Part shown: positions 1-64,000 of the stretch, in pieces
Numbering within the stretch: position 1 is the stretch's first letter
Layout of the letters: each line of letters opens with the position of its first letter
From: Tetragonia tetragonoides
Taxonomy: Eukaryota; Streptophyta; Magnoliopsida; Caryophyllales; Aizoaceae
Assembly: GCA_038025085.1 (NCBI GenBank)
Contig: CM076152.1
Location: forward strand, 30,011,501 to 30,075,500
Direction: 5' to 3'
Length of the DNA: 64,000 nucleotides
The notes under the pieces: model-generated
Databases searched by the model: none
What the model was told of the DNA's origin: nothing
What the model saw: only the letters and a program-made list of their open reading frames with translations
Program-made: the position numbers and the translations under genes

Positions 1-146
1 AAGGCACCAAGGGTGAGGGGGCAAGAAAAGAGCATGCAGAATACGATGCACATAATGAAGGAAATCTCACCCACCAATGTACTATTCACAGCTTCGCGCC
101 AAGCTTACTCAGGCATGATTCATAAACCATTTTCACCAAAACATAA

Positions 147-242
147 ATCTATGAGTCTATGACTTGGTTTTCAACATCGAAACCTCTAAACTGGGTAGAA
201 GAGCAAATGGATGAAAAACTTCTGGCAGAGGCTGCTGAATGA
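147..242 (+). other. possible C-terminal coding exon of an upstream gene
   Basis: An open frame ends ...NWVEEQMDEKLLAEAAE then TGA at 240-242. It is open back to a TAA at 144-146, with a possible AG acceptor at 154-155. The acidic, helix-like composition would fit the end of a plus-strand protein whose body lies before the window. There is no family match and the frame is short, so it may be chance. Confidence 0.2.
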
Positions 243-785
243 TTGCTGTTTTGACCTGTTTTCCTTCCCTCTTCAACAGAAACTAAAACCATGTTAAATG
301 GACATGCACAACAGAATTCAGATTACGGTATTTACTTGATAACAGTAGCACCAATTTCAGTACATACAAGCTAAATTCTACCCAAACGCCATGCGGCAAG
401 AGGACACACACACCTCACACCCGTCTATAGTACAGCCTACAGGCATCATTAACGAAAAGTAGCCGCAAGTAATGGTGCTCCATCATACTAGTATTCAAAA
501 GGACACTACAAGGGCATGTCAAATTTGGAAAGGTTAAACTGCAAAAATAGTTCCACTATAACAGATTGGGTAGACCACCATGCTTGAGAAATTTCAAGGC
601 AATTAAAATTCGCTTCAACATCATATGAAATCACCTCAAGTGTGTGATAAACAGCTACAAAATTTACGACATAAGACTGTAGAAAGAAGACAGCCTTGCC
701 ACTTAGACAACATGAAAGCAAGCAAACTATTGTGACATCTATCATCCCCTCTTCGATTAACAAACCAAGAAGATTAATAGGTAAA
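243..785. other. intergenic, including the EBP2 3' UTR
   Basis: No convincing coding frame is seen. The part nearest 785 must contain the 3' UTR of the minus-strand EBP2 gene, with AATAAT/ATTAAA-like stretches on that strand. Short open frames here lack plausible protein composition. Confidence 0.5.
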
Positions 786-1706
786 CTAAGACATCTTTCT
801 TTTCTTGTTACCATTCTGAGAATTATTATTAAATCCTCTCAGGTCACTTGTTGTCTCCGCCGAGTTCTGCTTCTTCATGCCTTTCCTGCCCCCAAATCCA
901 AACTTTGAATCTCTGAACTCCCTGTTCTTCCTCTTCGGAGGTCCACCCTTCTTGCCCTTGCCACCAAAGGGCTTCGCCTTCCCACCTGACCTATCTCCTG
1001 GAGACACAACAGGCTGCCTCTTTCCTCCTTTCCTGTCAAATGGTTTTCCATCCTCAAATGGCAATCCCATCTCATCCTTGTTGTCTGAAAATCCGCTCTT
1101 CACCCTCTGCTTCCTCCACTTCTTAACAGATTCTATCGATTCCTTCTTCTCCTTTGCTCTCTCTTTCTGCTTCTCAAACTGAACTTGTTTGGCAATTTTC
1201 TTGGACTCTCTAGCTTTTCTTCTCTCCTCAGCTTCTTCAATTTGCTTCTTCTGCACCAACAACCGGCTCTTCACCTTCCCCATATGAGTATCAGTCTTCA
1301 CCATCTCAGCATAATAATCAAACGGCCTAAGAAAAGGAATCTCCATGGACTGGAGCTTTGCAAAGGCTTGCCTCGTCCCCTCTATTGCCTGAGCATAAAA
1401 TGCAGCCTCACGTGCAAGGTCATCATTCACATCCGCTTCTTGCTCTTGGTGAATATCAACAGCAAGAGTATGTATCCAATCAACATTCTCGGGCCAACGT
1501 ATTTCATTGAGCTTATCAAGAAGACCTTCCTTGTTGTATATAGCAGTTTTCGAAGGCTCAGCTAACTTTACGTCATCATCTTCTCCTTCATCCGATTCAG
1601 ACTCCTCTTCAGATTCAGAACCATCACTAATAGTGTCTAGCTCCTCCTCATCATCTTCCATTTCATCCCTACTAAGGGAAGGGACTTTTTTACTAAGCAC
1701 AACCAT
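786..1706 (-). CDS. EBP2: EBP2-like rRNA-processing protein (EBNA1-binding protein 2 homologue)
   Basis: A 306-residue protein encoded in one coding exon. The acidic N-terminus (residues about 15-47, runs of D/E/S) is followed by the conserved EBP2 core. That core includes IRWPENVDWIHTLAVD, then DDLAREAAFYAQAIEGTR and FLRPFDYYAEMVKTDTHM, then a charged coiled coil (about 150-200, KKQIEEAEERRKARESKKIA). The tail is basic and glycine-rich (GGKGKKGGPPKRKNREFRD). In yeast and plants EBP2 is a nucleolar factor for 27S pre-rRNA processing and 60S subunit assembly. The length matches plant homologues (about 290-300 residues). The ATG at 1704-1706 is the first in the exon, 22 nt after a predicted splice acceptor. 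The promoter has the telo-box/site II pair usual for ribosome-biogenesis genes. Family assignment is firm; intactness is judged from the open frame only. Confidence 0.93.
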   Translation of the reverse strand: MVVLSKKVPSLSRDEMEDDEEELDTISDGSESEEESESDEGEDDDVKLAEPSKTAIYNKEGLLDKLNEIRWPENVDWIHTLAVDIHQEQEADVNDDLAREAAFYAQAIEGTRQAFAKLQSMEIPFLRPFDYYAEMVKTDTHMGKVKSRLLVQKKQIEEAEERRKARESKKIAKQVQFEKQKERAKEKKESIESVKKWRKQRVKSGFSDNKDEMGLPFEDGKPFDRKGGKRQPVVSPGDRSGGKAKPFGGKGKKGGPPKRKNREFRDSKFGFGGRKGMKKQNSAETTSDLRGFNNNSQNGNKKRKMS

Positions 1707-2600
1707 CTATGCTTCACTATTAGTTTACCTGAGGGGAAGAAAACCAAGAATAAGAAACAGATATCAACATCCACTAACCATTTCTTTTACTGAATGCAAC
1801 CCACATTGGAAAAAAAAGGCCTTTGAGGCTTTAAATACTAATTATATGGGCAAAACAAGAAAAAAGGAGAGCACCCATCAGAACACAGTACACAATTATT
1901 GCTATTGCTTGGTTAACAACAGGATATATAGAGGCTAAATCAGTTGCATTTTTTATTTTATTTTTTGTTCTGCTCACTAGGTAAAATACAAGTATTTGGA
2001 GAAGTTGAACTTCCTCTTCCTAACAAAACCCATATACAGCAAAAAAAACAGCCACAAAACAGAACAAATATGAGGGGAACTGCAGAAATAAGGGAAACCC
2101 AAGTTTGTCTTGGTTTTAGTCATGCAGAAAATCTAACTATGAGTTAATACTTGCAACTATATGAGACCAAATTCAGCACCTTTACCAACAAAAAATTATG
2201 AGTAACCACAAGATTTCAGCTTTGCTTCACAGACAGTATCACCAAAAAAAAAAAAAAACAAAAAAAACAAAAGCCCTCTCAATCTTAATAGCAACAAGGA
2301 AAATGGCAAGTGGGCAAAATCAAGAAATCAAATCAACGGGCATCTCAGTCACATACATATAGGGTTTAGATATTAAAACAAATAATTCTGTAGCTGTGAA
2401 TTTAATCATGAATTAGTGCCAAGAGACAACAGTGGCAGTGCTAATTACCTTGCTGAAAAAAATAAAATAAAACAAATTAACTACAAAGGTGCTCCACTTG
2501 AAGAAAGAAACTGAGAAAGAGAAACGTTTATTAAGCTCCCATGGCGGTGATTTGCGAGAGAGAGAGAGTGTGTTTAGGGTTTTGAAGTGAAAGCTCCTTG
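1707..2600 (-). other. 5' UTR of EBP2 with a 5'UTR intron (about 1729-2448)
   Basis: On the minus strand a donor CAAG|GTAATTAG ends a non-coding exon at 2449. A pyrimidine-rich acceptor CCCCTCAG| opens the coding exon at 1728. Together they imply an intron of about 720 bp between leader and start codon. The leader exon contains CT repeats near 2555-2570 and a tiny upstream frame (ATG GGA GCT TAA near 2532-2543) that could lower translation. Splicing is inferred from consensus only. Confidence 0.55.
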
Positions 2601-2727
2601 AGCTTAAACCAATTCTTATTGCCTGGACCTGCTTCCAGCAATGATAGCTGGACCAGGCCCAGCGCGGCGCGCGAATTCCTCAGGCTTTGGCCTGTTGTAC
2701 CGTTTTTTTATGGAGCCCATATATAAT
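2574..2727 (-). promoter_or_regulatory. telo-box plus site II promoter of EBP2
   Basis: Read on the minus strand there is a perfect telo-box AAACCCTAA (2574-2582), a site II element TGGGCC (2656-2661), a second site II TGGGCT (2714-2719) and a TATA-like ATATATAA run near 2720-2727. Telo-box plus site II is the established pair in plant ribosomal-protein and ribosome-biogenesis promoters (TCP and telo-box factors), which fits the downstream EBP2 gene. Confidence 0.65.
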
Positions 2728-2934
2728 TGACTCCAAGTTTTAAACTTTGACTTCCTTTTTTCATTTTATTTTATTTTGTTTTTTGATAAGACCTTTTTTT
2801 ATTTCTATAATCACTTGATAAATTTTATTTAATACATTCAAGACTAAAGGTTTTGTTCATAAAATTTTACACTTTTTCTTGTAAACTTTACACATATAAT
2901 TTACGAACCTTATCGTGATTTTTTTTATAGAAAA

Positions 2935-3880
2935 ATAAACATTATATTTATAACTTATGAAAAACTAGACTTTTTTAAATGAACATTACGTTTATATCTT
3001 ATGGACAATTAGATTATTGTAAATGAACATTACGCTTATACCTTATGAACAATTATACTATTTTAAATGAACATTACGTTTATACCTTATGAACGATTAG
3101 ACTATTTTAAATGAACATTACATTTATATCTTATGAAAAATTAGATTATTTTAAATAAACATTATATTTATACCTTATGAATAATTAGACTATTTTTAAT
3201 GAACACTATGTTTATACCATATGAACAATTAGATATATTAAATGAACAATAGAACTATTAGGCTATTGTAAATGAACATTACGTTTGTACCTTATGAACA
3301 ATTAGGAAATTTTAAATGAACACTACGTTTGTACCTTATGAACAATTAGGCAATTTTAAATGAACACTACCTTATGAACAATTAAGCTATTTTAAATGAA
3401 CACTATGTTTATACCTTATGAACAACAAGACTATTCTAATAAACATTGCACTTATAACCGATGAACAATTAGACTATTTTTTATGAACACTACATATATA
3501 ACGTATGAACAATTAGACTATTTTTAATGAACATTGCACTTATAGCCGATGAACAATTAAAACATTTTTGATGAACATTACGTATATGACCTATGAACAA
3601 TTAGATTATTTTTAATGAACATTGCATTTATAACCGATGAACAATTAGACTATTTTTTATGAACATTTCTTTATAACCTATAAACAATTATCTTATTTTT
3701 AGTGAACATTGCACTTATAACCGATGAAGTACAATTGGACTATTTTTTATGAATATTACTTATATAACCTATGAACAATTAGACTACGTTTAATGAACGT
3801 TACGTATATAACATAAGAACAACTAGACTACTTTTAATGAACACTTATATAACATTTGAACAATTAAACTATTTTAATAA
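2935..3880. repeat. AT-rich minisatellite, about 44-bp unit, about 20 copies
   Basis: The unit is roughly ATGAACATTACGTTTATA-CC-TTATGAACAATTAGACTATTTTAA. It recurs about every 40-46 bp with substitutions and small indels. Units near 3000-3130 are most alike; those after 3430 form a variant type with 'CACTTATAACCGATGAAC'. There is no coding potential and no hairpin or spacer pattern. The array sits between the EBP2 promoter and the next unit. Confidence 0.8.
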
Positions 3881-4694
3881 ATATTGCACTTAAAGCAACA
3901 AAGGAACAAAAAAGAGAAAAAGAAAATGGAAAAAGAAAATAATACAACATTCATCTCCGTCAAATCTTCATTCATCATCTCATCATCATCATCATCAATT
4001 CATCACCATCCCTCAAAACTCAAAAGACATAGCATTACGGGCTATACAGTCAATACCACCACCGTCCACCGCAGATCACGACCACGGAACCACCCTAGCC
4101 TGCCGTCGTCCACCACCCTGAAACGATGCCCCACCCCTACCCTGCCGTCGTCGCCTTATCTCGTTGGCGAACAAATTGGAAAAAAAAAAATGTATATCAT
4201 AACAAAAATACTCAAGTTTAGTATTGATGAATTCTAGAGATCAAGAGAAGTCTAGATATAACAATTCATAATTTAATTTTAGATTTTGAAACCAGAAAAG
4301 TCAATCAAAATTTCATTGGTTTGGAATTTTGAGGTGAAAAGTGTTCATATTGCCAGTAGACTAGAAATAAGGAGATCGTCAAACAAAACAAAAGGAGGTG
4401 CCGTAGAAATACTCGGATAGTTTGACTTATTTACAAAATTGCCATTGTGGTCTATCCAAGTTGAATGGACGCAGATCCATTTAAATTTTTTACTCATCAG
4501 CTATTGGGTTGCATTGGAGAAGACTTATCACCCAAAATCCAACAAAGTAACAAAAAACGAAAATGGCCCAGCACTCTAATTACGATTCTTGAGAAGAAAT
4601 CAGATCAATGGGTTTAGAATTTAAAACAGAAAAAAAAGATACTATAACTGTAAATTAAGCAATGAAATTAGTGTAAAGTGATAAAGTAACTGAC
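3881..4694. other. gene-free stretch
   Basis: A purine-rich then C-rich patch (3900-4190, with CCACCACC and CCGTCGTC runs) precedes AT-rich sequence. The open frame over 3884-4237 is low complexity (SSSSS, HH runs) and is not credible as a gene. Confidence 0.5.
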
Positions 4695-5065
4695 CTTAGA
4701 GATTTTGGTTTCGTAATGTCTTTGGCTTCTAATGGCGGGGACTGGGATGAAGGTGATGTACTGTCGGGGAAGCCGGGAAGAGAGAGAATGGGAGGGGACA
4801 CCAGGGTTTAGGATTTGTGAATTGTGATAAACAAAGAAAGAGCAACAATTTTATTTTCCTTTGAATACCACTTCCTGAACCAGGCCACACAAATGTAACA
4901 AAACCAAAATTCCACCCGCCCAATCACTAATCACTATTTTAAATAGATAACTTTCGGCTTAGAAATAATAGAAATATTAATAAATAAATTAAATAATTAA
5001 TTAAGAAGAAGAAGCATACTTTTGAAAAAGCTATGAAACTATTTTTTTTCTTTGATAAAAATGAA
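4695..5065 (-). repeat. orphan promoter/first-exon cassette, copy 1
   Basis: From about 4753 to 5065 this matches 6871-7175 closely, with shared landmarks GATGTACTGTCGGGGAAG, AGAGCAACAATTTT and AACTTTCGGCTTAG. On the minus strand it reads like a leader: a CT-rich stretch, then an exon ending CTAAG|GTCAGTTAC (donor near 4695). No coding exon follows on the minus strand before EBP2's own promoter. Compared with copy 2, its telo-box is broken (AAATCCTAA) and its site II boxes are lost. Confidence 0.6.
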
Positions 5066-5380
5066 ACCAAGAAATGCTAATGCTATGAAACAAGATTCTT
5101 TGCTGATAGCTTTACAATAGGTGATGTTCATTCCCTTAGTGTTATTACTACTTGAATAGCAGGCTTGATATGGCTTATTTGTGAAACAGTTCGCATTAAT
5201 ACCACACCCTTATTAAAATTTTGACTAATTTGTCCTTTTATAATTTTAGGCCCTAATTCAGTTTCTACACCAACTTATAATACTAATAAAGTTGTTAGTC
5301 ATTGTTAGTCATACAATACTCTCTGTGAATCGGGTTAACTTTACAGTTCAAATCAACTATTCAATCAATCTCAATTGCGA

Positions 5381-6260
5381 TGGCAATGAATTTCACTAAA
5401 TCGGACGACCTTTTTAAGGTTCATTCTCGTTTTCTTCTTTTTTTGATCGCAGTTCTCGTCTTCAAACATGTTTAATTTGCTTAAATTACATTTTTTTTTC
5501 CTAACTCAAACTATCTGTGCCTAGTTTAGGCGCAGGTTTCGAGCATCTGTGCTACTTTTGACCGCAGGCACTGAAACCCTGCGCTTGAAATGGACGCAGG
5601 GGTGCAGCAGTGTGTCATTATACCTGCGCCCTTTTCAGACGCATGTTTAAGATACCTACGCCTGATCCAAGCGCAGGTTTGTGAGACATGCGCTCTCTCT
5701 AGGCGCATGTAATTTTTTTTTTTGGAGAATATTGCTTTATTTTTCGTTTAACATCCTTATTTTTGTCTATCTTTTATTGAATTGTCATTTATTCTATGTT
5801 AAATCAGGATTATTCTTTTGAAAATCCGCCAAATGCAAGTGTATTTGCTAAGGAAATTATTTTTCCTACGGATAATGAGTGTGGCAAGTGGATTAGAGAA
5901 ACTGGAATGAAGTATAATATATTTTTCTATTTGCACTGACAAAAGATTTCAAAAATTTGTGGCATGTATAAGATATGGCTAGCTTGTGAACATGGAGGAC
6001 AAAAGCGAGTTACCAGCAAAACTGAGTTAGGTACAAAAAAGCTTGAATGAATGTTCCAAATAATCATGGAGAAGATAGCTGATAATAGCTGGTGTGTAAG
6101 ACTTCCAATAGATAAGAATAGATGGACGGATAATCATCCTCTTAGATGGTATCCTGAATGGTATACATCGGCAGCAAAGCTCGCAAATTAGGACTTGGAA
6201 ATTGTGCGTCGGTACATTGGACTTATGACAACCAAGCAAATTTTGAATCATATACGGAAG
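5381..6260 (+). pseudogene. decayed MULE/FAR1-type transposase N-terminus
   Basis: A first exon MAMNFTKSDDLFK may start at ATG 5381 and splice near 5420. The next exon, from about 5808, reads DYSFENPPNASVFAKE then FPTDNECGKWIRETGMK. After an internal stop come WLACEHGGQK and SWCVRLPIDKNRWTDNHPL, then AKLAN-stop-DLEIVRRYIG. This order (F...E...W, then L.CEHGG.., then NHPL) matches the FAR1-like DNA-binding N-terminus of MuDR-family (MULE) transposases. In that family it precedes the DDE domain, which is absent here. Several in-frame stops and abrupt replacement by a hAT-type MITE after 6260 show it is dead. It could instead be a domesticated FAR1-like gene relic. Confidence 0.5.
5526..5712. 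repeat. GCGCAGG/CCTGCGC motif cluster in a putative intron
   Basis: At least eight direct or inverted occurrences of GCGCAGG-type heptamers (GGCGCAGGT, CCTGCGC, GGACGCAGG, AAGCGCAGG, GGCGCATG) lie within about 190 bp, in sequence much richer in GC than its surroundings. Adjacent inverted copies can pair. The function is unknown. Confidence 0.5.
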
Positions 6261-6267
6261 GTGAGAG

Positions 6268-6868
6268 TACAGCTGGCAAAACCCGACCCGATCCGGGATA
6301 ACCGACCCGATCCACCCGATATCAGACCCGCCCGACACCCAAAAATGTATCAATTATCATTATCCGAAACCGAACCGACCCGACCTGGTTCAACTCGACA
6401 CCCGACAACACCTGTTCTCTGAAATGACCCGAAACCGGTAACACCTGACCCAAAGTTATCCGAAATCAAAATGAATCCGAACCGACTCTATCCGAAAACC
6501 GAATATATCCGATTCGTAATAACATAATATTCAAAATGATTGAAAAATCACTAACTAAACATTCATGTATGCCTTATTATTGAACTTTTTCATATAAAAT
6601 TGAGCTTTTCATATTATTTTCGTCTTTATATGCTCTGAAACAAGAATTATATTTGACATGATATGACCCGAAAATCGAATTAACTCGAGTCCGACTTAAC
6701 CGAAATCCGAACTAACCCGACCTGAGTTGACCCGTAACCCTACATCAGCATAAACCCAAATCAATCCGACTCGACCCAACCCGACCCTATCACACTTCTG
6801 ATCCGATATTACTCGAACCCGTAATGACCCGAAACCGAAATAACCCGACCCAAACCCGACCCGATCCG
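6268..6868. mobile_element. hAT-type MITE, right end truncated
   Basis: It starts TACAGCTGGCAAA, an 11/13 match to the terminal repeat of the intact hAT MITE at 9515-10188 (TAGAGCTGTCAAA on its minus strand). The body consists of many ACCCGACCCG / CCGAAACCGA words, the reverse complement of the CGGGTCGGGT words of that element. The expected right terminus is missing because the sequence runs straight into the cassette copy at 6871. Confidence 0.55.
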
Positions 6869-6870
6869 CC

Positions 6871-7175
6871 CGATGTACTGTCGGGGAAGAGAGAGAATGG
6901 GAGGGACACCAAGGTTTAGGGTTTGTGAATTGTGATAAACAAAGAAAGAGCAACAATTTTGTTTTCCTTTGAATACCACTTCCTGGCCCAGCCCACACAA
7001 ATATAACAAAACCAAAACTCCACCCACCCACTCACTAATCACTAATTTAAATAAATAACTTTCGGCTTAGGAATAATAGAAAAATTAATAAATAAATAAA
7101 TAAATTAATTAAGAAGAAGAAGCAGAATTTTGAAAAAGCTATGAAACTTTTTTTTTCTTCGATAAAAATGAAACC
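6871..7175 (-). repeat. orphan promoter/first-exon cassette, copy 2
   Basis: This is the second copy of 4753-5065. It keeps an intact telo-box AAACCCTAA (6916-6924, minus) and two site II motifs, TGGGCC (6985-6990) and TGGGCT (6990-6995), in the order expected for a minus-strand housekeeping promoter. Downstream on the minus strand is only MITE sequence, so the promoter drives no visible gene. Confidence 0.6.
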
Positions 7176-7267
7176 AAAAAAATTTATATATCTTGTGCTA
7201 TGAAACAAATTCTCTTTAGAGAGAAGTGAGAGCTTCTCTCTCTAACTCTCTAAAAATCATAAAAACA

Positions 7268-7510
7268 GGGGTGTTCACGTTAGGTTAACCGTACCAAAAA
7301 CATATTTCTGTACGGTAACCGAAATTTTTGGTTTGACTTTTCCCTCTACCGATACCGTATCGTTAGGAGTGTTCACGAGTTTCGGTTAATCGTTATCTCT
7401 AACTCTCTAAAAACCCTAAAGTTAGGGGTGTTCATAAGTTTCAGCTGACCGTTATCTTCGGTACAATTAAGCAGTTAACCGAACCAATTTTTACTTAACC
7501 ATTTTTAATG
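7268..7510. repeat. GGTTAACCG-type MITE fragments
   Basis: Three partial copies of an end-like motif (AGGGGTGTTCACG, AGGAGTGTTCACGAG, TAGGGGTGTTCATAAG) are each followed by GGTTAACCG/GGTAACCG words. They resemble hAT-type non-autonomous ends nested or tandemly repeated. No clean target duplication was found. Confidence 0.35.
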
Positions 7511-8753
7511 TCCAAATACATTTTTCCAAGTATAAGTACTTTGTTTTTTGCTAAGATTCCAATTTTTATACTTAAATCTTTTACCGTTCATAAACTTTGC
7601 TTTACAGTCCAAATCCATGACTTTTATTTTTACTTAAAAGCTTTTTACTATCTGCGCCAAATTTCCAAACATAGTCTGATGTTTCTCTCACGAAAGCAAA
7701 ATATTTAAAAAGGTAATACAATACACCACAAGAGATGGTGGCTTTTTGAGGAGAGAGTGAGACAAAAAAATAAGAAGAAAATGGGGTGAAAGTAGAATAC
7801 GAGAAAAAAAGAGCAAAGCTGGAATATCACTGTAGTGTAGAGTTTAGCCAACCAGACGAAGTACTTCAAATACCCAACACAGCATGACACTTGAATTGAA
7901 AATCCACAAACCCAACAATTGAAAAGGATCAATTGAAGATCACCCCCACACTTGAAAATGGAAGTTAATCCCAAATTGCATGTGTGAAGAATCCGCAGGA
8001 GGAGATGATCGGGTCGTGGATATTAGCAATTAAGGCTTGGCGGCAACCGGTGATGGTTTCAGATCAATAACCGATTGCCGGCAAGCAGCAGATTGAGAAG
8101 TTCTGTAGCTTTGATGGGGGTTGGGGTTAGACAGAGAAAGTCTCGTTTCTTTTTGGTAGTAGTTGTATTAATCTAGTATATAGTGAGCCTCTAGGTTTAT
8201 TTGAGCATATAAGATGATAATTTTGCATTTTACTCTCATTGAAGTTACTAACAAATATGTTGATGTGCATATGTAATGCTTGGCGCGTTTAGCAAGTATA
8301 GTAGGTTGGACCGTATTTATTTATTGCTCTTTTCTCATGGTTTGTACTTAATAGATTAATTGCATGTAAATTGGATGTAAATTGTGCAAAGTGATAATGG
8401 TAGTAAATTGATTGTCTTTAACCTACCTAGTTAATTTTAGGACTTTGGACCACCAGATTTATGTGGAACCATATAGTTTAAATAAATATTTGAGGTAGAT
8501 AAGATTAATAGAGGCTGTTAATTCGGGCGATTTAGATAAGATTCGTTTTATCGTTTTCGTACCCACACTCCGAAACTCAATCTTTGGCCCCCCTTAGGGT
8601 ATGAGTCAATTCCCACTAGGAGTTGGGTGAACTTTTGATGGTTTTCAATTATTTCCTTAAAAATTGGTGACGACTTCACTATTTGCTTATTATTTCCCCA
8701 TCACAATTAATCATGTTGCATATGACGTATTATTTAAGAACTATTAATCCCAA
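7511..8753. other. gene-free stretch
   Basis: Mostly AT-rich. A less AT-rich patch at 7960-8150 (CCGGCAAGCAGCAG, GGGGTTGGGGTTAG) could be an old leader or pseudo-exon on the minus strand, but no frame supports a product. Confidence 0.4.
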
Positions 8754-9250
8754 TTAAAAAGCATAAAAGCTCAAAATTGGCGCTGAAAAGGCAAGGGTTC
8801 TTACAATATCATTAACTCCAGTGAAAATAACAAGATCATCCACTAAGAGGATGTGTGCAACTCCTTCACAGTTTTTGTCAATCGAAAATTCTTGCATGTT
8901 TTGCTTTGCTTGTGCTTTGGAGATGATCCTGGACAACGTTTCCACGCCAAGAACAGAGAGAAACATGGAAAGGTGGTAGCCTTGACAGATTTCTTTTTGT
9001 GGCTGAATGAACCCATAGGGAGTTCCATTAATGAGAATGGATAGTGAAGATATCCCTATCCACTATTGAATCAAATGGGTGAATCTGTCATCAAATCCTA
9101 ACTTTCTCATAACAATTGAAAGGAAGTTTCATGCCAATAAAAACTTTGTCACATCAATCTTCAACACCATGAGTCTCCCTTTGTCTTTATGCTTTTTCAT
9201 AGTATAGAAAATTTCCTGAGTCAAATTAATGTTACCCGAGCTGACACGCC
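8754..9250 (-). mobile_element. LINE reverse-transcriptase fragment
   Basis: On the minus strand, in shifted frames, come LPMGSFSHKKK / CQGYHLSMFLSVLGVETLSR, then HILLVDDLVIFTG. These correspond to the GxxQGDPLSPxLFVLVMExLSR and FADDxxxF motifs of plant L1-type reverse transcriptase. Here the aspartate pair is kept as VDD. Only the central RT is present, without EN, RNase H or poly-A. Confidence 0.6.
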
Positions 9251-9514
9251 AAGCGTAGGGACAAATGCAGGTTGGTATGGACACACAAATTTATTGACGA
9301 CCAATCAATATCAATGGTCCAATTAGAGTATTATTTATATTTTTATTATTTAAATCTACGGATGATGTATGATATATATGATACGTTTAAAATTTATATA
9401 GCATTGTTGTTAATTTTAAAATAAAACTTTTTATGAACAACCATTTATTAATCATATAATTAATTTTAATTATGAGGTATGACTTGTGTAATTTTAGGTT
9501 AGAACTCATGAAAG

Positions 9515-10188
9515 TAGAGGTGTCAAACAGGTCGGTCAGGTTGGGTTCGGGTCCGGTCACTTTCGGTCGGGTCATTTAACAGGTCGGGTCGTTTTATTTT
9601 CGGGTTGAGAAAAGCTTGTTCATGACCCAATGTGTTCGGGTTCGGGTCGACCCAACGGGTTGAACACTTATTTTTTTTAATTTGGTTATAATTGCATAAT
9701 TAATTTTATTTTCAGCTTTAAAATAAAAAATTGACATACTATATTAATATTAGACATAAAAGATATGGTTCTAATCTACTTGAAAAATATTTCGTAAGGT
9801 TTTCACCTGTTATTGGGTTTTTACTAATGGAAAAGAAGTATCAAAATCCATACCAATATGACAATTAGTCAAAATCGTTTCATAAGTAATAGAAAAACTC
9901 TTATTTAAGAGAAATATGAAATTATGAATCTCAAAGTTAGTTGATATGTTAGAAATTTTGATATGATAAAGTCAATTGTCATCCATTTTTCTCATGTTGA
10001 GGTGTTTTATTTTGAACGTCCCAACCCAACGGGTCGACCCAGAGCGGGTTCGGGTTTGACCCAATAAATATCGGTTTTTCGGGTTCGGTATGCATCGGGT
10101 TTTGAGTTGGAATTCTTTGTTCATGACCCAGACTTTTCGGGTCGGTATGGGTCGAGTTTTCGGGTCGGATCAAATTTTGACAGCTCTA
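9515..10188. mobile_element. hAT-type MITE, 674 bp, complete
   Basis: The ends are TAGAGGTGTCAAA (9515-9527) and TTTGACAGCTCTA (10176-10188), imperfect inverted repeats of 13 bp. They are flanked by a perfect 8-bp target duplication CATGAAAG (9507-9514 and 10189-10196), the size typical of hAT. The body is CGGGTCGGGT-rich at both ends with an AT-rich centre and no transposase, so it is non-autonomous. The perfect duplication suggests fairly recent insertion. Confidence 0.88.
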
Positions 10189-10547
10189 CATGAAAGATTA
10201 AATTATTTGCGTTACCCATAATTTCATTTATGGATTCGCCATTTTTCCAGTGGGCTTTGAGAAGAATTAAAGCCATTAGGCCTCAATCACATGCCTTGCG
10301 TATTTTGTTTGCAAGTAGTAAAGTATCACATATATGATCAATGTAACAAAGAGTTCCAACAACATTATTTGACAAAGCAGCAAATAACAAGAACCATTCT
10401 ATATATGTTATTTTTTTATTTTTTTGGCTCTTCATTCTATGTTTGGTTAGTTATTCCAAAACTATCCTAACTAGGTAATCACATTATTCTAGTGGTTGCA
10501 GTCAATCATCCTTAAACTATCTCTCATATTATCCATTCTCTCTCCTC

Positions 10548-11502
10548 ATGGAAGAGAGCATCCCGTCTCAAGAAGAAATTGACCAACTACACATATCGAT
10601 TCGTAAAACCAAGCGACGAAGGCCTAATAATGACCATGAGGATCAATTGAATCATGCTGAAGAACAAAGGGTCAACAAACTCACTGCATCACCAAAGAAG
10701 AACCTTTCCTATAAGGAAGAAATCATGGCTAGGGCAAAGAGGAATAATGGATCCTCTAACCCACAAAACATAGACAATGAATTCTAGGATAGCCAGTGGG
10801 ATGAGCCTGAACTGGAAGATGGCGTCCTTCCCGAGAATGATGATCCTAGATGTCCAACAATTTTACTCACAACGGTGAAAAAGGAAAGACTTCGCTGTCC
10901 ATGGACCATGGTGGCAGGCTCTGATCATACGGATGCTGCACAAAGGGCCTAGGTACACACAGTTGCGTAAACGACTAGAAACCAAATGGTCTCTCAAAGG
11001 AGCGTTTTCCATGATTGATATAGATCATGATCACTATGTTGTCCAGTTTGCAAACATGGATGATCTGCACTGATTTCCTCACTCAAGGACTATAGATCAT
11101 TAATGGTAACTACGTTGTCATTCCAAGGTGGATCCCTAATTTTGTTCCTGATGAAGAACCACTAGTTTTCTAACGGCTTGGATCAGAATTCCACGCATTA
11201 GTGTGGAGTACTTCGATCCAATCTTTCTCAAAGTCATTGCTGAAAAGGTGGGCAAAATCAGCAGCATAGATCGCACAACAACTGACATCTTGAGAGGGAA
11301 GTACACAAGACTCAGTGAAGAGGTTGATTTGAGCAAACCTCTCCTCTCCAAATTCAAGCTTAATGGCAGAATTTGGAGACTTGAATGGGAAGGATTAAAG
11401 GCAGTGTGCTTCCATTGTGGGAAGCTTGGACACATTGAAGAGCAGTGCCCAGTCAAAGAAGGTGACCAACCTCAAGCAAACCCACCAGCTCACCCTCCGC
11501 AA
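10548..11502 (+). pseudogene. LINE ORF1, 5' part (interrupted)
   Basis: It starts MEESIPSQEEIDQLHISI with a basic stretch, then LSYKEEIMARA and, after a stop at 10785-10787, a region resembling the plant LINE DUF4283 domain (CPTILLTTVKKERLRCPW). After frameshifts and further stops the frame ends with ISVEYFDPIFLKVIAEKVGK, then DLSKPLLSKFKLNGRIWRLE and a CCHC knuckle CFHCGKLGHIEEQC (about 11407-11450). ORF1 proteins of plant L1 elements bind element RNA and help nucleic-acid annealing. The knuckle is intact but the domain before it is broken. The gypsy element enters about 50 bp after the knuckle; the rest resumes at 26238. Confidence 0.8.
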
Positions 11503-13504
11503 TGTGATACCCCAATATTTTCTATATTTATTATATAGATTTAATTATATTTTTAAATATATTTATCGTAATTAATTTACGATAATGCAATTCTCGTATT
11601 TGAGATTATTCTCGTCATTAAATTATTGAGACCGTAATAATAAATATTACTGTTTCATAATTTAATTTATTTAAACTATTTAGTATTTAAACCGCTTTAC
11701 GAATTTGAGAGCAATTACTATTTATAATTAAAATAGTGTATTTTCGGAAATAGAATTTTTATGAGTATTTAATTATTAAATAAATAAAATCAGATTTTGG
11801 TGTCCTAGTACAACTAGATTAGGATCAAGTCAAACTTGGGCAAGAGGAGCCTATAAATAGAACCAAAGGGATCACCTTTGGACCCGTTGTTCAGCATTAT
11901 AACCGTGCACTTTCTTCCTCACAAATCACTTTATCCATCTTCATTCTCCCTCTCTCTCACGCAACTTTCTCTCCCCTTGCTCAACCTGACCGGCGACATC
12001 CCAAGGACCACCGCCGGTGAGTCGCCGCCGCCAGGCCGCCATAGGGTTGCCGTGGCTGGCGCTCTTTCTCTCTCTTTCTCCCTCACGCTCTCTCCTTCTC
12101 TCTCCCCTGTTTTTCCCCTGTTTTCCCCTTCTCTCTCTCCTATGTTTTCGTGCGTTCACGGAAGGCAAGCGCAGGACCACCGCCGCCATAATCACCCCCA
12201 CCTCAAGTGGAGTCGGTGGAGGCGCGGGCAGGGTCACGGCAGCCCAGCCGCGCGCGCAGTCGTGCCCTAAACCCCCGTGCCCTGTTTTTCTCTCTCCTCG
12301 CGAATCCGCCACCACCGGTGTCCCGACGCCAGCCAACCACCGCCAGATCGCGAGACCAAGGGAGGTCCGGTCGAGCCTGGTGGTGGTGGTGGTGGTAGGT
12401 GAGCGTGGGAGGTCGAATTTCGCGTTTTGGTTTCGTGTTCTTGAGCTTGATTTCGAAAATAAAAGAAAAATAATTTTTTTAATTAAACTGATTTATTTTT
12501 TGATTTTCAGCAATTTTAATTCTTGTTTTAATTGTATATAGAGTTTTACAAGTCCGATTGTCAATTTTCAAAAGCCTAGATTGGTTAAAAAAATTAAAAG
12601 AACTAGAATTTTACCCGTGCTACGCACGGGCGACCAAATTATCACTATATTTTTATGTTCAAATTATTTTTTGGATTTTTAAAATTATATTTAAGTATGT
12701 AAAGAATAATGAAAAATAGTGATTGGTCGAAATTTTACACGTCATAACTCATACCGCTCATAAGTCTCCTATTTAAAAAATAAAATAATATCAGTTACTT
12801 GTTACTTAACTTCCCATTGTACATCATATGTATACCTTACTAAAATGTCACTCCAAATGTGACTCATGTCAATTTATATAAGCTTATCCTTATAACTTTG
12901 TGTCTAAACTGTGTTTATACCCTCAAATATCAAACGTAAATAACTATTTAAAGCTTATCATATTAACAATGATTATCCTCACAAATAATAGTCAATTTTC
13001 ACGTAACCTACTCTGATACCAGCTAATTTAAAATTTGTTATTAAACAACTGTGGGTTTGTCAGACTTTCCCTTAATATGTATTTTACTAATTAGAATCTA
13101 AAAGTTAAAAGACTAACCTTCTTTCAATTGGAAAAAAAATGGCGACAACTCACCATCTAGAAAAAGAAGAAAGTGTATGTACTTTATTAAAATGTGACAT
13201 TTGTACGTCGATTGCGCTTATATCCAAAACTATATAAACCTTATTATATTATGTGCACCAGTTCCCCCAAATATTCATAATTTGATCTATACCAAGTAAA
13301 AAATTTTATTGTGTTCAAAACATTAAATCTGGACATTAATGTCATTTAGATTGTATCAAATGTAATTCTAAATAAAGAAAGAAATGAATATAAATAGGCT
13401 ATAGCAATTACTATAGGATATCAACAATTACTCACCAAAATAAGAACAAAAAAAAATAATAACTGACCAATCAAATTGTGACACTTGTCATGTTATCTAG
13501 GATC

Positions 13505-13715
13505 TTACCGAAAATTATATACCTACACTTATTCCACAAATATCAGTCACATGTTAATTTTCACATAACCTTCGATTATCCCCGCAAATATTAGTCAAAT
13601 ATCACCTACCATGTTACCGAAAATTATATACCTACACTTATTCCACAAATATCAGTCACATGTTAATTTTCACATAACCTGGGATTATCCCCGCAAATAT
13701 TAGTCAGATAAATAT
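13505..13715. repeat. 109-bp tandem duplication inside the Helitron
   Basis: TTACCGAAAATTATATACCT recurs at 13505 and 13614 with about 65 identical following bases, then a similar CCCCGCAAATATTAGTCA segment. The near identity suggests a recent duplication. Confidence 0.85.
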
Positions 13716-14154
13716 TAGTCACATGTTCTCTGTCATATGACCTACGCTTATTGCCCCAAATATTAATTAAATATCACCAATTTATTGCTTAATAGAAATG
13801 ATGAGTCTATATGTATGTGACCCTCATCAATTACAGGCGCTTATCCCCTAAAATTGGACAAATATATTTTGCCACGTCAAAATACATATTTTTGCCCACA
13901 ATTATAAAACTCAATAAAAGTGGTGACGTTAAGTGCTTTTATACTTATAAATATTAAATTTAATTAAATGAATGACCCAAATAATATTTAATTTAAATAT
14001 ATTCAAGTATTAAATAAATACTTTTATTGAGACATTTAATACATTAATTTAAATATCACCATAAAAGCCATAAAGACAAAAAAGGAGAAAGAAAAGAAAA
14101 ATGTGATGACCAATAAAGATGTGACATTTGTCACGTTACCAGCGATTTTACTCA

Positions 14155-14303
<149 letters not shown>

Positions 14304-15893
14304 TTTAATGGTGTTGTCAGATTTAATTTACGACAACGTTTTAATTTTATGGATTAGAATTGCTAATTCGGTAATTTGTTTTAATTAGGATCCGAGACCC
14401 GTTCATGAACTCAAACGCTTCGTAGGACTCTTTAAAGCTTAGGAGCGTAAGACAAAGTAAGCTAACATGCCAACCTTCTTCCAAATCCCAAACAAAATAT
14501 TTGTTCTTGTTACATGCTATTTGTGAATAATTATTAAATACATATTCAATGCATGATTTAATTATTCTCGTTTATAATCATGATTATGATTTATGCTATA
14601 TTAAGCATGTACGCTGTTGGGATTTGTTTACGATGTATAATCATGAATATCGGATTTATATGATGTTAAATAACTCATATATTAATTATTAATGTAATTC
14701 TTGAATTATGAATTTAATTGCTTCTATGCATGTAAGTCATGTGAAATTATGATGGATCGCTGGTCATATGAATTATATGTACGTTTTATGTTGATATGAT
14801 TACTTGTTAAAGTGGAATCATGTTATTGTGCCGAAGTGCTGCCGGATTTCTAGTATAATCCATTAGTCGCCCAATTGCATAAATTGGTTGTCAATCATGT
14901 TAACTTGAATATAAGTTAAATTGGACTCTTAGTTCCCTTGTCATTATTATACAAGTTCTTATTGAACCTCGCATGTTAAATGAATTAATAAAGAGAATAA
15001 GACTCCTAATGGATCCCTAGGAGTAGTCGAGCTTCGGAGTGCGCTAATGAGTGTTACTCAAGGGATGAGTGATTCCCAAATCTTTACTCTCTCATTATGG
15101 ATACAGCGATGTTGTATTCGGGACGGATCATTTCCCATTTATTATTTCTCTTGACTAACCATGAGTTACCTCGAGGTAGTGTGCACACTAGAGTTTTAAG
15201 TCCATGGCAAGATTATTATTCAAGGCTTCGCCTCATAAATGTCGTAGATGGTATGTCCTCGGTTTACATAAAGATGAGTGTCTTGTCTTGGTATTCCACC
15301 AAATGGCTTGTCTAGCTATCTTATAACTGTTCAAGATGAATTATGTCTTGTGTGATCATTAAATAAGATAATATTGAATGAGGTGTTGATATGACTATTT
15401 GCTTATTTGTGAGTGCAAATGAATTTCAAAGATTCTTCAAAAACCCAGGTAAGGTTTGCGAAAAGGTTTTTACTGGGTTTGGATGTTAATTACTCAGTTG
15501 ATCTGATTTTTGTTTTGTTTTCCTTTTCTTTTGTTCCCGTCATGGAAATTACTTGTGCATGTAATGCTGAGTGAGGACGTCTTAAGCATGGCGTAGTTAT
15601 TAAGTTTTCGCTTTTGAACTCTGGTTTGGTTTGGATTGTCGCTCGCGTATTTTGGGCTATAAATATTGGACAACAATTTAAGTTCACTATTTAGACAATG
15701 TTGGATAATGTTTATTAATCTTAGTTTCCATTTAGAAATACCTATTCTTTCTTTCTTTATGCTTAGCATTTACTCCTTAGTGATAAATGTTGCAGTAGCA
15801 CCCTTGGGTTTGTGACGGTTCAATGGTGTCAAGTCATAGATAATAACGTCGATAGTTCCCAGTAAATAGTTGTGAATTCGGGGGTGTTACAAA

Positions 15894-15906
15894 TGGTATC
15901 AAAGCC
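15894..15906 (+). other. primer binding site, initiator-Met tRNA type
   Basis: TGGTATCAAAGCC lies two bases after the 5' LTR. It matches the complement of the 3' end of plant initiator methionine tRNA (TGGTATCAGAGCC) with one mismatch, as usual for Ty3/gypsy chromoviruses. Confidence 0.88.
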
Positions 15907-16088
15907 CTAGGTTTTTCTATTATAGTTAGAATTAATTATATGGTTAATAAAGATTAGTTAATCATGGGATATTAAAATCAAAGGTCAAAGCCGACGAGCG
16001 TTTATGCTAGTATTAAGTTTTATGTGAAATCACAACTTACTATGTTTTGTGATTTATGAAATCCTAATTTGATGACTTACCTTTGTAG

Positions 16089-17043
16089 ATGGTAAGAATG
16101 GTTAAGACCGCAAGGAAATCGACGACTAGGAACTTTCTTGTTGCGCCTGTGTCAGAGCCAACACCTGCTCCTGCTGAATCTTCACCTATTCCGTCTGATC
16201 CTTCTATGGATTCATCACAACGTGATAGCTTTGATGAGGTTGATGTGGATGATTATGATGTTACCCAAGAGAGGCATCCTTTTAGTGAGACTATTGTTAA
16301 GCTGAGTCCTTTGAGACCCGCTCTCCATTTGAGTCTGAGATGACTTACACCTACAACTTCTATGAGGAAAGAGGTGTATTTGCTAAGGCAAGTGAGGAAC
16401 CTAAGGATGATTCTCCTCCAGCTTCTCCTGAGTATACTCCTAGTACCCTATTGCTCCAGATTCACCTCGCAGGGTTGTCCCAGGGGAGCCGTATTGCCCT
16501 CCTCTTCCCGCCCTTGTGTTGTGTGAGCAAGAAGATGAAAGAATTTGTCATTATGTGAATCGAATTTGGGAAAGTATTGAGCAATTCTGTACAAAGCATA
16601 ATGTTCTATTCTATAGTGCTCACTATGTACGATTGGTGATTGATGAGCTACCTAACAAAGATCCATGGAAAGGTGTGAAAGCTAAGTATTCCGATTTGGA
16701 AGTTGATGGTGAGCCTAACTATGAGCGATATAGCTTTGAAGGAAAGTGGTACAAGCATCTCCTTGGTGTCCGTGATGAGTTGATGTTGATCGAGAACGAC
16801 TGGATGCGCAAGGGAATTGTTTCTCCTACTACTGCATGCACTTGCCAGAAGAAGGTGCAACATATGCTTGTTCGTGATTATATCGCTGCTATGGAGCTTA
16901 TTGCTAAGAAACTTCACAGAAACTTGAAGTTTAGACCCCCATCTACTTGCAAGCCAAGTGGAGTAGTGAAGAAGGAGGATGGAGATGATAGTCCTCCTGA
17001 ATCTCGCGATAACCCTCTGAATGTCGAATGGACATTAGATTAG
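16089..17043 (+). pseudogene. extra ORF upstream of gag, unknown function
   Basis: It starts at ATG 16089 (MVRMVKTARKSTTRNFL) and runs through a proline/serine/acidic region. Apparent frameshifts lie near 16320 and 16445. It continues as LCEQEDERICHYVNRIWESI, then YVRLVIDELPNKDPWKG and a lysine-rich end to the stop at 17041-17043. Over the three frames it spans about 317 codons. The C-terminal 175 residues look like a folded, mostly helical protein (WKGVKAKYSDLE, WYKHLLGVRDELMLIENDW). It lies between PBS and gag, where standard Tekay elements have no gene; extra ORFs there are known in Ogre-type and Retand-type elements. I do not recognise the family. About 560 bp without a gene separate it from gag. 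Confidence 0.6.
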
Positions 17044-17601
17044 TTTATTTTGCTAAGAACTATTTAGATATCGTTGTGTGAGGCCTTATGAGCCAAAGTT
17101 TTGTTGTTAATTTGGATGTTGAGTCGTATAAGCAACATACATTATTGCTTGACTTATTGTTAAGTATTATTTATGCATATTTGATTTGAGCTATATTCTA
17201 CCTCTCTTACATTGTTATGATTGTTTAGATGTTTATTTCCTAAATGATGTCGCATGTTATATGCATGAACATAGATGACTTATATGCAAATATGAAAGCA
17301 TGAGCAATATGCATTGAATTCTATTATATTCATCAAAAGCTACCGACAAGTGGCTAATTCACATCATAGAATAAAATTCTATGTCATAATATTTCCTCTT
17401 GCATGGGAAATTCGCTTATTGTTCAACAAGAATAAGATGTACGACCTATAATTATGGTCTAACACCCTCAAATGATAAGAGTAGAGGTATTCTACCCAAA
17501 TCTCTGATTATGTGCCCTCAAAAATGGAAATCCTAGAAACTTAACCTCTCAATGGCTCTATTCGCCATTTTTCATTATGATTTTAGATATTTTAAGAAGC
17601 G

Positions 17602-18650
17602 ATGACTCAAAACCAAAGACTCGTGCCTATCGTGAATGCCTTGGCTACGATGGCCGGACAATTCGCGCATCAACTGGAGCGCGACGAGCAGCACCATAAT
17701 GCTCAGAATGCCGCTACTAGAGCATTCCATGATTTTGACGCTCTTAAGCCCCCAAATTTTGAAGGTGGAGCGGATCCTACCAAGTTGGAGACTTGGATTA
17801 TCGAGATGGAGAAGCTGTTTCTAGCAACGACTAGACACAAAGATCAAAAGATCGCTACGGCTTCGTACTACTTGAAGAATGAGGCAAACAAGTGGTGGTC
17901 AGATGTGGGTACAACACTGGTTGCTCAACCTAATTTTGGGTGGAATCGATTCAAGGAGTCACTTCACGAAAGGTTCTATCCTAGATCCCTTCATTGTTAG
18001 AAGCAAGCTGAATATGAGTCTCTTACGCAAGGTAAGATGACTGTAGTCGAATGTACCTCGAAGTTTAATGAGCTAGCGGTATTCGCACCACTACTGGTGG
18101 CGGATGAGGCAAATCGTAGGGCTGATTTGAGGATGGTCTCAACTGGAACATCTAGTGTTACGTAGCCGGATTGTTCGGACACGTTTCAGGCTGCATATGA
18201 TAAAGTCTTGAAGCATGAAAGGATGGTTAATCGTAGGGATATTGTTCTCAGAAAGAACAAGAGAGAGGATGGAAACTCTTCCCAAACAGTGGAGAAGAAA
18301 CCCAGGAATAGTGGGCAGCACCATAATAACAACAATGGTGGTAATAATCGAAACTGGGATTCTGGTAACAATAATAACAACCATCGAGCTGCAATCATAG
18401 TTAGAAGGAACACTCCATGCCCGAAATATTATAAGCTACATCCGAAAAAGAACTGTTAAGGAGAAGTTTTAGTCTGTTATAAATGCAACAAGACAGGCCA
18501 TAAAGCGTTTGAGTGTTGGAGTCGTGGGAAGAATAATAATGCGCCTAATAGAGGCAATGGCCAGAACAGGAATGGTAATGGTGGTAACTTCCGAGGCAAC
18601 AATGGAGGTTATAATAACAATCGTGAGAACAACAACACTGCTGCCGCGAC
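17602..18650 (+). pseudogene. gag of the Tekay element
   Basis: It opens MTQNQRLVPIVNALATMAGQ and contains the retrotransposon gag core (FEGGADPTKLETWIIEMEKL, then ASYYLKNEANKWW and FGWNRFKESLHERFYP). An Asn-rich linker follows, then a degenerate first knuckle (CPKYYKLHPKKNC) and an intact CCHC knuckle CYKCNKTGHKAFEC (18475-18516). Gag forms the particle and binds element RNA. The frame is continuous with pol but broken by stops at 17998-18000, 18163-18165 and 18457-18459. The double-knuckle layout is typical of Tekay-type chromoviruses. Confidence 0.85.
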
Positions 18651-18651
18651 A

Positions 18652-21600
18652 GTGAATCAGGCTAATCCTCAGCCAATTGCTCCGAATCCCGCACCTAACA
18701 ACAACAATAGATGTGTCAATGGTAGGGTATACGTGATGAATCGTACAGAGGCCGAAGCAAACCTTAATGTTATCACTGGTACGTTTCTAGTCAACTCTCA
18801 TCCAGCTTTCGTGTTATTTGATTCCGGTACTTCGCATTCATTTTTGTCAAGGACCTATGCAAGTAAACTGAACATGAAATCTAGTCCTATGTCTAGCGCC
18901 AGTATAACCCTGTCTAATGGAATTAGAGTATGTTGTAATGCTCGATTTGAGAACTGTCCTGTTGGTATCGTTGGGTGTGAGCTACCTGAAGATTTGATCG
19001 AAATTGATCTACAGGAGTTCGATGTGATTTTAGGAATGGATTAGTTAGCCAAGTATAGGCCTAAAATAGAATGCTTTAAACGGAATGTTTCTTTTAAAGG
19101 ACCTAGAGGTCGTAGGGTGTCATATCGAGGACTTGTAGTGAAACCTAAGTTGAACATTGTGTCGTCAATGAATAAAGTCGAGTACGCGACGAAGAACCGC
19201 GCTATCTTCCTTTTTCAACTTCAGGATATGAGTCGAGATGAGATGCCATCGACTCCTATCCCAATCGTTTTCGACTATGAAGATGTGTTTCCAGACGAGA
19301 TTCCGGGAATGTCTCCGCAAAGGATGATCGACTTCACGATTGAGTTAGCACCTGGTGCAGCGCCTATTTCAAAAGCTCCATACAGGATGGCTCCTGTGGA
19401 AATGAAGGAATTAAAGACGCAACTCGAGGAATTGCTTGATAAGGGATACATTCGTCCTAGTGTGTCGTCTTGGGGAGCTCCAGTTTTATTTATTAAGAAG
19501 AAAGACGGAAGTATGCGATTGTGTATCGATTATAGAGAACTCAATAAGATTACGATAAAAAATCGCTACCCACTTCCGAGGATCGATGATCTGTTTGATC
19601 AGTTGAAAGGAGCTGCAATATTTTCTAAGATTAACTTGAGGTCAGGATATCACCAGTTACGAATCGCAGAGCCTGACATTACTAAGACTGTCTTTAGGAC
19701 AAGGTATGGTCACTATGAGTTTACCGTCATGCCCTTTTGACAAATGCGCCAACAAAGTTTATGGATCTCATGAATCGAACGTTTTAGCGATATCTTGATC
19801 AATTTATCGTGGTGTTTATCGATGATATTTTAGTGTATTCAAAGACTAGAGAAGAACATGAAGAGCACTTGAGTATTACATTAGAGATTTTGAGACGACA
19901 TAAGCTTTATGCTAAGTTGTCAAAGTGTGAATTTTGGCTTGAGACCGTGTCTTTCTTAAGACATGTGGTGTCTAAGGATGGTGTAGCTGTAGATGCGGAG
20001 AAAATACGAGTCGTCACTGATTGGCCAAGACCTACTAACGTGTCTGAAGTTTGTAGCTTTTTGGGCTTAGCAGGTTATTATAGGAGATTTGTCGAGAATT
20101 TCTCCATAATTGCTCAACCAATGACGAATTTGATGAGAAAAACCACACGTTTTCAGTGCAGTGACAAGTTTGATGAAGCTTTTCAGGAATTGAAAAAGAG
20201 ACTGACGTCAGCCCCAATTCTAACCCTGCCATTTGAAACTAAAGGATTTGAAGTTTACAGTGATGCATCAAAGAATGGACTTGGTTGTGTGTTGATGCAA
20301 AATGGAAAGGTTGTGGCGTACGCGTCGCGACAACTAAAGAAGTATGAAGAGAACTACCCAACGCACGATATAGAGCTTGTTGCTATCGTGTTTGCCCTGA
20401 TAATTTGGTGTCATTATTTGTATGGGTGTTTAGTGACAATGTTCACAGAACATAAAAGTTTAAAGTACATATTCACTCAAAAGGAGTTGAACATGCGCCA
20501 GAGACGATGGCTTGAGTTACTCACGGAGTACGATTTGGATATACAATACCATGAGAGTAAGGCTAACGTAGTGGCAGATGCGCTGAGTAGGAAAACTCGC
20601 CACACGCTGAATACAGCTATTGTAGTGCCAGATAAGATTATTCAGGACTTGCAGAATCTCGACATTGAAGTGGTGTTGGGAGGTGAAATGCATGGCACGT
20701 TGAATAAGATGTCATTAAAACCGACTTTGCTAGATGAGATCAAAGAAAAGCAAGTGAATGATGAGGATCTCTTGCGTATTGTTCAGCATAAGAACGAAGG
20801 TCGTTCGGAAGACTTCGACGTTGGCCAAGATGGTATCTTAAGGTTTAGGAACAGGATCTGTGTTTCGAATGTTCCTGAGATTACGAATAAAATTTTGGGT
20901 GAAGTGCATAACACTCTGTATTCTGTACATCCAGGAGGTGATAAGCTTTACAAGGACCTTCGATCCACGTTTTGGTGGAAAGGAATGAAAAAGGACGTAG
21001 CCGAGTTTGTGGCTAAGTGTTTAACATGCCAGAAGCTTAAGATTGAACATAAGCGTCCCGGAGGAATGTTAGAGTTGCTAGATGTGCCAACCTGGAAATG
21101 GACATCGATCGAAATGGATTTCATCATGGGTTTACCCTTGACGCAAAAGAAGAACAATGCAATCTGGGTCATTGTAGATAGGTTGACAAAGGTCGCCAGA
21201 TTTATTGCCATGAATGATACGTGGCATATGGAAAAGCTCGCAGATGCATACGTAAAGAAAAATCATGCGATTACATGGTGTTACAGAGGATATTGTTTCA
21301 GATAGAGATTCACGATTTATGTCACATTTTTGGACAACTTTACAAGAAGCTTTTGGTAGTAAGTTGAAGTTTAGCACAACTTTTCATCCAGCTACTGATG
21401 GGCAGTCCGAAAGGACAATTCAGACCTTGGAGGACATGTTGCGTGCGTGTGCCCTTGAATATCAAGGATCGTGGGATAAACATTTACCACTAATTGAGTT
21501 TTCATACAACAACAGTCATAGTCCGAGTTTGTTGGAACGACATTAGCAAAAGGATCGTGATGGGTCCCGAGTTAATACAAGACACTGTTGACGTGGTCAA

Positions 21601-22099
21601 AGTCATTCAAGATAAGATGCATGGGGCCCAGGATCGCCAAAAGTCCTATGCAGATCGAGGTCGACGACCTGAAGAATTTGAGGTAGGAGGGAAAGTACTT
21701 TTAAGAGTATCTCTACCAAGGGTGTAATGCTATTTGGTCGGAAAGGGGAGCTAAGTCCCAGATATATTGGACCATATGAAATTCTCGAGAGAATTGGTGA
21801 AGTGGCATATCGTCTCGCTTTGGCAGTGGAACCGTCAAAAGTTCATAACTACACGCTATGTGCACGATCCCGCACATGTTGTTCAGCTTGAAGAGTTGGA
21901 ACTTGACAAAAGTCTTACTTATGAGGAAAGACCGCTTAAGATCATTGATCGAAAGGTTAGGACTATGAGAACGACATCCGTGCCCATTGTCAAAGTTTTA
22001 TGGCCTCGTCATGGCTCCGAGGACGCTACTTGGGAAGCCGAATCACTTATGCGGGAAAAGTATCCCGATTTGTTCTTAGAAGGTAAATATTTCGTCTAA
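18652..22099 (+). pseudogene. pol: protease, RT, RNase H, integrase, chromodomain
   Basis: In order: aspartic protease VLFDSGTSHSFLS (about 18811-18850), then RT with [32 protein letters not shown] and [11 protein letters not shown] (catalytic DD intact). RNase H follows from about 20240 ([24 protein letters not shown]). Integrase has HHCC residues ([12 protein letters not shown] ... CLTCQK) and a DDE core ([22 protein letters not shown]). The chromodomain is about 21900-22097 (YEERPLKIIDRKVRTM, VKVLWPRHGSEDATWE). Defects are a TAG at 19042, a one-base loss near 19737 (stop after TVMPF), a frameshift near 21262, and a loss of about 60 bp plus frameshift near 21530. There is also a stop at 21725 and a shift near 21840. 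Chromodomains of this clade steer integration to marked chromatin. The element cannot encode working Pol. Confidence 0.9.
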
Positions 22100-22119
22100 G
22101 TTTCGGGACGAAACTCCTT

Positions 22120-22359
22120 TTAAGGAGGGTAGAGTGTCACGCCCCAAAAATTTTGTTTTCTTATGACTTATTACATGATATATGTGCAAGCATTGCTTAT
22201 TGCATTGCTAAGCGAGTAGAAACACAATGATGTCACTTCCCTTTTCACGAGTCCGGATCCTAGAAATCGTATTGCGTCTTTTTAAAGACAAACTTTTTAA
22301 AATCTTGGGAGTGCAAACTCCAAGTTTTGAGGAAAAAACTTCTTTTAAGGAGGGTGAGA
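22120..22359 (+). other. double polypurine tract with foreign LTR start
   Basis: A first purine tract TTAAGGAGGGTAGAG (22120-22134) is followed by TGTCACGCCCC (22135), which looks like the start of a different Tekay-type LTR. About 210 bp later a second tract, AAGGAGGGTGAGA (about 22347-22359), directly precedes the LTR actually used (TGTGATACCCC). The 3' end is therefore chimeric. Confidence 0.6.
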
Positions 22360-25300
22360 TGTGATACCCCAATATTTTCTATATTTATTATTTAGATTTA
22401 AATGCATTGTTAAACATATTTATCGTAATTAATTTACGATAATGCAATTCTCGTATTTGAGATTATTCTCGTCATTAAATTATTGAGATCGCAATAATAA
22501 ATATTACTGATTTCATAATTTAATTTATCTAAACGATTTAGTATTTAAACCGCTTTACGCATTTGAGAGCAATTACTATTTAAACCGCTTTGCGCATTTG
22601 AGAGCAATTTCACGGTACACCCTTGAACTTTGATGAAATGCACACAAGATACATCTAAGTTTCAAAATGCACCATATACCCTTAAAGTATTAGACTTTTG
22701 TCTGCCATATGCACATCTAGTTAAGGGACTTAACGTCATCCCTTTGCTGTGAAATACTTCCATGTTTCTTACAATGATAATTATACTTTTGATTTTTTTT
22801 ATCTAGTGAAAATTTCACCCAAAGAAATTGTCAAGCGCCTCTCAAAAAAATTCGAAGAGCACTTATGAAAATATAAATTCAAGAACTTGCAATTTCATAT
22901 ATATGCCAACATGTTTTGTAATTAATAAATATTATTCGTTCACTATATCCAGTTATTCTATATTACATCATCATTTGTATAGTAGTACTGCTTAAGAGAC
23001 AATAAAGAAATGCATCCAGTTCAATACCATCAGTGACCAGGAAAGTGAGCATCAACTACAAATTTTCATTTTTAGCTTACAAGTCACAACTAATTGGGAA
23101 CAAACATGCACCAGTAAGGGCGATATTCCTTTTTTTTGGTGCGAGTAAGGGCGATATTTATGGGTAACCAATTTTTCAGATCGACAATTTTGTGAACCGT
23201 GTAATAACTGGAACTAGACAAAGAAAACATAACCTAAATAATAAAGATATATTAGTAAGAATGAAGTATTTAGTTACTAAAGGTTGTAAACAAACTTTTT
23301 GTTAAAAAAAAAATTGAGAAAAAACATGATAAAAGTGCTCCAGTATTATGGTTTTTTGGTTAACCGAATTTCTTCAGATACCAGACCGAGAAATAAAAAA
23401 AAAAAGTTGTTTGATTAACTGAACCACTTTAAATGGACAAATAGATTTGCATTGGTAATCGAATTTTTTGTGCGACTTTTAAAATTTTTATACTTTGAAA
23501 GTACATTTCAAAATTAGTCTAATGCATATACTTTCAAATCATAATTCATAGATTTTTTTTTTTATAAATTTACGATCAAAGATTACAAAGTTTAACCTCA
23601 AAAAAGCAAATATAAAGTTTAATGGGAATAAAGGGAATAATAAAAAAAAATACAAGAATAAAAGAAAAAAAGGAGTTGAGATTTTAGGAAATATGTTGCC
23701 AAACATGATATTATTTTGTCCAAGAACTTCCCCTTATAAGTTTTTTTTGTTTAAATTCCAACAACTTGACAGTCAAGAGATGGCGTTAGTATTTCATGTA
23801 GTTCTAGACCAAAACCTAAAGTTTAGGGGTATACCATGCATTTTGCAAGTTGGTTGTATCTGGTGTACATTATGCCAAACTTTAGGGGCCCGTGGTGAAA
23901 TTTCCCTAATTTAAATAGTGTATTTTCAGAAATAGAGTTTTTATGAGGATTTAATTAAATAAATAAAATAAGATTTGGAGTCCTACTCCAACTAGATTAG
24001 GGTCAAGTCAAACTTGGGCAAGAGGAGACTATAAATAGGACCAAAGGGTCACCTTTGGACCCTTTGTTCAGCATATTATAACCGTGCACTTTCTCCCTCA
24101 CAAATCACTTTCTGTCTCTTCATTCTCCCTCTCTCTCACGCAACTTTCTCTCTCTCCCCTTGCTCAACCCGACCGGCGACAACCCAAAGGACCACCGCCG
24201 GTGAGTCGTCGCTGCCAGGCCGCCATAGGGCCGCCGTGGCTGGCGCTCTTTCTCTCTCTTTCTCTCTCACGCTCCCTCCTTCTCTCTCCCCTGTTTTTCC
24301 CCTGTTTTCCCCTTCTCTCTCCTCTATTTTCGTGCGTTCACGGCGGCCAACCACTGGCGAATCCGCCACCACTGGCGTCCCGATGCCGGCCAACCACCGC
24401 CCGACCGCGAGACCAAGGGAGGTCCGGTCGAGCCTCGTGGTGGGGGTGGCGGTGGGTGAGCGTGGGAGGTCGAATTTCGCGTTTTTGTTTTCGTGGTCTT
24501 GAGCTTGATTTCGAAAATAAAAGAAAATTAAATTTTTTAATTAAACTGATTTATTTTTTGATTTTCAGCAATTTTAATTCTTGTTTTAATTGTTTACAGA
24601 GTTTTACAAGTCCGATTGTCAATTTTCAAAAGCCTAGATTGGTTAGAAAAATTCAAAGAATTTAATGATGCTCTCAGATTTAATTTACGACAACGTTTCA
24701 ATTTTATGGATTAGAATTTCTAATTCGGTAATTTGTTTTAATTAGGATCCGAGACCCGTTCGTGAACTCAAACGCTTCTTAGGACTCTTAATAGCTTAGG
24801 AGCGTAAGACAAAGTAAGCTAACATGCCAACCTTCTTCCAAATCACAAACAAAATATTTGTTCTTGCTACGTGCTATTTGTGAATAATTATTAAATACAT
24901 ATTCAATGCATGATTTAATTATTCTCGTTTATAATCATGATTATGATTTATGCTATATTAAGCATGTACACTGTTGGGATTTGTTTATGATGTATAATCA
25001 TGAATATCGAATTTATATGATGTTAAATAACTCATATATTAATTATTAAAGTAATTCATGAATTATGAATTTAATTGCTTCTACGCATGTAAGTCATGTG
25101 AAATTATGATGGATCGCTGGTCGTATGAATTATATGTACCTTATATGTTGATATGATTACTTGTTAAAGTGGAATCATGTTATTGTGCAGAAGTTTTCTA
25201 TTATAATCCATTAGTCGCCTAATTGCATAAATTGGTTGTCAATCATGTTAACTTGAATATAAGTTAAATTGGACTCTTAGTTCCCCAGTCATTATTATAT

Positions 25301-26237
25301 AAGTTCTTATTGAACCTCGCATGTTAAATGAATTAATAAAGAGAATAAGGCTCCTAATGGATCCCTAGGAGTAGTCGAGCTTCGGAGTGCACTAATGAGT
25401 GTTACTCAAGGGATGAGTGATTCCCAAATCTTTACTCTCTCATTATGGATACAACGATGTTGTATTCAGGACGGATCATTCTCCGTTTATTACGTTCTCT
25501 TGACTAACCATAAGTTACCTCGAGGTAGTGTGCACACTAGAGTCTTTAAGTCCATGGCAAGATTATTTTTCAAGGCTTCGCCTCATAAACATCGTAGATG
25601 GTATGTCCTCGGTTTATGTAAAGATGAGCGTCGTGTCTTGGTATTCCACCAAATGGCTTGCCTAGCTCTCTTATAACTCTTCAATATGAATTATGTCTTG
25701 TGTGATCATTAAATAAGATAATATTGAATGAGGTGTCTGATATGACTATTTGCTTATGTGTGAGTGAAAATGAATTTCAAAGATTCTTCAAAAACCCAGG
25801 TAAGGTTTGCGAAAAGGTTTTTACTGGGTTTGGATGTTAATTACTCAGTTTATCTGATTTTTGTTTTGTTTTCCTTTTCTTCTGTTCCCGTCATGGAAAT
25901 TATTTGTGTAGGTAATGCAGAGTGAGGACGTCTTAAACTTGGCGTAGCTATTAAGTTTCCGCTTTTGAACTCTGGTTTGATTTGGATTGTCGCCCGCGTG
26001 TTTTGGGCTATAAATATTGATAACAATTTAAGTTCACTATTTAGACAATGTTGGATAATGTTTATTAATCTTAGTTTCCATTTAGAAATACCTATTCTTT
26101 CTTTCTACTTAGTACTTACTCCTTAGTGATAAATGTTGTAGCAGCACCCTTGGGTTTGTGACGGTTCAGTGGTGTCGAGTCATGGATAATGATGTCGATA
26201 GTTCCCAGTAAATCGTTGTGAATTCGAGGGTGTTACA
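22360..26237 (+). repeat. 3' LTR of the Tekay element (with nested MITE)
   Basis: It has the same ends as the 5' LTR. Its TATA box TATAAATA is at 24030-24037. It lacks the Helitron but holds a MITE of about 1.3 kb at 22607-23907. A 34-bp direct duplication (ATTTAAACCGCTTTRCGCAT..., near 22543 and 22577) lies just before that MITE. Confidence 0.9.
22607..23907. mobile_element. long-TIR MITE (Mutator-like), about 1.3 kb
   Basis: The segment is absent from the 5' LTR. The first about 130 bp (TTTCACGGTACACCC..., ...CATCTAGTTAAGGGACTTAA) and the last about 130 bp (reverse complement GGGAAATTTCACCACGGG...) are imperfect inverted repeats. They share CAAAATGCA, TATACCC and AACGYCATC at matching positions. 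No transposase is seen. Long divergent TIRs suggest a Mutator-like origin; no clear target duplication is visible. Confidence 0.7.
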
Positions 26238-26807
26238 CCGCATGGCCCCACCATGGCCTATCCACGTCCACCATCTGAAATCCTTGAGAACTATGGCGAC
26301 TGGATGATGGCGAAACAAACACGCAAGCGTACTTCCAAGAACACCACCAGTAATGGTGGAGGAAGAGAGCAGGGAAACAAAACACCACGGGCCAACAACG
26401 GACGTCAACGGGAAAATGGTCCAAGACCGCGCCGTGAGCAGAACCGGACTGAACCCAGTTCGGTCCGCATACTTTCAAGAAATAAATCAAATTTGGAAGG
26501 TCCTCAAAACTCGAGATCTCGTTTTGCTGCACTCGAAAATATGGGAACTGAAGACGCTATTCCTCGATCCTCGAATGAAATCAAGGAGGCAGGTGAAGAA
26601 ATTTTGGAACATAATTTTGAGCATATTGTTGAGATTCCTTCCCCAACTGAACTAATGATCGAAGAAAATATCACGGAGTATATGATCTCTTCCTCTGATA
26701 TTATCCCAACCTCAAACTTGGGTGATAATTCCTTTTCTTTTATTATCACTGTAGCAAATAAAGAGAAAATAATGCCACCAACTGACACTCCTAAAAGGAT
26801 TCCCTAA
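26238..26807 (+). pseudogene. LINE ORF1, 3' part
   Basis: It resumes directly after the gypsy target duplication with YPRPPSEILENYGDWMMAKQ, the usual sequence after the zinc knuckle in plant L1 ORF1 (YGxWMxV). A basic RNA-binding stretch (RKRTSKNTTSNGGGR, PRPRREQNRTEP) and an acidic tail follow. The TAA at 26805-26807 ends ORF1. Joined to 10548-11502 it completes a single LINE protein split by about 14.7 kb. Confidence 0.85.
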
Positions 26808-27348
26808 ATTCCCATGTCCGTCCACTACAAAGCTCACACTCAACAAAAAAACTCATGACCAAACTAATGCCCACTCCCATGACACTCCCATGACCATACT
26901 CCATGACATCCCCAATGCCAATCTCACTGCCTTCACCAACATGACACCTCCCCACGTTATTGCCTCTTTCCATACTCGTGAGCCCCTCAAATCCATCACA
27001 AACTCATTCCTCTCACCCTTCCAGCGTATCTTTCCCCATCACGGCATGAGTATGGTGAATGCACTTGCACACAAGAACGACCTGCCATATTGTGAGCACA
27101 TGGATACTAGTAGTGCCTCTCCAAATTCGTCGCACAACCCAGATGAGTTGTTGCCCTTGGTTGATCAACATGACACCACTAATCCAAGATTTGAAGCGTC
27201 CAATGCCACTGAAGCCCCTATGCAAATTGGGACTCCCATGAATCGAATAGTCACGTGAGCTCTGCTCACCAGGGTTGTTAATTATTCCCTTTGCCATATG
27301 TATATGGTCTTTGAATCGTGGATATCACGCCACAATCTATTAATGTTT

Positions 27349-30300
27349 CCCATGAAGATGCTATTTTGGAATACTCGTGGTGCTGCTAGTCGAGAGTTTT
27401 TAAACACTCCCAAAGAATTAATTCACCTACACAAACCCACCATCCTTGCCTTAGTGGAGACTTGGATTAGTGGTACCCAAGCTGATCGGGTGTGTGATCG
27501 AATTGGCTATGATGGTCGACTGCATGTCAAAGCTCAAGGATTCAATGGAGGGATATGATTTCTCTGGAAAACTGCAGATGTCAACATTCTACCACTTGCA
27601 ATTCACCAGCAACACATTACGGTTGATATATCTCGTCGTGGGGAGAAACCATGGATCCTCTCGGCAATTTATGGAAGCCCTAACACTCAAAGACGAGAGG
27701 AATTATGGGCAAACCTTTCTAATTTTGCTCAAAACAACAGTATGCATTGGATCCTCGCAGGCGACTTCAATGAGACCCGCACTCTAGATGAACGTACTGG
27801 TTCTTCTGCGAGAATGGATTGGAGATGTAGAAGATTCAATCAATGGGTTGATGACTCTCAACTGATTGATCTTGATTACCTAGGTCCAAAGTTCACTTGG
27901 AACCGAGGTAATACACCCTCCACGCGTACTAGCGCCTGCCTTGATAGAGCCTTTTGTCACATTCTATGGCGTGAATTATTTCCCGAAGCTGCAGTGCAAC
28001 ACCTTGTGACTAATTGCTCAGACCACTGCTCCCTTCTCGTAAGTTGGATGGCTTTAATGACATAGATTCTAGCAATAGGCCGTTTCACTTTCAAGCGGCT
28101 TGGCTCTACATGAGAGCTTCCAAGATTTCTTTGAGCAAAAATGGCCAGAAGGTACTCCTCTTCCAAGAGCTCTTGCTTTGATTACTAGGAAATTGCTTGA
28201 GTGGAACAAGGATGTCTTTGAAAATCTTTTTAGACGCAAGAAAAGAGTGTGGGCTCAGCTTGGCGGCATCCAAGGAAGGATAGTAGAAAGAGTCACAACG
28301 GACTTGTTACGTCTTGAATATGAGCTTCTACAGGAGCTAGATCAAGTTCTAGATAAAATCAATCTTTTTTTATCTCAAAAGTCTAGAATGGAATCTTTAT
28401 TGGATGGTAATTGAAACTCAACATATTTCTATGCAAGCACCATAGTTCGAAGAAAAAGAAATTGAATTGAGGCGCTACAAGATCAAGATGGTAATTGGAT
28501 CTTTGAACCTTCTGAACTTCGTGCTTTAGTGACGGGTTATTTCGAATCTCTCTATACTAATGATAATACAAGATCAGGGCCGTTTGACCTCTGGTGAGGT
28601 CGATTCCCAACACTCACTCCTAATGAATACAGGATGCATGCTAAGAAATTTACAAGCAGTGAAGTCAAGGAAGCATTGGATAATCTAAGTCCATTCAAAG
28701 CACCAAGGCCCGATGGATTTCTCGTCGTCTTCTATCAGCGGCAATGGCATGTCATTAGTAATGAAGTGAATGAGTTACCTCTTTCTATCCTTAATTATGC
28801 GAGCTCCCCAGAAGTGATTAATAAGTCACTTATTGTTCTGATCCCAAAAGTTGAGATACCTGAGAAGGTAATACACTTGAGGCACATTGCACTCTGTAAC
28901 GTCGCATTTAAACTGGTCACTAAATCCATTGTCAATAGGCTCAAGACCATCCTCCCGAAGGTCATCGAGCCTACACAAACTAGCTTTGTCTCGGGTCGCC
29001 AGATAACTGATAACATTGTGATAGTTCAGGAGCTCATTCACTCTATGAGAAATTGTAGAAGCAAGAAGGGAATGATGGCTGTTAAGATCATCTTGGAATA
29101 GACTTATGATCGGGTTCGTTGGTCCTTCCTTAGGGACACACTACTCGATTTAGGGCTTCATATAAATCTCAATGAGTTTATTATGAAATGTGTCAGTACG
29201 ATGCGAATGAAATTCTTATGGAATGGGTCTATGGCTAACGAGTTCGTCCCCTGTCAGGGTGTCCTCCAAGGTGATCTACTATCCCCATATATTTTTGTTC
29301 CATGTATGGAGAGACTTACTCACATCATCAATGAGGGGGCATCATTTTGTGCTTGGAAACCTGTTTATGCGAGTATTAATAAACCTGCCATCTCCCATCT
29401 CTTCTTCGCGAATGACCTTGCTTTATTCACGGAGGCTTCCATGGATCAACTGAATGCGATTAAGTTTTGTCTAGACAAATTTTGTGAAGCATCTAGCGAA
29501 AGAGTTAATTATGGAAAGTCAACTATTTGCTTCTCAAAGGGAGTGGCGATGGACTTGGCTGAAAATATTGGGATCACTGTAGGGATGACGATAATTGATG
29601 ATCTGGGCAATGTATCTGGGGGTTCCAACTACTAAAGGCAAAGTCACACGCAGCACATATACTCACATTTTGGAATGCATTAGCCCTCGCCTAGCGGGCT
29701 GGAAGTGTAAGTACTTGTCAATGGTTGAATGGGTGACCTTGGCCCAATCAGCTATCTTAAGCATAACACATTATTCTATGCAATCGACACTGCTCCCAAA
29801 GTCCGTTTGCGATGATATTGATAAGGAAAGACGGGCTTTGATATGGGGTAGTAAGGAGGAGGCCCGTCGTATGCATTTGGTTATATGGCCCACAGTCACT
29901 CAACCTAAAGCCTCGGGCGGCCTAGGTTTGCGCTCCATGAGGCAAACAAATACAGCCTTTCTCATAAAACTAGTGTGGAGATCATTAACGGAGCCTGAGA
30001 GTTTGTGGTCTAGAGTTGTGCGAAATAAATACTGCTCGAGTCGGTGCGTCGTAGATATGTTCTCTGTATCATGAAGCATGTCGAATAAATGGAGGGGGGT
30101 GGTTGAAGCTTCACCAACGCTTCGGTCTAGGGTTCTCTCAGTGATTGGTCATGGCACAACCACCTTCTTTTGGCTAAACAATTGAGCCATGGCACCTCTT
30201 GGGGATGAAGAACTTGGGCGTACGGTGAGTGAATACTGGTATGGTGAGTACTGGAAGTGGAATGAGTTTTCTCACCATTTCCCTCCCCATGCTCTTGAAT

Positions 30301-31380
30301 GCATTGTTGCTCTTCGTGTGGTACCAGTGCTTAGTGCTCGTGACCGTCTTTCATGGGGCCTGAATAGTTCAGGTCAGTATTCTATTAAATATGCCCTAGA
30401 AATTATCTGAATAGGGGAGATTGAGCCCACGAGCACGAAGTGGAAACAGGCTTGGAAAGTTGCAGTGTCCCAGCGGGTGCGTAATTTCTTGTGGCTTGCA
30501 CTTCACGATAGCTTCCTCTCAAACGCTAATAGGGTGAGACGTCACATTGCTCAAGATGCTTCTTTCCCTGAGTGTGCATGTTTTGAAGAGACATGACTCC
30601 ATATTCTGCGTGATTGTCCAAAAGCCAAGGAACTGTGGCAAGTTATTATCCCTGTGCAGATGCAAAATTCTTTCTTCAATCTCTCCCTCTTTGACTGGGT
30701 TTCCCACAATATTGAAGGAGGTGATGAATGGGCCACCATTTTTGCCACAATAGTTTGGTGGTTATGAAGATGGCAGAACAGTCGTGCTTTAGGGGACCCA
30801 ACTAATATACCCCTTAATAGGAGTGTATTTGTGGTCGCTAAAGGCAATGAGTATTTAGAAGGCTCTTCCAAGCGACAAGAGGCGTTATATGGAAATAAAC
30901 GCACAAGAACTGAGGTGAATATTGGATGGAAGTTGCCTTCACAGGGGTTGATTGATCAAGTTGAACACGGATAAGGCATCCAAGGTTAACCCGGGCCCAG
31001 CAGGAGGTAGAGGGATTCTTCGTGCTGATAATGGCGCCTACGTCAAATAATTCACCATTAAGTTGGGCTTCTGTATCTCTATCATGGCTAAACTAATGGC
31101 GTTACTTCATGGGATTCGTTTAGCCAAGAGCATGCACACTCCAAAATTGTTAGTTGAGACTGACTCGGAGATCACCCATGGCATGCTCCAGGTGTCTACT
31201 CCTCCCTTTACTTCTTATTTCTATATTATTGAACAATGCAAAGAGCTTGTTCGTGACACAAGCTGGACATTTCACATTCAACGTGCTTACCGTGTGGAGA
31301 ACATGGCGGCGGACTGGCTAGCCAACTATAGCTTCGAGAGCAACGAGACGTTTCAAGAATTTGAGGCACCCTTTCCCTAG
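27349..31380 (+). pseudogene. LINE ORF2: endonuclease, reverse transcriptase, RNase H
   Basis: The AP-like endonuclease (EEP) starts MKMLFWNTRGAASREFL and has a stop at 27556-27558. It includes HWILAGDFNETRT and NCSDHCSLLV (SDH box). A frameshift follows near 28070. RT begins at about 28634 (SPFKAPRPDGFLVVFYQ); motif A is damaged (KIILE then TAG at 29099), and motif C reads FFANDLALF, where FADD is expected. The zf-RVT region follows (SVCDDIDKERRALIWGSK, GGLGLRSMRQTNTAF). RNase H (GRGILRADNGAYVK, LVETDSEITHGML, VENMAADWLANYS) ends at the TAG 31378-31380. These are the activities for target-primed reverse transcription, all inactivated. Confidence 0.88.
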
Positions 31381-31488
31381 GATGATGAATGTCTTGTTTG
31401 CTGATCTTGTTGGGGTTTCTACACCTAGGATGATTATTATGTAGTTTTTTATTTCTTTTATTTTTGGGCTTGCATGCCCTCCTCTTCA

Positions 31489-31534
31489 ACCAAAAAAAAA
31501 AAAAAAAAAAAAAAAACAAAACTATCTTTCATAT
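31489..31534 (+). repeat. LINE poly-A tail and 3' target duplication
   Basis: A nearly pure A run (about 31491-31516) is followed by the 16-bp target duplication at 31519-31534, which fixes the LINE 3' boundary and plus orientation. Confidence 0.88.
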
Positions 31535-32021
31535 GGCCTTAGTCGTTTAACTTGGGACATAATGTATAATGAGTTGCAATGTTAAAACTTTCTCTATTTG
31601 TGCCAGTAGTTGAGTCAAAAGCTGCATACAATTGAGCATATATAAACCATAATGGATAAATGGGTTCTTATTTAATTAAAATAGAGCTCTTATAATGTTT
31701 AACATTATTGTCTCTAATGGACAAAAATCCCAAGCATCAAAGTTGTTTGTTTTAACCAAAAATGTTGACGTTGGATAAGGTGTACTTCTACTGATAATAA
31801 CATCTTGTTTCTACTTTTCCAAATGTACAATTGGGAGAAAGATTAAATAGTTATCCAATAGAGTCTATCTGTTTAGAATTGAGTTCAGATAATTATTAAT
31901 CTACCCATCTGGTAATCTACTCATGTGATGTGTGTTACAAAAATAAGTTTTCATTTAATAAACAACATATCAAAAGTAACCAATTGCTACCTCACCCATC
32001 ACATAGGTAGACTACCCACTT
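31535..32021. other. gene-free stretch
   Basis: AT-rich sequence between two LINEs with no coding, repeat or structural signal that I can support. Confidence 0.5.
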
Positions 32022-33640
32022 TGTTTTTTTTTTGAACAACAAAAGGAATATTATTAGGCAACTAATTGCCACAACTCAACAAAAAATAGTCCTAGAGTCC
32101 TCATCTACACGCCAACTGTTTAAGCAAACAGTAATAACCCAAACAAACGTCTAAACCATGCGTACGATAACCCCCCCCCCCCCCCCCCCCCGCCCCCTCC
32201 CACACACCCCCCCCCTCTTTTTTGCTAGTATATCAGCTTCTACATTCCGTTCTCCTAATTACATGAACAATGTTAAAGTCGGGTAAAACAGTCGAATCAA
32301 TTTCACTTTTTGATAATTTAGCATTCTTAAATTAATGGAAGGATCATTACAAAGAAGGCTATGAATGCTACGCCACCATATCAATTAACACTGCACCCCC
32401 ACCTTCTAGGAAGGATTTGGCATAATGTCAAGATCATCTACCATAGCATAGCAAGAGAGAAAACAATTATAACATATACAAAAACATCTAAAACCCACGC
32501 CACGAAATCATCTTCTCTAAGAAGCCCCTTCTTTGCCAAAGTCGAATCAATTTCATTGAAGGTGCTCCAGCATTGCCAAGGACGTTTGTCTTTGTCTTTG
32601 ATCCAACAAACAACATTTGCTAAATCTATCACAATTAATATGAACTTTGCAATGTACCCAATTCTCCTTCTCCTTCAGCATTGAGAGGCCATGATAAATC
32701 GCCATCAGCTCAGCATGGTTTGTGTTCGTGACACCAAGACCAATTGAAAAAACTTCTTGCATATCGCCTATATAGTCTCTGAAAATTCCGTCACAACCTG
32801 CAAGAACAGGTTCACCAATAACGGAGCCAACCGTATTGATCCATTGCAAGCCAATCTAGAAGCAAGGCTTTTCAATTCTGGTCATTGGTTCAACTTATTA
32901 TCGGAGTGTTGCTTAATTGACCCCATTTCAGTTAAACATAGGGAAGAATCCCGACCCATTGATGAAAGCAAGAAAGACCAAGAGATATAAATGCTTAATC
33001 CACCACCAAACCCTCATTTTTATGAGATCAACAACCTCCGCTGCTGGAATAGTATTTTGATGAAAACATTTCTGGTTACGAGAGAGCCAAATGGACCATA
33101 AAGTTGCATGAAAAACACAAGACGAATTTCGTCCAACATGAGAATTAATAGTTTGTACATGCCAGTGCAACAAAATCTCCTTAACAGTTCTAGGACTACA
33201 CCACGCTACTCTCCACCAAAGTGAATCAGTTACCAAACTTCTTGTGCATAGGAGCAGGATACAAAAAAGTGTTGAGAAGTCTCATACTCAGCCATACAAA
33301 GGGGACAAAGCTTGATGTCATCATCCAGAGGTACCCCTCGCAAGCACAGATTACTCTTCGAGGCAACCCTGTCTTGAGGTACTTGCTGTGTGAAAATTTG
33401 TACTTTGCTAAGAACATGAGCCTTGTGTTAATAAGACTAGCTAACTCCCAGTAACTGCTACTATCTTGTGTTAGTAATGTATAACATCGTTTTACAGAGA
33501 CTTCACTGTGAATCTCATGCTTCCAAATAAGAGAATATTCTGTTTCGTTGTTAAGACATACTGGTTGAATAAGCTGCTAGAGCCGCTCGTGAGCTTCCCC
33601 CCTCCCAACTGCGCAACATCCTTCTATAAAAAGAAGAATC
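32022..33640 (-). mobile_element. 5'-truncated LINE (zf-RVT and RNase H), minus strand
   Basis: The poly-T at 32022-32031 is the poly-A tail on the minus strand. Upstream on that strand are RNase H (EPVLAGCDGIFRDYIGDM, then TNTNHAELMAIYHGLSML; 32553-32849), an ATLWSIWLSRNQKCFHQ segment (32928-33236), and a zf-RVT-like segment with AKYKFSHSKYLKTGLPRR (33226-33417). Frames shift between parts. RT and endonuclease are missing. Confidence 0.7.
32171..32216. repeat. C-tract (poly-C with CACACA interruption)
   Basis: A run of 21 C, then CGCCCCCTCCCACACACCC and further C. It lies inside the truncated LINE 3' UTR region. Such tracts can form i-motif/G-quadruplex structures and are prone to length error in assemblies. 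Confidence 0.9.
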
Positions 33641-33904
33641 GTCGTCTGTCATTAGCTGCTTCCTGAAACATTTCAGCAACATAAGACTCTTTCTACATGC
33701 TTATGACAATGAATATTTAGATAGAACCATAATTTTTTACAATGTTGAAACTATGCTTATTGCCCATTGGAGCATAATGTGACATTCATGAAACAACTTA
33801 CTAGGCTCTGATAGCACGTAAATAATATGAATCACACACAGTTGCTTAATTATATCGGTCTAATGAGATAAAAGACCATATATATATAGAGGTATATATA
33901 TATA

Positions 33905-34532
33905 TATGAGATCATAAAATATTATTCTAGAATACTTTAGATATTATCACAATCTTCTAATATATATCTGGAATATTCTCAACTAATATTTATCTGGAAT
34001 AACCGAAAATATGGATTTTGACCAACCCTTGACCGCCACGTCACCAGAGGGGGTCCAAAGGTCAAACGGTCAATCGTAGGCCGACACGTGGCAGCCAAGG
34101 GGCTATAAAGAAAGCCCCCTAAAATTCCGGGAATATTCCTAAGCGCGTCAGCATGATTGATCTGACCAGCTTGGCCCATAGATACTACAAATGGTAGGCC
34201 TATTTACCGAGGCGCTGAGGTTTTCGCCTGACATCTGACAGGTTATGGGATTCCGTGACCTAAAGCTGACGTCCTATAAATATATGGTCACTGTGCATTT
34301 CAGGTAACAATTAATTTTTCTCTCTAGCACTACTTCCAAGATATTCTATCTCTCTGGATTTTCTCTCTCTACCTGCAAATATCTGACTTAACCGTCGGAG
34401 GGGCCCCTCCCGGAAAACCCCCGGAGCAGTCATGTTTTCTCGTTTGCAGGTCGCCCGTTTAGACCTTCGATTCAGGAGCTCCCTCAACTCGATACACTTC
34501 TAGTCAACCCCTCAAAAAGAACCCCGAAACAA
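33905..34532 (+). mobile_element. probable solo LTR (Ty3/gypsy Tat-like) or LTR remnant
   Basis: A promoter-like module has TATAAATA at 34275-34282 and a CT-rich leader (TTTTCTCTCTCTACCTGC). It ends ACCGTCGGAGGGGCCCCTC, CCGGAAAACCCCCGGAG and a GCAGGT step, then CCCCGAAACA. The CGTCGGAGGGG...CCCCCGG block is typical of the 3' part of Tat-type gypsy LTRs. No internal region or second LTR is present, and I could not fix TG..CA ends or a target duplication. Confidence 0.4.
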
Positions 34533-35847
34533 TTTCGATATCGTAGCTAACTATAAACGTTGAGATTGATGGATGGCTTAATAATTACATTGATTGATAC
34601 ATCTATTTATTTATATGCAAGCTATTAAAGAGAGAGCATCTATAAAGAAGACAACTAAACTAATCAATTGTTATGATCAAGGAGTAGAATATTAACATCC
34701 TAAGAATAGAAGATACAAAGAGAAAATTATGGGAGAGAATAACTGAAAATAATGAAGAAATAGATACTCTGATTATTCTCTAATACAAACGATCTCGATA
34801 ACTTACTCATGTTTTCAATAATCTCAATTTCATGTGGCCTCCGTTGCAACATCTCAATATAAATCAAGCTCAATATCCTATTATCATGAGTGTGCAACAA
34901 AATTAAGTGTATATTAACTTTGGAAGATAAAAAAAAGAGAAACATATCTCAATAATAACTTTAAAAGTCCAAAAAAAAAAAAGCATGGACATATGTGCTG
35001 ATCAACTCGCGTTCCCAACTCTGGTACAATTGGCTGCATAACTGAGAAAAAATAAAAATAAATTAAGTCATATAATTGGAAAAATATGCAAGTATCAAAA
35101 TTTTGATGAGTATAAGATGATGATTTAGGGCATACAATTTTTCCAAACATTGTGTTTCACTATAGTCTTGACTGAATTAACAATAGCCCTGAAAAAAAAA
35201 AAATTCTTCATATTCAGAATTAAGTTTGTGTCTAAATTATTTAGGTAGATGAAGTTGACCATATTACTTGTAATAAGCCGCCATGATTGTCCAACTTAAC
35301 GATTGCAATTAATTAGTTCGTCGTGTTCTTTAAGAAATAATGAAGGCTGGTTGTATATTTAGGCAAAAAAGAAACAGAGTCATAGACGGTTTCTCTTATT
35401 TATTTATTTTTGGAAATAAATGCATGGATCAACGCTTCATGGTGATTGTGGACTATGGTGCCGGTGGTGTGGTGATCAAAATTAAAACAAATAAAAAAAA
35501 AAAAAAGGTGCAAATATCGATTTTAATGCATTTTGTCACCTGATTTTGTTTTTTTAATTTTATTTTGTTTTTTCATATAAATATTTTTTTTTTTGGCGCA
35601 AGATAACTATTAACAGTTTGTTACCTTTTGCTAGTTGATAATATTAGGATTCTTTTTGGTAAGCATAGGAGTCTTAGAAAACTTTCCGAAAAAAAGTCCA
35701 TGTTAAATTGCTGTATATATTTATTATTGGCAGCTTGGAGTTATTACAACATAATCAAATAAGTTTGGCCTAAGAGAACTCAATTTTTTTAATCATCCTG
35801 ATCAGCCACCTCCAACATCGATCACCACCGCCTAGCCTACCTCAGAC
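34533..35847. other. gene-free stretch
   Basis: AT-rich, with short A and T runs. No coding frame with plausible composition and no clear transposon termini. Confidence 0.45.
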
Positions 35848-35942
35848 ATGGCCACACGGTTGTTGCTACCTGACAGCCACCCCGTTCGCAGCCCGTCCTC
35901 GTACTCTTGTTCTCCTTCGTCGCACACCTCTTCTCCCTCTAG
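35848..35942 (+). other. candidate first exon of the PP2C gene
   Basis: ATG at 35848 opens MATRLLLPDSHPVRSPSSYS and continues serine-rich to a possible donor TCTAG|GTTCGT at 35942/35943. It is an isolated GC-rich patch in AT-rich DNA. Its end phase (95 nt) joins the PP2C exon at 37519 in frame. The link is inferred only and would leave a 1.6-kb intron. Confidence 0.28.
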
Positions 35943-37518
35943 GTTCGTATAATAAACAAGTTGTTAATTAGCCAAGAAACTAATAACATATAATTAAGTT
36001 ATCGATGATCTTGGACAATTATTTTTGCAATTTAATCAATTCGTCAACTAGCTATTCATGTTGATGTGCTGTGTAACGCAAAACCTAAAACACTGTTATA
36101 TGATGGTGTAGTAGTTCACCGGAGAAAAGAATCGAGTATCACTTTTCTTTCCTTTTCTTTCTTTTCAGTATATTTTTCTTATTCTTGTTGCACATAGGTA
36201 ATTAATTAGATTAAAGGGTTAAACTGATATATTTTTTACTATAGTATCGAGTAGTATTTTACCAAAAAACAAGTACGTACATGTAGTTGTATATTTTTCT
36301 TGATCTTGTTACACAAATTTACTCCATTTATCTCAAGTTTATCTTTACATTGGACTTTTTAAGGTTAAATTTTGTGAACTTTGACCACTTTTTTGTGAAA
36401 AGTTACAAATAATTGGGAATTAGAATTAGAATAGGAAACTAATTCTGAACAAAGTTTTACAATGTGAAAATACTATTGCTAGATTCACTTTAAATAGTAT
36501 TTTCAAAATATCATCTTATTATAAGCTCCATATAATTATGAAATCATAAACATTCATGGTTAAAGTAGAATCTTAGAGACCGTGAAAAGTCCAATAAAAA
36601 GATAAACTTGGGACGAAGGAAGTAACTAATTCAATAAAATAGGTGGATAACGTAGGCGAGTATCTAAAGTTAGGGTTGAAGGTTTTAGACTCACGTAACA
36701 AGTTTTTATGAATAAGGAAAAATAAATTTTATGTAAGACCAACTCACAAAAAAATAGGTTAATATGAGTTTTCTAACCTATGTGAGACTGTTTATAACAA
36801 TGGCATAATTAAACGGGGTATGTACCACGGTGGAGCCTTTTCTCAAACCATTTTCTTCATACAAAAGGATACATGGTAATTGCTATAGTAGTATAGTTGT
36901 AGTCCTGACATCCTTCAAGATACTATTATTGTCAAAAAGAATACTTTTGTCGGTTGAAGAATACTTTTTTCAAAAAGAAAAGTACCAAATAGATACTGTA
37001 CAATACATCAGTACTAGTATATAAATTGCTCTTTTGAGAACTTTCGCATTCTTTATATGCTTGGATAGAAGTTTTTGCCTAGTTGCTAATACTCCAAGTG
37101 GTTTGCATATTGCTCCTAAAATTATGTATAGTTTTTCCAAAAAAAAATTCTATAAGATGTCTTTCCGTAATTTTTGGTGAGACGGGGTTACTTTTCAATG
37201 AAATTAGGACACTATTTACCATAAGTGTGACCCTTAAAATTCTAAAAAGTGACCCTATATTTTTATGAGTCAGTCTCACACAAAGTCTTACTGTAATTTT
37301 AATTTTTAATTGCAGACCCTCTAAATGTGATGGAAATTATACCCATATCTGAACCTGTAATAATACAGTTTTTGCTATCAGATCAGTAAACTTAGTTATC
37401 TTAGTTTTCAATATCATACATATGTCCTGCATACTAAGATTACACAACTTTTAAATTTCTTACTATATTTTTGAACATTTTGAACCGGATACTTACATCT
37501 TTATAGACTTTCTGCCAG
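35943..37518. other. gene-free stretch upstream of the PP2C exons
   Basis: AT-rich. It contains a short GTGAGAC/GTAAGACC repeat remnant near 36730-36795 and the fuller copy at 37138-37300. If the candidate exon at 35848 is real, this is its intron. Confidence 0.4.
37138..37300 (+). repeat. dispersed short repeat (GTGAGAC family), copy A
   Basis: It runs from AGATGTCTTTCCGTAA through GGTTACTTTTCAATGAAAT and CCATAAGTGTGACCCTTA to GAGTCAGTCTCACACAAAG. Related copies are at 56605-56760 (same strand) and 63497-63650 (opposite strand). The GAGAC...GTCTCAC ends suggest a MITE. Confidence 0.65.
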
Positions 37519-38504
37519 GGAACGCAATGACAACATCACCCACCTGCGAAATGGGTTGAAGTTGGTTTCAGGAGCATATTACATACCTAAAGACGACGAG
37601 TTGAAGCCTCGAGGAGACGATGCCCACTTCATATGTGCAGAGAGGCAAACAATAGGCGTTGCTGATGGCGTTGGCGGTTGGTCCAAGAAGGGTATAGATG
37701 CTGGAATCTATGCCAGGGAGCTCATGGACAACTGTTGTATTTCCACTCTTTTATCTCCAGTGGTTGATCCTAAGGAAGTTTTGATCCAAGCTCACTCAAA
37801 TACTAAGCCTCGGGGCTCGTCTACGGCTTGCATCATCACACTCCAACACAATGTATGCATAAATGCTTTCATTGCTTCTTCTCATCCTTTAGTTTAAATT
37901 CTTTTTGTTGTCCGAAAACTGAACACATTATAACCTTTATGAAAAATTTTCTGTTTTTGCAGTATTTGTGTGCTGCTAACTTGGGAGATAGTGGATTTTT
38001 GGTGTTTCGAGAAGGAAATATCATCTATAAATCACCAGTGCAACAGCGACAGTTCAACCATCCTTATCAGCTCGGAAATGCCAGTCATTTCGATAATCCA
38101 ACAGTAGCAATGGTTAGTTAAAGTTTTTCAGAACATTTGACAACATGTTTGCAATTTATATATGGCCTTTTGATTGTTCAAGTACTAATCAAAATGTGTT
38201 TGCTAATTATGTGCAGGAAATTAAGTTGCCTGTAAAGGCTGGAGACATAATAGTGGCTGGAACAGATGGGTTATTCGACAACATGTTCTGCCACGAAATA
38301 GAAGATATAGTAAGAAACAAGCAGGGTCGCGATGCAGAATACTTGTCTGGGTACATAGCAGAAAATGCCCTATACAACTCACTTGATAGATACTCTGAGA
38401 CTCCATTCTCAGCAGCTTCTAAACAGGCAGGCCACAGACACCGAGGTGGCAAGATCGATGATATCACCGTTGTCGTAGCATTCATTAGATCTGACCATGA
38501 CTAA
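37519..38504 (+). CDS. PTC7-type protein phosphatase 2C, catalytic exons (5' end uncertain)
   Basis: There are three exons: 37519-37852, 37963-38112 and 38217-38504, with GT..AG introns of 110 and 104 bp, all phase 0. They encode about 257 residues covering a whole PP2C_PTC7 domain. Motifs are RGDDAHFICAE (metal Asp), IGVADGVGGWSKKGIDAG, GSSTACIITL, LCAANLGDSGF, GDIIVAGTDGLFDNM and GGKIDDITVVVAFI. Plant relatives are the PP2C55/PP2C80-like Ser/Thr phosphatases, many of them organelle-targeted. The exon opens after an acceptor CCAG|GGAACGC and is open back to it, with no in-frame ATG before the domain, so at least one 5' exon is missing or lies at 35848-35942. All metal-binding aspartates seem kept. 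It could be a 5'-truncated copy. Confidence 0.85.
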
Positions 38505-39485
38505 ACCAATTATAGTGTACAGGATAGCCACTCTCATCCCAGCCAAAGTTCTGCCATACAGTCATTGAATTGCCTAGCAACACCCATTTTCCTTCAACCT
38601 TCCCTGCTGGTTCATATGGCTAGGGACTCATCTTTGTAGTTGAAGGGAATTGCCTAGCAAGATCGATGGTATCGCTGATTGAATACTATTTATGTAACTT
38701 GAAGTCCTGGAAGTACCAAGCCCTTTGTAAATTGACAATTTTCCCAACATTAATGCAAAATGACGCACATGTTTGTTACCTTAACATTGAGATTGAGTAG
38801 GATTTGTGTATGCATATGCTTGCATTTTGTTCTTATTTCTTTCAACATTACTCTTTTTTTAGAGCAAGGCAGTTTGTCTGTTTTCAATACAGTAAAATTT
38901 TACAGCAATAATGGCCGAGTCGAACACTTGGACATGTACACAGCTGGAACCATCAACAAGATACCAACATTCTGTTCATTATATTACAGTACTTCCTTGC
39001 AATATGTACAAAGACGATGAATGCACCACTCTTTTTTTTATTTAATTTTTTGTAAGGAAAATTTAACTAATATATGAAATGATCTAAGAAGGTTATCAAC
39101 TTTGAACAACCTTATCCTGGTTTTCCTGAGATGAAAGAAGTATAGTTGCTAACCAATGGTTTCAGTCATTCAGATATCGAACATATATAATCTACAAATC
39201 TTGTTCACAATTGAACTCCCAATGGTCACAAATCAAGAAGACTTTTCATTGTTATATCAGTGTATTATTCAAAAGACAGCATGACCTTTTAAAAAAAAAG
39301 TAAACATAACAACACTGAAATGTGAATTCTGCATATAAGTTGACCATTACTTGGGAATAATACAAGTTATCCCCTGTACTCTCTACAAAACCGTACCCAG
39401 AAAACATGAACATCTATTATTTATGCTTTCTATTTGAGTGTAGTAGCTATTTAAGAACTATAGAGGGAAAACCTTTTTAGCCAAA
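38505..39485. other. PP2C 3' UTR and intergenic DNA
   Basis: The 3' UTR of the phosphatase is likely within the first few hundred bases, where ATTGCCTAGCAA occurs twice (near 38567 and 38647). The rest is AT-rich with no credible coding frame. Confidence 0.45.
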
Positions 39486-39850
39486 GTGGCTTTTTTTTTT
39501 TTTTGATAATTAGGCACTTCGGAAACAGAGTAGCAAATACAGGAAAGCCACACCCAGAACTAGCATCACACCACCGTATGCCCCCAAGTCAGAGATAGTA
39601 TGGTGCAATCTTTACCAATTATTAATAGCAGTAATAAACATTAGAGCCACGCCACAAAATCAATGCTCCTTGAGATCCCTTGCTTTGCTAGCCCATCCGC
39701 AACACAGTTTACACTTCTTGGCTTGTGAATAACCTTTATTCTCGGCCACTCAAACATGTCTAAAAGCAATGTTAGCAGAGTAAGGACATGTGTACACCTT
39801 GTGGAGACTGCGCAATTGCAGAATCCTCTAGCATAAGCATTAGATCTCTT
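39486..39850 (-). mobile_element. LINE 3' fragment (RNase H end)
   Basis: Poly-T at 39491-39504 marks a minus-strand poly-A. Upstream on the minus strand a frame reads NCVADGLAKQGISRSIDFVA, the conserved C-terminus of plant LINE RNase H (N.VAD.LA..G). Preceding sequence (DMFEWPR...) also fits. Only about 350 bp remain. Confidence 0.6.
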
Positions 39851-42005
39851 GCTTCACTGGTTTGCTTGCAGGCTCAACGGGTATCGCAATTGCAGCTGCT
39901 TTTGTTTGTAATTAGTTTCCTGCTCTGCCGTTTGCTGCTGCTCATTGTGTTTTTGTTGTTTGCTGCTGTAGCTGTTGTTACTGCTGTTCATTGTTGTTTT
40001 GTGCAGGTTCTGTCAACACTTGATTCTTAGAAGACCTGCTGATCCTATTCAAGGCAGCACCTCACGGGTAATTTCTCACTACATTCCTTTTTTTCTTTTT
40101 TCTTTTTTTTTTGTGATTTAAGTTCTGTAGACTCATATCTTGTTTGTAATGACCCCATTACAAACAATGAATACAAAACATATTTGCCAAAAAATAACAA
40201 AACACTAGACCGTGAGTTCTGAAATTTCGCAACAGCAGCCCTTGCTAAGGATTCCAGGAATGTCATTCCGGCCAGGCAAGATAGCCAAATAACCATCTGA
40301 TCCAAATAACCATCTGATCTCTTGCTATACAGAGTTACTCATAATTGAAAATCAGAAGACGATATATCAAAGCCAAAAAAATTTGGGAGCTCAGGGGCAA
40401 ACTATTCTGGCCCAGTAAATGAATCAATTCAAAGGTCGGAGAATCAACAATAGCAAAAGGATGGGTCCTCATTCAGGATCCTTAATTTCCTTCAGGCTAT
40501 AAACAAACTATAAAATGGTAAAACATAGCACTAGAAGGAAGGGAGGCGTAAAGCTGACTCGTAGCTAGTTCAAAAGACATCCTAAAGTTCACTCAAAAAA
40601 TATGACATCCTAAAGTGTTTATCAAACACTAATGAATTACGGAATAACCTACAGGCTGTCTAATGATAATACGAGAGCTGAAGAAGAAATTCCATGTCTA
40701 ATAGAGCCCCCGGCAATCAAATAAGTTACTGGGACTGGTAAAAATTCCTAAGTTAACATAGGTTTCTCTGCTCTTTCCCTTAATGAAGCTCAAGAGCTAA
40801 GAAACTTCTTTCAGCAATGGCATGGTTTCCTAGCAGGCAAACTGGCAAAGTCAATGACTGATACGTTACGGAGGCGGACAAGGAAAGGCAGAGCAACCTA
40901 GAGAAACTGGAAAAGAAGAATATACGAGAAACAAAGACATTTAATATCCTTTCAAGCTTCATTTCTTTCCTTGTGATTAGGCTAAATACTTCCTGTTTCC
41001 CCTACCCCTTCAATCTAGACTAATAGCATTTCAAACAAGAGAGATAACCATAATCCCTTCTTCCTTCCATTACCCTTAAAATCATAATCCCTTCTTCCTT
41101 CCATTACCCTGAAAATCAGTTAAGGAACCAGGAGATACAAGAAATTCAATATTAGACAGCTTCATAAACTAATTGAACTGGCCAGCTTAACTTCCAGTAC
41201 ACACAGATCAGCAATTCAATAGTAGACGGCCTCTTAAGCTAATTGAACTGTCCAACTTCACTTCAATTACACATAAAACAGCTACAGGAACAAGCACAAG
41301 TTTCGTGAGGGTTTCACATCAAGCAAATCAATTATCTAAAGATACAGCATTCTGAAAAGAGGCCCACATAATATACCACAATGTAGCACGCCATTTACCC
41401 CATTGTTTTCCCTTAAGGCCAGGGTCTTGCCCAAAGTGGGTTAGGAGGCATATGTAAGTAGCTTCACCTCCATAGCAGCAGAAAGATTGTTTCTTTTATC
41501 CATTAATGCAAATCAAAGCATTAAGGCCTTTCACAATTCACAAGCTAACAGAGAATTCATATATAAATAAATAAAAAAAATCACCCGTTAAACCCCTAAC
41601 ATCCCCAATAACCCAGAAATAGGGCAACTTAATATAATCAAACAAAACATTAAAAACCCCAAAACACTGAAAGATCTTTCTATCCAATATTTGGGAAATC
41701 ACTGGAACAGGGAAGAACAATAGCCAAAACCATATCAATTAACTAATTCCTTTTATTAGCAGATGCAAACAATAGCACCCAAAATCATTCACATGAACAA
41801 AAACCATACTCAATAGTCAAAACCCAAATCAAAACAATTTCAACCTCATCAAGTATCATAACAGCCATTAACCAAATCTGTTACATAATCATCCAAAACC
41901 CTAAAACCCCAACAAAACCCTTAAACCCCAACAAAACCCTAAACCCAGAAAACCCTTTTCCCTTCAACAAATACCCAATTCAAGAGACCAAATTATTAAT
42001 TAATT
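39851..42005. other. gene-free stretch, TOM9 3' side
   Basis: No credible gene. It contains a 34-bp tandem duplication at 41049-41117 (ATAATCCCTTCTTCCTTCC twice) and a diverged duplication of about 70 bp at 41145-41280 (AATTGAACTGGCCAGCTT / AATTGAACTGTCCAACTT). ACCCTAAA-rich simple sequence lies at 41890-41945. Confidence 0.5.
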
Positions 42006-42317
42006 TCACTTGGTAGCAACTGGAGGGGTGCCAAGAAGGCTAGCCTGTTGAAGCTCAAGCTCAGTGAGTTGCTGATCACGCTCAATCTCAATAAGTAGAG
42101 GAACACCAAGAATTAGGAGAGTTGTACCAGCAATCCAAGCAGCTTTTCCAGTGCTTTTAAGGAGCTTTGTACCCACATCTGTTGCATCGCTAACGAATTG
42201 TTTTCCCTTTTGAACTATGGCTGATTCTGAAACTGTGCTTGAAACTCTGCTTAAGATGCCATTGTTGTTGTCGTTGCTTGAGCCTATTCTTCTCCTGTTG
42301 TTGCCTGAGGGCGCCAT
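42006..42317 (-). CDS. TOM9: TOM9/TOM22, mitochondrial import receptor subunit
   Basis: A 103-residue single-exon protein. After a polar N-terminus (NNRRRIGSSNDNNNGILSR) comes the conserved plant TOM9 block: IVQKGKQFVSDATDVGTKLL, KSTGKAAWIAGTTLLILGVP (membrane span about residues 60-80), then IERDQQLTELELQQASLLG. Plant TOM9 is the short version of TOM22. It is a tail-anchored outer-membrane protein that stabilises the TOM complex and helps pass presequence proteins to TOM40. The acidic cytosolic domain of fungal TOM22 is lacking, as expected in plants. The length equals known plant homologues (about 95-105). ATG is at 42315-42317, TGA at 42006-42008. The leader is CT-rich. The gene appears intact. 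Confidence 0.94.
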   Translation of the reverse strand: MAPSGNNRRRIGSSNDNNNGILSRVSSTVSESAIVQKGKQFVSDATDVGTKLLKSTGKAAWIAGTTLLILGVPLLIEIERDQQLTELELQQASLLGTPPVATK

Positions 42318-45153
42318 TGATTTGAGGTGGAGAGGTGGAGAGAGAGGAGAGAGAGAAAGAGGTTCGTGGGGGAGAAGGAAAGTGTGAAAACCTAATGAAG
42401 GAGAACTGGAGAAGAGGGCAGTTAGACACGATTATAGGGTATGGTCAGTAGAAAAGAGACGCAAGAAAAAAAGAAACAAAATTAAACGAAAAGGCATTCG
42501 GGCTAGGGTCAGTAGAAAATTCGCGTGCCCATTAGTCCTAATCAAAATTGGTTTGAAACGGGTGATTGCGAAATCGGAACCGGTTCGATCAACTTCAATT
42601 TTAATTCCCAAAAATAGAATAGAGTATCAACCAATTTCAATTTCAATTCTTGACTTTTGGGAACCAGAACTGGTTGGATAACCCGTGCAAAAAATATTAT
42701 AAGACTTTTTCCTTTGTTGGAAATAAAGATAGTGGTTTCTAGTAAAATAAGTGGTTTAAAAAATTGTATTTGTATATTTAATGTTTTAATGATGTATTTG
42801 TAATATTAATGATTAAATGATTGTATACGTTATCTAAATTTAATTTACAATGTAAAGTATTTTGATTGTAATATTTGATTTTATGTTTGTTGTATTTTTC
42901 GAAGCTAATTGTTAGTATGATATTATAATTGATGATTTTTTTATTAAAATATACATTTATTTGATTACGCTTAGCCCTAGTTTGGCCTTTTGGTTAAGGC
43001 CTAAGGGATAAAGGATCTCTCTCTCACATACACACACACACACACACAACTTAAATTGCCCAAATGAGTGGAGTCAACGAGACTCTGATGAGGTCACTTT
43101 GGATTCAGTTTGCATTGGGTTTGGATTGACTTTTACATCAAAATTATTTGTAGTAATTCATTCCGGGTTATATTTATGTTCAAGTGAAAAACAAAAGGGT
43201 TAGAAATCGTAAGTCAGACTCGGGTCGAATCAAGAGGTATTATCTCAGTTATCTAAGTGACATCATGAAAATATCATTCATGGAACTACTTCACAATGTC
43301 TCAATGATTCATAATCAATGTACCTCCAACTGCCTTCATCACGTCATTCTAATTCAACGGCGGAAGCAGAATTCGAAGGACCTTGCTAGCAATACATCTT
43401 GTGTATCATACACACTTTTTAAGCCAATTAGAAATTGACACGTAAGGGGATGGGGGTATGGGATCACATGCTCTTTTTGAAATCAGGGGGTAGTATGGTA
43501 ATTGTGGGGGTAGTATGGTAATTGTACAAAAGTCAAAAGAGAGAGATAGACACATGGTGAACTTTTGTATATGGTACACATAGTGTACCGGTAGCATTTC
43601 CCGAATTCTAAGTGTGAGGAAGAAAAGTGAATAATATAAATTGTGTGAAAGAAGCGGGGGCTTAACAAAAACAAATATATGGGATTTGGGTTAAAATTAC
43701 ATGAAAGTTGGAATTTTTTCTTGGGTAGAAGGGAGGCTCCAGCCCCTACTGGCACATAGTTGGCTCTGTCATTGATCATAGCTATCGCAATAGAATCAGA
43801 TATGAGATGTCCATACCACTACTTTCTAAGTTCTCATTGGAGTAATAGAAGTCATGCGTCACGCCGTCACCTTCAATATCTAAAGTTATTATGAACACCT
43901 GATGATATCTCTGCTCCAAACAATGATATATTTGAAATTATGAATTCGATTGCAATCTCCTTTGCTGCATAAATTCTCAAAAAGTGACAGATTTGCTATT
44001 ATGAATTCGATCGCAGTCTCATTTGCACACACAATCATGATTACAACGCTCAAGAGCAAAATTTGGAGATCTATACCTCTTGGGGAGTGCAATGTTTAAA
44101 AAGAGAAGCTTCCGTTTTATTGAATAAAACTCGCAACTTGTTTTTGAATAGATAAATTATTTAGGGATTGTGTGAGTTATAAGATGTGAAAACCTCTTTC
44201 ATTTTCTTTTTTCTTTTCTTAATTGAAGTTTATGGTGGTTTTCATTGCTCTTGAATATTGACTCATTTAGGTTTTGGTTGTCAAGTGACATATGGGTACC
44301 CTTGTTCTTATAATGATGAAATGACAAAAAAACCATATGAAGCGATTTCAAGATGAGGCACCTCATACACAATTGAAACTTGATTGTTTGCCCGACATAG
44401 AATTTGAATTGAAATCCTAAGATTCTCCAAACAGAGGATATGGAACTCAAAACTTAAATTCCTTATATCTAAACCAAATCTACTGATCCAAACGCACCTC
44501 ATGAAATTAAAGGATCAATCCAAGTCTGAGTTATTCTCTCAAACTGTATGATCTATCCTCGATTAGAACCTATAGCCAAGTACGATAATCAAAGTGTCAA
44601 AAATCTAACCAGGCCACCCAATAAATTCAATCCGATCTATGTATTGATGGTTTAATGTTTACACTTTACACCAGCTATTCCAACTTGATTACATTCTACA
44701 GTATGTTAGAAATTAATTCAATCTGCAGAGCTGTACCCGAACCATGCAGATCTCTTCAACAGATCTGCAAACTTTTTGCAGTAAAGTGACAGCAAAGTGA
44801 AGACCACCACTTTACAGTAAAGAATCACCAGATGAGTGAGGGCACGAGCTAGTTCAATAACCAGTAGCTATTTTTCAAACACTACTGTGGAGCACCGAGC
44901 ACCTAGAGAAAACCAGAATAAATAGCAATTAATAACTGAAGCCCAGTGTGCAATGAGTATGAGCAACTGCTCAAAATTGAGAAGGTTAGTTGGTACCAGA
45001 TTCAGAAGGTTAGTTTGTACCAGATTCAAGAAAATACCTGACAAGAACATATAGAATGTGCAGCACAAGTTGATGGAATCAAAACCTCCAAGCAAGCTTT
45101 TCATTGTAGCGGGTCATATGTGAAGTCGAGTAGTCAAACTCATCTCCTGGAGA
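42318..45153. other. gene-free stretch between TOM9 and the methyltransferase gene
   Basis: The first about 150 bp is the TOM9 leader/promoter (CT-rich on the minus strand). The rest is AT-rich intergenic DNA with a (CA)n tract near 43028-43048 and a 20-bp direct repeat GGGGGTAGTATGGTAATTGT (43486 and 43506). Two similar 70-bp stretches occur at 43920-44030 (ATTATGAATTCGATTGCAAT / ATTATGAATTCGATCGCAGT). No gene is supported. Confidence 0.5.
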
Positions 45154-48100
45154 TTAGTCAAGGAGAACAAAACCTCCTTTCAGATACTGTAAACATGAGA
45201 ATGGCAAGTCTAAATCCCTCTCCACCTCAAGGGATTTAGAAATGAGGGAATCTAATACTAAATTCCGGTCCAAAGCTCCACCTGACATTCCAAAACCTCT
45301 GCACACAACAAGGGTTGCATTACACACCCAAGGAACTGAGACAGCAAACCCCAATCCAGAATGTTGTTTTCCACGAGGGGAAAACTGCTTTCCCACCAAA
45401 ACATCTTTGTATGCTCGGCAAACTCCACAAACATATTTCCCCATAGGCAGAACTAGCTGGAGATCAGATGCAATAGATGCGTCAGGACTTAATAAATCAG
45501 CATCAGAATGCAGATTCACTACAACAGTGCCATGATGGGGGTGGAGTCTACTACCAAGGGCTTCAAGGAATGGAGAATCCGGATCCCAAAATTTGCGAGG
45601 GAAGATATCATCACCATCATATTCATCAATAAAGATAATGTCATATAGATCGTCTGTGTTGAGTATGAACTTCTCGGCATCTGATTCGTAGAGGAAAAGT
45701 CTCTCATGGACACCTTTCCATAGAATCTCATCAATTGTAGTCGGATTTGAGAGAGCATGGTGACCTGAATGAGTTGCAACTGAGAATGATGGGAATCCTA
45801 TTGCATGGGTGGAGGCGGAAATAACAAGAGGATCAATTCAAAAATGTCAATAACAGCACCTACACATCGACAAAACAGAGATATTAGCAACTTCCGCGAA
45901 TATCGAAGGCAATACACAAATGTTTTAGTACATGGAGTTATAAAAGCAACAGTTGGAATATAAAATACACATTTCAACTATCTAACTGCAAGAAGTTTCT
46001 AGGCAAAGAAAACGGGCAACAATTTTTTCCTTTTACAGGAAGAAAAGGGCAATTCAGGTGAACCTTTTTTTTAGAGAAATATAGATAGCATGTTCAAGTC
46101 CTGAAATAGCAGCAGAGATATAGGAAAAAAATTTGGTGGGAAATAATAACGCAACATAGCATGTTATTTCTGCAATTAAATTTGAAATTTTTGTTAGGAC
46201 TTCCATGTTGAGTCAGAAGCAGGTGGCTAATGATGTAGTACTTTGGGAGTTTGGGGTTTGTTCCCCTCTTAGATTGGGCATTGAGGGGCTGAGAGGGAAT
46301 CCTAACTAGTAGATGGCCTTCCCTTTCTTTATCTTATATTTTGCATAGGTTGCAACTGTTTCATTACTTTGCTAATATAATTCTCACATATTAGTATCCC
46401 TCCCCCCAACCAAAAATAAAAGAGAAAGAAAAAAGGAGGTCCTGGTCCTACCCTTCCTGATAAAAAAAATAATAATAAATTCACCTAAAGTATAAGTATA
46501 TGTATTAATATAAGTCAATCTACAGCAGAATAGAGGATTTACAGGTTGGTCCACATCCGTCGGACATCTCAAATAGTATAATCCCGAATAGCCCCCGTTA
46601 CTCTAGCACATAAAGAAGCTAAGTAGGTTGCCTTCTCCCACAATATCACAGGAGAAACGGAAACCTCATTGAACACCTGAAGCGGAAATCTTTCTCTTTC
46701 TTAAAACTGTTATGGGATCCATAAGGGTAGGGCATTTCTCTCCAACTAAATACACCATAAAATCGCAAAAAGGCAGGCCATAGCAACCGCTTTCCCTTCC
46801 TCATAATTTCTCACATTGCTAACATACTTTCCATTACAATATTGGCTGAAATAATGTTTATGCAGTTTTCCAGTTTGGAACAATTTTCATAACTCTAGTG
46901 TGCATGAGGATTGAGGTTGCATAACTTCATTCGGGAAGTAGTCCAAAGGCGGGCCTGCCCCCACCCTTCTTGTATGCATAAGCATAGTGACTCCACTCCA
47001 AGGTAGTCATAAGTCCAGCACTATGATTGAGACATCTGCAGTCATCTTGGGATTCTCACACGCAGTTAATGTGCCATTAATAATCAAACCTAAATGAAAG
47101 ACCAGCAACATGTAGGCTCTCTTTGGCGGGGTGGAAATATTTCCCACGATAAAAAATTATATAAGACATTTAGATTGGTGACTGGAGGGGGGCTTTTGCT
47201 ATGTTAACACATCTTTTAAATGGAGTTTTGAACGTAATCCGTTTTGGAGGAGGAGACGTACATCTATCTTGGATTGAAGTTGTGATACGAGAGTCAACAT
47301 CAACACTGCCCCAAATCCTACAAAGAGGCTCCCACACAAGCGGGATAAGGCCTGAGAAAGGGGGTGACATGTTGCAGCCTTACCCTGTGAAAACAAAGAG
47401 GCTGTTCCAATTTGGCCCTTGTGATAAGGTAGAGTATATCTAAAATTAAAAATGTTGTACCTTCAAATTATAGAAGTGCAAGCACTTTCCTTAACCACAC
47501 AGGCAGTCCATGGTTCCTTTACCTACTACGTTTGTCTTTGTTTTGCTCTTTTCACTACTCTTATGGACCTGGTATTAGCATTGTAAGTTTATAACACTTG
47601 CTAACATGTTGGAAACTTGTATTCTCTAAGATGATTCTCATTATGCCGAAATCATATTGACTAGTCTTGGGCAGATTTTACCCAACAAAGTGAAATGAAT
47701 TCAATTCATAAAAGAAGCAAGCAGCTAACTAGTCTTACTAGTTACTACTATTAGATCATATCTGTGAAGTCAAAACATAGACAGGGTACTCATGAGACAC
47801 CAAAGATCAGAAATTACCAAAACGATCAAGCTTTAGTCTGTAGGTTTGGATGTGAGTGTGTGCGCAATACTAACTCTTAGAAACTCAACATTTCAAGAAA
47901 GTAAACACTTCCTACAAACTAGAATAGTAGAAAAAAGTACTAGTCGCACCTTGAAATTTAGAAGCGAGGAACAAGGGCAAACTTCCTCCACCATGGCCTA
48001 CACATAATACACGCATTTTTCTCTTTCCATGGACTGCATTCAAGAGGTCATAATTACAAGACGATAGAGCAGTCAAACCAGCTGATACCATACTCTTTAT

Positions 48101-50825
48101 ATCTGCAAGAAAGTGCAACAGATTAGCTCAACATTAATATATTAGAAAATTGGCAAATGCATCCAAAACCAAATTAGCACATATAAACTATGAACTAAGC
48201 TTTTACAAGCGTGTTTCACATAAATCTCTAAGAATTAATTACATTGTATTAACAGGGAGAATATTCATTTGAACTCCAACTAGGTGTCAAGAGAACACAA
48301 GAAGAAAAGAGTAGTGTATGCTTATTTACATTAGCTTTGGCAGCACTTGTTGAATTTTTCAGAGAATATAAGAAAAGTAAACGAGATGATTTATGAGTTT
48401 GCAGGCATTGTCATCAACAGTTTAACTGGAAGAGTAATCTATTTGTCAAGGGCCAGACGGGGAAAGACAAAATGGAGCTGTCAAGTAAAAAAGAACACTT
48501 TCAAAGTTCAAAACATATATGAGGCCTGAGGGTTCAGAAGACAAAAATCAACTACTATTAGTTTGGGCAGCAAAGTCAACTTTTATTTCACACAGGTCAA
48601 GGAGCAGGTTGCACTAGCAGTGCAGCATCATGAATAAACTGATTGAAGTTTGAAAAGTTATCAATATCTCCTTAGCTAATTAAAGAAGTACAAGGTAAAC
48701 AACAGAGCATTGTTTGAGTAAGTCTTGAAGATCAAGAAGAGTCAGGTGATCAACCTATCTTTCAGGGTCTTCTATCAAAATAAAAAACAAAAAACTTATC
48801 TATCAGAGTGTATCTCTTGCATACGTCACGCATTCAAAGAAAAGGAGAGAGGAGGAAGAGAGAATCCGCAGCTGACTGAAGTTCATTCCCATCCAAAGTC
48901 GCAACCATCTGTTTCTTTCCGAGAAGTCAAGGAGGAAAAATAACCACACAAAGGGAAGTAGGGAACCAGCATCTTCTACTAATGTCAGCAGGAGGCTGTC
49001 AATTATGGAGTTAAACCTTGCCAACAGTTTGTAGGAAGGAACCCAAACAGACGATTTGCATGAAGTCAAGCAACCAAAGGATGGCCATACAAAACATAAA
49101 TACTAGCTTACATAGTTATATCTGAAGACTTGAAATTACCAGAGATGAAATTTTCATATGATATCAAATGAAACTACAGAATAACAATCACATGAGCAAT
49201 TAAGCCAACCAAGCAAGTTGGGTCTAAGACAAGGATACTTCACCACAAAATAGCATTTCAAACCCACAGACAAAAGTTCTAACTAAGATTTCACACAGTT
49301 TATTAGTTACCTAACCTATATTAACCCTCTTCTATCACTTGGGAAAAGGTAAGGGATAAAAGAGCAATGAGAGGAACAAACGGTTACAATAACAGGAGTT
49401 AATGTAACAAAAATTCCCGTGGTCAACAATACTTACAAGGAATAGCCAAACATTGCCCTTGTTGCATGTAGTAAACAGAGCCAGGATCAGACACTTCAGA
49501 AGCCACCATTACTTTAACCGTACTCTGCCGTGTGGCATCATTAAACCGAAGCACACGCCACTGGTAACCAAGAACTTTGAGTCGTTGGTCATGCTGTCTA
49601 TCAGGACAAATTTCCGCGCATCTTTGCTGAAGCCAGTTCTCTGCTTTTGGCCAATGCATTGCACTCTGTCCAAAAAAAATGTAGACAAAAAACTTCTTCA
49701 GACATAATATCTACCAAATAAAATCCTTGGTACATCAATTCTGAATGGTAAAAGAAATATTTTTCATATGCAACCGCAACCAGGTCCATAACCATAAGGT
49801 GACATTGAGCATAAACAAGAAACTTCTTAGAAAATCTTACTGATATGCAACAAGGTCCATAAGTGACACAATGACATTCATGGGTTTCAAACAGCAACAA
49901 ATTCCCTGGAACAACTTCAGAAAATACCCGTCCACAAAAACATAAACGCAAGCCCTAGTCTCTGTCTATCGCTTCAACCTTCAATATCAACCCAACTATA
50001 CAACTTGCTGAGAACATCTTCCAATGATTACGAAAATCTGCCCACTTACAGCACTTCTTTGCTTATCATCCCAATACCCATCTTTCTTCATGACTATCTT
50101 TATACACCACCAGACTATACCAATTTCTCCTCTGATTCAAAAATCCTCAATAGATACAAACTATCAAACATGAACGAACATAATCAATGTGATCCTGTGT
50201 ATTGTAATTTGATCCTTTATCAAAGCAACTATTCAACTCAGCCAAAACATCCCAATAACAATAATATATGCCTAGTACAGCATTTCTTTGTTCTTCAACC
50301 CAATACCCTTTTCTCTTCATGTCTTATCTTATACTCCACGTCTCCACCACACTCTTATCAACTTCCCTTCTATTTCAAAAACCCTTCCATACAAACAAAC
50401 TAAGAATCATAAGTAAATTCAACCAATGTGATCCTTGGTAGTACTAAAATATAAAGTTGAAACTTTTTGGCACCCAAATTTAGCACATTTCAGCTCAAAC
50501 CCATTTCCAGAAATCAACTCATTATACCGCAAGAAAATAAACAAACTTATATATGATCCTATGTAGTATAAATTTGGGATTTTTTGCACTTAAATTCAGC
50601 ACTTTTAACTATTAAGCACAAACCCATTTCCAGAAATTAACTAATAACATCCAAAAAAGGGTAAATCTAGAGAGAGAACACGGGTCTTGAAGAAGGGTAA
50701 GCAAGGACTGAAACAACGCCATTTCCTTGATGTGAATTTCTTCGGAAAACGGAGTGAGTTTGGTTATCATAATCAGAGCCCCACCATTCAGAAGAGTAAA
50801 ACCAGTCACCTTCATCTTCGACTAT
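45154..50825 (-). pseudogene. SAM-dependent methyltransferase / spermidine-synthase-like gene, frameshifted
   Basis: There are four minus-strand exons: about 50825-50682, 49665-49437, 48102-47950 and 45859-45154. Exon 1 gives VEDEGDWFYSSEWWGSD...GNGVVSVLAYPSS. Exon 2 gives MHWPKAENWLQQRCAEI and YQWRVLRFNDATRQSTVKV. Exon 3 gives MRVLCVGHGGGSLPLFLASK, the glycine-rich SAM motif I. Exon 4 gives YDIIFIDEYDGDDIFP, HGTVVVNLHSDADLL and PWVCNATLVVCRG. This is a plant Rossmann methyltransferase family related to spermidine synthase and METTL13; the substrate is unknown. At about 45836 one base is missing within the acidic motif after strand 2 (GAATTGAT where GAAATTGAT fits), leading to an early TAG. 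The exon 1 frame also has no ATG; the nearby ATG (50829) is one frame off. It is either a real pseudogene or has two assembly errors. Confidence 0.75.
47240..47440 (-). mobile_element. TS-like SINE fragment in the methyltransferase intron
   Basis: Minus-strand reading gives GGAACAGCCTCTTTG, then ACAGGGTAAGGCTGC and CTTATCCCGCTTGTGTGGGA. AACAGCCTCT...ACAGGGTAAGGCTGC is the conserved body of TS/Au-type plant SINEs. The tRNA head is not recognisable. Confidence 0.5.
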
Positions 50826-51157
50826 TCATCTTATTGCTGTTGATAATCGCCGGAATCCTGGTTTGGAGGTTAACCTGCCTATTCGCCATTGCAGCACCAT
50901 GTCCAAGCTCCAATTTTGGTCCCTTGTTATTTACCCCCAAAACCCTTGTTAAACCCTTGCTGGTTAATTGGGGTCTTGGGGGTGTTTAGACTTGAAAACA
51001 GAAAGAGGGGTTTTAACTTTAAGGAAATTTTGCCAAACACACCCTTGGTGGAAAAACCCTCCACTCTATTATGTTTAACAAACACCCCATTATAGCACCA
51101 AAAAAAAAAAAAAAAACAAACACCCCATTATAGCACAAACACACTGTCAAGCTATTG

Positions 51158-51891
51158 TAGGGGTGAGCGTAACCGAGTACCCACCGGGTAGTGCACTATC
51201 CGGAATCGGAATTGGATTCACCGGTTCCTAATTCTTAGGAATTGAAATTGGAATTGTTTGTACGATTTCTAATTCCTAGGAATTGAAATTAGATCCACCG
51301 GGTACCCACCGGTTCCTGAGTACCCACCGATTTCATATTAAATCGAAATTTAGTATTTTTTTGAATCAATAAATTATACATAAAATAACAAAAAACAGTA
51401 TTTTAATGAGCAACCTGGACACCAAAATTAGTGCAAGGAAAACCAACCAAGTAAAGGAAAAAAAAAATAGAAAAAAAGATGATTAATGATCCACAAGGGC
51501 GATAAGGCCCAACCGCCCAAATGCCAAAGCCCCAAATGACGTTTTTTAGTTTCATTTGCTTTGTACAGACAGTAACTCATCAGCTTAGAGCTAACTTTGC
51601 TTACAGTAGTATATTGAGTATTGAGTATTGACTATTAACAAAATAAAATGCTATTTTGAATTAATTACGAATCCGATTCCGGGTACCTGGAATTAGAATT
51701 GGTTTTGTACCGGGTACCCAACCGGTTCCGGTTTCTAAAAGTCAGGAACCGGGAATTGGAATTGATTGGTACCGGTTCCCATTTTCCGGAATTGGAATTG
51801 GAATTGGTTGACCGGTTCCGGTTCTGGAACCACCGATTCCGAACTGATTCCAGTTTCGAATCTGGGTACCCGAAATTTCTGCTCACCACTA
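51158..51891. mobile_element. hAT-like MITE, 734 bp
   Basis: The ends are TAGGGGTGAGCG (51158) and TGCTCACCACTA (ending 51891), with further inverted similarity (GAGTACCC / GGGTACCC). The body repeats GGAATTGGAATTGG and ACCGGTTCC words on both strands, so much of it folds back. No coding frame and no matching 8-bp flanks. Confidence 0.6.
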
Positions 51892-53680
51892 TCAGGTACT
51901 ACAAGCTGAACTCCGTGTCCATGATGGTTTTCGATCCATTTTTGTTTTGTTTGCCTGAACTATCCTTAGGTTTATCTTACATAATCATTTAAGTTTTTTC
52001 CCCATTCTAACCATCCTCCCTTTTAAACTCCCTCACTGATGTTCTAACAGGTGTGGAAAAATTAAATTAGCATGTGATATAAGCGTGAGGGTAATTTAAA
52101 CAAAGCAAACAAAATTGATCGGAAGCCACCAAAGAGTTAGGGTGTCATGTCATGGTGTTTATACTATAATGGGGTTTTGTTTAAAAAAGAAGTTATTAGG
52201 TGGTTGTTCCACCAACTTAACTTTTTCTGGGGTATTTTGGCAAATTTTCCTAAATTTAGAGGATGTATTATTTTATAATAAAAAATATGCAAAGTGGAGT
52301 TTCAGCAAATTTCTTAAAAATAATTGTCAATTTAAATGGGTTTTAAAAGTATTTTGAAAATAATGTCCACGTGAGATCAGAAGTGATGACTAATATGAAC
52401 TCTCTTTTTTGCACTCAAAAAAAATAAACTTTTTTTACAATAATAAAATATAAGACAGTGGATAGCTTAACCATAATTCATTAAGAAAACTACCTTCCAA
52501 GCGACTTTAGTTTCACGAAATTGTAAGAATGTTTATTAATCATTTATATTCAGGTCCCTACCCCTTTATCCTCCCACTTTGCCCTCTCGTATTTACTCAC
52601 TGCACTCTTAGGGTATCAAACAAAATTCACCCTCCCCCGAACATCTATGTTAAAAAATGCAAAAACTACATTTTTCAAAAATATAGACAAAATATTTAAA
52701 CAAAGCACCAGATAAAAGGGACATAGCAAATTAGTAATTATCAAAAAATAAAATAAAAGGGACATAGTGACCAAACGCAAATAAAATACAAATATTTATA
52801 TTTAATAACGTACGTTTCCTTAATGATTGAGCATATTGGTTGTGTCTTACAAATTGGTTTTGTCAATTGTCATCATTCTTAAAGAGAGTATGATGATGAC
52901 CATGTTTCAGCGACATGGTGGCTTGTTTTAAACTTGAGTTATAGGTGATTTGGTAAAACTATTCGATAAATTATTACTAGCTTTGAATTGTGCATATTGT
53001 TTGATGAGACTTGCTTATTGTTAAAAAAGAGAATACGTTTTTTCTGGGCACCTTCATGGAATTAATAGGTCAACTACAAAATATGCAAACCAACTAAGAA
53101 TTAAATTGGAGATTTTTTGTAGGCAACCTTCACTATTACTTTTAGAGATTTGTACTTTACCACTGCGTTATATGTCTCGAGGCGATAATTGCTCTTTTTT
53201 TTTCCTTTAATGCGCCATTTGATAAATGTATGGATATCAGGATATGTTGGAAGATTTGTTCCTTAAGAACTAACAGATTCCATATTATCAGACTGGTAAT
53301 AATAGTTGTTGTATTTGTATACCTTCTTCCAACCAGTAGTAACAATAATCTAAGAAAATAATTCAATAAATTAGATAAAGGGAATCATATTATTCCTTGG
53401 TGTGAATGATTCACGTTAATAATGATATCTTCTTGCAAATTAAATCATACACGTTTTATTCCCTTCGGAACTGCTAGAAGATTCAATGCCATGGAATCCA
53501 TAAATAAGTTTGACATACGTTCACTGATCTCATTTCAAAGTAGTATAAACATGTGAAGCATTCTCAATTTCTCACTGTCACTGAGTTGGCCCACTAAATT
53601 TAAAAGAAAAGAGTTTTACAGTTAGCAGCATGTTTTGTATGGACTTAGTCCACCGTGGATCAAGTCACCAAGTAATTTTG
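51892..53680. other. gene-free stretch
   Basis: AT-rich intergenic DNA with no protein-like frame and no transposon end I can support. Confidence 0.5.
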
Positions 53681-53830
53681 AAGGGTGGCTCCAGGTGAAA
53701 TAGGGGGTAGTTTCAGATAAAATAGAGGGAGGGTCCAGGTGAAGTAGGAGGGATGCCAAGTATAAATTTGAGGGGTGACTCTAGGTGAAATAGGGGTGGC
53801 TCCAGATAAAGTAGAAGATGACTCCAAATA
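53681..53830. repeat. degenerate tandem repeat, about 25-40 bp unit
   Basis: Variants of GGGTGGCTCCAGGTGAAATA recur five or six times (GGTAGTTTCAGATAAAATA, AGGGTCCAGGTGAAGTAG, GGGTGACTCTAGGTGAAATA, GGTGGCTCCAGATAAAGTAG). It directly abuts the hAT target site. Confidence 0.6.
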
Positions 53831-53937
53831 TTGGTCCACCACAGGGGCGGAACTAGGGGGGACGGGCAGGGGCTCTAGCCTCCCCCAAGTTCCAAAAAAG
53901 TTTTACATATTTTATAGTGTCCTTGGAATCATACGAT

Positions 53938-54010
53938 GCTAGAAGCTCAGTTGGCAAAAGAGTTTGAAAAGAAGCCCCTGTATGATAGTTCCGTGTTCAA
54001 TTCTGCTCAG
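53938..54010 (+). other. tRNA-like (SINE-derived) sequence inside the hAT element
   Basis: CTAGAAGCTCAGTTGGCAAA resembles an A box and TCCGTGTTCAATTC resembles a B box (GTTCRANNC), with tRNA-like spacing. It is not a tRNA gene: it lacks a foldable acceptor stem and anticodon arm. Confidence 0.4.
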
Positions 54011-54402
54011 TCGCTTTTCATTGGCCATGGTTTAATTTTATTGCTTCTAATATTTTCGTGCTTGTCCTATTTTTGTCTTTTCTTAATCTGTTTAGTGCTC
54101 TTACATTTTGGCCACTATAGATTAATTTTTTTTGGTGCTGGCCACTATAGATTAAGTGAATTGCTAAATACCGCCCCTTTTTACTAGCTACCGCCCCCCT
54201 AATTTCCAATTTTACCCTCCCCCTTTTCCTCACTCACTCTCACTCATCCTCTCTTCCTCACTCACTCTCACTCATCCTCTCTTCCTCACTCACTCTCACT
54301 CATCCTCACCACCACACCATCACACCGGCAACCACCACCACTCACGGCACAACCACCACCGGTAAATTTTTTTTTGCGCATTTTTTTTGCACAGTCGTCT
54401 GA

Positions 54403-54644
54403 AATTTTCGACTAACCCTTGGGTGAGTCGTCTGCTAGAGGCGACTCACCCTTGGGTGAGTCGGAAATTTCAGACGACTCACCCTTGGGTGAGTCGTCTA
54501 CTACAGACGACTCACCCAAGGTGGAGTCGTCTGAAATTTCCGACTCACCCAAGGGTGAGTCGCCTCTAACTCACCCAAGGGTTAGTCGAAAATTTCAGAC
54601 GACTGTGCAAAAAAAAAATTATTATTATTATTTATTATTATTTA

Positions 54645-54724
<80 letters not shown>

Positions 54725-54849
54725 TATTGTTATTATTATTATTATTACTGATTATTGTTTAATTAATTAAAAATGTGAACTAGCTCGGCACCGATTTACC
54801 GGCTCCTCCCCTCTACCATTTCACATTTTTAATTAATTAAACAATAATC

Positions 54850-54880
<31 letters not shown>

Positions 54881-55143
54881 TTAATAATAATAACAATAAA
54901 TAATAATAATAATAATAACAATAAATAATAATAATAATAATAATTTTTTTTGCACAGTCGTCTGAAGTTTTCGACTCACCCTTGGGTGAGTCGTCTGCTA
55001 GAGGCGACTCACCCTTGGGTGAGTCGGAAATTTCAGACGACGCACTTTTGGGTGAGTCGTCTGCTACAGACGACTCACCCAAGGGTGAGCCGTCTGAAAT
55101 TTCCGACTCACCCTTGGGTGAGTCGAAAATTTCAGACGACTGT
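54403..55143. repeat. eleven self-palindromic 20-bp units in the foldback arms
   Basis: The unit is GACTCACCCTTGGGTGAGTC, or the CCCAAGGG centre variant. Six units lie in the left arm (54411-54600) and five in the right (54970-55135), separated by spacers CGTCTGAAATTT or GTCTGCTAGAGGC. Some units have point changes. Each is a perfect or near-perfect hairpin. Confidence 0.85.
54618..54942. repeat. paired (TTA)n and (TAA)n arrays
   Basis: (TTA)n with TTTA/TTG variants fills about 54618-54750 and its complement (TAA)n fills 54842-54942, one in each arm. The Ile/Leu/Tyr-only frames across them are artefacts. Confidence 0.9.
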
Positions 55144-56094
55144 GCAAAAAAAATGCGCAAAAAAAAATTTACCGGTGGTGGTTGTGCCGTGAGTGGTGGT
55201 GGTTGCCGGTGTGATGGTGTGGTGGAGAGGATGAGTGAGAGTGAGTGAGGAAGAGAGGATGAGTGAGAGTGAGTGAGGAAGAGAGGATGAGTGAGAGTGA
55301 GTGAGAGTGAGTGAGGAAAAGGGGTGAGGGTAAAATTGGAAATTAGGGGGGCGGTAGCTAGTAAAAAGGGGGCGGTATTTAGTAACACCCTAGATTAATG
55401 GTTCTTCGTTCTTTTCTTTAGCACCCCTCCCTTGTTCCAATGTTCTTTTTATAATTTGGGTATAGCATTTTGGCTTTTAATTTTGCTAGAGTAATGACAA
55501 AAATACATTATCATTTTAGATATAAATTTTGCTCCGAAATTCCTCGAATATGCCTCATGTTGAGGCTGTCTCATACGAGTTTTTGTGTAATTTTAATACT
55601 TGCTTAATTCGAACAAAAAGATAATTATCGAAACGTCTGCCTGCAAAACATGAAAATTTTTTGGACCAAAAAAATTACATAACAAATTTAATAATACTAA
55701 ATGTCGGCCCCTCCAATAAAGATTTTCTGATTCCGCCCCTGGTCCACCATAAACTAATTTCACACAAATTTTTTTATACAGATAGAGGAAGATATAATAA
55801 AGAGTATGAATCTTTAAATTTACCCAACAAATTATAATTTCAATGTTTGAAGCACCCTTTCATTCAGTCGACCTTACTGTAAATGTTTTTCAATGCAAAT
55901 ATAACAAGTTAACAACTATATTTATTATTATTATTTCATATTGTAAATTAAAAAAATCTTTTTCAAAATTTTAATGCTCAAAATTATTTCTAATTTTGGT
56001 TTAACCATAGATTCACCTGACCTAAGTTTTTTGGGCCAAGGTTGATCTTGTTTGCACCGGGTCGGCCCACAAAGGGGTAAAGTGCTCTCACTAA

Positions 56095-56180
56095 ATAGTT
56101 ATGTCATTCACAAGATACGAACCCTCGACCTTTGTTTAAGGGATGAGAGTGCCGAACCACTCACACTATAAATTAATGCT
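56095..56180 (-). other. tRNA-like SINE remnant
   Basis: On the minus strand GTGAGTGGTTCGGCACTC (A-box-like) is followed by GGTCGAGGGTTCGTATC (B box GGTTCGNATC). It is too degraded for a boundary. Confidence 0.35.
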
Positions 56181-56604
56181 CAAAATTTCACAAAAAAAAA
56201 AAAACGCCATAATTATTTTAGATTATAGTATGCACTAGAAAACGGTAGAGAGGGCAAACAAGTCGATCAGGTAGAGTTCGTTCAGACTGGGTCAATTTCG
56301 GGCGGGTCATATTGCATGACGAGTCATTTTGATTTTTGGTTGATATAAACATGTTCGTTAACTAATGTGATCGGGTTTGGGTTGACCCAATGTGTTGAAC
56401 GCAAATTTTTTTAATTTATATTATCAATGCAAAATAACTGTATTTTAAACTTCAAAATTAAATTAAACGCATTATATTGATATTAGGAATAAAATATATA
56501 GTTTTAATATGCTTTTAATGTATATTATATAGTTTTTACCTTTGATTATCTTTTGTCATCGCGAGCAAAATATTAAAATTATTATGCTAAAAACTATTAA
56601 CATA

Positions 56605-56760
56605 AAAATTTCTATGAGGCGATCTTTCGTAACTTTAGGTGAGATGGGAGTCACTTTTCAATGAAATAAGGGTCATCGCTCACCATAAGTGACCCTTACA
56701 TTGCTAAATAGTGACTATATTTTTCTATGAGTTGATCTGATACAACTGAGATGTTTGCGT
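56605..56760 (+). repeat. dispersed short repeat (GTGAGAC family), copy B
   Basis: It matches copy A: GATCTTTCGTAACTTTAGG, CACTTTTCAATGAAATAAGG, CCATAAGTGACCCTTACA, CTAAATAGTGACTATATTTT. Confidence 0.65.
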
Positions 56761-56936
56761 AAGCGTTAGAAAACTTTCTTTTTAAAGGTAAATATGCAAC
56801 ATAATATGATAAAATTGGGTGATATATAGGGAGGGGGGAACATGATAAGTTAACAATTTTAACATCTACTTTTGTTATATTATTGTGTGCAATTTTAACT
56901 ATCTCAATCCAACAAAATGACCCAGAGCAATTCGTG

Positions 56937-57085
56937 TTTTTTTTTTATAGCATTGGATGGAGTACAAAGGCAAGTACAATATATATACATATAAATGGAG
57001 CCATGGGGGAGGGGGATTCGGACCTAAGACCTATATATCCATCACCTTAGTCTCAACCATTAGGCTAATACGTCATTGGTTAGAG
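56937..57085 (-). mobile_element. tRNA-derived SINE
   Basis: On the minus strand a perfect pol III A box TAGCCTAATGG (57057-57067) is followed about 43 bp later by a B box GGTCCGAATCC (57014-57024, one mismatch to GGTTCGANNCC). A poly-A (T at 56937-56946) lies at the other end. This order is that of a SINE. No target duplication was found. Confidence 0.6.
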
Positions 57086-57818
57086 TGGGAGATCGTATTT
57101 GACCCCTAAAATTAAATTTTTCGGGTTCAAATTATTATATTTCTTTATCAAAATCAAAACACTTCAAATCGATATGAATCAAATTTTCTGATCGAATTAA
57201 ACTTTTTCAGTTCTATAATACAAATTTGTTACCTTTCAAATTTTCTAATTGGATCCAATTTTATCAGCTCTATAAAACTATGTTCCCACAATACAAACCT
57301 ATCCAATAACAAAAACAGGTAGCATGACAGCCTCCAAGCTTGAAATTCTTAGCCAACAAGTAGTTGGGTCTCAACTCTCAAACAATCCCTTACAAAAATA
57401 ACCCAAAAAATAACAAAATACATTACTACAATTACTACATACTCCCCAATAGTCCAATATATGTCATTTTTCTCCTTACCCAAAACAGCAAACTTCCGTG
57501 TCAACTAGGGCGTCTTTCGTCTTATCTCATCCTCAACAAAGTCTTCAATCAAACTTTGAAAAACAATACAACAAAATTAAATAAACAAACAAAAATCTTT
57601 CAACAACAAACAAATAAATAAAAATCCTTCAAAAAAAAAAAAAAACTTCAAAAACCCCCTCTAACATGGAAACCCCCTTGAACCTTCCCCTTCATGTTCC
57701 CAGTTTGCCAAACCTCCCTCATTAAACCCATCCCTCTTTCTCTCTCCTCTTTCAAAACCAATTTCATTTCATCTCAAGAAAACAATCTTTTTCTTTGTCT
57801 CTCCTAAAAAAACCAAAA

Positions 57819-58796
57819 ATGGGAGACACCCAAATCAACAACGACACCTTTCCACCGCCGCTCTCGCCCGAAGCAAGAAGTTATGGGCTGAGCGGCAAAA
57901 TCATGCTAAGTGCAATCGTGATTCTTTTCGCAGTTGTTGTAATAATGGTATGTCTTCACGTCTACGCGCGTTGGTATATTCTCCGCACGCGCCGTCGTCA
58001 GATCCGCCGTGCAAGGCGGCGCACCCATTTGGTTTTCTACATCGAGCCCAACAACCCCGCCAGCATTATCCCTATCCCCACGCGCGGGTTAGACGCGTGT
58101 GTGCTAAACTCTCTGCCCACCTTCAAATATCAAGAAAAAGAAAATCATGAAAATGAAAAAGATGATGATAATAATGTCATGGAATGTGCTGTTTGTTTGT
58201 GTGAGTTTGAAGAGGGTGAAAGAGGGAGATTGTTGCCAAAATGTAATCATAGTTTCCATGTTGAGTGTATTGATATGTGGTTCCATTCTCATGACACGTG
58301 TCCTATTTGCCGTGCACCGGTGGACGGTGGAGATTGTACGGTGAAGTTCATTGACGAAACGGCCTCGTTGGATGTTGTGGTCGAGTTGACTGAGTCAACT
58401 CAGAGTCAACCCGGTGTTGGTGGTGGTGCTACCGAGTTGAGTGAGTTGTTGGGTTCGAATCAGGTCATTTCGGGTTGTTCGTCGTTTGGTGGGAGGAGGA
58501 ATAAAGGGGTGGAAGTGTCAATAGAAGTGCCGAGACGGAGTCAGAGTTTTAGTTTTTCGAACTCGGAAGTGTCGAGTTCGGGTTCGAGTCGATCACCAGG
58601 CCAAGGGTTCAAGTCTCCTATGAGTCAGATTCTCTCGTTGAAGAGAATCCTAAGTAGAGAGAAAAAGTCATCCTTAGCTTCGCCTTCCGGTGTTGGACCA
58701 AGCTGTTACGACGTCGTAGGGAATGGAGCTATTACTGAGTTGGATGTCGAGTTGGGTCGAGTTGATGAGTCAACTCAGCCTTTGACACCGAGGTGA
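57819..58796 (+). CDS. ATL-type RING-H2 E3 ubiquitin ligase
   Basis: 325 residues in a single exon, as is usual for ATLs. One transmembrane helix (about residues 28-52, [18 protein letters not shown]) is followed by a basic stretch ([13 protein letters not shown]). The GLD motif ([17 protein letters not shown]) comes next, then a RING-H2 domain, CAVCLCEF...[13 protein letters not shown]...CPICR, with all eight ligands (C-C-C-H-H-C-C-C). The Ser-rich tail carries [12 protein letters not shown] and [13 protein letters not shown] proteins are membrane-anchored E3 ligases, often induced in defence or carbon/nitrogen signalling; the substrate is unknown. The ATG at 57819 is preferred because it precedes the usual short polar N-terminus and the frame upstream has no other ATG. 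The leader is A-rich. The gene is intact. Confidence 0.94.
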
Positions 58797-61700
58797 GGCG
58801 CGTGATTTTCACACAATTGGGAAATCAAGTGGTGATGGGAATTTCATTTCATAATGGAAGACATTCGGGGAAAGTGTCAGACTGTGTCCAGCCTTGAGCA
58901 ACGTGATTGGGTGAAACTGTGAAAGTGTCGAATGTACACGTGGCAACTGGCTATTGGTGAAGGGATGGGGTCAAGGGAAATTTAGAAAAGCGGACTTTTG
59001 GGACTACTTTTGAAGACCCACAATATACGATCTTTGACTTTGTAAATAACTACATGGAGCAAAGATTTTCAGATTTGCATATTTGTTCATCTCAGGAAAT
59101 TAATTTCTTTCTTTTGTTTATTCTTATGTAATTTTTTCATAGTAGGAATATTAGCTTTAGAAATAGGTTAAACCCTATGAAAATGGGTTTTTTACGTGTG
59201 AAATTAGCATTTGGAAATAGCTGCCATCACATTTTCACATTAATGGAGAATGGAAGACTTTTATTTTTCTATATTTTTTTACTTTGGTTTTGTATATTTA
59301 ACATAAAATTGTAGGAAATTGTCTACCAAAGTTGACACCATGTTGCTACAATTGCTACTACTTGCTAGCAAGTTGCTAGTGTGGGACTACCTCTACGCAC
59401 CAAAAGAAATTAAATATCCTTTTTCTTTTGAAATTTCTTTACCAAATCAATTAATGATTTTTGTTTTTTGGTGGGAGGGGGTAACTAGCCCTTTCTGCAT
59501 TAGGGCCAGTACAACCAAAGAAAGGTCGATAATGAGCGTATGAAACCTTGAACCTAAGACATATATGGGAACGAGTGAAGTTGATACCATTGTATCAAAG
59601 CTTCGCGCTCGATAGTCTGACGGATGATCGTATTTGATTTACGATGATCACTTCTTTAAGAAATTATCATTTGGTTATGATTTTAAAATTACCATTTTAG
59701 TTATGAATTTGAAATTACCTTTTTAGAAATTACCATGCATCTAGTAATGATTTATGAATGTGGAACATCGGTAGTGGACCAATGGAGTTTACTACAAGAA
59801 CTAATAATATGTTGGAAGATTTTGTTTAATTATGAGAGGAATAGGAGAAAGCGTGTGAAGAAATAGAAATATAAGATTTGGCATTTTCCAGCGAAATCGA
59901 GATAATATAAGCGCATATGGAAGCCAAATAATGTTGGCAAAGAAGGTGGCTAGTTCATGTGCAGTTGCATAATTTGGTTTGGTATAATATAACAGTACTT
60001 TTTAATTCTTATTAGGAAAATACTACAAAAAGTAGTGTGAGGAATGAGGATGCAATGTTACCAACAAGGAAGAGATCATGATGCCAACTCCTCCAAATTA
60101 GAAAAGCCGTCTGATTATGGTATGGGTACCCATTAGAATATAGTACATTTGGTTCAAGTGTTTGGTTTAGTTTGATAGTACATTTTATAAGCCCTTTTTC
60201 ATTTGTAGTTGGAGGTTAAACTTGACTGCTTGCGTTTAAAATTGTATATAAAAGTGTTATTCACTCTATTCCATAAGAACATGGTTCTTGACTATATAGT
60301 GGGTATTTAGCATTTACTATTCTTTGTTAAAAAAAATTGAAATTTTGTTACTAAAAAGTCATTCAACATCTATAAACGATGTTGAATTCAACAAGGTTCA
60401 AATCTAAAACATCAAAAAATATTTCTATAAAAAACCATCTAACTGATAGAATTTGACGTTGAAGAACGACTTTCTTTTCATCGTTGTTTTTCAAACAACT
60501 TTTTCACGGAAGACCTCGCTATAGTCTTGTTGATGAATTTACATATATGATATCTTAGTTTCCTTCTTAAAGAATAAGCTCTGCGGTAGTGACATAGGAC
60601 TGATAAAACAATAAACCAAAAAATCTAAAACTAACAGTATTCTCAAAAAAGGAGAGATAAACATACTCAATAAATGGGACAAACGAACCCTCACTAATAA
60701 AGAGACTGGTGTTATTCGAAGAACAACAACTAGAAAACTAATGAAAACTAAAAAAAAATAATTACGAGATTGGGGCTTACCATCAGCATCTATTCACTGA
60801 TCGCAACCTCTAAAACACAATACGATGAAACTTGAGTTTTTGAGAGGGAGGGAGGGGGGAGAGAAGGAGAGAGCTAGTGGGAGATTTTAGCATTTGAGAT
60901 TTATTTATTTATTTTGTTTAATAGTCACTCTCTTATTAGGAGAATATATGCACGAATTAGCCCAAAAAATCATTTTATGGTTAGCGATATCACTTATACG
61001 TACTCACCGCTTCGTGCATTTCAGGCTGCCTAATTAATTTATTTTGACATATAGAGGGAGGCTTCAAGCAAAATAAGTCGTATATGAACAATACGCGTTA
61101 ATTTCGAACATGGTAAGTATGTCGGTCTAATCTGTTTTGGGTCTAATCTTTTTTGGATCTAATAATTTGAGGTTGAATTTTTGGGTTAGAATATGTCTCT
61201 ATATTTACCTTCCGGATTTATTACATATCTTTATTTGGTACATGTCGTCTTTAGGTCATTATTCAAGTATGCCGAGTTTTGACTTAAAAACAACACAATA
61301 GCAATACAATATATTAACAAAATAGATCCATACTATTCCTTTTCCTAAAAACAACTTAAATATATCAATCTTTATAATCCAAGTTTTAATTATGTTCCGA
61401 CATGTGTAAGTATGTAATTCGCATAAGAAGTTGAAAACCTAATAGAAAAGGCCTAAGAGGTAAATGTATGAACAACTTTATTTTGGGTACGTTTTCATTC
61501 ATGTCAAACACTTTTTTCCTTGTAAACGTAACTCCAAAACAAAGTTATTAATGGATCAAAGACTGGAATTTGGATAAATGTGGTTGTTTTTTACATTTTA
61601 AGTACACTTTCATTACTTGATAGACACATAATCACGATAATTAAAAAAACAAATATGTTTATTCATCTAGAATTGACCAGCTCAATTGGACTTTTCACAA

Positions 61701-62498
61701 TCTTTTTAAATAATCTTTGACAAATTTATACCATAATTTCTTGAAAACATGATATATCAAGATGAACCTAAGGTACATAATTTATCTCATTTAGTTTTTA
61801 TCTCATTTAATTTTTACATAATTTATATAATACTGATCAAGATGAACCTACGGTAGATATTTTATGTCATTTAGGTTTTACATTCTTACAATCCAAGTTT
61901 CATCAAATTCCACACTATGAGCCCACCCCTCACCAAACAACCCAAAAAAGAGAAATCTTGGGTAAATAGCGAGTAGTGACGTGAAAGCTCAAACTTGTTG
62001 ACTAAAGACTGGACTCAGTTTAGCTTATATAGCCACTACAAGCTAAGAGTTCATACATTGATGACTTTTGGTGGAAATTTACTTCATAGATTGAAGACTA
62101 TTTCGTGGAAATGTCATCAACGAGTGCTTGTAATTTCCTTGAAGCCCCCCAAAATCAAACAAAAACCACCATACCCTTATCAATTTTATGTCCTCTTTTT
62201 ACATTATAACATCGTTATTAAGCTTTCTAGTTTCTACACAATGAAGAGTCAAACGCCCCAAAAGTCACGGTATAACAATTGGAGGCTAAATTTATGAAGA
62301 AATAGACAGGTGAGAGAGAAACTAAAGACTAATAAGTTGGTAGGTAATAAGTGGCACCCACGACCGTGTTTGTGAAGCTCACGTCTCCCTTTCATGCCAT
62401 TAATGAATTCAATTCATAAAAAAGCACAAGTACTACTACTCGAAGACTACTTATACATCATCAATAATACAATCATACAATCTTATGGTTAAGGCTTT
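58797..62498. other. gene-free stretch downstream of the ATL gene
   Basis: The ATL 3' UTR is at the start, then AT-rich intergenic DNA. A degraded tRNA-like SINE remnant on the minus strand lies at about 59455-59620 (B box GGTTCAAGG...; poly-T side at 59458). A 48-bp direct repeat 80 bp apart is at 61756 and 61836 (ATCAAGATGAACCTA). No gene is supported. Confidence 0.5.
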
Positions 62499-62998
62499 GG
62501 GTGCGTTCTTTAGAGTATATACGGTCAGTTCCATTCAGTTGTCAGTTCGGTGATTTTCAATTCATTTAAGTGATGTTCAGTTTAGTTCAGTGACTCTAAG
62601 TTCAGAAACATAATTTTTGTCTCACATATCAAGTTGTGTTCAAACACTTCAGTGGTATTGAATCCAGTTCAATTCAGTCTTCAGATAAGTTCAGCTCTAG
62701 AGAACACACATTTTCTAACTTTGTTCTCCTTATCTTATTATCAATTCACTACAGTTTAGTTCAGTTCATGTGCGTACTTATCAATCAATCAAATAAATTT
62801 TATTTTAGAATAAATTGATGATGAATTTGCATCATTAGAAAGATTTTAATGTATACTTTCAAATAAGTTTAATATTCAATAAATTAGAACAAGTTTTAAA
62901 TGGTTAACTATTAAACTTAAAAAATCAATTTAATTCAAATCAGTCCAATTGAAATAAGTTCAGTTACATATTTTTCCATCCGTTGCAAAGAACGGGCC
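62499..62998. mobile_element. MITE with GGGTGCGTTCTTT ends, about 500 bp
   Basis: The left end GGTGCGTTCTTTA and right end CAAAGAACGGGCC are imperfect inverted repeats. The body contains many TTCAGTTCAGT words on both strands. No coding. The target duplication is unclear; the class is possibly PIF/Harbinger or hAT. Confidence 0.45.
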
Positions 62999-63496
62999 AT
63001 AAGTGGGGGGATCTTGGATTGCAGATAAAGGAACTACATTGGCACATATTTATGGCATGCCAAATTTCCGTTAAGAGTTGTCATTATATTCTAGACATAC
63101 ATCATGAGCTAATTAGTGAAATATCGTTCCTAGATGACTTTTGTTGATTGTCCAACGTGTAAAATTGGCAATTATGTAGATCTTTTGATGGAGGAAATAT
63201 CTTGTAATAAGGTTGGTAAATAATATCTTCCTGTTATTGACATTTTTTTTTCTTGCACTCTTCTCGTATGTTGATAGTTTTCTTTTTGAAAAAGAGAACT
63301 TATCAGACATGATATTTTCTCAAGGAAATATCTCTCAATAGTGTTCTAAAATCGAAGATCACGTATGCTTCTTTCTATTACTAAAGATCTTCAGTTTTAA
63401 TTGGCCGGTGTCTCATTTATTGTCTCACTTCTTTGTGCATATAACATAACATTTAATATTTATTTTCATATTAAACTGGTTAGTATATATGATGAT

Positions 63497-63650
63497 GAGC
63501 AAGTCTTGTACGTGTGAGACCAACTTACGTAAAAATAGGATTACTATTTAGAAATGTAGAGCTCACTTATTATAAGTCGTGACACTTGTTCTATTGAAAG
63601 GTGATCATCGTCTTACCAAAAGTTATAGTAAAACCGTCTTATAAATACTT
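63497..63650 (-). repeat. dispersed short repeat (GTGAGAC family), copy C
   Basis: Its reverse complement aligns with copies A and B (TAAGACGGTTTTACTATAAC, ATCACCTTTCAATAGAACAA, TCTAAATAGTAATCC, GTTGGTCTCACACG). Confidence 0.65.
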
Positions 63651-63926
63651 GAGATTAAATGAAATAGTAGATGTGACACCGAGTAGCTAGAATTGGTGAT
63701 CTCAATTACTTTCCAGCAATATTGTAAGTTGTACGTCATTGTTAGTGAAATGACTCTCTCATAAGGATATCGATCTATGTGATAAAATCAGAGTTGTGAA
63801 CAGAGAGAATTTGTAGAGAGAGAAAATGAATTGGGGAAGAAAATCCCTTTGTTGATTGAATGAACTGAATTAATGATCGAAGCTTTGTTACAGAGACCTA
63901 TATATGTACAGTGGCTAACTAACTAT

Positions 63927-64000
63927 CACTATAAAAAATCAGGCGTTTTGCTACCGACTCAATCGGTCGCTAATGGGGTTAAATCGGTCTCAAAAGGGTT
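63927..64000 (+). mobile_element. CACTA (En/Spm) transposon, 5' end, cut by the window
   Basis: It begins CACTATAAAAAATCAGGCG and continues with the start of subterminal repeats (CGACTCAATCGGTCGCTAA, AAATCGGTCTCAAAAGG). CACTA followed by an A-rich stretch and short subterminal repeats is the signature of this superfamily. The rest lies outside. Confidence 0.7.

Follow-up and report, generated by a model that had tools for sequence, protein, structure and literature searches.

Nests of plant transposable elements whose insertion order can be read have long been known, and they are resolved by software such as REANNOTATE and TENEST from the simple question of which element interrupts which. REANNOTATE is described as automating this interruption logic and as using LTR divergence both to date an element and to set bounds for the elements lying inside or outside it (PMC2672092). 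The locus described here follows the same pattern. It lies in a stretch of 64,000 bases that was analyzed as a whole (the window; no N, 36.8% GC), and it almost certainly records three generations of independent transposition at a single plant locus: a LINE, a Ty3/gypsy element inserted in the LINE, and a Helitron and a MITE-like element inserted in the LTRs of the gypsy element. The locus illustrates a common pattern neatly and introduces no new principle. It differs from known nests in that reciprocal empty sites in the two LTRs of one element provide an internal control.

Elsewhere, the window contains ordinary plant-type genes, namely an EBP2 homologue (786-1706, E 4e-68), a Tom22-like gene (42006-42431) and a gene for a RING finger protein (57726-58796). 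Repetitive sequences outside the nest include a minisatellite of about 1 kb (2933-3892) built of 44-bp units, with higher-order periodicity at 88 and 132 bp, and a direct repeat of about 320 bp (4755-5074 and 6872-7181, 90% identical and 2.1 kb apart), which may be a small mobile-element remnant or a duplication and for which no clear ends were found. A large foldback is present at 54174-55371, with outer arms (54174-54227 and 55318-55371) that are 96% complementary and inner arms of 334 nt that are 88% complementary. This structure includes (ATT)n and 33-bp repeats, and its appearance is that of a foldback or MITE-like element. Nothing within the 64-kb window matched Rfam.

The LINE and the gypsy element within it

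The outermost element is a decayed LINE (10530-31518, + strand) that is interrupted in ORF1 by the Ty3/gypsy element. An earlier note on this DNA had claimed a 16-bp target-site duplication around the LINE, and the duplication is present (10514-10529 and 31519-31534), but its two copies are identical at 15 of 16 positions, with one mismatch; the chance of such agreement at a fixed offset is about 1e-8. The left part of the LINE (10530-11501, +) contains the start of ORF1 with frameshifts and stops, a DUF4283 remnant and a CCHC zinc knuckle. The right part (26243-31518, +) contains the remainder of ORF1 with a YGDWM motif, ORF2 with its endonuclease, reverse transcriptase and RNase H regions, and a poly(A) end marked by an A-tract at 31492-31521. 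Pfam matches in ORF2 comprise Exo_endo_phos (E 1.2e-7, above the cut-off), RVT_1 (6e-7 and 6e-10) and RVT_3 (5.9e-8). In ORF1, DUF4283 (8.4e-6) and zf-CCHC_4 (6.5e-5) are both below their curated cut-offs, and zf-CCHC (9.5e-5) is above its cut-off. The element has the features of plant L1-type LINEs: an endonuclease and a reverse transcriptase in ORF2, a poly(A) end, a target duplication within the range of 7-20 bp, and an ORF1 with DUF4283 and a zinc knuckle that is continuous with its relatives across the gypsy junction. The reading frames are disrupted by stops and shifts. Because the LINE starts 18 bp upstream of the first ORF1 ATG, any missing sequence would be confined to the 5' untranslated region. 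The poly(A) tail and the 15/16 flanking duplication suggest that, as the first step in building the nest, a LINE of almost complete coding length arrived by target-primed reverse transcription.

In a second step, the Ty3/gypsy element inserted itself in ORF1 of the LINE and duplicated 5 bp of target, as shown by CCGCA on both sides (11497-11501 and 26238-26242) and by relatives that are continuous over the junction. The insertion in ORF1 and its CCGCA duplication agree with what the earlier note had described, but the LINE boundary it placed at 11502 lies one base too far, since an extra A occupies this position between the left CCGCA and the TGTGATACC of the LTR. When ORF1 is joined at 11501|26243 it reads in frame (...PPAHPPHGPTMAYP...NYGDWMM), whereas a join that includes 11502 is out of frame. 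The A is assigned to the gypsy element or to a later insertion, and not to the LINE, because ORF1 is in frame only without it; its presence could reflect imprecise processing of the ends during integration or an insertion that came later.

Continuity of LINE homologues across the junction had been named beforehand as a point on which the nest could fail, and the reading withstood this test. Of the 26 LINE ORF1 relatives that the joined query recovered, 18 have alignments spanning the junction and 8 do not. Nine relatives in this set carry an organism name, and they come from Beta vulgaris (4), Spinacia oleracea (2), Carnegiea gigantea (2) and Linum perenne (1), which hints at a Caryophyllales host without proving it. 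Because a joined query can drag an alignment over the junction, the right part was also run alone, and 7 of the 26 relatives match it at E <= 1e-3 (best 9e-7), where the E-values were calculated over just 26 sequences, with neither masking nor composition correction applied. To the right of the junction, the G, W and M of a YGxWM motif are invariant in 14 aligned sequences, including 13 relatives chosen from the 26. This motif follows the zinc knuckle at a spacing of 37 residues here and of 34-43 residues in 13 of the 18 relatives that have the knuckle pattern; in the other 5 no YGxWM motif is found after the knuckle.

The Ty3/gypsy element occupies 11502-26237 (+) if the extra A at 11502 is counted with it, and alignment of its LTRs places the 5' LTR at 11503-15891 (+) and the 3' LTR at 22360-26237 (+). 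A primer binding site, TGGTATCAAAGCC (15894-15906, +), is presumably of the initiator-tRNA-Met type. The region at 17596-22096 (+) encodes gag, protease, reverse transcriptase, RNase H, an integrase zinc-binding region and a weak chromodomain, and is broken by stops and frameshifts. LTRs, a primer site, a 5-bp duplication and the order protease-reverse transcriptase-RNase H-integrase are all present, and from the domain order the assignment to Ty3/gypsy is secure. Integrase is seen through its zinc-binding domain alone, and no integrase match was obtained for the core piece (21256-21543). A search of a pol piece against viral contigs returned 2 pattern matches, 0 of which were confirmed.

Within Ty3/gypsy, the element is likely a Tekay chromovirus, an assignment based on architecture (an additional ORF 5' of gag, or 5' aORF) and on a C-terminal Chromo match that is under threshold (E 0.0015, 18.8 bits, cut-off 25.1). 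Like Tekay (Del) chromoviruses, the element has long LTRs, a gag-pol region, here with a sub-threshold chromodomain-like match at the C-terminus, and before gag a proline-rich ORF without known domains. Sunflower Tekay elements are described as having an extra sense ORF before gag that is proline-rich and without known domains (PMC11728184, citing Steinbauerova et al.).

Insertions in the two LTRs

The LTRs were compared block by block; a global alignment of whole LTRs misaligned around the reciprocal inserts. Three collinear blocks are obtained (11503-11724 with 22360-22582, 11725-12602 with 23907-24660, and 14303-15891 with 24661-26237). Outside the inserts, 135 of 2542 aligned bases differ (5.3%; 79 transitions), which gives a K2P distance of 0.055. 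The LTR pair also differs by several small indels, and segments of 75 and 50 bp in the 5' LTR (12162-12236 and 12247-12296, +) have no counterpart in the 3' LTR according to the block alignment, through either gain or loss. If 1.3e-8 or 6.5e-9 substitutions per site and year are assumed, the divergence would place the gypsy element at about 2.1 or 4.2 million years, respectively. The earlier note had offered the LTR comparison as a means to refute its insertion order, by the presence of an insert in both LTRs; neither the Helitron nor the MITE is present in both.

The insert in the 5' LTR is, as had been claimed, a Helitron (1701 bp, 12603-14303, - strand) that is absent from the 3' LTR, where block alignment and sequence place the empty site at 24660|24661. 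On the Helitron's own strand, a host A precedes the TC start, and the CTAG end is followed by a host T with no target duplication. A hairpin of 7 bp lies 11 nt from the 3' end (-8.4 kcal/mol, z -3.34), and 2 of 200 shuffles were as good. The insert thus has the TC 5' end, the CTRR 3' end with a hairpin just upstream, and the insertion between A and T without duplication by which Helitrons are recognized, and it resembles non-autonomous plant Helitrons in all of these respects. No ORF of at least 120 aa that could represent a Rep/helicase is found inside 12603-14303, and the Helitron is therefore considered non-autonomous; membership in the class allows this absence. In contrast to other non-autonomous plant Helitrons, an unusually long (TA) tract is located near the 5' end, as an uninterrupted (TA)70.5 array (14159-14299) adjoining the 5' terminus. 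A 109-bp tandem repeat (13505-13710) is also located inside the Helitron. Following gypsy integration, this non-autonomous Helitron inserted between an A and a T of the 5' LTR, leaving no duplication.

The 3' LTR holds an insert of about 1.3 kb (22583-23906) that is absent from the 5' LTR, which reads straight through at 11724|11725. Each LTR preserves the empty site of the other's insert, as the earlier note had proposed: the Helitron site at 24660/24661 is intact in the 3' LTR, and the MITE site at 11724/11725 is intact in the 5' LTR. Inverted-repeat alignment points to a MITE-like element proper (22606-23906) with long imperfect terminal inverted repeats, the arms of which are 71% complementary over 86 nt ungapped. 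The remaining 23 bp of the insert form a patch at the left edge (22583-22605, +) that is identical at 22 of 23 positions to LTR sequence 35 bp upstream. The location of a long-TIR MITE in the 3' LTR only was correctly recognized at the outset, but no intact target duplication accompanies it, and the best candidate adjoining the left edge agrees at 7 of 9 positions, so that the boundaries given for the element and its superfamily are provisional. With no target duplication and a left edge that is a copy of LTR sequence, the insert could be taken for a variable LTR segment or rearranged filler instead of a transposon. This is quite improbable given that the gapped alignment of the terminal repeats scores 47, far above the maximum of 20.5 in 200 shuffles. 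The inverted repeats and the empty site in the other LTR argue instead that a MITE-like element entered the 3' LTR after gypsy integration.

Mutator elements are reported to target 9 bp and to have GAG ends (PMC4423477), and neither feature is cleanly found at this insert. Its long terminal inverted repeats resemble those of Mutator-like MITEs, and the right flank, TAATTTAAA, could be one copy of a 9-bp duplication. The element is called MITE-like only, because this duplication has no left copy, which was perhaps erased by the patch. Two other possibilities were rejected. A Stowaway-like MITE with a TA duplication was discarded on sequence, since its ends would differ from those seen here despite a TATA-like site, and a GAG at 22601 was discarded as a Mutator end, since in the copy lying upstream these bases belong to the LTR.

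The patch also appears as a tandem repeat with period 35 and 2.1 copies; TATTTA is shared where it begins and AATT where it stops. The 23-bp copy and these short shared ends are most simply read as a template switch during repair. The left edge may have been rebuilt in this manner at insertion or later, by copying 23 bp from 35 bp upstream, and the event would have removed the left duplication together with the last few bases at this end of the MITE. In rice, filler segments of 1-123 bp have been reported at excision sites, and insertions there are described as generally precise (PMC4423477). Here, in contrast, the filler adjoins an element that is still present, and the likeness is an analogy only.

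The ORF upstream of gag

The aORF (16089-17043, +) is broken by two frameshifts and begins with an N-terminus, MVRMVKTARKST, that is similar to the tail of histone H3. The frame opens with MVRMVKTARKSTTRNFL directly after an in-frame stop, and the H3-like start (16089-16124, +) is located at the first possible Met. In an alignment without shift to the histone H3 tail, MARTKQTARKST, 7 of the 11 residues that follow Met are identical, and a lysine stands at the H3K9 place in TARKST; K4 and everything after residue 12 differ. The corresponding match counts are 1 for H4, 2 for H2A and 0 for H2B. All statistics on H3 matches refer to a comparison chosen after the sequence was seen: shuffling of residues 2-21 reached 7 matches in 33 of 1,000,000 trials, this start is the best of 1260 open ATG starts in the window (next best 4), and the best H3 match among 47,082 starts in 40 shuffled windows is 5.

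Protein searches with the aORF, used whole, as the third piece alone or with its pieces joined, left all 43 candidates of one set without a match at E <= 1, and no match at E <= 10 was found among 600 candidates. The first piece has no match to PDB sequences at E <= 10 (phmmer), and hence none to a histone there. The predicted structure of a 147-aa piece has a mean pLDDT of 46.3, which is too low for a fold search.

It is unlikely that the aORF of the gypsy element carried a functional mimic of the histone H3 tail. If it did, a chromodomain element would have encoded its own H3K9-like ligand, which would serve to recruit the chromodomain and methylation machinery or as a decoy for it. An H3-like peptide is not mentioned for the sunflower Tekay aORF in the main text of that report, where the word 'histone' occurs 0 times (PMC11728184). 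Among the titles listed in literature searches on histone mimicry by plant retroelements, none points to a peptide of this kind in such an element. For the chromodomains of plant group II retrotransposons, no interacting factor is reported to have been found (PMC3350952), and the H3-like peptide, if common to relatives, would bear on this open question.

Insertion order and its meaning

The nest and the order LINE, then gypsy, then Helitron and MITE had been proposed from sequence, and the structure of the locus alone supports both. The LINE is older than the gypsy element because the gypsy element interrupts it. The two LTRs of one element are copies of one template at integration; because they start identical and each insert occupies one LTR only, the Helitron and the MITE-like element are younger than gypsy integration. 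The relative order of these two cannot be read, and both belong to the last layer.

Differences between the LTRs would be uninformative on order if the two derived from different elements through recombination between gypsy copies, and the 5.3% difference and several indels are more than a very young element would show. An exchange between elements at separate loci would usually bring together target sites that differ, yet CCGCA borders the element on either side and ORF1 of the LINE is back in frame once the two sides are joined, which makes this origin very improbable. It is also hardly credible that the Helitron, the MITE or both were in the LTR before integration, and hence in both LTRs, with one copy later lost by deletion or gene conversion. 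The templated patch that scars the MITE edge does show that repair acted in the 3' LTR, but the Helitron site in this LTR is exact and scar-free, and precise excision is not known for Helitrons. The 5' LTR is likewise seamless where the MITE is missing, and the scar adjoins an insert that is still present. An assembly error joining unrelated repeats can be dismissed almost entirely, as the long (TA)70 tract and the repeats hamper assembly but misjoining is not expected to yield exact empty sites or two pairs of duplications, one nested within the other.

Nothing points to a function that the nest might have as a unit, and every coding part looked at is broken. The LTR divergence of the gypsy element (K2P 0.055) dates this element and so bounds the other three. 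With an insertion order fixed by structure and empty sites within one element, the nest is a clean case for teaching and benchmarking.
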